Assembly (NCBI GenBank): GCA_963921195.1
Contig: OY992537.1
Span: forward strand, 74,158,894 to 74,222,893
Length of the DNA: 64,000 bases
DNA from: Pegoplata infirma
Lineage: Eukaryota > Arthropoda > Insecta > Diptera > Anthomyiidae
Reading direction: 5' to 3'
Made by a program: the position numbers and the translations under genes. A model generated the notes under the pieces. That model was not told the DNA's origin. It was given only the letters and a program-made list of their open reading frames with translations, and did no database searches. Of this stretch, positions 1-64,000 are shown in pieces. The first letter of the stretch is position 1. Every line of letters begins with the position of its first letter.

Positions 1-481
1 TCTCTTTACCTATCTCTCTATCATGCTCTCACTAACTAACTCTTAACTCTCTCATCAATAACTTTTTCTAAACTTTATTCTTTGCTTTATTTTCAACTTT
101 CCTAAACCTAAAAGCTTTTACTAAACTTCATTTTTGTAAAAAACAAATCAAGCAACATTCTAATAAAATTGTTGTTGTATAAAAACTAATTCAACATTTT
201 TATTATTTTTTCCATTTTTTTCTTTTGTAAATATCAAAACGAAATTCCAAAAAAAATACAAAAAACTTGTTGTAATAAATATAAATAATATATCATTGTT
301 ATAAACCATAATTCTTTACTCATCGTAATTATATTGGATTAAAAAAAAATCAAAAAAATTATGTAAATAATAATGGGTCTTGAAAAATTAAAAAAAAAAA
401 CACATACTCATCATACAAATATCAATCATCATTACAAAATTATCCAAATCAATCATTACCCCTCAATTAAATAATAAGTAG
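1..481 (+). other. intron tail upstream of first visible Cda5 exon
   Basis: AT-rich sequence with no convincing exon. The frame used by the next exon has a stop at 468-470, so coding cannot extend left of 471. The exons for the signal peptide and the chitin-binding domain expected of a group IV chitin deacetylase must lie upstream of the window. I see no promoter here. Confidence 0.6.
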
Positions 482-1283
482 AATTGAATCATCATCACCA
501 TCATCATCCATACAATCACAATCGGCTACACCGGCTACCATATTCATACAAACGGCTAGACCACAACAACAACAACAATACCATCAACAGCAACAAGAAC
601 AACAAGTGATTGTTGAGACCATACCATCGACACAAACTCAAAATCGTCAACTACAACATCAACAACATAATCATCATCAACAACAATTATCACCGCCATT
701 ACCGACATTAGCTCAACCCCAACCATTTAGTCAAAATCGTAATTATTATAATACATCATCGTCTTATAATAATCACAATCAAAATTATAATAATAATAAT
801 CCCAATGTTGATGTTGTTGAGTATATACCCCAACAACAACAACAACAATATTCTCAACCACAACAACAACAACAAATTCCTTTACAATATTCATCATCTC
901 AAAATCAACAACCACAACAACAATCATTAATACCACAACAAAACGATAATGTTCAACAATCTGAACAAAGTCCTTATGATACTTATTATTCTGTTTATGA
1001 CGATGATATTGATTTGTATAGGGATATAGAATATCAACAACAACAACAGCAGCAACAACATCGCCAGCAGCCTCAGCAACAGCAATATCAACCACCCATT
1101 AGATCTTCACAGCCACAACAATCGACCTATCGCCCTTTGGATATCTTTACTACACAATCACCGCAAACTGCGTTACGAGAGACTTATAAACCACAACCTA
1201 AGCCCCAGGAGAGACCCACATATCAAACGAATCAACAACCTTTGGTTTATAATAGCGATTATGATGAAGATTTGATAGCGCAG
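482..1283 (+). CDS. Cda5: Cda5 exon A: Gln-rich linker
   Basis: Open frame of about 267 residues, very rich in Gln (CAA runs), Asn, Ser and Pro, with acidic Tyr/Asp patches such as YDDDIDLY. It has no in-frame ATG, so it is an internal exon and not a start. The donor is CAG|GTAAGT at 1283/1284 and leaves phase 0. The acceptor is the weakest part of the call: a tandem AAG-TAG at 476-481, with either choice in frame (phase 2), and a poor pyrimidine tract. I chose TAG because it is normally the better acceptor. The polyglutamine-type composition fits the disordered linker between the chitin-binding and deacetylase domains of CDA5 proteins. The reverse-strand open frame over this exon is a composition shadow. 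Confidence 0.75.
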
Positions 1284-4200
1284 GTAAGTTTTTAAAGGAG
1301 TTATAAGAATTTTTTTTTGAATTTTTTAGGATGTGAAAAAAAATCGTTATTTGTTTAAGGATGAACATCTTTTTTGTAAAGCCGTTATACCAATGTTTAG
1401 CCGGTATTTTATTTTCATGATAAATTAAAAAAAATAAATAAATCAGAATAATTTTAAATATATAAAATGTTTGGGCCCCAAGTTGGGCGCCAAAAAATAC
1501 AATTTTTTTTGTTTTAATGTTTTTTAGATTTTATTTTTTTTATTGATACATATTAAAAATTTAAATAGATGTGATTGACTAGACCACATTTACAAGGGAA
1601 GTATCTCAACCCTTATGAACCGATTTGCCTGAAACTTAAAATATATATAAAAGACACGATTTTAAGGTTGGGGTGTCTCGGCTTATCGGCCATATCAGTG
1701 TTTCAAAATTTCGTTGTCCCCTTATAAAATAAAAATGGCCTCCGGGAAAATTTTGATAACTCCGGAACTAGCAGGAATATCATCTAGAGCAAAAATACGT
1801 TTCGACTTAAATTTAATAAAGATTATTTCGTATACATATGGTTATCGTAGCTATATGTCTTCATATAAATCCCCCCACCCCCCCCAAAATTTTACACATT
1901 TTCATGAAAAAAGTATTTAACGAAGCCAAACTCTTACAAGGTTGTGCCACCGATAGATAGGCATTGAAAAAACCTTTCTTCTTATATGTAAACATCATAT
2001 CGTTTCTTAGAAAGAAATGGCTTAAAAATCCAAAAAACGTTTTTTTCTTCATTTTTTGACCCATGTTTTGAACCCCTAAATCCCCGATATGGCCGATAAG
2101 CTGAGACACCCCAACCTTAGAATTGTCTCTTTTATATATATTTTACTTTTCATGCAAATCGGTTCATAAGTGTTAAGATACTTCCCTTGTTAGTCAAAAA
2201 TTAAGATCAGATTTAATTTGTTTTTTTGACAATTTTTTTTAAATAATGCACTTTGGCTTAGAAAAATGAAAGCATAAGCACCGGAAGGAATCCAAAGATG
2301 AAGTTTGATTTTCCTAATCATCGCTGTCGTGTCTTTTATTACCGATTCCTATTCCGCATAGCGCCGAAGTAAAATTTTCGAAAAAGCAGTTTTCGCTGTG
2401 CCTTGGTTAGGTTAGAGGTGGCGGAGTCAAAGAATCCTTACATAAACCGGATTGTCAATAGCGAAAGCACAATAATTCCTCAGCGAAGCTGATAGAAGCG
2501 TTAGTCCTCATTGCGAATTGTATTATTTGCCTTAGATCGACAGTCGAAACCGTTTCTAAGATCTCGAAGACATGTATGCCCAATATGTGCAGGAGGGTTC
2601 TGGCCAAAGCAGGACAGTGGCGAAGAATATGTTCGACCGTTCTATCAGTGTTAGGTTCATCGCACCCCCTACAGCTGGCATCCGAAATAAATAAGTACTT
2701 TGTCCAAAATATTTTTTCGGGCACATACAGTAAAAAGGGTTCTTGAATATCTCATTTTAATTAAGACCCTGGGTCTGGAAGGATTTACAGCACTAGTGCT
2801 GAAACAATGTTCTTCGACGCTCGCTGTATGGGAGTTAGCGCGTCCCGAATTCAAATATTTTTAGCTTGCCCCCTCAAACGATGGGGATTTAGGACCCTTT
2901 TACGGGAAAAATAACAAAAAAAAATTTTGACAAAAAACCAGTTGGCTACCAGCAACTAAAGATTGCAATCTTAGTGCATTTTGAAAAAAACTTTTTTTTT
3001 TTGTTCTCCAAAATTTTGACGCCAAAAGTTGCGCAATATAGAGTACATTTGAGGAAAAATATTAATAAAATTTCCATGGAGTAATTTTGGTGCAGCGTTG
3101 CATCTTAAAGATCAAAAGGTGTACTTAATTTTTACTTTTTCTTTCTTTTAAGCTAAATTAGTCTCAAAATCTGCTTTGACACAGTTTTATGGAATGTGAG
3201 CTCTTTTGCGCAGGTTTTGAGACCAATTTAGCTTAAAAGAAAAAATAAAAAAAAATTTAGTCACACTTTTCATCTTTAAGATGCAACGCTGCACCAAAAT
3301 TACTCCATGGAAATTTTATTAATATTTTTCCAGGAATGTACTCTATATTGCGCAACTTTTGGCATACATTTTTTAAAAAACAAAAAAAAAAATTTTTTTT
3401 CAAAATGCACTAAGACTGCAATCTTTATCCGCTGGTAGCCAACTGGTTTTTTGTCCAAAACTTTTTTTGTTATTTTTTCCGTAAAAGGGTCCTAAAACCC
3501 CATCTTTTGAGGGGGCAAGCATTTTCAAATTCGAAAAAAAGCCGAATTCGGGACGCGCTAATGGGAGTCTTTCCATTTTGCTGAAAAATATTTAGCCTAT
3601 CCCAAAAATTGGTATGGCCACTATCCAATATAACCGCCCAATTGCAATTTTTCCTGGTCTTTCGAAGGTTATTGAGAGTATAGTGAATTTTCCTTTTGTG
3701 AATTATCTAGAGTCCAATTCACTTCTCACGGAAGATCTGTTAGCATTCCTTACGGAACGTTGGAGACGACATACAACAGTTTAGTAAAAGTTAAGTTGTA
3801 GATTTGAATATTTCCTTGGCATTTGATCGTGTGTGGCATGACGCAATCGTATCAAAACTTTTTGAACTTGGTGTCGGTAATGACTTCTCTCAGTTAATTT
3901 AGATCTTTCTTGGAAACCGCACTATGCGTGTTTTTATGGATGAGGTTTCATACAACCACAAGTTTCCGTTCTTTCTCCAACTCTTTCCCTTGTTTTTCTT
4001 TACTTTCTTGGTCAAAGTTTCAATCCTATTTTTTTTGCAGATGACAGCAACATTTGTCGTTAATTTTCTTTTAATCATAGGCTAAGCCTTGTAGAGGTTG
4101 AAGCAATGACACTTAATCATTACTTGTCTACAATCTACTACTGAGGTCAAGCGAATATGGTCGATTTAATTCTCTGTTGAGCCACAGATGATCTGTGGAA

Positions 4201-7200
4201 TCAATGTCATCTGTATCTATGGGTTGTATAACTATTGATAAATCAGGCACTCCTGATGTTCTGGGCATGAAAATACAATGTGGTTTTTTTAAGTGTCCAA
4301 AAAGCATTGAAGTGTATTGGTTTCTTAAAGTGGTGCAAGTATTACTTCACTCCGTCTTATCTCCTTGCTATTTATACCGCCTATATCCGAATACAACTGC
4401 CCTATCTGGGCAAAGGCTTCAAGGTATATTTCGAAGCTTTTTGAACGAGTCAAATACAGTAAGGTATCCATCTATCGATTCTTTGAAGCATGTTCAGAAT
4501 TTGCATTGTGCATCATTGTTCTACAGATATAACCATGTATGTGCTCTGCTGAGATGGCTGAACTTATCCCTGTGACTTGTGTATATGTTCGTAACACTCG
4601 TCAATCCAGTAGAACATACGTATGTTGCCGACTGCCCAACGAAGCGCACAACGCATTAGAGGAAAAATTCGTTTCTCATTCGATTAAGTCGTATGTTTAG
4701 TAGGAAGAGGATCAAAGTAATTTTAAACTTTACCTGATCAGATATAATTACATACAATCAGTTTTAATATGATCAAGTCGATTTTTACACGGGTTCAGTT
4801 TCCTACTATAAATTGGGTAGATTAGGTGAGGCTAGGGTGGCGGTGCCAGATCGGCATTCCAATTGGTCCATAGCGATACCACAAAACTTTTTCCGCATAT
4901 CAACGTTAACACAATATATTGATTTCCATTTTATTTTTTCATTGCGAATTGCTTAAAAATTTTCAGGTTTATACTCGTAATATCCTCCAAAATCTCGAAC
5001 TGTGAACTCCCTATAATTGGTAGTTGAGTTCGTGCCAAAGCCGGACAGTGACACATAATGTGTTTAATTTGTCAGATCCCATTGTCAAGATTATTTAGCA
5101 AAAATAATAAACAAAAAAAAAATCCCGAAACACGTGTCGATTAAGTCTTGCAAAAAATGACCAACATAAATAAATTTAAAACAGAAAAATAATTTTCTTG
5201 AAAATTATTCTATAAGCTTATCATAGTTTTAATCAGTAAAGGAAATAATGACCTCGAGCTAGAATAAAACTACTCAAAATATGGTATTATAAAAAGTTGT
5301 GCTGCCAAAATATCGATTTATTTTTCCTGCGATACTATTATAGGTTGGGTTGTAAGTGGCTGCAGACGTTTATGTTATGATACCACCGGACGGTAATATG
5401 TAATTTTGACATCCGACAAATCAGAAAGTCTCTGACCAGAAAGAGCCGGACAATGGCTCTTGTGCGCTTCTGATTAAGAGAAAGTCAAACCTTTCGTGCA
5501 ATCTCACACGTCTATCCATGTGCCCATCTCGGATTAGCCTACGTTGCCGAACTAAACCCGTAGATTTTGCTTGCAAGTCTCTAGACTCATGCCAACACAT
5601 TCCAATTCTTATGGAACCTGTAAGGTAGTTTCTTGTCTTGCAAGCTAGTCGGTTTTGCAATACCCTGGAATGACTTGTGCCCTGGAATACTTATGAGTTG
5701 TATGTCAAGTTGCATGGCCTCATTTAAAGACGTGCGGCAGCTTAGGGCAGATCTTGTTTTCAGAAACATTGACTCTAAGGACATGACTGCGGCTTGACTG
5801 AGCAAGACACTGCAACTAAACCAGTCAGCCAACTCCTTTACAGCATCTCTGCCTGGTAAACAATGCAAAGAACTGGTAATCTTCGAGCACATAGAGAGAG
5901 CACGGTCCACATTTTATGGTATTGTTAATTTGTTTAAGATTGCGCTATGGCCACAATCACTACTCTTCCGTTGCAGTGTGGTATTCAGTCGAATTTCCTG
6001 CCATTTCCTACCCAATATGTCCAATGGTATCCAGTTAAAGGAGGATTTCTAAAGCAGCGTTAGGTGTAGTATGACGTGCACCAGTAATGCACATCGAAGC
6101 CATTCTCTGTACCTTCGTGAAAAACACACAGTTTCCTTTTGTCTCTAAAACAGGCTACCAGACATACTATTTAAACATGAGTAAATTCCAATTAATTTTA
6201 AGTAAAATTACTTATTTTGTTTAAATTTACTATAAGTAGGAAACTGAAATAAATATAATTAGAGTATAGATTTGGGGAACATTCTTAAACCGTTATGAAT
6301 TGTTTTCCATGTATTAGGGAATTATATTTTAAGAAAATAATGAAATACTACCCAGTCGTCAAAAAAAATCACCCCAGGCATACTTCTGACCCTACCTTCA
6401 TAAAATCACTGGCACGTCATACAATTTTTCCAAATTTCCTTAAGAAATCAGAAGTTGGTCAACGGTTGTTTAAAAGCATTGTTGGTGGACACTGATGCTG
6501 GTGGGCAATGCTGACCAACTGCTGACTTGTTCTTGGGGACATTTAGAATTGTATGATAATTGTATGATAATAATTTTTTTGCCAAATTTACTAAAATGTG
6601 GGTAAAATTTTTAACTATTTTGCAGTAAATTCTTTTTGCAATTTGTTTCTTATAATTTGTATATTCTTACTTACAGATCGAACAAGATAATGCCTATGAT
6701 CAACCTACTAGACCACCACCATCAAGGTAAGTTTAAAATTTTCATAAAATGCAGAAACATTTAACCAACACAAAGCAAACATATAAATATTTGTAATACT
6801 CAAAAATCGATACAAATACATGCTAACAAAAAATCTAATCCAAATCAAAAAAAATCAATAATAATTTAAAAAAAAAAACAAAATTGGGGTCATGAATAAT
6901 TAAAAAAGGCATGCCTCCTAAGAAATACCATAAGACCATACCCATGTTAGGCCCATATTAGAGACCATTAATAAAAACCATCTCCATTACAAAAATTATA
7001 TACAAAAAAAACATAATCAAACACGAATACCAAAAATATACTAAAACAAAAAAAAAACATCAAAATTTTTTTCTCTATTTTTCCAACCATAAAAAACCCA
7101 AAAACAAAAATTTGCAAAAATATAAACACTTTTACAGGAAAGAACAAGTTTCCATACAGACACTTAGTAGTGGTCCATCATCTACGATTCGTACACTGAT

Positions 7201-10200
7201 TGATGATAACGATGAACGTAATTATTATAGTACTTTAACAACACCTTTACCGCCGCCATCAGCACCATTAAATAATAATGGTGATGCTGATGAAGCCACA
7301 TATATTTATGAAACGGAATATTTGGATGAACCCGATTATTATTATAATGATAAAATACGTACTGGAGCACAACAACCAACAGCTACAACATATAAACCTA
7401 GAATCAAAACTACATTAAGTAGTATTAACAATAATGAAAATAATGATGATGACTATAATATAATTAATATAAAATTACAAAATTCCCAAGATGTTAATAA
7501 AAAAACAAAAAATGCAAGACCTGAATCATCATCATCATCAACGACTAGAACTACAAAAGCAAGCACCACAATTAGAACTACATTACCAACTACTACCACT
7601 ACTACTACCACAACGACTACACCTAAACCTACAACCACAAAATTAAGTAAAACTACAAGTCCTTCAGCCACAACAACTAAATCAAGGTATACTTTTTTTT
7701 TTCTAAAACAACCTTGTTTTCAAATTTACATATTTTCAAATTCAAACACCATATTAGAAATGTTGCTTTCAAATCAATCATTTTGAATATAAAACGGCTT
7801 TTAAATGTTTTCTTCTTCACCTTTTCGTCATTATACAAACATTTACCAATTTGACGAAATTCATAAAAAAAATCATCACCGTATTCTATTCAAAACAAAA
7901 AAAAAACTCTATTCTATCTGTAGATTGATTGGCTTAAATCATAGTAAAACTATACAAAATCAAATTCACCACACTTAACATACAAAATTACACTTATCAC
8001 GATCACAATATGTAAGAAACTAAACATGGAGATCTATTACGAAATAATCCTGTTTTAAAGCAATTCCTTTAACGAAGGCATGTTAAATATACAATATTTG
8101 AAAATTTTGCATGTTTATTTTTATGTTTAAAAATTAATTCCGGATCTAAAACTTAAACACCAAGTTTTAAAAACAAATTTCACCCTTCACATAAATTAGG
8201 AAATTTATAATAAATGGAATCATAATAAAATCAATAAAGAAGCGAAAATTAAAAAAAAAAAAAATAATGTTCACAAATAGATTTATTTCAATTAACCCCA
8301 AAAACCAATAGTCGATCAAGAACAACCACATAATACCCTAAGTTGAGTTGAGGGTGGGGTTTTAATGCGTATACAAGAGAAAGTCTTAAATTATTCCATT
8401 GCACCTTACCCGGAAAAGGAAGTTAGTAAAGGGTTAGAAGAGAGTTTAAGAACAACAGAGTGAAGAGTACTTGTTTAGAATTTCTCAGTTGCTTGCTTTC
8501 ACAAACTTGAGAAAATCAGACAAGGGAAGTCCATGGACTATTTCCATTGACAGAATCTTAGAACCCATTATCCGCAGTCTAGCGGTAAGGTTGTAAGTGG
8601 CTGCTGACGTTTTACGTCAACGCACGTAGACTCTGAGGTCCATTGTGATACCACGGGACTAAGGTTTCCCTACTAGTCGTTAAACCAATTTGAGCTTCTT
8701 ATGAAACTCCTTAGATATTGAATTTTGACATCCGACAAATCAGAAAGATCGTACAGCTTTCTAGATCCCAGTGAAGCAAGTCTCTGACCAGAAAGTGCCG
8801 GGCAATGGCAGATAAATTATTCAATTGTTTCCAACTCCTCTTCATCCATGCAACTTCGGCAACAAAAGTCATTTGACGGCACATTTAACCGCTCTGCTTG
8901 CTTCCCTATAAGACAGTGTCCGATAATTATAGTAACCACCGTCGAAATCTCTCCTCTTGGAAGCGATATCAGCTTGTGCGCCCCAAATTAAGAGAAGGCC
9001 AAATCAGTCGTATTGTCTCACATGTCCATCCATTTGCCCATCTTTGATTAGTCTCCGTCGCTGAACAAAGACGTAGGTTTTGCTTGCAAGTTACTAGAGG
9101 CATACCAACACATTCCAATTCTGTTGGAACCTGAAAGGTAGTTCCTACCCAGCAAAAACATGGTAATGAGTTGTGAAAAGTAATCATTACCAAGTACATT
9201 ATTTATAATGAGTACCCATTACCATTAACATTATTTTAAGCCCAAAAGTAACTACTTCTCAGTAATATGTTATAAAAGCACCTCTAAGTAATAATATCTT
9301 CTTGCACTTGCAGTTTTTAACCTTTACAATTTAATTAACTTAAAAAGTACTTAAAAACTTAATAAAAATTACGGAATTTTTAAGTGTTAGTAAAAACAAG
9401 TTAAATTTTAAAAGTTTTAATTAACTAATTATTTTACTTCTTATTGGTAATGGGTTTTTACTCCTTATTTGTAATCCGAGGCAGTAACTACTTATTTATC
9501 TCCATACTCTTCACTAGTTATTTTTGTCTCACGCCCTTGTTAAAATAATTAGTGTTTCATTCAATAAGTAAGTAGTGATAAACATTTGTTTCGGATTACA
9601 AAACCCATTACTAGTAATGTCAGTTTTTGCTGGGTAGTCTTGCAAACTCATCGGCTTTGCAATTCCCTGGAATGTCTCTGTGCCCTGGGACCCATATGAG
9701 TCGTATATTAAACTGGTTGGCCATCTCATTTAAAGACGTGCGGCAGTTAAGGGCAGATCTTGGTTTCAGAAACATGGAATCCAGTGACTTGACCGCGGCT
9801 TGACTGTCAGTATAGATGTTGACTGCGGTTGTAGACAGGGCATTGCAGCTCAACCAGTCAGCCACTTCCTTTATTGCCAGCATCTCTGCCTGGTAAACAC
9901 TGCAATGATATAGCAATCTTCGAGCCAGGCTCAATATAAGCTCTTCCGAATAGACTCCAAAGCCCACTTGTTCATGCAGCCTCGATCCATCTGTGTAAAA
10001 AATTATGGTGGCTCCACTTCCCAGAATGTCGCCTATCCAAGACTCCCTGGATGGTATCATAAGGGTAAAGTGGCGCTCAAAAAGGCTCATAGAGGGAGCA
10101 TAGTCCACATTTTGTGGTGTTGTTGTCTTCTTCAAGATCGCGCTATGGCTACAATCGCTGGTCCTTCATTGCAGCGTGCTATTAAGTCGAATTGCCGACG

Positions 10201-13200
10201 TAGCCGCATACTGCCTACCCAATATGTCCAATGGTATCAGGTGAAGAAGGATGTCTAATGCAGCCGTAGGTGTAGTACGAAGAGCACCAGTGATGCACAT
10301 CGACGCCATTCTCTGTACTTTCGTGATAAAGACACAGTTCGCTTTTGTTTCTAAAGCAGGCCACCAGACAATGATTCCATACAGCAGAATTGGACGCACC
10401 ACTGCTGTATAGATACAATTAACGACTTGTGGGCTTAAACCCCATCGTTTTCCAATGGCCCTTTTACAGGGCCTCAATATTACGCCTGAAGTTCCACTTC
10501 CTTTCTAGAAATACTCCAATATACTTGGCTCCATCTGAGAAGGTAATTTCAGTGCCGTCCAGAGAAATGGGATCAAAAGCAGGAATCTTATTTTTCCTTG
10601 TAAACAAAACAAGCTCTGTTTACAAAACAAGCTCTGCCTATTTAGACAGATCTTTCAGAGAACCCTAAAGAATGTCCCTCAATGTTGGCAGATGCTTCCC
10701 CTTTACCGCTATCGCGACAACGTCAGCATATGTGACAACATGACAACCACGTACTTCTAGAGATAGCAGCATTGAATTCAGTGCCAGGTTCCAAAGAAGC
10801 GGCGAAAGAACACATCCCTGTGGTGTGCCCCCATTGACAAATCGAGATATGACGGACGCTCCCAATTCAGACGTTATACGTCTATTGGCAAGTAGGTTTT
10901 CCACCATTAAAATGATCCCACGCTTTACTCCCAGACCAGACAATGCCTGAATTATCGAGTTTGGGATGACATTATTAAAAGCCCCCTCTATATCAAGAAA
11001 GACCACCATAGTGTACTCCTTCACCGAAAGCGATCTCTCGATGGTACCAGCGAGCTCATGAAGAGTTGTTTCCGTTGATATACCCTAGCTGTATGCATGT
11101 TGCTTTGGCGAAAGCAACAACAACAGACATAGTGTTCTGTTGTGTCATCATCCTCAAGACAAGCAGTAAGTCTGCGACAGTCCTACTTACCTAAGTAAAT
11201 AGTTTGCCACTTTTTAGTCTGGTCTAATCACAAAGTATTTAGTATTCTTGCATGTTAATTCATTATACCATCTTTCCATGAAGATATATTTCATGTGAGA
11301 GTTGATCCAATGCATCACCCATGTAAAGCCTATACCGATCTGAGGTTCGGGATTGTAAAGAGTTGCATCGGAGCCAACATTCGCCAAAAAATCGGCAATC
11401 TCGTTTCCCCGTATTCCTCTATGACCCGAAACCCATAGAAGACAAACCCTATTCCCACATGAGACTTCATTGAGTCTTCTCCTACACTCCTAAATAATTT
11501 TAGAGGAAGTGACTGGATAATCTAGAGCCCTAAGCGCAGCTTGGCTGTCACTGCAGATACTGATTCTCTCCATCCATTTTCAGTTATCCAGGTTTTACGT
11601 TCATAATAGCAAACACTTCAGTCTCAAATACCGAGTAGATCTACTGGGTTGCCCCAGTCGTCCCTACTCGAAAATATCACTGTAAACTTCCTACCAAACT
11701 CTGTACAAGAGATAATAATACCCTACACAAGTGCTAAAGTCCCCAGTCTAAACATGGACCAATTCAATTAGAGACTAGATTAAAGAGGCCCTATGCACTG
11801 CGACCAAAATGATGTTTTTGTGCAGCCTGAAAGTGATGGCATAAATGTTTAGGCTTTTAATCAAGCCGAGAATCACTTTTGGTAGGGAGTTACGTACTTC
11901 AGTTGGAGATATCAAGTGTTCCCCCAGATGAGAAAGCCTTCTACCAGTCAGTCTTGGGCATGTGCAAAGAATGAGTAATGCTTTCTCCTCCTTTATCTCG
12001 CAGAATCTGCATGTGACCGTGTCAGATATATTTATTTTTCTAAGGTGGTAACGTAAGTTGCAATGTCCAGTTATGTAGGACATTAGAATCCGGAGAATTT
12101 GATATCACAACGGAGCACGTAGACTCTGTGTGCTGACGTAATACGTCAGCAGACACTTACAACATAACCTAACCCAGAATCGGGATATCCTTTTTGTCTA
12201 AGAATAGTATCAGCTTTGCTGCCAAACTGGATGGAGTTATGAATCTCTTCATTTTGTGCCTTTGTCCGGCATTTGTGCTTTTGTCTGACACAAAATGTTC
12301 CAGTGTTCCATGAACTTAGATTCACTCAATATTTTGAGTTTTTGCTTAACATGTCCCAGTGGCAGACCAAAGAATGGTTCCGAATCGATGAATGGTCTAC
12401 GGGCACCACGGTTTGCCAGACATTCGACACGTTCATTTCCCATATGACCCTAGTGACCCGAAAAACAAACCAGGCTCAGGTCGTTATTTCATCCTAGTTT
12501 GTTAAGGGATTCAATACAGTTAAATAACAGTCCGTATGACACATCATAAGCTATTAGAGCTTTCAATGCAGCCTGACTGTAAGACATTATGTATATGCGT
12601 GAGCCTTTTGCCCGTCTACGATGATATTCGGTAACACATATGTGAATGGCATACAGTTCTGTCTAAAATATTGATGGAGATTTGCCCATGCGCAAATCAC
12701 GTCGAAAGTTGGGTTCGAAGATGCCTACACCTGTATCCTTGTTGGTTTGCATGGACCCAACCGTATACCATATCATGGAAACCGATTGGTTTTTTATTTG
12801 GTTATTTCTTTAAGTAGTGTAGAAAATATAAACAAACCAAATTTGAGTAAAAAGCAAGTGAGAGATTTTTTCAAGAAACTCTTACTTGCCGGTTAGCAAT
12901 CAACCACTGCCCGAACTTGAAAGAGTATCCTATACTATGCTTAAAATATTTTTTCGGGATCGTGCTGTAAAAAGGGTTTCAAAGTCTATTTTGAAGTTTT
13001 TGGACCGGGTGCAAAGGAGTGCGCTGAAGCTCATGAATGACAGTAGGGAACGTGGGTTCTGCGTCATTATTCTACCGATATTAACATGGAAAGTGCTCTG
13101 CTCGTCAATCCAGTGGATCACATCCGTTTGTTATCGATAGTCCAACACAACGCATTACAGAGAAAATTCGTTTCTCAGTCGAACTAGTCGTATGTGGAAG

Positions 13201-16200
13201 TCTTTCCAGTCAGCTACGATTTGGAAAAGTTTAAACTAAATGTCCACAAACACTACTTCCTCCTTACACATCCTAATAATCTATTTTCCTAATACCAATA
13301 CAATGCACTGCATTAGTAAGGGGCATCCCCGAGTGTTGGCTCAAAGTAAAAAAAAAAAACAAGTTTCTCATTCCGTTTGTAACTCATCGAAATGTCGGTC
13401 TGGGACCCCATAAATCATGTGGGGCATTCCATGCCAAATCAGACACTTTGAAAAATGTTTTGCTTAGATTTCCTCAATTTTTGTACAGTTTTTAGTACCC
13501 TTCGAAACCTCCTTCACAATAATACACATAAATATCTCCCTTAACGTTGATTTTATTATGATTCCATGATCAGTTCAAACAAAAAATTCTACAGACCTAA
13601 TAAAAATTGTAAAATAGACCTGATGAACCCATACCTTGCATGACTGCCAATACTTTTTTAGCTCTCAATACCCACTCCCATGTTAAGAAATTAATTCCAT
13701 CTCCAAATCCCCGATTCTCTATGTGAGCATAAGAATGCATGTTTTATGTGTTAGCATGAGAGCATGTTAAGTGTTATTCCCTTAAATGTACATCCACAAT
13801 GAGATGCATGCCTTTTATTAGGGTTAAATCGCCACATACAAGAAAAATAAATATTTTACAGAAAAAAAGATTTGAAAAAAGTCAGTGAGAACCCGACGTT
13901 ATCAAATAATATATGTTAGACCATAAAATTTATATATTTTATAAATATTTACAACATTAAAATAATCATGAAATCATAATTTTCTTTTCTTTTTTTATTA
14001 AAAAAAAAAAAATATTTTATAAACCATGACCACTGCCCTTCTTCTGTTCCCCTAATATTCTAACTGCTCTTTCTGAAATTATTATTTCCTAATACTTTCA
14101 AATCTTTATGCCAAAAAGTAGTTTATATCATCAGAAATCCATTACAAATAATAAAGACCCATCTAAAGTAGAGTCTTACGAAAAACATCATTTTAATTCA
14201 GAAAATGATAATGAACAAATCATTTTTAATATTGGCAAATTAAAAACTCTTAATCATAATGCACTATCTAAACAACAACAATTACTGCAATTGATTAATT
14301 CAAATCCACCACCACCACCACTGCCACCATTATTATTACCACAACCATCATCACTTAAAGAACAACCACTACAATTTCAAATTCAACATCTAAACCCACA
14401 ACAACAACAACAGTTTCTACCTTTAATTAAGGTCAATAAAACTGAAAAGTTTTTACTAACTCTATTAACGGATAATGTGGATTTCTCCAACAGATCCAAA
14501 CAAACGCATGCCAATAAGAAATTACAACAACAAGAACAACTACTCCAACCAGAACCAAAGTCACAACAACCACAAAAACATTTTAGACAAGAACCCATTA
14601 CATCAACAACACAATCCCATACAACAACCACCACCACATCATCAACAACAACATCTTCCCCAATTTCCAAGACCATTCATAAATCCAAAAATCCTTTCCA
14701 AAATCCCTTAACGGTCACACCAGAATCAGATAATCCCATTGTTAGAGTGGTTGCACAAACACAGTCTCAATCAAGGCACGAACAAGTTCATGAACCATTA
14801 CGATCCGAAAAAGCTACAAGCCTACAAAGTTTGGAAGACATTGAAACGGTATATGATGAAAGTCAAAATGTTCATGTACAAAGTGCTGAACCACCAAAAT
14901 CTCGAGGTTCGGCTACCCAATACATATCAGCTTCTAATGATCGTGGAGTTTATGTACCCGAAACATATTCGGCTACCAGTCCTAGAGGTAATTTAGTACG
15001 TTCACAAACCGATAAATCTAATCAGGAATTTAAATCAAAAAGTTATGAGATATATGGTGGTCTCAAGAACAATGAATTTGTAGAGGATCAAAAATTGAAA
15101 AACTCTAAAGATTTGGCAGTTAAAAAACAAATTAAAAATTATGTTATATCAGATATAGCACCACAAAGTTTTAAACCAGCTCCCACAGAGAAAAATCGAG
15201 GTGTAAGTGAAGAATCTTTGGAGGATATAGAAGTATTAAATGGTGCTAGTTCAACCACTACCCTAAGATATCCGGGCACTTTTAAAAGTTCTACAGAAGC
15301 TAAACCATTTGAATATAGTTTACAAACGAATACAAATGGATTTACCTTAAGAGCTCAACATTTAGGATTAGCTGAGGAAAATTCTAAACCATTATATGAA
15401 CGTCGTCCAGCCATACAATATTTTACATCTTCGGCGCCAACTACAGCAAAGGCAACTACTACTAGTTCTACTACAAGCAAAACTACTGAAGCTCCTACCA
15501 CACCGTCTACTACAACTACAGAAAGATCTAGTTTTAGACCACATACAGAAATAGTATATGTTGAATCGTACTATGATGAAGATATACAACCTACAACGTA
15601 TGCTCCACCCTTAAGAACCTGGCGTAATGGTAGACCTACAATACAAACTACATCAACCACTACTAGACCACAAAATTTGTATGATTACAACAATAGAATA
15701 CCAACAGAATCTAATAAACTACAATCGTTAGCTAAAGAATATTTACCCAGATCAACAACTTCAAGTACCACTACAACGACGACGACTACAACAACCACCA
15801 CTACCACTCCAAGATCTACTACTAGCACTACTACAACTACACCCAGAACAACTATCCCTACAACAACTACACCACGTAGCACCACTACCACATTAGCTAC
15901 CACCGAGAGACCAGTGCAGACATTTACCGCTAGAGCTTCTATATTTAAAGATAATCTACAAAAAACCACTATAGCCTCCAATCAACGTTTTGTATCTCCC
16001 TATAAAAGTTTGGAAACTTTACTACAAAAAGAAGAAAGATCTTCCTTTTCCTCTAGCAGATCAACAGTAAAACCTAAAAATGTTCCCTTCACCTCAACGG
16101 CTCATCCATTTTTACAAACTACCACTAAACCCTTAAGAAGTTACTTTTTAATAACCTCACCACCAAAAAATCTCAATGAAACTTTATATGCTACCATGGC

Positions 16201-19200
16201 CTCTAATAATCGAAATTTCAGCATAAGTGATGCTGTTATAGGAGCGATAAAAACTAACAATAAACCCATACAAAGCACAACGATCAGTACTACGACTAGC
16301 ACTACAGAATTACCTACTAGTGCTCCAGAAACTACAACACCCACTACAATGTCTACTATTATAAATACCTCTCCTTTAAGAATTAGTTTTCATAATCGTA
16401 ATGAAGCTTCGGAAAAACCTAGACCACGAGGCAGGTCACGTTTTACAGCTGCCACGTCATCCTCAAATCTATTGGATAATGATGAACCTACTACGTATAG
16501 TCCTAAAAATCGATTTAAACATTTGGATCTAGAAATAGCTACAACTGCTCCGGCTGCTTCTCCTCTGCAAGGAAGAAGAAAAATACAAAGATCACGTATA
16601 GCCGCCTTACAAAGTCAAAGAAATACCCCAATACAGGCCCCAAAGACCAGAGAAAAATATCAAACCTTTAAACAGGAACTTAAAAAACATTATGAAAATG
16701 AAGCCATAGAACAAAATCCAAGAGCAGAAGCTTTAATAGCGACCGGACCTCTAGACAATAATCAAGATAATAGTATAGAAAGTACAAAATCCATAGAAAC
16801 TACAAAGCCAGAACAACTTTTAGCCGCAACAGAAAGACCATTGAAATATTACTATTCCAATAAATATCGCCAGCAAACCGGAGAACGTACTTTAGCGGAA
16901 AGTCTACAAAATGCTGGTTATATAACATCCTCAACAAAACCGGGAAATTCCAAATTTAAATCATCCTCCGTATTGGAACAATTACAATTGTTTTTGGCTG
17001 GCACTGATAGTGATGAAAATGAATCGGCTTCACCACAATTTGTACAGGATTTTTCTGAACCCGAAATTAAAGCAGCAGTACAAGAAATTAAAAATCTTTA
17101 TGCCTCGACAGCAGGACAAAGACCTAATACATGGACGACCACTACAACGACTACTTTAAGACCGACTACTACAGCTAAACCACCCACTACAGCTTACACT
17201 ACGACTACTAGCACTACACAAACTAATTTGAATTCTAAACACTATTCGAGCACTTATTCAACACCAGCACCAACACCTTCCCAAACCTCTAGCGGTAAAA
17301 CACTGAATTATACAACACAAGCTCAAATTAGTTTCACTTCACCTACTACAACAACCACTATCAGCACCACCACAACAACAACCACGCCTAAATACTTTCC
17401 CAAATTTCCATCCTCCACCTATAGTTACTTAACTTCCTCGTCTTCCCCCTCAACAACAACATCAACTACATCAACTACTACATCTACAACACCACAACCT
17501 GCTTATGCCTACAAATCATCCAGTGGGGGAGTAGCAGCCCAATCATCACCATTATCATCTACAAGTTCGGGTAATTTACCACCAGGTCGTGTTTCCAGAG
17601 TAAACAATGCTCTTAAATCGTCGATAGCGGCAGCTGCTACTGCCTCCCCCTCCTCTTCTTCCTTTAGTGTCAATGGCAATAATGCTGGTCATAGTTCTTC
17701 GTCAGCTTCCAATTCGGCGGCAGCGGGAAGATCTAATAATAAATTCTCCTTGGGTTCTACGGTTAAATGTTCTGATACTACGTCCAATGCTAAATGCAAT
17801 GAAATTCCTACGAGGTATTAATAATGAAAAAACAAACAAAAAAATCCCTTGATCTAAAAATTAAAATATTTTCACTGGCTTTCAAAAAAAATGTTTACGG
17901 CCTGCGGTCAATAATGAGTGCTACACAGAAAAAAAAATTATTGTAGGATCATTTTCAATTAAATCATTGTTGTTTTACCAAACAATTTAATTGTATTGAC
18001 AAATAAAATAATTGATATTTTCTTTCAACAACATAATTTGTCAATACAATTAAATTATTTATAAATGCAACAAGGATTTAATTGAAACCGAGCCAGCAAT
18101 ACAATTTTGTCTGTGAAGAGAAAAATGTATCAGTTTGAAATTGGGGGTGAGAAAATGGAAAAATTTTGATTTTTATCGAAATAGTAGTAAAAAAACTGGA
18201 ATCAATTTTCTATTGAAAAGTTATGTTATCGATAACAAAAAAAAAAAAATACTTATATCGATAGTAGTAAATTTTCTATACAGTTAATTTTTTAGAGAGA
18301 CTTTATGTTATCGTAAATTTTAACAGTTAATTTTCTACAGACAATTTTGTGTTATCGATAACAGTAAATTTTCTATAGAAAATTTTGTACTAATGATAAC
18401 AAAACATTTCTATAGAAAATTTTGTGTTATAGATAACAGTCAATTTTCTATCGAAAACTTTGTACTACCGATAACAAAAAATGTCTATAAAAAATTTCGC
18501 GTTGTCGATAACAGTAAATTTTCTAAAGAACATTTACTGGTATCGATAACACAAAATTTTCTATAGAGAATTTACTTTTATCGATAACACATAACTATTT
18601 ATTTAAAATTTACTGTTATCAATAACAAAAAAAAATCTAATGAATATTTACTGTTAGCGATAACACAAAATTTTTTATAGAAAGTTTTCTGTTATCGATA
18701 ACACAAAATTTTCTATTGAATATATACTGTTATCGAAAACACAAAATTTTCTATAGAAAATTTACTGTTATTGATAACTAAAAATGTTCTATTGAAAATT
18801 TACTGATATCGAAAATAAAAAAAATACTATCGAAAATTCACTGTTATCGATAACAAAAAAATTTGTTGTTAAAAATTTACTGTGATAAATAACACAAAAT
18901 TTTCTATACAAAATTTACTGTTATCGATGACGCTAAATTTTTTATAGAAATTTTACTGTTATCTATAGCACAAAATTTTCTATAGAAAATTTACTGTTAT
19001 CGATAACACACAATTTTCTGTGGAAACTTTTCGGTACGACTAAATTTTCTATAAAAAATTTACTGTTATCGGTAATACAAAATTCTCAATAGAAATTTTA
19101 CTCTTATCTATAACACAAATATCACAAAATTTTCTAAAGATAGTTTACTGTTATCGAAAACAGAAAACTTTCTACAGAAAATTTAATGTTACCGTTAACT

Positions 19201-22200
19201 CAAAATTTTCTATAAAAAATTTATTTTCAATAGAAAACTTACAGTTATCGATAACACAAAATTTTTCATAGAATATTTATTTTCAATAGAAAATTTACTG
19301 CTATCGATAAGACAAAATTTTCTATAGAAAATTTACTGTTATCGCAAACAGTTAATTATTAATAGCACATTTTTTTTTATCGTTATCACGAAATTTTTTA
19401 ATAAAAAATTTATTATTATCAATAACAAAAAATTTTCTATAGAAAATTTACTGTTATCAATAAAACAAATTTTCTATAAAAAAATTACCGTTATCGATAA
19501 CACAAAATTTTCTATAGAAAAGTTTGTGTTATAGATAAGAGTAAATTTTCTACAGAGATATAGATTACCGATAACAGCAAATTTTTTATCGAAAATTTTG
19601 GTTTACCGAAAAGTTTATCGATAACAGTAAATTTTCTATAGAAAATAACACAACATTTTCTATAGAAAATTTTCTGTTATCGATGACACAAAAATTTTCT
19701 ATAGAAAATTTACTGTTATCGATAACACAAAATTTTCTGTGTTATCGATAACTGTAAATATTCTATAAAAAATTTCCGTCATCGATAACTGTTAGTGTTC
19801 TATAGAAAATAAATTTCGATAACAGTAAATTTTCTATAAAAAATTTTGTGTTATCGATAACAGTAAATTGTCTATAAAAAATTTTGTGTTATCGATAACA
19901 GTAAATTTTCTATAGAAAATTATGTGTTAACGATAAGAGTAAATTTTCTATAGAAAATTTTGTGTTATCGATAACAGTAAATTTTCTATAGAAAATTTTG
20001 TGTTATCGATAACAGTAAATTTTCTATAGAAAATTTTGTGTTATCGATAACAGTAAATTTTCTATAGAAAATTTTGTGTTATCGATAACAGTAAATTTTC
20101 TATAGAAATTTTTTGTTACCGATAACAGTAAATTTTCTATAGAACATTTTTTGTTATCGATAACAGTAAGTTTTCTATAGAAAATTTTTTGTTACGATAA
20201 CAGTAAGTTTTCTAAAGAAAATTTTGTGTTATCGATAACAGTAAATTTTTTATATAAAATTTTGTGTTATCGATAACAGCAAATTTTCTACAGAAAATTT
20301 TGTGTCATGGAATACAGTATCGATGTGTTATCGATAACAGTAAATTTTCTATAGAAATTTTTTGTTATCGATAACAGTAAATTTTCTATAGAACATTTTT
20401 TGTTATCGATAACAGTAAGTTTTCTATAGAAAATTTTGTGTTATCGATAACAGTAAATTTTCTATAGAAACTTTTGTGTTATCGATAACAGTAAATTTTC
20501 TATAGAAATTTTTTGTTATCGATAACAGTAAATTTTCTATAGAACATTTTTTGTTATCGATAACAGTAAGTTTTCTATAGAAAATTTTTTGTTATCGATA
20601 ACAGTAAGTTTTCTATAGAAAATTTTGTGTTATCGATAACAGTAAATTTTTTATAGAAAATTTTGTGTTATAGATAACAGCAAATTTTCTATAGAAAATT
20701 TTGTGTCATCGATTACAGTAAATTTTCTATAGAAAATTTTGTGTCATCGATAACAGTAAATTTTCTATAGAAAATTTTGTGTCATCGATAACAGTAAATT
20801 TTCTATAGAAAATTTTGTGTTATCGATAACAGTAAATTTTCTATAGAAAATTTTGTGATATCGATAACAGTAAATTTTCTATCGATAACAGTAAATTGAA
20901 TTTCTAAAGAAAATTTTGTGTTATCGATAACAGTAAATTTCTAAAGAAAATTTTGTGTTATCGATAACAGTAAATTTTCTATAGAAAATTTTGTGTTATC
21001 GATAACAGTAAATTTTCTATAGAAAATTTTGTGTTATCGATAACAGTAAATTTTCTATAGAAAATTTTGTGTTATCGATAACAGTAAATTTTCTATAGAA
21101 AATTTTGTGTTATCGATAACAGTAAATTTTCTATAGAAAATTTGTGTTATCGATAATAGTAAATTTTCTATAAAAAATTTTGTGTTATCGATAACAGTAA
21201 ATTTTCTATCGAAAATTTTGTGTTATCGATAACAGTAAATTTTCTATAGAAAATTTTGTGTTATCGATAACAGTAAATTTTCTATAGAAAATTTTGTGTT
21301 ATCGATAACAGTAAATTTTTTATAGAAAGTTTTGTGTAATCAATAACAGTAAATTTTCTTTAGAAAACTTTGTGTTATCGATAACAGTGTTATCGATAAC
21401 AGTAAATTTTCTATAGAAGATTTTGTGTTACTGATAACACAAAATTTTTAATAAAAAAATAATGTGTTGTCGATAGCAATATGAGTTGTGTTATCGATAA
21501 CAGTAAATTTTCACTGAAACAATTTTCTGTTGCAGAAAGTGTTCAATAAAAAATTGTTTGTTATCGATGACAGTTAATTTTCGATCGAAAATTTTTTGTT
21601 ATCGATAACAGTAAATTTTTAATAGAAAATTTCATGCTATCGATAACAGTAAATTGTCAATCGAATATTTTGTACTGTCGATCACAATAAATTTTCTATA
21701 AAAAATTTTTTGCTATAGGTAACAATTAATTTGCGATAAAAATATTGTGCTATCGATAACAACAAATTTTCTATAGAAAATTTTGTGCTATCGATAACAA
21801 CAAATTTTCTATAGAAAATGTTGTGTTGTCGATAACAGCAAATTTTCTATAGACCATTTTATGTTATCAATAACAGTACATTTTGTACAGAAAATTATGT
21901 GTTATCGATAACAGTAAATTTTCTATAGATTTTCTATATCGATAACAGTAAATTTTCTATAGAAAATTACTGTTGTCAATAACAGTAAATATTCTATTAT
22001 AAATGTAATGTTACCGATTACAGTAAATTTTTTATAGAAAAAATTATGTTATCGATAACAGTAAATTTGCTATAGAAAATTTTATGTTATCGATAAGATT
22101 AAATTATCTATAGAACAGGAAATTTTCTATAGAAAAGGTTTTGTGTTATCGGTAACAATGAATTTTCTATGAAAAGTTTTGTATTTTCGATAACAAGAAA

Positions 22201-25200
22201 TATTCTTTAGAAAGTTTTGTGTTATCGATAACAAAAAATTATCTATTAAAAATTTAGTGTTATCGATAACACAAAATTTTCTAAGGAAAATTTACTGTTA
22301 TTGATTACACAAAATTTTCTATAGAAAATTTACTGTTATCGATAACACAAAAATTTTCCATAGAAAATTTACTGTTATCGATAACACAAAATTTTCGATA
22401 AAAAATTTACTGTTATCAATAACACAAAATTTTCTATAGAAAATTTACTGTTATCGATAACACAAAATTTTCTATAGAAAATTTACTGTTATCTATAACA
22501 CAAAATTGTCTACTAAAAAAAATTTACTGTTATCGATAACACAAAATTTGTTAGTGAAAATTTACTGTTATCGATAGCATAATATTTTCTATAGAAAATT
22601 TACTCTTATCGATAACACAAAATTTTTAATTGTTTGCTACAATAATTAAATTTTTTCTAACAACAATTTTTAAACTTTTATCTTTCTCTCAAGTACTCAT
22701 TTGCGACCTGGCCTTTAATTGCACTCTTTTCTAATTTTTTTTTTTCACTTCAAAGAAAAGCCAAAAACAACTTTTACTAAAAATTAATTTTTATAGCAAA
22801 ATAAAAATTTACAAAAAAATTTCTTTAATTAACTCAACAATTTCTAAATTTCCTTAATTAAAGTTTCAATAAAAAAATCTTAGTAATTTTGAGTAATTTA
22901 TTTTTTACGTTGTACGCTACATAATTTTTTAGAGAATTTTTTTCACCAAAATTTACAGAAAAAATCTTTTTTTTTTTTGTTGACAAAAAATCAGGTGGTG
23001 GTCAATTTTTGTTAAATTTATTATACTTTGTTTTTAGAGTTGAACTTTTGTTAATTTTTTTTCGCTAATTTTTATCTGGTTTCATATTAATAGAAATTCC
23101 GCACATATTTTATTCTATTTAGCAAAATTAAATAAAATATTTTAATGAAATGTGAGAACCGAAAAAAGGTCTTTTTAGTAAAATGCACTTTAATTAGCTT
23201 TTGTTGTTTTATATTATTGAATTTGCACCTTTAGTTATTCACAAAAAAAAATTGGTTTTAAATACATACAATTAATTATTTTATAATTTTTTCTAGATAA
23301 CTGGAATAGGTTTCTATTCAAAGTGTGTTGTTTTAAAACCTAATACGAAAATTAAAAAAAACGAACATTCATATTTAACATACATTTATCGAAGAAATAA
23401 TTTATTTTCATCGTTATTAAACATTATCGATAAACACCGGCAGAAAATAGGTTAAATATCCCCACCTTGGAAAAGATTGACGTCGCATTAAACAACTGTG
23501 TTCATTTCATACTCTTTTAAAATACTTGAAGTGCCTCATCGTTTTTAATCGGAAATGTTGTGTTAAAAGGAGGCTAATTCGCCGGGTTCCACTACCCGGA
23601 ATGCTCCTCATCCAGACTTTCTGGAAGTGGTATTGTTAACTTCTTTAAGATCGTTCTATGGCCACAATCGCTGCTCTTCATAGTGGTAAAGTGGCGTTCA
23701 AAAAGGCTCATAGAGGGTATACAGTCCACATTTTGCGGTATTGTTATATTCTTTAAGATCTCGCTATGGCCACTATCGCTGCTCTTCCATTGCAGTGTGC
23801 TATTCAGTCGAGTTGCCGACGTAGCCTTATACTGCCTACCCAATATGCCCAATATTGATACACATCGATGCTATTCCCTGTACCTTCGTGACAAAAAAAC
23901 ACGCTAAAGCAGTCCACCAGGCGATGATTCAATACAGCAGAATTGAACGCACCACTGCTGTTTAAAGCAAATGAACTGAACGACTTTGAGACTAAAGCAC
24001 CATCGTTTTTTAATGGCCCTTTTACAGGAATATAAAGCAATCGTTGCTTTTCTTAACCGTTCCTCAATATTACGCCTGAAATTCTACTTCCTATCCAAAA
24101 ATACTTCAAGATATTTGGCTCTATATGTGAAGGCGATTTCAGTGCCGTTCACAGAAATTATCAAAAGCAGGAATTTTGTTTTTACTTGTATACAAGACAA
24201 GCTGTTTTTTCTGGGATTAACTCCCAGAGAGATTTTTCAGAGAACCCTGAAGAATGTGCCTTTATGTTGGCAGGTGCTTTCCCTTTACCGCTATTGCGAC
24301 ATCGTCAGCATATGCGACAACATGACAACCACATGCTTCTAGAGAGAGCAGCATTGAATTCTGTGACAGGTTCCAACAAAAAATTATTGGATAAAAAATT
24401 TCAATTAAATCTATTGATCAATAAAATTTAAATGAGTCAATTATAGTTTTGATCAACATTTTTGTTATTTTCTTTAACTATCAAATTACAAATTTTCAGC
24501 ATACCAGATTTTTTTTCGCTTCAATTTATTTGAATACATTAATTTACAAATATACTTTATATTTGGGTTTTACTTTCTTTTTATTGTCGGCAACATATTG
24601 GAAAGCAAAAAATATGAATTTCTTCATAATTTTGTCATGAACTTAAAATTCATTTGTTAAATCAATCATTATTTTATTTGACTTTAAATAAAAAATTGAT
24701 CAAATTTTTGATTAAAATCGAAAAAGTGATTGATTGAAAAAAAAATCAATTAATCACCTACAATTTGATGATTGATATAACAATTTTCTTAATCGGAGGA
24801 GTTTCAATTAAAAACTTAATTGAACCCACGTTTTTGTTGATTGAAATTCATTTTCAATTATTTGTGTGAAAGAAGTGGAATAATAACACCTACCTGTAGT
24901 GGGCCTTTATTGAAAAATCGAGGTATGATAGACGCTCCCACCTTAGACGTTATACGTATATTGGGGTATACTCACTTTGTCATTCCATGTGTAACGCATC
25001 AAAATATCGGTCTAGGACCCCATAAAGTATATGTATTTATGATCAGTGATCGATTCTAAGACATTCTAGAGGTGTCCGTCCGTCTGTCCGTCCGTCTGTC
25101 CGTCCGGCTGTCCGTCCGTCTGTCCGTCTGTCCGTCCGTCTGTCCGTCAGTCTGTAGTTAACACAATGCAGTCTAAAACAAAAGAGCTAGACTCCCGACA

Positions 25201-26062
25201 TTTGGCAGGTTAAGTTCGTAAATGAGCAAAATCTGACCAGGGGAAAAAAGTTCCCCCTTGAAGAATTTTTTCATGATTTTTTGTGTTTTTGTTTAACAAA
25301 TGCAACATTTTTATGCCACAAGAAGTTAAAAGTCCTGCACTTGGACCCAGAGAATTAGAAAATGTCGTTTTTTTAGGTCCGCCCCCCTTTTATGGGCGTG
25401 GAATTTTTTTTTTTTTTTTTTTAAATAATGATAAACTTGTATTTCTTTAGTGCAAAAAGCATAAGAATGAATTTTTAAACACATATCGCTCATTTACTTG
25501 TATAGTGTCATAACTCAAAATGTTTCATTTTGCAGAAATCGCGTTTAAAGTTTACAATTGAAACTGGTTGTTCATTATCAAAGGCCGGTACATAGAAAAT
25601 GTAATAATTACGTATTCTCTTCTCAAATGATGAGTTTTAAAGATATAAATATGAATTTTTGACACAATATAAAGCACGATATAACAAAAAATGCTGCATT
25701 ATTAACTCAAAAATCACATTTTTTGAGTTATGACACTATACAAGTAAATGAGCGATATAATAGACGAAATTTACCCCTCCCCAATAACCACTACCGAGCC
25801 CCCCCCCCCCCCCAAAAAAAAGAAAACGCCACTGCAATTTTTTTTTTGTTTTGGAGGGTATAAAAGATTCGGCACAGCCGAATTTAACACTCTAACTTGT
25901 TATACCCTCCACTTAGTGATAGAGGGTATATATAAGTTTGTCATTCCGTTTGTAACTCATCGAATTATCGGTCTGGGACCCCATAAAGTATATATATTCA
26001 TGATGCCCGATCGATTTTAAGACATTCTAGCGATGTCCGTCTGTCCGTCTGTCCGTCTGTCC

Positions 26063-26104
<42 letters not shown>

Positions 26105-29100
26105 GGAAAATGCTCTCGCCGACAAAATATTGCACAGAGATGACTGAAACTTAACATATATGTTGGAAGTTCTCCCGAGAAGTTTGGTATTGCATTTGAG
26201 CGATATCGGTTCAGCGGTTCAAAAGTTATGAACGAAAATGTAAGCACACCTCAAAAATTTCAGTACATTCAACATAACCTAAAAATACAAAATGCTTTAA
26301 TTTAATTCTGGTTGACATATGTGAACATAATTGAACACCAAATGGTATTTAAACAAGTACGAACATATTTTTTGACAAAAAAAGAAAAAAATCGCGGATT
26401 TTTTTTTTACCAAAATTTTTTTTTCGCGGAATTTTTTTTAAATTTTTTTTTTTTCAAAAGTAATTTTCTTTTAAATAAAGTTGTTTGCAATAATCTTTTT
26501 GAAATTGTGGAGGGTATCACTACATTCGGCAAGGCCGAATTTAACTTTTTTACTTGTTTAAACTACAATTGGAATCTTTGAATTACAATTGATCCCTTTC
26601 AAATAACAATTAATCTTTTTATACCCTTCAACTACAGTATGGGGGTATACTCACTTTGTCATTCCGTATGTAACGCATCAAAATATCGGTCTAGGACCCC
26701 ATAAAGTATATATATTTATGATCAGTGATCGATTCTAAGACGTTCTAGCGATGTCCGTCTGTAGTTAACACGATGCAGTCCAAAATAAAAGAGCTAGACT
26801 CCCTACATTTGACACGAATATGCCTTATGTTCCTAGACAAGTTAAATTCGTAAATGAGCACAATCGGTCCAGGGGGAAAAAAGTTCCCCCTTGAAGAACT
26901 AAACCAACCCGTGAAAAATACCAATTTTTTACATGATTTTTTGTGTTTTTGTTTAACAAATGCAACATTTTTATGCTACAAGAAGTTCAAAGTACTGCAT
27001 TTGGACCCAGAGAATTAGATAATGTCGTTTTTTCGGTCTGCCCCCCTTTTATGAGCTGGAATAAATTTTTTTTTATATAATGATAAACTTGTATTTCTTT
27101 AGTGCAAAAAGAATACGAATGAATTTTTAAACACATACTCGAGAGAAATTTGCCCGCCGTTGCAATTTTTTTTGAAAATTTTGATTGCAGATTTGGAATA
27201 AGGAGGTCAAAATCTATAAAGACCAGTTGGATATTTCACTGCGAGGTTTTTGGTTTCCACCATCATATCATAGTTGCAAAATATTTAAATGATCATTTCC
27301 AAATTTTAAATTACTTTTTTCGAACTTCATTTCAACGTATAACGAATTTCAATTAAACTTTTTTTCGAATATTGGGACAAAAGACTAAAATTCGGAAGTG
27401 GTGTAGCCCGAAAAAAAAAAAAACTTTTTTTTCATTTCCTAATGGAATTCTGTGACATGCTTCTTTTGGAATTTGAACAAACCTATTTAAAAATTTATCT
27501 TTTCGACCGATCTTTTTTGAATTTTAATTGACCTATTACAAATTGAATCTTAATTTCTAAATAAAGTTTTCGAGTTACAATTTTGATGAATACAGTATAC
27601 ATAATGTGATAGAGAAAAGCTAGAAGTCAAAAATCCTTGCGACCTCTAAATATGTTATGATTGATAAATTTTTTGGAAAAATACTCTTGTTCAAGTAAAC
27701 GGAAGGTAGGCCAAATTGAGAAAAGCGAAAAATATTCCATATAAGGCGTGGACCATTAAAATATACAGTGTCGGTAAAATAGCAACTGAACAAAACATTA
27801 ATTCATATTATCACGGGTTGTAACAAATTCATAGTTCCCGGATACACCTAACATAATTATGTAGACATAAAGCAAAAAAAACTATTGTTTATATTTATGT
27901 CTACATAATTATTTTAGGTGTAGTCGGGGAGTTAGGAACGTAAAAAAAAATTTAGTTGTTCATTTAATCTTTAAAAACAAATCGCCAACATTCGTCGTTC
28001 ATTTGTAGTTCTCATATGTTAAATGCATGTCAAATAAAAATCACCAAGAAAAATATTTAAAATAATAGCTTATCAAAATTTCACACACCCAAAGAAAAAT
28101 TTAGTAATTCTTCAAAATAAAAAAAAAAAAATCTGTTGTATAACCAGAAAATCTATATTGGCAGGTTGGAACTTTTAGATATTCTCAACTGATTTAACTC
28201 CTTTTCCCATTAATTACTTTTTTTTTTTGAGTGTAGGTTTTTAAATTTAGCAAAAAATTAAAACCATCCTGAATTGCAGTAACCACCATCCCAATTAAAA
28301 TTTGTAAAAATTATCTTTAAATTATTAGCGTACACTGAAAATAAAATCTCTGTTTATAACGAAAAAAGAAAGCTTTCTTAAAATGAAAATCTCAACTAAA
28401 CGGAAATTACTGATATTATTCTTTTTCTAAGCACTTTAACAAAACTTTCAGCAGCGTCTATTTATAATTCGTCTATTTTAAAGGAGTAATAGCCACAAAT
28501 CATGTAAAATCGTTTCGGTTACCCTATTTTCGGTAATTAAACGTCGACCTCCCATAAAAAACTCTCTCTCTAAAACTCCCATATAAAACCCATCCATAAA
28601 AAAAAACTTTTCTAAAATTTTATTTCATTTTCTATCTTTTACAGTTTCAAAATTTTTTACAGCCCTTACAAGAAAAAAATACACTACACTCAGAAAAAAC
28701 TACTGTAAAAAATTGTACATAAAATAAAAACCACTTTTTTGGTTCTCACTGTATAAAAAAAATTATGTATAACTGTCATTACAAAAATTATTTTCTTCAC
28801 TGTTGGGGTAACTCACTTTTCTGTAAAGGTTTTTGGGTTTAATTGATAATTTAACTGCATGCTTTTTTCTTGTCAATAATATTAAAGTTGTAAAAAGAAC
28901 TAACCCTGTATATTTTTTAAAGTGTCATTTTGTTTTTCTAATTTTTATAAGCTGCTTGTTTCTAAAATCTTGTCTTTTTCTCTTATTTTTTTTTTCTAAC
29001 CTCTTAAAACTTGTTTTACTAAATTTTGAATATAAAAAAAAAATACAATTGAAAATAATCAGAATAAATTCGAATAGCAACAGAAATCGAGGAAGTTCAT

Positions 29101-32100
29101 CAAGCACTTTCCAAGGAGACCGAGATGCTGGATCAGCACCAGTGACCAATAGTCGTGGAACACATCCACCGTAAGTATAATAATTTTAGAATACTTATAA
29201 TAAAAATACACAGAAAAAAATTTTAAAAAAATTTTAGTAAATTTTTAAAACTATTGAGTAAAAAATTACAAAATTTTGCACCAGTAAATGTATTTTCTTG
29301 TTTCACCAGATCGTATGAGAAATATTTATGCAATTAATATTACTCATTCGTAACGTTAAAACAAGAAAATACAAGCAAATTACAAAATTGTTATGAAATT
29401 TAAATTGACTTTTTTAAAAAATGGAAAATTTCAGAACAGGTTCTGAAAATTTTCCAAAAAAAAAAAAAAAAAATCGATAGCCCATACAAAACTTTATAAG
29501 AATGTAAATTTTTGAGATTGTGGTGCATTTAATGTGATAAATATTTAATCAAGGCAACTCGCCACAAATTTGTCCATTTTTCCAATATTTGACCACGCCT
29601 CCTAAGCCCAGTTTTTGAAAAATTGAAAAACCAAAAACGCAATTTTCTAAGTTCCATTAGACTGGCATTTTTCTGTATGGCCAAAAAAAAATTTTCTCCA
29701 ATTTTCAAAGTCCGGGCATTTTTTATTCTACTAGGACTAAAACGGATGTTGTACAAATTTGAGGTCAATCGGACTAAATTAACCCGTGGCGCCCGGGGGT
29801 CAAAGTTTTGGATTTTTGAAAAATTTAAAAAACAAAAATAAAAAATTTAAATTTTTTCGACACATCATATTTGTTAATTTTGATGCGGTGAGCACGAATA
29901 TCAAAAAAAAAATAAAAATAGGTCGAACGGTTTTCGAGATATCGCCATTTGAAATTTGCAAAAAATGGTGTCTTTTTCCTACGTTCAAGAATTTTTTTAA
30001 AAAACATCACATTTTTTTTTCTCGGCCATTCTCGGCCATTTCATAGAGCTTAAGACAATCTTTCATTTAAATGTAATTTGAGCCCAATCCTATCATTTTA
30101 TCCCGTGGCGCTCTTCGGTCAAAGTTTTGGATTTTTGGTGGAAATTTTTCAAAAATCTAAAACTTTGACCGAAGGGCACCACGGGATAAAATGATCGGAT
30201 TTGGCTCAAATTAGAATTTAATGAAAGATTGTCTTAAATTTAATGAAAGATTGTCTATGAATTTAATGAAAGATTGTCTATGAAATGGCCGAGGAAAAAA
30301 AATTGTGATGTTTTTTAAAAAATTTCTTGAACGTAGAAAAAAACCACCATTTTTGGCATTTTTTGGAAAATTTCAAATGGGGATATCTCGAAAACCGTTA
30401 GACCGATTCAAGAAATTTTATGACATTCGTTTTCAGCATGCCAAAATTAATTAAAATAATGTATCAAAAACATTTTTTTTTTTTTTTTAATTTTTAAAAA
30501 TCTAATTTTTTTTGGTGGAAATTTTTCAAAAATCCAAAACTTTGACCGAAGGGCGCCACGGGATAAAATGATCGGATTTGGCTCAAATTAGATTTAAATG
30601 AAAGTTTGTCTTAAGCTCTATGAAATGGCCGAGGGGAAAAAAATTGTGATATTTATTAAAAAATTTCTTGAACGTAGGAAAAAACCGCCATTTTTTGCAA
30701 ATTTCAAATGGCGATATCTCGAAAACCGTTCGACCGATTTTAATTTTTTTGATATTCGTGCTCACCGCATCAAAATTAACAAATATGATGTGTCGAAAGA
30801 AATTTAATTTTTTTTTTTTTTTTAATTTTTCAAAAATCCAAAACTTTGACCGCCGGGCGACACGGGTTAATTTAATCCGACTGACCTTAAATTTGTACCA
30901 CATAAGTTTTAGACCTTGGACAATAAAAATTTGCCCGGACACTTGGGAAAATCGAAAGTTGAGAAAAAATGCCAGTCTAAAGTTCCATATGGCGTGGAAT
31001 GCCTCATATAATTATATAAAATTTTATATAAAACAAGTAAGAAAGTTATAGTCGGTTAAGACCGACCATATGATACCCTACACCAGTGTTTTCCGGAAAA
31101 TGTTTCCCAAGTCCAAACATATACCGCTTGGGGGTATCTTTTGTTTGATCTTTTTTTAGTGTGTAGAGAACACAGATATATGTCTTGATCTGTATGTGTA
31201 GAGAACACATACAGATCAAATTTTATTGGAATTGTTTTTTTTTTTTTTTTTTCAATAGACCGATTTAACTGAATATCGGTCAAAAGCCCAAAGCCCAAAA
31301 ATGGTCCAATTATATTTCGATTTGATTAGGTTACTAAAGTACACGTTTAACACCTAAAAATAAAATTTTTATCAAATATTTCCATTTTTATTAATTTTGA
31401 GGGAAATATGTGAATATCGGGAGGGTGGTTTGTATGGGGACTACCAGGAGGACTGACCCGATCCCTTTAAAATTTGGAATAGTGATTTGTGCATACAAAG
31501 TTTGATTACCTGATAAATTTCAAAGCGATACCTATTAAAATACGGTTATTAGAGTCATTTAAGCCGAATCCAAAGGCGGCGTTTGTAAGGGTGCCAGGTC
31601 TTAACATGGACCGATTTTCTCCAATTTCAATAGGATTCGTCCTTGGGCCAAAAGATGTTAATGTTTCAAATTTCAAGTCAATTGATTGAAAATTGCTACC
31701 TGTATCGTGCTTAAACCGATAGATGGACAGACGGATGGACGGACGGACAGACGGACGGACGGACATCGCTAAATCGACTCAAAAAGTAATTCTGAGTCGA
31801 TCGGTATGCTTGAAGGTAGGTCTAGGACCAATATTTCTGGTAGCTACAAACATCAGCACAAACTCATTATACCCTGTACCACAGAGTGGTGTAGGGTGTA
31901 AAAACTATTGTATTTTTAGGGGGGGTCGATTTGTATGGGGGGAAATTGACCCTTTTCAGCTTTTTACGATTTACGCCTATTTAAACAAAATTAATATAGT
32001 CATGTGTGGTATCAGATCAAAGGTATTAAAAATACCTATCTCGTGGTGCTAACAACGGACCAAAGAAGTTAACAAAAAAGTCCTAAAATTTTGGTATTTT

Positions 32101-35100
32101 ACTCAATATGACGAAAAGTTGTGCATGTTTGGGCACGTTCTTAGCACACATAGATAGGTTTTTCAACGACCTTTCATTTGGTATGTAACATGACGAGGTT
32201 TCTTTTTACCCCATAAATATGAATTTGGGCCGCTAAAAAAAATACGTGTCCCTTTATTTTTTCTGATCTACAAAATAAAACCAATTCCATAAAGATCCAC
32301 GGGTGACACTAGGGAGACTTCCCTTGTTAGTAATTTTGATGCGCTGAACACGAATATTAAAACAGTTTCAAAATCGGTCGAACGGTTTTCGAGATAACGC
32401 TATTTGAAATTTGCCAAAAATGACAGTTTATTCCTACGTTCAAGAAAGTAAAAAAAAAAAAATCTCAANNNNNNNNNNNNNNNNNNNNNNNNNNNNNNNN
32501 NNNNNNNNNNNNNNNNNNNNNNNNNNNNNNNNNNNNNNNNNNNNNNNNNNNNNNNNNNNNNNNNNNNNNNNNNNNNNNNNNNNNNNNNNNNNNNNNNNNN
32601 NNNNNNNNNNNNNNNNNNNNNNNNNNNNNNNNNNNNNNNNNNNNNNNNNNNNNNNNNNNNNNNNNNNNTTGATGCGCTGAACACGAATATCAAAAAATTT
32701 TAAAATCGGTCGAACGGTTTTCGAGATACCGCTACTTGTAATTTGCCAAAATTACAGTTTTTTCCTACGTTCAAGAAATTTCAAAAAAAAAAAATCTAAA
32801 AATTTCCTTCCCTTTACCCTTTTGTAGAGCTTGAGACAATCTTTTTAAATTAAACCTAATTTGAGCTACATCCGATAATTTTAACCTGTGGCTCCCTTCG
32901 ACCAAAGTTTTGCTTTTTTAAAAAATTTTTACCAAAAACTCTAAACTTTGATCGAAGGGCGCCATGGATTAAAATGATCTTATTTGGCTCAAATTAAATT
33001 TAAATGAAAGTTTGTCTCCAGCTGTATAAAATAGTCAACGGAAACAAAATTTTGAGATTTTTTTTTTAATATTTAAACGTAGGAAAAAGCCGCCACTTTT
33101 GTGGCGGCTTTTTGATCGAAGGGCACTTTGATCGAAGGGCGCCACGGGTTAAAGTGATCGGATTTGGCTCAAATTAAGTTTAAATAAGTTTTTTTTACAT
33201 GTTTTTTTTGTATTTTTGTTAAATAAATGAAACATTTGATATTATTATCGCGATGGGAAGGTGCTCTCAATGTCCCCACCTGACCCCATCACCCCCCCCC
33301 CCCCAAAATAATCGCCGCTGACAAAATTACATTTTGGAGGGATAAGAAATTCGGCACAGCCGAATTTAACACTCTCACTTGATTTTTCATCATTTTTTTT
33401 TTTATCTATTTTTTTTTTTTCATAAATTTTTTTTCCATCAAATTTTTTTTTTTCCATCATATTTTTTTTTTCATTTTTTTTTTTTTTTTTCATAAATTTT
33501 TTTTTTTTTCATAAATTTTTTTTTTTCATCAAATTTTTTTTTTCATAAATTTTTTTTTTTCATTAATTTTTTTTTTTTCATCAATTTTTTTTTCATCAAA
33601 TTTTTTTTTTCATCAAATCTTTTTATCAAATTTTTTATTATCAATTTTTTTCTCACCAAAAATTTTTTTTTTATATTTTTTTTTAATCAATTTTTTTTAA
33701 AATCAAAAAATTTTTCTTTTCATCAAAAACTTTTTTTCATCAAATTTTTTTTTTACCAAAAATTGTGGGTTCATAAATTTTTTTAACATAATTTTGTTTT
33801 TCGTGAAAAAAAAAAACATTTTTTTTACCAAAACTACTTTTTCACCAAGTCTAAGCTTTTCGCATAAAAATTTTCTATTTGTTTATCAAATGTTCATAAA
33901 ACAAGTGAGAGTGGTATATTCTTTGGTGCCGAATCTTTTATACTCTCCAAAATGTAAAAACACTTTTTTGCACTTATTTTTGCACTCACTTACGAAATGT
34001 AAGTGAGTGCAAAATGAGGTTCTCGACTGATATTTCAATTCGTTTTGCATGGAATAGCAAAGTAATATAACATTATTTTCTCTAAAAAAAACTTTGCTTT
34101 GGCAAGTACACCCAAATCTTCCGCAAAACATTATCACGATTTAATGTTTTGGGCAAGAGTACAAAATTCGCAGGCATTTTTATAGGAAACATGTCTCCAA
34201 ATCTGTAAAAATTTTTCTATGGGAAACATGTCTCAGAAGGTGAGAATTTTCTTTAGGAAAAAAGTCTTTCAATGCCAAAAAAAATTGTGTTATTAAGGAA
34301 ATAAGAATCACATAAAGTTCGGCCTTTCCGAATTTCTCGATATCCTCTACAATTTTAAATTTAATAATTTTTTAGTTAAAATATGGTTTAAAAAAAACTA
34401 AAAATTTTTTTTTTTTTTCAGACGCACTCGCCCTACATTGAAACCCTCCGGTACTATTGTCAGCAAAGCACAAGAATTTGTTGATATCTATAGAAATCCT
34501 CCCACCCGACCAGAACCCTTATATCCTACACCACAACCCGACAAGACAGCTGCTAAATGCCGTAAAGATGTCTGTCTCTTGCCAGATTGTTCATGTGGTG
34601 GCCGTGACATACCCGGTAAGTAAACTCAAAATAATTTCTTTTACAAAAATATTTTAGTTTTCAGATTTAATAACCAACAAAATTAATAATAATAATCAAA
34701 AAAAAATAATTTAGGAGATTTAAATGTGGAAGAAGTTCCCCAAATAGTATTGATAACATTTGATGATGCTGTTAGTACATTAAATATTGATTATTACACG
34801 GAAATTTTTAATAATGAAACGCGTAAAAATCCAAATGGTTGTCCCATAAGGGCGACATTTTATGTATCGCATGAATGGACTGATTATGGTATGGTACAAG
34901 ATTTATATTCGTATGGTCATGAAATGGCATCACATACAATATCGTAAGTTTACAAAGTTCGAAATAAAATTATTAAAATACCATCAAACGCATCATACCA
35001 TATCAATTATGCCACATAGCAAAATTTCAATATTTTATGAGTTTCAAAGATTTCAAAAAAATTCAAAATTTCGGCTGTTATTTTCTTTTTAAATTTTATC

Positions 35101-38100
35101 CCGTTTTGGTTTCTCTATTTATAAAAATTTTTTGTATTTTTTTATTTTCATGTGCTTTATCATCATATTTGCTACCTCTCTTAATGTGTATGTGCTTTCT
35201 TCCATTACCTATGTATATATATATAAAAAAAATCGTTGTTACTCCCTACCAAAAACCCTATATTGCCCATCGTGTTTTATAACCCCCAAAAAAATCACAG
35301 TTGATATGCCGGTTGAACAAGTTCCACAAATTGTTTTAATTACCTTTGATGATTCCGTTAATGATTTGAATAAGCAATTGTACATTGATTTATTCGAAAA
35401 GGGTCGTGTTAATCCAAATGGTTGTCCCATCACAGCCACATTTTATGTATCTCATGAATGGACTGATTATAGTCAAGTACAAAATTTATATTCCGATGGT
35501 CATGAAATGGCTTCACATACCATATCGTAAGTATTTTAGTTAACGTGATTTTATGTAATGAGCACAATTTATTTTTCTTTTATAAAAATCTGCACGTAGA
35601 CAAATTTGATTAAACTAAAAAGCACCATTAACAAAAAAACAGCAAAGAAAACTATAACATAAACACGAATTTTATAGGGAAGAGTTAGAGTTATTTTAAG
35701 TAAAAATTCGAGTTCGGGACAATAATATTTAAAAGTTTTGAGAATTTGATCGATAAAATAGGATTTTTCGATAGTGGGCAAATAGTTGATGACTGTTTTA
35801 AATTGAGCTTAATATACTGATTCTAAATCAATCTTTCAAGATTTGAGAGCGACATTGGTGATTAAATGCTAAATATTAAATTACACAGAAAATAATATTG
35901 AGAAAAACAATTTGAGTAATCACTTGTTTAAATTTTTAAAACAATTTTGAGTATTTTTTTTTAATTAACGCAATTAAAAATTTACTCAAAAATTGAAAAT
36001 AAAATTTGAGTAAATAATTTAATACAAATTTAATATTTTTTTTTATTATTTTTTTATTCTCTTGGTGTTTTGAATTCTCATTTAGTTTATAGTTTTTTGT
36101 ATATGGGGGTTTTCGTGTCAACTGACACAACTTTTGAAACCGATGTCTTCCGATCGGGATGAAATTTGCACTAAGGTTAGTCCTATTGGATAGTAGTTCA
36201 GACACAATTTTTCAACGACATCGGTCAAGGACTTTCTGAGTTAGAGGGGGTCGAAATTTTACATTTTGGCCAAAGAGGTGTTTATTCTCATCCATGTAAC
36301 TTCTTACCTATTGTTTTTAGCAAAATGTGTCCCAAATAGTATAGATAGCTATTTCTTCAGTCTTTTGAAAAAAATTATAAAAAATTAAAAAAAAAATTTT
36401 TTTGATTTTTTTTTTTAAAAATCCAAAACTTTTTTGACCTTTTCCTCAAATTGGGCCCTTTTTTTTTTTTTTTTTTGATTCTAAAAAAAGCTTATTTTAT
36501 TTCCTTTATGACCTATGGGGTCGCTTAGTGGGATGCGAGAGGGATATCTATGAAAACTTTTTTTTTTAACTTTGGACCACAAAAAACGGTTCTTAAATTT
36601 GTACTATTAGGCGTGGGAAAGCTAACCAGTTTTCGATTTTCATTCGCGATACCCTCTAATTTTTATAGGTTCGAAAAAGAAAGCATGAGCCAAAAAATGA
36701 GGGCGGTGGGGTGGGGTCATATGGCCTCACATCGGGGTCAAAGTTAAGCGTTAAGTGGTAAAATACCTTAAAAAGCCCCACAACTGCCCTATACACGCCC
36801 CTGGAGGGGTGCAATGTGAGACGAACCCCCAATAATTTTCAGCCCCCAACATTTTTCTTGAACATACCTAACCCCTATTTCGAATTCCTAAGGGGGCTCC
36901 CATACAAAATGTCATTTTTTAAAATTTGCTCCTACCGCTCTAACTCTCCATAGGGTGCGCCTAGAGAAGTAAAATGTATGACCGACCCCCAATATTTCTT
37001 CAACTCCAACACTTTCTCAGAATATACCTACCCTTTATTTTCAACTCTTAAGGGGGTCCCCATACATTTTTTTTTATTTTTTTATTAGTTTTTAAAGATA
37101 CATGTTTTTATAATGTATGGGAGCCCCCTTAGGGAGTGGAGATAGGGTGCTATTATGTTCGGACAAAATGTTGGTGACTAAAAATTAATGGGGGTTGGTC
37201 GTAATTTTTACCTCTCTAGGAGGCACGGTAGGGGCGGTAGGAGCTGGTTAAATAAAACAAATTTATAAAAAAATAAAAAAATGTATGGGGACCACCTTAA
37301 GGGTTAAAGATACATTGTAGGTATGCTCGGAAAAAATGTTGGAATTAATAAAATAATGGAGGTCCGTCATACATTTGGCTCCACTAGGGGCACTTTAGGG
37401 TAAGTTAGAATGGTAGGAACAATTTTGTTTAAAATGTTTTGTATGGGAGCCCCCTTAGGAATTGGAAATAGGGGTTAGGTATGTTCAAGAAAAATGTTGG
37501 GGGCGGAAAATTACTGGGGGTTTGTCTCACATTGCACCCCTCCAGGGCCATGTCTAGGGCAGTTGTGGGGCTTTTAAAGGTATTTTACCACTTAACGCCT
37601 AATTTTGACCCCGATGTGGGGCCATATGACCCCACCCCACCGCCCTCATTTTTTGGCTCATGCTTTCTTTTTTGAACCTATAAAAATTAGAGGGTATCGC
37701 GAATGAAAATCGAAAACTGGTTAGCTTTCCCACGCCTTATAGTGAAAATTTAAGAAGCATTTTTTGTGGTCCAAAGTTAAAAAAAAAAAATTTTCATTGG
37801 TATCCCACTCGCATCCCACTACGCGACCCCATAGGTCTTAAAGGAAATAAAATAAGCTTTTTTTTGAATCAAAAAAAAAAAAAAAAAAAAAAGGGCCCAA
37901 TTTGAGGAAAAAGTCAAAAAAGTTTTGGATTTAAAAAAAAAAAATCAAAAAATTTTTTTTTTAATTTTTTATAATTTTTTTTCAAAAGACTGAAGAAATA
38001 GCTATCTATACTGTTTGGGACACATTTTGGTAAAAACAATAGGTAAGAAGTTACATGGATGATAATAAACACCTCTTTGGCCAAAATGTAAAATTTCGAC

Positions 38101-41100
38101 CCCCTCTAACTCAGAGAGTCCTTGACCGATGTCGTTGAAAAATTGTGTATGAACTACTATCCAATAGGACTAACTTTGGTGCAAATTTCATCCCGATCGG
38201 AAGACATCGGTTTCAAAAGTTGTGTCAGTTGACACGAAAACCCCCATATGTATATTAGAGTTCGTTTGGTGACTCTGTCACTTCATCTGTTTATCGGATA
38301 TCATAATTTTTTTAAAGGATTAAGGGGAACTAAAAACAATGCCGGTATTTTTTTGGAAAAATTTTCACTCCTTGGGGTGGTTCAAAGCATCTGAAAACGC
38401 GGATTTTGAGCTGATTTTTCTGCAGAGAAAAAACGGCTGAATATATTGCAAATCTAATGGCACCAGTCGATTCTACACCAAAAATTAAAACAAATTACAA
38501 TATTGCACTTGCTTAACTTTAAGTATAATTCCAACTGTGATACCTAGCATTAAGAAACAATTTTACTGTGATATTTTTATTAATTATTTTTGCATTTATT
38601 TAAAATTATGTGTTATATGTCGTGCCATTTGTGTCGTGAAAAACATCTTTTATTCAAAACTAAATGTAAATCTGACTAAAAGAATATATATTCAATAAAA
38701 ATTCATCCCCTGAAGAGGTTGGACAAATGCCAACGAAACGTCGAATAGAAAATGAATAAATAAAGTTTTTTATTTACATTTAGGAAGAAAACTGACCTTA
38801 AAAGCCCGTTTTTAGAAATAATTTCTATAAAAACCAATTAAAACAATATCAGTTTTTTGAACTCTTAAAAATATTTCCAATAACCCACAGCAGGGGGCGG
38901 AAAATCGATTTTTTTAGAAAAAATTTTAATTATTTTTTTAATCATGCACGATGAAGAGGCAGTTTTTGCTAAGAAAATTGGTACAAAAAGCACCTTTCTA
39001 TCACAACCCATTAAAAAGTTATAAGGCTTCTAAGTTTTTTTTCCAATGGCAAAATTATAAAACACTGACCGAAATTTGAAAAATTTGTGGAAGGGTCAGC
39101 TGTCTGGACAATCGTTTTCGATTTTCATCTTAATGCTGATTCCAAATCTAGTTTCTAAAATGTTCCGTAACGTCAGGTTTTTGAGATAATTGAGGTCAAA
39201 GTTCACAAAAAACGCATTTTTGTGCATTATTGAGAGCATTTTTTTGTGATGTTTTTGGATGATATTCTGGGATCATAAAACTTGTTTTCGATTAACATTT
39301 CACTGCTGATTCTGAATCTAGTTTTCAAATTTTTCTATCACGTCATGTTTTCGAGAAAATTGAGGTCAAAATTCTCAAAAAACGTGTTTTTGCCCATTTT
39401 TGAGAGCTTATAACTTTTAAACGGGTTGTGATAGAACGGAAAATTTGGTACCATTTTGTTAAGCTGAAAATGCCCTTTAATTCTGCATATTTAAAAAATT
39501 AATGTAAAAAGAAAATGGAAAAATCTATATATTTCCGCACTCTGTGGTGGGTTTTTGGAACTTTTTTTAAGAGTTTGAAAAACGACCATTGAATTATTTT
39601 TTGCTGTAGAATCGACTGGTGAAATCAGATTTGCGATATATTCAGCCGTTTTTGCTCTGCAGAAAAATCAGCTCAAAATTCGCGTTTTCAGATGCGTTGA
39701 ACCACCCCAAGGAGCGAATTTTTTTCCAAAAAAATACCGCCATTCTTTTTAGTTCCCCTAAATCCTTCAAAAAAATGATGATATCCGCAGATCAAATTTT
39801 CAAAATTAACTCTAATGTATATGAACGTTTAAAATCATTGTTATAAAATTTTCCTATGACTTGAAGATATAAGTATATTTTAGTGCCTACGGTCAGTACC
39901 GTAGTACCGGGAATACCGGTACCGGTTTTCGGTATTACCGGGAAATGGTACCGGTTTCCCGGTTCTTAATTCATTCCCGGTATTCCCGGGAATACCGGTA
40001 TTCCCGGTTCCGGTTCTGACGGTATTCCCGGGATTACAGGTATGTATATTTTGTAAAATTTTGTACAATTAAAATTTTTTCGTTGCTTTTACCACAAAAA
40101 ATACAAAACATGTGAAAAATACCATTTTCATTTTATTTTTTTAATTTAAGAAAAAAAGTAATTTAAATATTTTATGGTATAGTATTTTTTTGGTTTTTGA
40201 GAACCGGTACCAGGATCAGAACCGGGAATACCGGTATTCCCGGGAATATATCTAGAACCGGGAAACCGGTTCCAGAACCGGGAATAGCGGTATTCCCGGG
40301 AATACCGGTATTCCCGGGAATACCGAGAACCGGGAAATGGGGGGCACTAGTATATTTGGTAAAGTTTGAAAAAGCAATTTTTTTTTGAAAAAAAAAAAAT
40401 TCGAAACTTTTTAAAAAAATAAATTGATACATTTTGAGTAAATTTTTACTTGACACAATTAAAAAGTTACTTAAAAATATTTAAAAATTTTAAGTAAAGT
40501 ATTAATTGTGTGAATTAATAATTTACTCAAATTTTTTATTAAACATTTAATAATTTTTTATTAAAAGTTTACTCAATACCATTAATCGTTTACTGGTGCA
40601 AAATTGAGTAATTTTTATTTTTTTCTGTGTAAATGTTACGAGCATTTCTGAAAATGTATCTATCATCTTTTGTTTTTATTTAAGTGACAGATGCTATATG
40701 CCTATTTAAGATGCTTCGGTTATATGACTGCAAAATATTTCATAGCTTGTTTGAGTCTGTTCCTGTTTAAGAGATATAAAGTTAAGAAATTAGTTTCCAG
40801 ATTGATTATGATTATAATTAGTTCTTGATTATGATTATAACAAGTTACAGCCCCACATTGGGCGCCAATTGTTACATAGAGATAATACGAATAATAGTTC
40901 GTTACATTAAGCTTCCCTTTCGGCACTTACCAACACTTGCAAAATGTAAGACACGAAATCGGTTTAAGTGACTCTAAAATTTTACATAGCTTGTTTGAGT
41001 ATGTTCCAGTTTCAAAGATATCAAGTAAAGAAACTTCTAGGGATCATTATTTTCAAAATTTCTTTTTGATCATCTGTGAAAATTACACAGCTTAACAAGA

Positions 41101-44100
41101 AAATGCGTTTTGGATTCTGGTTAGCGATTTGGATAGTGTTTGTTGCGCTGATTCCAAATGCGGTGCCCAAATTTGTCTATCACATCAAGATTTTGAGTAT
41201 GTAATTCGCGGTTAAATTGCCGAAAAAGGATATTTTTGACCCTTTTTAAAAGCTTATAAAATAAGATCCTGACATGCGAATGACTTGGTATCAACCTCAT
41301 TCGAAAGCCTGTAATTTTCTTTAAAAGATAAGATAAAATGTTCTAAAAATTTAATTTTCTAAAATGGTAAAAAATCATTAGCAAAAAACCTTCCATTTTT
41401 TAAATATTTAGTTTATTTACACAGTGTTTTTTAACAAATTTCCAAACAAATTCATACGTAAATATTAGATTTAAAGCACTTGTCGCTAATGATATTTTTA
41501 CGATTATAGAAAATTAAATTTTGTCTCAAAGAGAAAATTACACACTTTCGAATGAGCTTGATGCCAAGTCATTTGCATGTCAGGATCTTATTTTTTAGGC
41601 GTTCAAAAATGGTCAAAATGGGCCTTTTTTGACACTTTAACCGCGATTTTCTCAAAATTGTGTCGTGATAGAAAAATTTTAGTGACCGTTTTGGAATCGG
41701 GGCACCAAAATCTACCAACTTTTTTTTTGGTTTTATCTAAAACGCAGCGACAAATCTCAGATTTGTAGAGCGGTGTTAGTAATAGCTTTGCTTCCAAGAA
41801 TGTTTATAAACTCTTTTAAATGGTTTCATGAGTCCGTTTTAGTTCTCGAAATATTGCCAAAACTAGTTGGTTTTAACAAGTTCAAAATCGGGAAAATCTG
41901 ATAAATCAGTTGCCTTTAAATTATGTTTTCCCATAAGGCCCCACATTGGGCGCCAATTGTAACATAGAGATATCACGATATCACTTACAAACAATTCTAA
42001 AATGTGAGACACTGAATCCGGGTAAATCAAACATTGGTACCCTTAAATTGCTGTTTTCTCCACTGCCCCAGGTTGGGCGCCAATTTCAATATAGCATTCA
42101 TTATTTTCATTCGGTTTATACGGGGAGAAGTTGACCTTTTTGAGTTTTTTTTTTTTTTTAATACACCCCTATTAATTCAAAATACACACAGGCATATTTG
42201 GTATCAGAATAAAGGTATTTAAAAGACCAATCTTGTGGTGATAACACCGTGCCAAAAACGACAATATTTTTCGACTTATTAAAAAAAATCCTAAGATTTT
42301 GGTATTTTACTCACAATGACAAAAATTTGTGCATGTTTGGAAGGTTTTCTTTCCAAAGACCTTTCATTTGCTATGCAGAATGACTAGGTTACTTTGCAGA
42401 GATAAAAAATGCAACATCGTTTCAGGGCCATGTCAACATTTTAAAAGTACACATTTTAACAATGTACATTTTTTTGTTCAGAAAAGAAATCACCAGTAGT
42501 GTTTTTTTATACCAATAAAAGAGGGTGAGGTTAAAAATCGTACTTTTTTCGTTGGTTTAAAATGGAAGTACCCATAAGTCAAATAAAACGTCAATCTAAA
42601 GGGCTAGATTTTAAGTGTCAGCTGACTCTTAGCGTGAGCACACATAGACTCTGAGGTCCGCTGTGACACCCCGGGTATACCTTTTTTTTAACTTTTAAAA
42701 ACTCCAAATTAAATGTTATGTAGAAAATATTTGTAGAACATGCTAACCTTTTAAATCGACGTTTCATTAGACTTCTGTCTTTAACTTTAGCAAAAGTATT
42801 AATTTTTTGTATTTGAGTTTTCGCGAGGAACATAATATAGATTCCTTGCGGGAAATTGAATGGTTCTACAGGACCAATTGATCGGAAAACCATATGACTG
42901 GTGATATGTCACAAGGTATTAATTAACATCGTCCTAGGATCTCGCCATGTTAAAGTGACAAGTCCCTTTCAAACAAAAGTACCGCTCAAGGACCGGTTCT
43001 CGTCTGGTCCTTTTTTCCACAGGATTATTTAAGATCCAAAAAATCACATTTGGTACTAGGTTTTATAAGCCGGTACTCATTCTAGAGATATCACGAAAAT
43101 TTGTTCGTTGTATCAAGCTTTTATTTCGGCACTTATAAAAACTTCTAAAATAAATTACCCAAAGTCAGTATGTGTTTTTAGCATTTTTTCGAACTTACCA
43201 ACATTTCCAAAAAGTAAGACACGAAATCGGGTAAATCAGGAATGGGTACCCTTAACTTACAATTTTTCCTAAAGTCCCAGGCTGGGCGCCAATTTACATA
43301 TATATAGTATTTTACTATTTTAATTTATATAATTTTGTAACAGATTCTGACATGGTCGGTTCCATAGTATTAACAACGAAAATATTCGAAAAAAGTATAA
43401 AACTTCATATGGAGAACATATTTTCATAATTTTAATTTTATATGAAATTTTATAAGATGACAAAAAAACCTCGGACTGCTAAAACAAAAACAATTTTAGA
43501 TAAAATTTTACAAATTATTAAGCACATTTTGTTATAAGAACACAAACCCCCTCCTTTAAAGGTAAGTATATAACAAACATCTTTTCAAAGTTTTGTAAAA
43601 ATCTAAGAACCGATTACAAAACCTAGAGCATCACCTAACATCTTAAACTATCTACTAAAATCATTGCACCCAAAGCTTTAAAAAAACATCATACATAATA
43701 TAATTCAAATTCACACTTATTTTACTTATCACAAACAGTCATATTCCTAATAGAAAATAAAAACTCAACCACTGGCTAACTAGTAACTAACTACAACTTT
43801 TCCAAGTGTATTTCAGAAATTATCAATTGTATTTCAGAAATTATCAATTGTATTTCAGAAATTATCAATTGTATTTCAGAAGTTATCAATTTTTTTTTTT
43901 CAGAAATTATCAATTGTATTTCAGAAATTATCAATTGTATTTCAGAAATTATCAATTGTATTTCAGAATTTATCAATTGTATTTCAGAAATTATCAATTG
44001 TATTTCCGAAATTATAAATTGTATTTCAGAAGCTAACCTTCGTAAAACAATTAAAAATTTCTGAAATACAATTGATTACTTCTGAAATACAATTTATAAA

Positions 44101-47100
44101 TTCTGAAATACAATTGATAATTTCTGAAAAACAATTGATAATTTCTGAAATACAATTGATAAATTCTAAAATACAATTGATAATTTCTGAAATACAATTG
44201 ATAATTTCTGAAATACAATTGATAAATTCTGAAATACAATTGGAAATGGTGTAGTAACTAACTAGTAACTAATTTGCTCTTTTGTAGTAATATAAATAAG
44301 TTAGTCCTTAGTAAGTGGCAGTTTTCTTTTCTGTTAAGAATACGTCTGTTTACGACTGATCATTTACAGTTCAAAAAATAATTCTAACTTTTTTTATCCC
44401 ACCTTCTTCAAAAAAAAAACAACAGTCACAGTTTTGGTGAACAATTTTCACAAAATAAATGGACCCGAGAAATAGCTGGACAACGCGAAATTTTGGCCGC
44501 CTATGGTGGTGTCAAATTATCTGATGTCAGAGGCATGCGTGCTCCATTCCTATCTGTGGGCGGCAATAAAATGTACAAAATGTTATATGATTCTAATTTC
44601 ACTTATGACTCGTCAATGCCGGTTTATGAAAATCGTCCTCCATCCTGGCCGTATACTTTGGATTATAAAATATTCCATGATTGTATGATACCACCCTGTC
44701 CCACTAAGAGTTATCCGGGCGTTTGGCAAGTACCTATGGTGATGTGGCAAGATTTGAATGGTGGCCGTTGTTCTATGGGTGATGCTTGCTCAAATCCTTC
44801 AGATGCTGATGGTGTTCAGAAAATGATAATGAAAAATTTCGAAAGACATTATACAACAAATAGGTGAGTATTTAGAGTTTTTTTTTCTAACTGAAAACTA
44901 TGAAATTTTTTACGTTATTATTTTTATTTTTTTTTTTCATAAAACATTGAAGTAATGGATTAATTGATTCAATTATTTTTTAATTGATACAATTATTTTT
45001 TAATTGAATCATTTAACTGACTTAATTATTTTTTTAATTGATACATTTAATTCATGCAATTATTTTTTTTATTCACTGATTCAATAAGATAATTTTTTTA
45101 TGAATTTTTTATAAAAAAAAGTAATTGCAATTGTGCCTTAACTACACCATTTACAGATGAAATTCGAAAAAGATCAATTGTAATTCGAAGATTCTATTTG
45201 TAATTCGAAGATTCCATTTGTAATTCGAAGATTCCATTTGTAATTCGAAAATTCCATTTGTAATTCGAATACTCCAATTGTAATTCGAAGATTCCATTTG
45301 TAATTCGAAGATTGCAATTGTAATTCGAAAAAGATCAATTGTAATTCGAAAAAGATCAATTGTAATTCGAAAAAGATCAATTGTAATTAGAAAAAGATCA
45401 ATTGTAATTCGTAAAAGATCAATTGTAATTCGTAAAAGATCAATTGTAATTCGAAGATTCCAATTGTAATTCGAAAAATATCAATGGAAATACAGTTGAT
45501 ATTTTTCGAATTACAATTGGAATCTTCGAATTACAATTGATCTTTTACGAATTACAATTGATCTTTTACGAATTACAATTGATCTTTTTCGAATTACAAT
45601 TGATCTTTTTCGAATTACAATTGATCTTTTTCGAATTACAAATGGAATCTTCGAATTACAAATGGAATCTTCGAATTACAAATAGAATCTTCGAATTACA
45701 ATTGATCTTTTTCGAAGTACATCTGTAAATGGTGTAGAGATGCTACAGCAAAAACCTCATAAATTTTGGATCATCGCTACAGATTTCCGAAAATCCGTTT
45801 TAAAATGAATTTGTTATAAAAAGCTTTAACCGCATTTTGTGGCTATTACTGAGTGAAAATAGCTAAAATTTGAGATCACCCCTAAAAACTTTCAAAAATC
45901 CGTTTTGTATATTTTTTCTAAAAAACTTAAACGGCTATTTGTGGCTTAACTACACCATTTACAGATATAATTCGAAAAAGATCAATTGTAATTCGAAAAA
46001 TATCAATTGTAATTCGTAAAAGATCAATTGTAATTCGTAAAAGATCAATTGTAATTCGAAGATTCCAATTGTAATTCAAAAAATATCAATGGAAATACAG
46101 TTGATATTTTTCGAATTACAATTGGAATCTTCAATTTACAATTGATCTTTTACGAATTACAATTGATCTTTTACGAATTACAATTGATCTTTTTCGATTT
46201 ACAATTGATCTTTTTCGAATTACAATTGGAATCTTCGAATTACAAATGGAATCTTTGAATTACAATTGGAGTATTCGAATTACAAATGGAATCTTCGAAT
46301 TACAAATGGAATCTTCGAATTACAAATGGAATCTTCGAATTACAAATAGAATCTTCGAATAACAATTGATCTTTTTCGAATTACATCTGTAAATGGTGTA
46401 GAATTGGGAATTATCCGTATAAATTTCCAAAAATTATTTTTTTTAATAAAAGTTACTGCATGACTCAACTTTACTATTTCAATAAGTAATTCGAAAAGGA
46501 TAAATTGTAATTCGAAGATTCTTCTTGCAATTCAAAGATTCATTTGTAGTTCGAAGATTCTACTTGTAAATCAAAGAATCCATTTGCAATTCGATAATTT
46601 CATTTGTAATTCAAAAATGCCAATTGTAATTCGAAAAGTATCAATTGTAATTTGAAAAAGATCAATTGTTATTCGAAATACATCAATTGTAATTTGAAAA
46701 AGATCAATTGTAATTCGAAAAAGATCCACTGTAATTCGAAAAAGATCAAGTGTAATTCGAAAAAGATCAACTGTAATTCGAAAAAGATCAATTGTAATTC
46801 GTAAAAGATCAATTGTAATTCGAAAAAGATCCACTGTAATTCGAAAAAGATCAACTGTAATTCGATAAAGATCAATTGAAATTCGAAGATTTCAATTACA
46901 CAGTACAACACTAAAAAAAATTACGGGGTTCCGACGATTGATTCTGGTAGAGAAGACCAAAAAAAATATAGTGTTTTAAAAGATCACATCGAAGTTTTAT
47001 TTTAAAGGCGATTGAAATTTCCCAGCTTTGGCCTGTTCTTGCAGCATATCGGAATATAAAACTATATTTTCTTTTCATCTTCGGTGTAGGGTTTGTTCAG

Positions 47101-50100
47101 CAATTTTGTAAAATATATTATTGCAAATATTTTTGTGGAACACGTTAACCCTCTAACTCTCCCTTATAACGGTACTTTTGGCTCTATTCTAACAAATCGT
47201 AAAAAACATTTCAAAAGAGGGGGAGGGCAGGGATAAAATGTTCTACAAAAATTTTGGCCATAATATTTAACTATAAATGTCAAAACACTCTAAAGCCCAA
47301 AACTTAACACAAACACCAAAAACCAGTCAAATACAAGGTTGCCCAGCAAGGGTTATTTTTTTTTGTAATTTTTTTTTATTGGCAATCTTGAATTTGACTA
47401 TAAAACAATGTTTTCTTTTCACCTGAAGTGTAGGGTATGTTCAGTAACTTTGTAGAAAATATAATGGCAAATATTTTTGTGAAACATATTAACCCTCTAA
47501 CTCTCCTATATAACGATAACTTTTGGCTCTATTCAAACAAATCGTATAAAACACCCCTAAAAAGATGGATGCGAGGATGAAATGTTCTACAAAAATGTTG
47601 GCATTAAAATTTTACAATATATGTCGGAACACACCAAAGCCCAAAACTTAACAGAAACACCAAAAACCAGCCAAATTCAAGATTGCCCACTAAGGGTTAA
47701 TTTTTTTTTGTAATTTTTTAATGAGCAATCTTGACTTTGACTCTTTTTTTGGAGTTTGTGTTCATTTTTGGGCTATAGTGTGCTCTGAGAAATACGGTAA
47801 AATTTCATGGCCAACATTTTTGTAGAACATTTGATCGACGCCCTCCCCCTTTTTTGGGAGTTTTTTACGATTTTTTAGAAAAGATCAAAAAATACTTTAA
47901 AGGGTTAATATGTTCCACAAATATATTTGCCAAAATATTTTCTACAAAGTTGCTAAACATATGTAGCTTGCACCTCAGATGTAAAGAAAACATAGTTTTA
48001 TATACTGATATCTTAACCGCCTCTAAAATAAAATTCCGATGTGATCTTTCAAAACGCTGACACACGTATAACATTTTTTGGTCTACTCTACCTCAATCAA
48101 TTGTCGGAAATTGTTGTACAGTGTTATAATTCAAAAAAGATAAATGAAAGCTCAGTTAATATTTTGCGAGTTGTGTGAGTTTGAAATTTTTTTGCGACTT
48201 CAAATTTTAATTCAGAAAAAATTTTAATTTTTAATTTTATTGTAAAAATTTTTTTGAATTTCTACCAATTTAATTTTTCTTAAAATATTTTTTTAATTTT
48301 TCTAATTTTAGGGCTCCCTTCGGTTTGTTTTATCATGCTGCTTGGTTTACCCAACCTCATCATAAAGAAGCTTTTATTAAATTCTTAGATGTTATCAATG
48401 CCATGCCAGATGTCTGGATTGTTACCAACTGGCAAGCTCTTCAATGGGTTAGAGATCCTACACCCATATCAAGAATAAATTCATTCCAACCATTCCAATG
48501 TGATTATTCGGTAAGTAAATGATTTTTAAACAAGTAAGAAAATCAGTGGCGTATCCAGGGGACCCGGGGGCAAATTTCAGGATTTGGTATCAAATAACAA
48601 GTACAATATTTAAAACTTCTTAAAAAAATCGAAAAACATAAATAATCTAAAATTTTTTGAAGAAAAATGTTTTGAAACTGAAAATTTTTCTGTTAAAAAA
48701 ATCTCAAAATCTGAAAATTTTTTCTTAGAATTTGAAACTTTTCGACTTAAGATTCTAATGAAAAATATCTTAGAACCTGAAGTTTTATGTACACAAAAAA
48801 TGGACCTAATTGTAAGTAAAATGTAGTCAAATCTTAAAATGCGACTTGGTCTTTTAGAAAAATGTCTCAGAACGAGACTTTTTTTTTAAAAAAAATGTCT
48901 CAGAATCTTACACTTTTCTAAAAAAAAATGTCTCAGAATCTAAAACTTTCTATAAGAAAAATGTCTGAGAATCTAAGACTTTTCTAATAGGAATAATGTC
49001 TTAAAATATTGGCCTTTTTCTCAGAATCTAAGACTTTTTCTATAGGAAAAATGTCTCAAAAACTGAGACTTTTTCTATAAAAAATTCTCAGAATCTGAGG
49101 CTTTTCTATATGAACAATTTTTCAGAATCTGAGAACTTTCTATAGGAATAATGTTTCTGAATCTAAATTATGTCTCAAAATCTGAGATTTTTTCTATAAA
49201 AAAATTTTTAGAATCTGAGGCTTTTCTATGTGAAAAATGTTTTAGAATCTGAAAACTTTCTATAGGAATAATTTCTCTAAATTTTTCTTACAATCTTGGA
49301 AAATGTTTCAGAATCTTATACTTTTTTAACGAAAAATGTCTCAGAATCAACGAATTTTTCTTAAGGAAAATTATCTCAAAATGTCTCAGAGACACACAAG
49401 TCTCAGAGACACACAAGTCTCAGAGACACACAAGTCTCAGAGACACAAGCTGAGACTTTTTGTATAGAAAAATGCTAAAAATCTGATACTTTTTCTATTG
49501 TAAAAATATCTTTTTCTATAAGAAAAGTGTTTAAGCATCTGAGACTTTTTCGATAGGAAAAATGTCTCAGAATCTAAGAAATTTTCTGTAGAAAAAATTT
49601 CTGAGAATCTGAGACATTTTCTATAGAAAAAATGTCGAAGAATCTGAGACTTTTCTATAGGAAAAATGTCTCAGAATTTGAAACTTTTTCTATAGGAAAA
49701 ATGTCTAAGAACCTGAGACTTTTTCTATAGGAAAAATGTCTAAGAATTTTAGACTTTTTCTATAGGAAAATTTTCTTAGAATCCGAGAATTTTTCTTTAG
49801 GAAAAAGGTTTCAGAATCTAAGACTTTTTTTATACTGTTTTCTTTTTAAAAAGGTCTCAGAATCTGAATTATTTTTCTTTTAGAAAAAGCGAAGATTTTC
49901 TCAGAATCTAAAACTTTTTGTGTAGAATGTTTCAGAATCTGAGAAAATGTGCTAGACTAGAAATATCTCAGATTCTGGGACAATGTCTTACAATCGGAGT
50001 CTTTTCTTTTGGAAAAGTATTTTATGAATATGTTTATATAATCATTTTCTAAAGTGACTTTTTCTTGAGAAACGTTTTCCATTGGAAATATGATTTAGAG

Positions 50101-53100
50101 TCTTTGACTTTTTCTATAACAAAAACTGTCTCAACTGAAAATTGTCATAGAAACTTTGACTTTTCTTTGAAAAAAAATGCAGATTCTGATAATTTTTTTT
50201 GTAAAAATGTCCCAGCATCTGATACAATTCACACTTTAAAAAAAGTCTTAAGTCTCTCAAAAAATTTTAAAATATAAAAAAAAATTATTTTTTTTTTTCC
50301 CCAACAGTTTTAAACTTACACAAAAATGAAGAATCTGATTGAGTTACATTCGAGAAAAATTCTTAAACATGTGCTGTTATGTAAATTTTTTGCAGCAGTG
50401 TTTTCCAGAAAATAGGTCCAAGTCCAAAAATGGACCGATTGCATCTATCTTTCGTTAGATTTTTAATAAGTGTAGAAAACACACACAAACCTATTTTAAG
50501 TGGATTGACCGGATTTACAGAATATGGGTCCAATTTTCTGAGCCCTAAAAAATTATGACTCTTTGAAGGCTTAAAAATATGAATAATTTTAGAACGATCA
50601 GAATTTGGAGTCCTAAAAGATTCATATTTGACACTTCTTTATGAACATTTGAAAATTTTTAAATTATTTTTCTGAACATTCATAAAAGAGTCCAAAAAGG
50701 CTCAGAAAAGGATAAGAATATTTATTTTTCTTTTACTGAGTCATAAAAGGGACCATTTTAAAAGGGACCATTTTAAAAGGAAAACATATTCATATTGATA
50801 TGTTTTCTGAGCGTCTAAAGACTCTTTTATCAGTCTTTTCGGAGTCCTGGGTTTAATCAAATATTTCCTGTTTTCATAAACATCACAGAAAAAAATAAAA
50901 AAAATATTTGAGTAAATTTTTAATACTATTGAGTAAAAAATTACTCAATTTTGCACCAGTAAACGATTTAATAGTATTGAGTAAATTTTTAATAAAAATT
51001 TATTAAATATTTGAAAAAAAATTTGAGTAAATTTTTAATGGACACAATTAAACATTTACTCAAAATTTATCTATTTTTTTTTTTTTTAAGTTTAAAAAAG
51101 TTTTAAATTTTTTTACAAAAAAAAAAAAAAACAAAAAACTTGTTTTTTCAAACTTTACCAAACATATTTATGTCTCAAAAACATAAGAAAATTTTATAAA
51201 AACGATCACAAACTTTCATATACATACACAAAAAACTATAAACTAAACAAGAATTCAAAAAACTATGAGAGTTAAAAAAAAAATAAAAAAACTATTAAAT
51301 TTTTATTAAATTATTTACTTAAATTGTTTTTAAAATTTTTGAGTAAATTTTTAATTGCGTCAATTAAAAAATTACTCAATTTTTGTTTTTAAATTTAAAC
51401 AAGTGATTACTCAAATTAGTTTCCTCCATATTTTTTTCTGTGATTGAGAGATTTATGTGAATTTTGGGAGGGTGACTTTTATGAGGAACCAGAAGAACTT
51501 GTCCGATTCCTTTAAAATTTGAAACGATTTTTTGTGAATACAAAATACGATCACCTTCCAAATTTGGGCGAATGGAGACTAGGTCTAAACATGGACCGAT
51601 TTTTTAAAACTTCAATAGGGTTCTGCTGTGTGCCAAAAGAAGGTTAAGTTTTAAATTTCAGCTCAATCGGTTAATAAGAGTATTGTGCGAAGAAATTTAT
51701 ATGGACAGACGGACGGACATCGCTAAATCGACCCCAAAAGTGATTCTGCACAAACTCAATTTACGCGGTACCACAGAATGGTGTAGGGTATAATAACCCA
51801 TGCCACTTTTGGGTCAAAATTCGGTCGAAATTTTCAAATAATTGTAGCTTTTTCCTGCGTTCAAGGGATTTAAAAAAAAAAAAGATCTCAAAATCTTATT
51901 CCATTGACATTTTATATATCTTAAGACAAACTGAGCCAAATCCGACTATTTTAACCCGTGCAGCCTTTCGATCAAAGTTTTGGATTTTTAAAAAGTTTTT
52001 ATCAGAAACTCTTAACTTTGATCGAAAAACTCAAGGGGTAAAATGTTCTGAATTGGGTCAAATTAAGTTTAAATGAAATTTTGTCTCAAGCTCTATGAAA
52101 TTTTCATCTTTCAATAATCCAAAATATTGGTGAAAATTTTTCAAAAACCAAAATTTTACTCGAATAATGCTACGGGTAAAATTTATCGGATTTGGCTCAA
52201 ATTAAGTTTTAAAGAAAGACTGTCCAAGCAGTATAAAAGGGTCAAAGAAAAGAAAGAAATTTTGAGATTTTTTTTTTTAATTTCTTGAACGTAGGAAAAA
52301 ACTGCAATTTTTTGAACATTTCAAATAGCAATATCTCGAAAACCGTTCGATCGATTTTTATACACTCCAACCACAATATGGGGGTATACACACTTTGTCA
52401 TTCCGTGTGTAACGCATCGAAATAATGGTCGTGGACCCTATAAATTGACGCCCTATGTTCAACATGAACTTTTATAAATGCCAAACGAGTTATACCGGAA
52501 AATGTAGAGGCTGTTATGGCGACGACATTAGAGAGCCGTGCGAAATTGCCCAGACTTGAAAGCAAAAAAGACTTCAAACAGTAATTTTTTTATTTTCTTT
52601 TCTATTACTAAGTTAAATTAATTTTTTCATTTACATATGGGGCATTCCATGTGAAATCGGACACTTTGAAAAACTTTTTTTTTAGATTTTCCCAATTTGT
52701 TTACAGTTTTTAGTACCCTTCGAAAACTCCTTCGTGGTAAATTTTCAGATTTTTTTGATGACCCTTTCAAAAGATATCGAATTTTTAAAAATTGGTAGTT
52801 TGTTCCTTTACTCAAACTTCTTTTAATCATAACTTCTTCAATAATGGTCCAAATTTAAAATTTTTTTTTTCAAAATTTTTGTTTTTTTACGTACTTTTAA
52901 AAAAAAAATCCCAAAAAATTCTTAAAAGCGCTCTAGTATGCGATTTTTAAGTTTTAATATTTAAATCTCATTTTTGAAAATGTTTGTACTCTTCGATTTT
53001 TTTGAAATTTTTTTGTGTAAAACTTCTATCAATTCTACAAATTTTTTGCCCAGGAAGATCGTGGGATAACGATTATTACTATTTTTTAAAATTTTTTGAA

Positions 53101-56100
53101 AAAATTTTATTGTAATTTTCCAATCTTAAAATCATTTCTACTGCTCCAATGGTGCGTCATAGAGGGGTCCTTTATAAGACCGACCCCCATTAATTTTTAC
53201 GTCTTAAGATTTCTTTGGAACAAACTAATACCCTATCTCCAATTTCTAAGGGGGCTCCCACACAAAACGACATTTTTTAAAATGTGTTCCAACCGCTCTA
53301 ACTGCCCTAATAGTGCCCTTAGAGCCACAAAATGTATGACCGACCCACAATATTTTTTTAGTCTAAACATTTTCTCTGAACACACCTTCCCTCTATCTTT
53401 AACTGTTAAGGCGGTTCCCATACAATTTTTTTTATTTTTTGTAAATTTGTTTTATTTAATCAGCTTCTACCGGTCCAATGGTGCATCCGAGAGGGGTCAT
53501 TAGTGAGACCGACCCCCATTTATTTTTACCCTACAACATTTTTTCAAAACATACCTACGCCCTATCTCCACTCCCTAAGTAGGCTCCCATACAAAATTAC
53601 ATTTTTATAAAATTTGCCCCAACTGTTATTTGTATGGGAGCCTACTTAGGGAGTGGAGATAGGGCGTAGGTATGTTTTGAAAAAATGTTGTAGGGTAAAA
53701 ATAAATGGGGGTCGGTCTCACTAATGACCCCTCTCGGACGCACCATTGGACCGGTAGAAGCTGATTAAATAAAACAAATTTACAAAAAATAAAAAAAATT
53801 GTATGGGGACCGCCTTAACAGTTAAAGATAGAGGGTAGGTGTGTTCAGAGAAAATGTTTGGAATAAAAAAATATTGTGGGTCGGTCATACATTTTGTTGC
53901 TCTAAGGGCACTATTAGGGCAGTTAGAGCGGTTGGAACAAATTTAAAAAAATGTCGTTTTGTGTGGGAGCCCCCTTAGAAATTGGAGATAGGGTATTAGT
54001 TTGTTCCAAGGAAATATTAAGACGTAAAAATTAATGGGGGTCGGTCTTATAAAAGACCCCTCTATGACGCACCATTGGAGCAGTAGAAATGATTTTAAGA
54101 TTGGAAAATTACAATAAAATTTTTTCAAAAAATTTTAATAAATAGTAATAATCGTTATCCCACGATCTTCCTGGGCAAAAAATTTTAAGAATTGATAGAA
54201 GTTTTACACAAAAAAATTTAAAAAAAATCGAAGAGTACAAACATTTTCAAAAATGAGATTTAAATTTTAAAACTTAAAAATCGCATACTAGAGCGCGTTT
54301 AAGATTTTTTTGGGATTTTTTTTTAGAAAGTACGTAAAAAAACAAAAATTTTGAAGAAAAAAAAAATTGAAATTTGGACCATTATTGAAGAAGTTATGAT
54401 TAAAAGAAGTTTGAGTAAAGCAACAAACTACCAATTTTTAAAAATTCGATATCTTTTGAACGGGTCATCCAAAAAATCTGAAAATTTACCACGAAGGAGT
54501 TTTCGAAGGGTACTAAAAACTGTAAACAAATAGGGAAAATCTAAAAAAAAAGTTTTTCAAAGTGTCCGATTTCACATGGAATGCCCCATATGTATGTTCT
54601 GACTAAATAAATTTCTAAAGAGAAAAAATAAATAAAATAATAAAAATAAATAAAATAAATAAAAAATAATAAAATAAAGTGCCAAAAATGGTGGTTTTTT
54701 TAAATGTTTGTATGGGGAACCCCCCGGGGGAGTTCCAGGGGGTGTGCCACTGGCATGGGTGGATCGGCCCTCCAAAGTAAGTGGGGGTCGGTCATACATT
54801 TGGACTCGATTGGGGCACTCTAAATGGGTCAAAGTGGGATTTTTCAAAACTTGACCCTACGGGACAAAAGTCAACAGTTTGGGGGTAGTAGAATTCGTTT
54901 TAGAGGTATGGTTCCTTCGGCAAAGTTTCTTATTTTGATCCCTAGAATACGATTTTCACTGAGCCATGGGCGATTATTAAATCGACCCGCCCTAATATAT
55001 ACCCTATAAATTATATATATTATTGATCAGTGATTAATTCTAAGACATTCTAGCGATGTCTGTCCGTCCATCCGTTTGTGGAAGACACGATACAGTCCAA
55101 AGTCAGTCTCCTGAAATTTGGTACGAATATGGTCTTGGGCTGGTTAGTTTGGAAATGAGCAAAATCTAAGACAACCCAATTTTTCACAGTTTTTTTTTTT
55201 TTTGTAATTTTACTAAACAAATTAAACATTTTTATATCAGAAGGAGTTCAAAGTTCTGAAATTCGATCCAGGGGACAAGAAAATGTCATATGTTTTAGTA
55301 CACTCCATTTTTTGGGAGTGGATAAACAAAAATAACACTGCGGAACACTAAAAAATAAACAAGAGTTGCGACCATCATTTCTATATATTTCGGACAAGCT
55401 GATTCGAATGGCGTACTCCGTTTTTCGATGTATGGTACAGTTTTCTTGCAAAATGTCGTTAAAGATTTGCTGATTTCGAGCCAGTTTTTTAACAAAAAAA
55501 TTTGCAAAGTAAATGGTTTATAAATTTTATGACATGGAAAACAAAGATATGACTTGTAGCAACATTTCTTATGCAAATTTGGTTTAAAGCTTTTCAATTT
55601 AAGCACTTAAATTCGCGAATTTCTTCATTTTTTAAGGTTTTCGCGAAATTAACAGCCAAATTGGTCTTTGATACAAAACTTTCTTTTAATGAATCAAAAA
55701 TGCATCCTTAACAATACGAATAGTGGACAAAAAACAGCTATGTTATATGGACCATCATGATGAAAATCGCGAAAAACCGTTTTTTTGTATATGCCATCAT
55801 CACTTTACGAGATGATTTAAGGTTCCTTCTTTTAGTATATAATGTGGGAACCTTAAACAACTAACTGACCAAAAATTCGGCCAAAAAAGTTTTCATTTGC
55901 AAAAGTTATCTTAACAAAAACTATTATTTCAGTGTTTGCGATACAATAATTATAGTTTTTGTTAAGATAACTTTTGCAAATGAAAACTTTTTTGGACAAA
56001 TTTTGGGTCAGTTCGTTGTTTAAGGTTCCCACATTATATACTAAAAGATGAAGCCTCAAATCATCTCCTAAAGTGATGCTGCCATATACAAAAAAACGGT

Positions 56101-58100: not shown

Positions 58101-59050
58101 ATGTAAAATTCTTCTGCTCTTAACAAATTCCATCAAAAAAAATTTCAATAATTATAAATTTGCATAAAACCATCAAAGGCACAAAATAGTTATTCAAAAT
58201 TCTATTAAAAAAAAAACATTACACATTCACTCGTTTTCAAATTAAAAAAAAAAAAACTTAAAATTAAGCACAAATTTTAAAGTTTCTATGTTAAAAAAAA
58301 ATTTTGATTTTTTTATAATTTAGTTTAGAATTTTTTTTTTTAGTAAAACTATTATTTTATTATTATATTTCGAAATGTTATTTGTTAAAAAAATTATTTA
58401 TTTTATTTCGGTGTTTTTTTTTTTTAGATATTTCTTGTTTTTAATATTAAACTAAATTATTTATTCAAAATTGTTTTGTTCTTTTAATTTTATTAAAAAA
58501 AAAAATTAGATTTTAATTTTAGTTTTAGTAAATTTTTTTTTAAAAAATATTGATTATTTTTGTATTAGAAAACAAAAATATGGCCACATTTAAGAGCAAT
58601 ATTAGTATTAATTTTTTTAAATAAATTAATATTAATTAGTATTAATTAACTAAATTTCTTTGTTTTTTTCTGTAAAATATTGCAAATTTATGTTTTGGTC
58701 TTTTTTGTGTAATTTACAAGTGTATTATAATTATAAAACAGAATTATAAACTTTTATGGTATAAGTCGTCATAAAAACATAGTATAGAATATGTGATAAA
58801 AAGTGTTTTAAGATTTTAAAAAACAAAAAAAAATATCCTAAACAATAATGCTGAACAAAACATCAGTTTAAAAATACTCAAAATCGAAAATGTGTATGTA
58901 CCTTCCTTTTTGTAATTCTTTTTCCTTTTCATAACAAAAAATACATTTCCTTTGCATAGATTTTTTTATAAATACATTTATTCACAATTTATCATTTTAA
59001 CATTTAATATTTACGCCCTTCAATTATATGAGTTTTATTTCAATAAATTT
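58101..59050 (+). other. Cda5: Cda5 3' UTR with polyadenylation signals
   Basis: AT-rich non-coding sequence after the stop. AATAAA occurs at 58620-58625 and 59042-59047, either of which could direct 3' end formation. The right limit is a guess based on the second hexamer. Confidence 0.5.
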
Positions 59051-59484
59051 TTTACATTCAATATTTTTGTTTAATTTCAAATTTTTATACGAGTTTTAAT
59101 CCATTCAAGAGGAATTTATATGAATAATTCCTACCCAAATTATACTTTCCTTATTTAAGCGTTTTAACAGCCCCCAGTTGGTAACGTCCATGAGACATCC
59201 TAGGTCACGGTCCACTGACATGTCAGAGTCACACCAGGCATTCCCAAGACATCTTTATATACCGAGTAGAGGACATTTTCATATAAATTTTCAAAATGTC
59301 CTCAGTAATAGTCAGCAGATGTCAAGGGGTGCTAACATTCCGACGACATTTCCCTTGGGTCAATGTCGGATATAGGTCATACGAAATTACAAAAAATATT
59401 CGTATTTCCTTCACGTTTTACTTTAATCCATTTTCCTTTAGAAATTAACTTTATCATATCAAGAAATAACTTTTCGCCTTTTTT

Positions 59485-59554
59485 AGTCCCTACAGGATTT
59501 GAACCTGAAACCTCCAGTTTATTAGTTCTACACCTAACAACTTAATCCAAACTT
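59485..59554 (-). repeat. tRNA-Ile-derived SINE-like head
   Basis: On the minus strand TTAAGTTGTTAGG (A-box-like) is followed by AACTAATAAACTGG (an anticodon-loop equivalent CTAATAA, as in isoleucine tRNA AAT) and GGTTCAAATCC (B box). Stems are mismatched, so it is not a working tRNA. A tRNA-like head followed by unrelated sequence (59380-59485) suggests a SINE. Confidence 0.5.
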
Positions 59555-59570
59555 TATTTTCAAAATGTTA

Positions 59571-60053
59571 GTGGTATTCATTTAACCGTATAAACACCTC
59601 GTATACCGTGTATATCTGGTTAGTTTACACAATTATTGTCAAAAATATTTTACGAGGCCTGATATATTTGTACACATATTTTGGTGCGTAAACTTGTATC
59701 GTATAATTATACAGGTTTAGGATTGCCAATGTTCAAATAATTTTGATATATTTTTGCTATTTTTTGTTTTTTTTACAATTTGGCAATCTTGTTAAAAATG
59801 ACAAATATTAAAAAAATAAAATAAAAAAATATTTTTGTTTGCAGTAAATTTATTAATTAATTTAGAATTTATTAATTGTTTGAAATTTTGTTTTTTTGTG
59901 GCATTGTAAATTTTCCAAATACAAAAATATTTTTTTTTGTTTTGACACTTGTGTAAGCAATACGAGGTAATCAAAAAGGTCATTCATAAAAACCACCTCG
60001 TATAATTATACAAATACGAGTCGCGTATAAATATACGGTTAAATGAATACCAC
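59571..60053. mobile_element. MITE with perfect 22-bp inverted ends and TGTTA duplication
   Basis: 483 bp; ends GTGGTATTCATTTAACCG plus four more identical bases, perfectly inverted, with TGTTA on both sides (59566-59570, 60054-60058). The interior holds CCTCGTATA / TATACGAG motifs. A five-base duplication does not fit hAT or Tc1. Superfamily unknown to me. Confidence 0.75.
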
Positions 60054-60118
60054 TGTTATGTCTATTTATTACTTTTATACTACTTGTAGCACCGTTTTAC
60101 CCATTAGGGCACACTGGG

Positions 60119-60400
60119 CACGTGCCCAGGGCGCCCATCTCACGGTGGCCCCGAAAGACCAATAACCATTTTTCATTCGTATAGTAAATTTTTAATAAAG
60201 AAGAAGCCTCAGATTCTTAAACATTTTTCGTATAGAAAAAATCTCAGATATGGTGACATTTTTCATATCGAAAAAGTCTCAGTATCTTATTGTTAGACGT
60301 TTTTCTTATAATAAAAGCCTGAGATTCTGAGACATTTTTCGTATAGAAAAAATCTCAGATTCTGAGAAATTTTTTGTATAGAAAAAGTCTCGAATTTTTT
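60119..60400. repeat. GGGCACGTGCCC palindrome and third small alternating array
   Basis: Starts at a GC-rich spot with the perfect palindrome GGGCACGTGCCC. From 60190 it has five or six units of CTCAGATTCTGAGAC and TTTTTCGTATAGAAAAA, the 48.6-50.3 kb array type in reverse orientation. Confidence 0.6.
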
Positions 60401-60479
60401 TTTTTTCGTTTTTTGAGGATTTTCCCGATTTCTTCAAAAGAAACTATATGAACATTATATATATATTTTTTTCCCAAAG

Positions 60480-60735
60480 ATTTTGTGAAGGCCTATCCAA
60501 TGGTGTAACGGTCATGTCCAAATTCGGCTTCGTTAAGTTCGTTTTTGTCAAAAATGTATAATCGTAGGGGTAGTTTATATAGAGATGTGTATAAATACGA
60601 CCGCCAAAATCATACATAATAATCACCATCAAAGTTAATCTGACCCGTATTTTTTCGTTTGGCAAAATTCCTACTAGTTCGGCTTTTATACGGATTTTCC
60701 CGAAAGCCCTTATTTTTTCATAAGGTGGCAACCCT
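60480..60735 (-). repeat. Dispersed repeat related to 1715-1990 and 63520-63740
   Basis: On the minus strand it shares TGGCAAC-type start, GGAATTTTGCCAAACG and ATACGGGTCAGATTAACTTT-like blocks with the other two copies. No defined ends. Confidence 0.45.
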
Positions 60736-60738
60736 TTT

Positions 60739-61529
60739 TTATACCCTCCACTCTTGTGATGGAGGGTATATATAAGTTTGTCATTCCGTTTGTAACACCT
60801 CGAAATATTGATCTAGGACCCCATAAAGTATATATATTCATGATCCTCGATCTATTTAAACATTTATCAACCGTTCTTTTGTCTGTCTGTTGAAAACACG
60901 CTAACTTTTGAAAGACTCCTGAAGTTTGGCATATATATTGGGCATTTACCTGGTCAGGTTGGCATTGCAATCCAGCGAAATCGGTCCAGTGGTTCAAAAG
61001 TTATAAGCAAAAGACTGAGATAAAAAACACGCTAACATTCGAAAGACAATTCTGAGGATGCTGAAACTTGGCATTTATATTTATCGTGCCCCTGGCCTAG
61101 TATTGAATTTCAGCCGAATCAGTCGAGTGGTTCAAAAGTTATTAACAAAACCGTGAATTTCAGATTTGTTTCACCTTAAATTCACGTGTTGAAAACCCCT
61201 TAAACATGTTTTAAAAACATTGGTAATCCACAAAAATATTTTACAACGTATTTTTGTCACTCAAAAACTTTTTTACAATAAAAAAAAATACACTCAAAAA
61301 AATATACACTCAAAAAAAATTGTACAATCAAAAAAAATTCAGACGCAAAAAAAAATTTTGAAATTTGTTTTTTTTTCAAAAATTACTAAAAAAAAGTTGT
61401 TTTACACAAAGTAAAATATTTCTAATCAAAAATTTTATTTTTTTCACGTTAGAAAATTTACTATCACTTAAGGGAATTGTGGAGGGTATTCATAGATTTG
61501 GCCAAGTCGAATTAACCTTTTCTACTTGT
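60739..61529 (+). mobile_element. mini-me-like element 8
   Basis: Close relative of element 7 (TTATACCCTCCACTCTTGTG start, ATTCATGATCCTCGATC core, end hairpin TTGGCCAAGTCGAA, TTTTCTACTTGTT) but with the (GTCY)n tract reduced to GTCTGTCTG. Confidence 0.6.
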
Positions 61530-61829
61530 TAAATTTGAGATTGGGCAAGTAAATCTTTTTTCCCCCTCATTCCCATATTCAAGTTTCATGACAATCGGCG
61601 GGTGCCCTGTGAAAGACCTTCCTTGTTAGCTAAATGTTAAGCATAAAATATTTGTAAGGCATGTTGACCCTTTAAATGGATGTTTTATTGTTCTTTTACG
61701 TTTAATTTTGCAATTAGGGCTAAATTGGCAAAGGGTTAAATTTTTGTAAAAAACATCACTGTCGTAAAATTTTACTGAAGACATCCAAACACATTTACTA
61801 TACCCTCAGAAGTGCATTTACTATACCCA

Positions 61830-62345
61830 GTCGGCAAAAAAAAATCAATGCTGACATACTGCTGACTCTCCAATTATGAAATTGCTGACATTTGGATACA
61901 ATTTTTCCAAATTTCTGGAAGGAAGTCAGCCAAATGCCTTTGCAAAAAATACAAAAAAAACTACTTTAGGTCATACAAAAATAAGGCTTACAAGTGAAGT
62001 CTCCCTGGTGTCACCCTCCGATCTTCAAGAAATTTGAATATGTTATGTTGCTTAGACCAAAAATTAATTCGACCCGTATTTTGTTTTTTAGCGTCCCAAA
62101 CTCATTTTTATGGGGGGTGGATTTGTACGGAAGGAAATTGACCTTTCCAGTTTCTTACGACAATTTAATCAAAATTAAATATAATAGATACCAGATTATA
62201 GGTATTTAAAATACCTATCTCGTAGTCTAACAACGTGCAAGAAAAGACAAAATTTTTGACTTATTAACACAAATGTCTTAAAATATAGCTATTTAACTTA
62301 GTATGACGAAAATTTGTTCTTGTTTGGACACGTTTTTTACACACT
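61830..62345. repeat. Dispersed repeats
   Basis: 61830-61990 matches 6340-6530; 61990-62345 matches 31902-32160 in the same orientation and continues after the MITE at 62818-62860. Confidence 0.5.
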
Positions 62346-62347
62346 TA

Positions 62348-62814
62348 TAGTGCGTTTACAGTGATTTTCTAATCTAGCTTAAAGTAGAGTGTGGCTCCAA
62401 TCTAGTTTCAATTTATTAGATTGCCTAAACAAATTAATTTTTTTCAATCTAGTAGTTTAGATTCTAATCGGCAAACGCAATCTGGTAAAGTTAGATACAA
62501 CTCTGTATTTCTATTATTTGCATTTTCCAACACTGAAAAACACCGACACAAAGCTTGCCGTTTTGATGACGCCGCCAAGTATGTTTATGCCGCCTTCATT
62601 GTTATTTGTAAACGCCATCACTGTCCTTGTTAATCATACGACGACTAATTACCGTCGCTGTCTTTTGACGCAGTCACACACATTTATTACCAACTTGTTA
62701 TAAATGCCAATCTTTATCTTCTCAAATGTAAAAAATGACAATGTAAACGGTACAGATTGCAAAGTAGATTAAAATCGCAATTTACTAGATTAGAAATCCA
62801 ATGTAAATGCACTA
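62348..62814. mobile_element. MITE with TTA target duplication and in-window empty site
   Basis: 467 bp; ends TAGTGCGTTTACAGTG and the inverted CAATGTAAATGCACTA, followed inside by TTCTAATCTAG / CTAGATTAGAA. TTA on each side (62345-62347, 62815-62817). Removing it gives CACACTTAGATAGG, matching CACACATAGATAGG at 32151-32164. TTA duplication fits PIF/Harbinger-type mobilisation. The short open frames inside are not conserved-looking. Confidence 0.82.
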
Positions 62815-62978
62815 TTAGATAGGTTTTTCAAAGACCTTTCATTTGGTAGGTTTCTTTGCATTATATAGAAGACAAACGAAAAAATATGAAAAATGTCTGG
62901 AGACGTGTATTTTCATATTAAACATTAATATGATTTATTTTCCAGGTTTTATATTTGCAATGAAAATTAAATTCAACA

Positions 62979-63480
62979 GGTAAGAAAACTATGGTCGGGC
63001 AAGATCAGTTATATAATACCCTACACAAGTATTTTCGAAAAATGGGTCCCAAGAGAGGGCAAAAAATTGTAGAAAAGCGTGTGGCAGCAGAACATATTTT
63101 GTATGATATGTTGCTTTTTAAAGATACAAGTCTTTTTTTGGCGCCCAACCTGGGGCTGCTTTAAGACAAGGTTTTGCAGGTTTTATATTTTCAATAAAAA
63201 TTAAATTCAGCAAGTAAGAAAACTATAGTCGGTCAAGATCGGCCATATAACTTAAGAACCAACTCCAATTATGTTTTCGATTGGATCTATCTCTTGTAAG
63301 GTCTTTTGGTAGTGTAAAAACACACACAAACCAAATTTGAATAAAGAAGACTTTTGATAATAGACCGATTAAACTGAACATCGAGCGAAATTTATATATG
63401 GGGACTAACAAAGAAGGTATCCCATAGCTTTGCTCTGCAATTTATATGTGTAAGTAAGTACCGAAAACTACATTTAACCT
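62979..63480 (-). mobile_element. mini-me-like ends, reverse orientation, duplicated
   Basis: AGGTAAGAAAACTATGGTCG at 62980 and AGTAAGAAAACTATAGTCGG at 63213, each followed by a short hairpin-like GGTCAAGATCGGCC region, are two starts of the element type seen at 31031. The (GGAC)n tract is missing, so both are truncated. Confidence 0.5.
63138..63156 (+). other. tRNA-Lys primer-binding-site-like motif, plus strand
   Basis: TTGGCGCCCAACCTGGGGC in the sense direction; the only plus-strand member of the set. No LTR or coding region beside it. Confidence 0.4.
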
Positions 63481-63519
63481 GTTATTTTTTATCGGCTATC
63501 CCGGTGGTTTAAAAAAGGG

Positions 63520-64000
63520 TTGCCACCATATGAAAAATGGTGGCTTTTCTGGAACATCTGAATAAAAGCCGAACAAACAGAAATTTCGTCAAAAGCAAAA
63601 ACACGTGTCAGCTTAAATTTAATAGAGATTATTATATGTATATCGAGGGCCTATATTCAAAACCCTCTATCTTCCATTTTCACGAAAATGACTTTTTGAT
63701 GGCAAAATATTCAGTAAAAAGGCCCTCATCTATGGTGTAAAATTCAGAACAAAAATATTTTTGTTTGCTATTTTATTTGCATTTTTGGTTTTCTCTATCT
63801 TTTACACACTTAATTTTTCTGAATGCAAAACCCTCTATCTTTTCAAATAATTAATTTGTAATTATCTTTTTTGAATAATTCCATCATGCATTACATGTTT
63901 TCATACTAAATTTTGCATACTGAACATGAATTTGTCAACAAAATTCCAGAACCACGATTTTGGTCCACTGATGCTAATTTTTTGAAAATTCTTGTTTGAC
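63520..64000 (+). repeat. Dispersed repeat then plain AT-rich flank
   Basis: 63520-63740 is related to 1715-1990 and 60480-60735 (AAAAACACGTGTCAGCTTAA, AAATTTAATAGAGATTATTA-like blocks). CCCTCTATCTT occurs twice (63663, 63831). After 63740 I see no feature. Confidence 0.4.

Follow-up and report, generated by a model that had tools for sequence, protein, structure and literature searches.

In Drosophila, Foldback (FB) transposons possess inverted arms built of tandem repeats. The nearest published parallel that we found to the 38-bp repeat examined here is the macro-dyad satellite DNA of Tribolium. According to a 2026 paper, cited here from excerpts (PMC13081366), macro-dyads are documented exclusively in that genus, they are discussed as a possible centromere architecture, and one-directional arrays of TmSat1 tend to be shorter. 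Three other systems, likewise represented by excerpts of the sources, are relevant. Oyster Helentron elements carry satellite-like repeats (PMC7492417), siRNAs of hp-CG4068 (20 copies in D. melanogaster) are lost in dcr-2 mutants (PMC10317233), and dosage-compensation mutants were rescued by an siRNA-making 1.688X dsRNA transgene (PMC11228850). The 38-bp repeat itself was not described in any title or abstract opening among the mostly open-access papers listed in the literature searches.

The window, i.e. the whole analysed stretch of 64,000 nucleotides from Pegoplata infirma, contains 4.4 kb of this repeat, flanked by other sequence on either side. A BLAST probe of the unit and Tandem Repeats Finder (about 114 units) delimited the array as follows:

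18204..22626, strand not assigned: 38-bp dyad satellite array of the form P20-NN-P14-NN
18329-19738: Tandem Repeats Finder 38-bp array, 37.2 copies
19730-22115: Tandem Repeats Finder 38-bp array, 63.1 copies
22120-22626: Tandem Repeats Finder 38-bp array, 13.2 copies

The monomer consists of P20 (AAATTTTCTATAGAAAATTT), 2 nt, P14 (TGTTATCGATAACA) and another 2 nt. Read as a circle, the consensus is identical to its reverse complement at 34 of the 38 positions, while composition shuffling left a mean of 21.2 self-complementary positions and reached 34 in none of 2000 trials. Exact P14 occurs 47 times and exact P20 26 times in the array; exact TATCGATA is present 65 times in the array and 67 times in the whole window (dinucleotide shuffles average 0.91). 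A preliminary description had reported a tandem array of about 115 units at 18140..22628, composed of two palindromes per unit. The array, its size and both palindromes are borne out, but the start was placed slightly early (the first recognisable unit occupies 18201-18238), and its count of TATCGATA sites, more than a hundred, is too high. The array has the homogeneous core and older edges of a satellite: the central bin 20840-21289 lies at 0.7% from consensus (8 ungapped units) and is, judged by this similarity, a recent local amplification, outer bins lie at 7-13%, and the edges fade out without precise ends. A run of Ns at about 32.4-32.7 kb of the window is located outside the array.

The array probably lies within an intron of a gene for a Cda5-like chitin deacetylase, to which the following features are relevant:

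14093..17818, + strand: open reading frame of 1242 codons upstream of the array
34696-34944, + strand: alternative-looking polysaccharide deacetylase exon downstream of the array (PF01522, 21.8 bits, below the curated cut-off of 23.1 bits)
35093-35527, + strand: alternative-looking polysaccharide deacetylase exon downstream of the array (PF01522, 25.1 bits, above the cut-off)
44388..44864, + strand: further chitin deacetylase exon (phmmer to PDB 5z34, E=4.9e-34)

The upstream frame, in which a Pfam match is absent, would represent an exon of the same gene, and the array would most likely be a passenger in the intron. The name Cda5 follows the preliminary description; what the searches establish is a deacetylase domain.

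The orientation of each unit is marked by its spacer pairs, AC..CA for (+) and TG..GT for (-). A spacer scan and DP decode revealed that the spacers of the window array reverse in blocks, which the preliminary description had not mentioned; the calls rest on four spacer bases, a spacer-independent marker giving no significant reversal signal there:

18269..18515, - strand: (-) block, spacers TG..GT, degraded edge (DP decode, spacer scan)
18516..19504, + strand: (+) block, spacers AC..CA, about 9-13% from consensus (DP decode)
19505..19628, - strand: short (-) block (DP decode)
19629..19729, + strand: short (+) block (DP decode)
19730..22197, - strand: long (-) block, containing bin 20840-21289 (DP decode)
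22236..22626, + strand: terminal (+) block at the right edge (DP decode)

Altogether, 56 orientation flips were detected among 1,167 called units (573 plus, 594 minus), and flips within arrays occurred at 12 of 20 loci (the window and 19 others); a looser call yielded 64 flips, 36 of them between adjacent units. Under strict spacer calls, flips were found across P20 in 32 of 822 cases and across P14 in 27 of 829. As far as spacers can show it, blocks have been reversed through either palindrome, usually with the register kept. A spacer-independent marker backed reversal at three of the ten testable loci (L040, L043 and L047), where reverse-complemented (-) units matched (+) units better; at the other seven, including the window, it added nothing significant to the spacer evidence for reversal. 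At L047, where arrays of opposite orientation are separated by 1.7 kb, a one-sided P14 variant occupies the right side of 47 (-) units and the left side of 44 (+) units, the remaining units being opposite (2), unchanged (7) or ambiguous (10). Palindromes at flips were not more perfect than elsewhere, neither P14 (9/21 vs 243/642) nor P20 (1/22 vs 141/608). Fresh fold-back duplication at flips was tried as an explanation and rejected: in a mirrored-arm test of 15 of the 64 loosely called flips, all through P20, with runs of at least 3 on both sides and enough random pairs, 13 had arms whose similarity was in the range seen for random opposite arms, and such non-mirrored arms fit segment inversion. 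Two flips lean towards fold-back duplication, namely L049 (matched in similarity by 0 of 150 random pairs) and L048:4495 (0.047).

The 38-bp family is present on scaffolds C1-C5 and small contigs of the 1.38-Gb assembly, from which alone copy number and orientation were taken. With a 153-bp query, the 40 places scored out of 292 candidates, on C1-C5 and small contigs, gave at least 808 matches, and a 29-place core of the unit with 27 fixed bases gave 226+180 = 406 exact genome matches (reversed control 0), while viral contigs contained 0 exact matches to this core. On C1, places with a single core match among those listed include 82.94, 216.93 and 272.55 Mb. The preliminary description had named an absence of other copies in the genome among the findings that would refute it; copies do exist, as head-to-tail units in large numbers at several loci, which is the pattern of a dispersed satellite. 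Arrays other than that of the window are scattered over C1-C5 with gaps, and several extend beyond the 10 kb fetched. Array identity is about 73-84% in the best 25 locus pairs, except for the duplicate pair L043/L044 (99.97%), whose members are 19.9 kb apart, and at most loci compared the alignments show a unit order particular to each array. Pairwise unit divergence was 0.148 within loci vs 0.169 between them, a small effect.

We consider it probable that these arrays constitute a dispersed dyad-symmetric satellite that is, in the window, an intronic passenger. Arrays would grow through unequal exchange or replication slippage, and inversion between opposite units would reverse them piecewise. 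Such inversion would be cheap because a breakpoint inside a palindrome still leaves a palindrome. That the pattern stems instead from repeats collapsed or wrongly joined during assembly is extremely improbable: inverted-copy repeats are indeed difficult to assemble, and the near-identical pair L043/L044 exists, but many loci differ in unit order, their flanks are mostly unrelated, and the reversal at L047 carries an independent sequence marker. The window contains another dyad satellite, of interest for a possible carrier, with a 35-bp unit composed of TTTTTCTATAG(G)AAAAA and TCTCAGA[A/T]TCTGAGA and lacking TATCGATA:

48544..50392, + strand: dispersed element with a CAGTGGCGTATCCAGG terminus, carrying a 35-bp dyad array (repeated edges)
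60188..60391, strand not assigned: second array of the 35-bp family (Tandem Repeats Finder)

This sister array, carried by a dispersed element that has repeated edges and a CAGNGGCGTATCCNGG terminus, might, together with the (-) then (+) arms of some 38-bp loci (e.g. L045 and L047), suggest that the 38-bp arrays, too, began as repeats within or at the ends of a transposon, fold-back or otherwise, and expanded afterwards. We regard this as unlikely, since among the 20 fetched loci and the window, array edges (within 150 bp) were common only to L032/L036, L033/L049 and L043/L044, besides weak stretches with short similarity in L038/L042 and L043-L044/L045. Moreover, L032/L036 have much of both flanks in common, as expected of a duplicated locus, a 641-bp query over the right edge of the window array recurred, among the matches listed, only in its satellite positions 1-84, and outer array ends are not consistently inverted. 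A common carrier of the 38-bp arrays was therefore rejected for these 20 loci and the window, where the common termini of Foldback copies were also not found; a MITE-like fold-back left of the array (about 17920-18125) had no extended match at any of the 20 loci fetched.

Two further explanations ascribe a function to the array. It might be kept for its clustered TATCGATA/CGATA as a putative DREF/BEAF factor sink or insulator, which we do not favour and deem highly improbable. By sequence match, the 65 exact TATCGATA copies are candidate DREF targets; they often occur once per 38 bp, giving several CGATA per 200 bp, and the BEAF arrangement of at least three CGATA within 200 bp is found e.g. 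with TATCGATA at 19966, 20004, 20042 and 20080. In 678 ungapped units (L044, L045 and L047 excluded), the TATCGATA centre C29/G30 was less mutated (9.3%) than C8/G13 (20.3%) and G24/C35 (14.0%), which leaves room for a weak constraint that may act on TATCGATA, and its AT positions were slightly less mutated than the P20 arms (-0.012, bootstrap limits -0.024 to -0.0001). However, the mutation level over all of TATCGATA is close to that of the AT arms of P20 (7.2% vs 7.7%), with the CTATAG core above both (15.2%), private changes in TATCGATA are not rarer, a count biased by recurrent mutation, and the sister satellite does without the motif. BEAF may be confined to Drosophila. The array also lacks two clusters around an AT-rich, CGATA-free spacer of about 200 bp, its largest distance between successive CGATA/TATCG motifs being 114; as the few dual-cores whose spacer is shorter are still BEAF-bound (PMC2605929, in excerpt), binding may nevertheless occur. 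We think that TATCGATA probably belongs to the palindrome through shared ancestry, rather than being what the array exists for. The other explanation is that intron RNA forms long dsRNA serving siRNA production or editing. Predicted folding is extreme for RNA (z = -42.6; 900 nt, 20 shuffles), giving a long duplex, and for DNA (z = -18.2; 300 nt, 200 shuffles), hp-CG4068 offers the precedent of a tandem hairpin locus making siRNAs (PMC10317233, in excerpt), and the 1.688X transgene that of siRNA-making dsRNA (PMC11228850, in excerpt). As a function this is nevertheless improbable: the predicted duplex within one orientation carries mismatches at spacers, many dispersed loci suggest absence of a specific target, and the extreme folding is an automatic outcome of dyad symmetry. 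According to these predictions, fold-back is likely the physical effect of the array, a transcript of either strand may fold into long dsRNA, and hairpins may be extruded from the DNA.

A general drive to perfect dyads, whether by selection or by repair, was rejected as well. With L045 and L047 left out, compensatory double changes were at the level of chance (126 vs 121.4 expected), and joint change reached 1.08x expectation at partner positions vs 1.23x at non-partners. The excess seen at all loci minus L044 (208 vs 158.6 expected) came mostly from the pair 24/35 (82 vs 42.1), i.e. from L045. From the preliminary interpretation, the satellite, its palindromes and the cruciform-type fold-back potential can be retained, whereas selection for dyads is not supported inside the arrays. 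It might alternatively be proposed, though we find it doubtful, that orientation scrambling and dyad symmetry reinforce each other, driving the monomer toward its own reverse complement. In a block-reversed satellite homogenised across both orientations, a one-sided change would tend to turn two-sided, and only the spacers would keep memory of orientation. L047, in which G24A is one-sided and reverses along with the spacers, and L045, in which TATTATCGATAATA is both-sided in 70 units, would then be successive stages of symmetrisation. Two-sided changes are, however, not in excess at loci other than these two. If this proposal were true, palindromes would arise mutationally, without selection for a dyad-binding protein. 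The spacers provide a built-in orientation marker, so that inversion can be counted per unit and the origin of palindromic satellites becomes testable.

Compared with known systems, the 38-bp loci resemble FB transposons in that some have inverted tandem-repeat arms, but they lack common ends, and several flips per array occur at some of them. With the oyster Helentron repeats (PMC7492417, in excerpt) they share short satellite-like arrays dispersed in the genome; the oyster carrier is identified, whereas the 38-bp loci yielded none and one is present in the 35-bp sister family. Clustered CGATA and TATCGATA are common to this array and to BEAF dual-cores/DREF sites (PMC2605929, in excerpt), which form two near-promoter clusters with a CGATA-free spacer of about 200 bp, while here the array is continuous, tandem and without such a spacer. 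Tandem units folding as RNA are shared with Drosophila hp-CG4068 (PMC10317233, in excerpt), from which the 38-bp family differs by its many scattered loci; introns bearing such arrays would place long double-stranded stretches in ordinary gene transcripts. Finally, in T. madens, T. freemani and T. castaneum (PMC13081366, in excerpt), as here, tandem units change orientation, so that sub-arrays are inverted and could fold into long hairpins. The Tribolium satellites derive from an element of about 110 bp, occupy multi-megabase (peri)centromeric regions and have a few strongly conserved inversion sites. The Pegoplata family shows the orientation change within arrays (the 12 of 20 loci above) but no such region, its arrays being the 4.4 kb of the window and others scattered over C1-C5; its unit is a dyad-symmetric 38-mer in dispersed arrays, one probably intronic, that flip through either palindrome. 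Flips in scattered arrays outside Tribolium suggest that flipping characterises some repeats as such and is more than a feature of centromeres.

The 38-bp satellite of the preliminary description is real and spans window positions 18204-22626 with ~114 units. Its alternating palindromes were also borne out, each unit consisting of a 20-bp palindrome (P20), two bases, a 14-bp palindrome (P14) and two further bases. In the circular consensus 34 of 38 positions are self-complementary (shuffle mean 21.2; 0 of 2000 shuffles reached 34). The alternating palindromes thus nearly amount to a single fact: any repeat identical to its reverse complement has a pair of dyad centres in each unit, which in this satellite lie 19 bp from one another. 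Exact copies number 65 for the DREF-type site TATCGATA, 47 for P14 and 26 for P20. Divergence from consensus is 0.7% in one central bin (8 units) and 7-13% in outer bins, a pattern expected under growth in the middle of the array. Immediately left of the satellite lies a MITE-like fold-back (17920-18125; computed RNA fold of 17914-18130, -62.7 kcal/mol), to which no long match was found in the 20 fetched satellite loci.

The satellite recurs elsewhere in the assembly (1.384 Gb, 813 contigs): of the 292 candidate places for a 153-bp query, 40 were scored, and these contained 808 matches. A conserved 29-place core (27 fixed bases) has 406 exact occurrences in the assembly, its reversed control 0. 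Twenty loci beyond the window were fetched for comparison; the best 25 locus pairs showed array identity of ~73-84%, the duplicate L043/L044 excepted. No common sequence was found at the array edges of fetched loci, save for L032/L036, L033/L049, L043/L044 and, short and weaker, L038/L042 and L043-L044/L045; nor did the right edge of the window array recur, beyond its satellite part, among the matches listed. L032 and L036 have flanks in common and their arrays align over nearly full length at 84%, which argues for probable descent from a single locus. L043 and L044 (scaffold C1, about 303.74 and 303.76 Mb) have near-identical arrays plus flanks 19.9 kb apart; either this stretch was duplicated recently or the assembly contains it twice in error.

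The strand of a unit is told only by its spacers (AC..CA or TG..GT), according to which blocks of the window array run - + - + - +. Our census of 20 loci (window counted in, duplicate L044 left out) covered 1,167 callable units, 573 plus and 594 minus. Both orientations were present at 13 loci, and 56 within-array flips occurred at 12. The eight loci without such flips had 14-94 called units and the other twelve 14-116, mostly more, a larger unit number itself giving more chances to flip. Flips were found across P20 in 32 of 822 cases and across P14 in 27 of 829. At L047, where opposite arrays lie 1.7 kb apart with other sequence between, an asymmetric P14 change occupies the right side in 47 minus units and the left side in 44 plus units (2 of the remaining units have it on the other side, 7 are unchanged, 10 ambiguous). 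As the change switches side with the spacers, entire units were reversed, rather than spacers merely mutated. A general marker test detected whole-unit reversal at L040 and L043 as well as L047, and none at 7 other loci, window included, where shared asymmetric changes may be too few for the test.

Of the 15 P20 junctions that could be tested, 13 had arms whose similarity did not exceed that of opposite arms paired at random, consistent with existing segments being reversed. Inversion probably proceeds between opposite units, through recombination or template switching; a palindromic monomer makes reversal cheap, because a break inside a palindrome still yields a palindrome. Selection for dyads, suggested earlier, was not upheld, as we detected no upkeep by compensation (126 observed vs 121.4 expected, L045 and L047 left out). 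L045 is the exception, having the both-sided form of the P14 change that is one-sided in L047; these variants look as if a palindrome change was copied across the dyad.

Other features of the window are as follows.

9623-11084, minus strand: retrotransposon RNase H and reverse transcriptase frames (Pfam PF00075, PF00078)
34696-35527: two adjacent deacetylase frames, both aligning to the beginning of the profile (positions 6-67)
40222-40325: 18-bp array, unit CCGGGAATACCGGTATTC, 18/18 positions symmetric (fully self-complementary)
43779-44266 and 45959-46401: two further fold-back tandem arrays
48544-50392: dispersed element with inverted termini, bearing a 35-bp dyad array

Non-palindromic tandem arrays with reversed orientation are also present in the window (43.8-46.4 kb), and a dyad monomer is therefore not required for flipping. 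Flips extend beyond palindromic units, since the non-palindromic arrays at 43779-44266, 45142-45737 and 45959-46401 fold back; these three flank a deacetylase exon (44388-44864). The 20-21-bp array at 45142-45737 forms a near-perfect hairpin, its arms (45336-45484 / 45496-45644) being 99% complementary and 11 nt apart (computed RNA fold of 45150-45730, z=-44.2, 100 shuffles).

The preliminary description had raised DREF or BEAF binding to the array as a possibility. The C/G centre of TATCGATA has fewer mutations than G/C positions elsewhere in the unit, hence the site may be under weak constraint. Taken whole, its mutation level is about that of the P20 arms. A second dyad satellite in the window, with a 35-bp unit (TTTTTCTATAG(G)AAAAA palindrome plus TCTCAGA[A/T]TCTGAGA), has no TATCGATA in its stretches. 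Judging from sequence, the DREF site is probably not the reason for the 38-bp array. As for BEAF, the array is without the dual-core spacer; binding is reported with shorter spacers too (PMC2605929).

The element bearing the 35-bp array is presumably hAT-like, judging from its ends; terminus CAGTGGCGTATCCAGG lies at window 48544 and its inverted partner at 1578-1593 of fetched locus L051. Among 39 scored places (window excluded), 17 start at window 48571 and 35 stop at window 50351 or 50392; with 40 scored of 17,973 first-look candidates and other repeats in the query, these figures give no copy number. Two fetched copies share 96.7% identity across 1298 bp. A further dyad unit, AAAAAGTACTTTTTTTAA, occurs at L044.

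The frames downstream of the 38-bp array code for a polysaccharide/chitin deacetylase: of two that align to Pfam PF01522, one passes the cut-off, and there is a match to PDB chitin deacetylase 5z34 (E=4.9e-34). Those at 34696-35527 are possibly mutually exclusive exons. The array likely lies within an intron of this Cda5-like gene, a placement only likely because the 1242-codon open frame upstream (14093-17818), which had no match in the Pfam search, is assigned to the gene by inference.

A 900-nt array piece has a computed RNA fold of -413 kcal/mol vs -157 for 20 shuffles (z=-42.6), and 300 nt a computed DNA fold with z=-18.2. Transcripts from either strand would contain a long duplex. Repeat RNA folding can matter at tandem hairpin loci (PMC10317233), as can repeat RNA of 1.688X repeats (PMC11228850).

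It is well supported that the 38-bp family is satellite DNA scattered over many loci, with a monomer of unusual type whose units have often been inverted. Centromeres have been discussed as dyad-enriched, in D. melanogaster the Y centromere only (PMC9070824). The nearest published case we found is that of the Tribolium macro-dyad satellites, which a 2026 paper describes as on record from Tribolium alone (PMC13081366); going by that account, the 38-bp family is unlike them in unit, scale and location.
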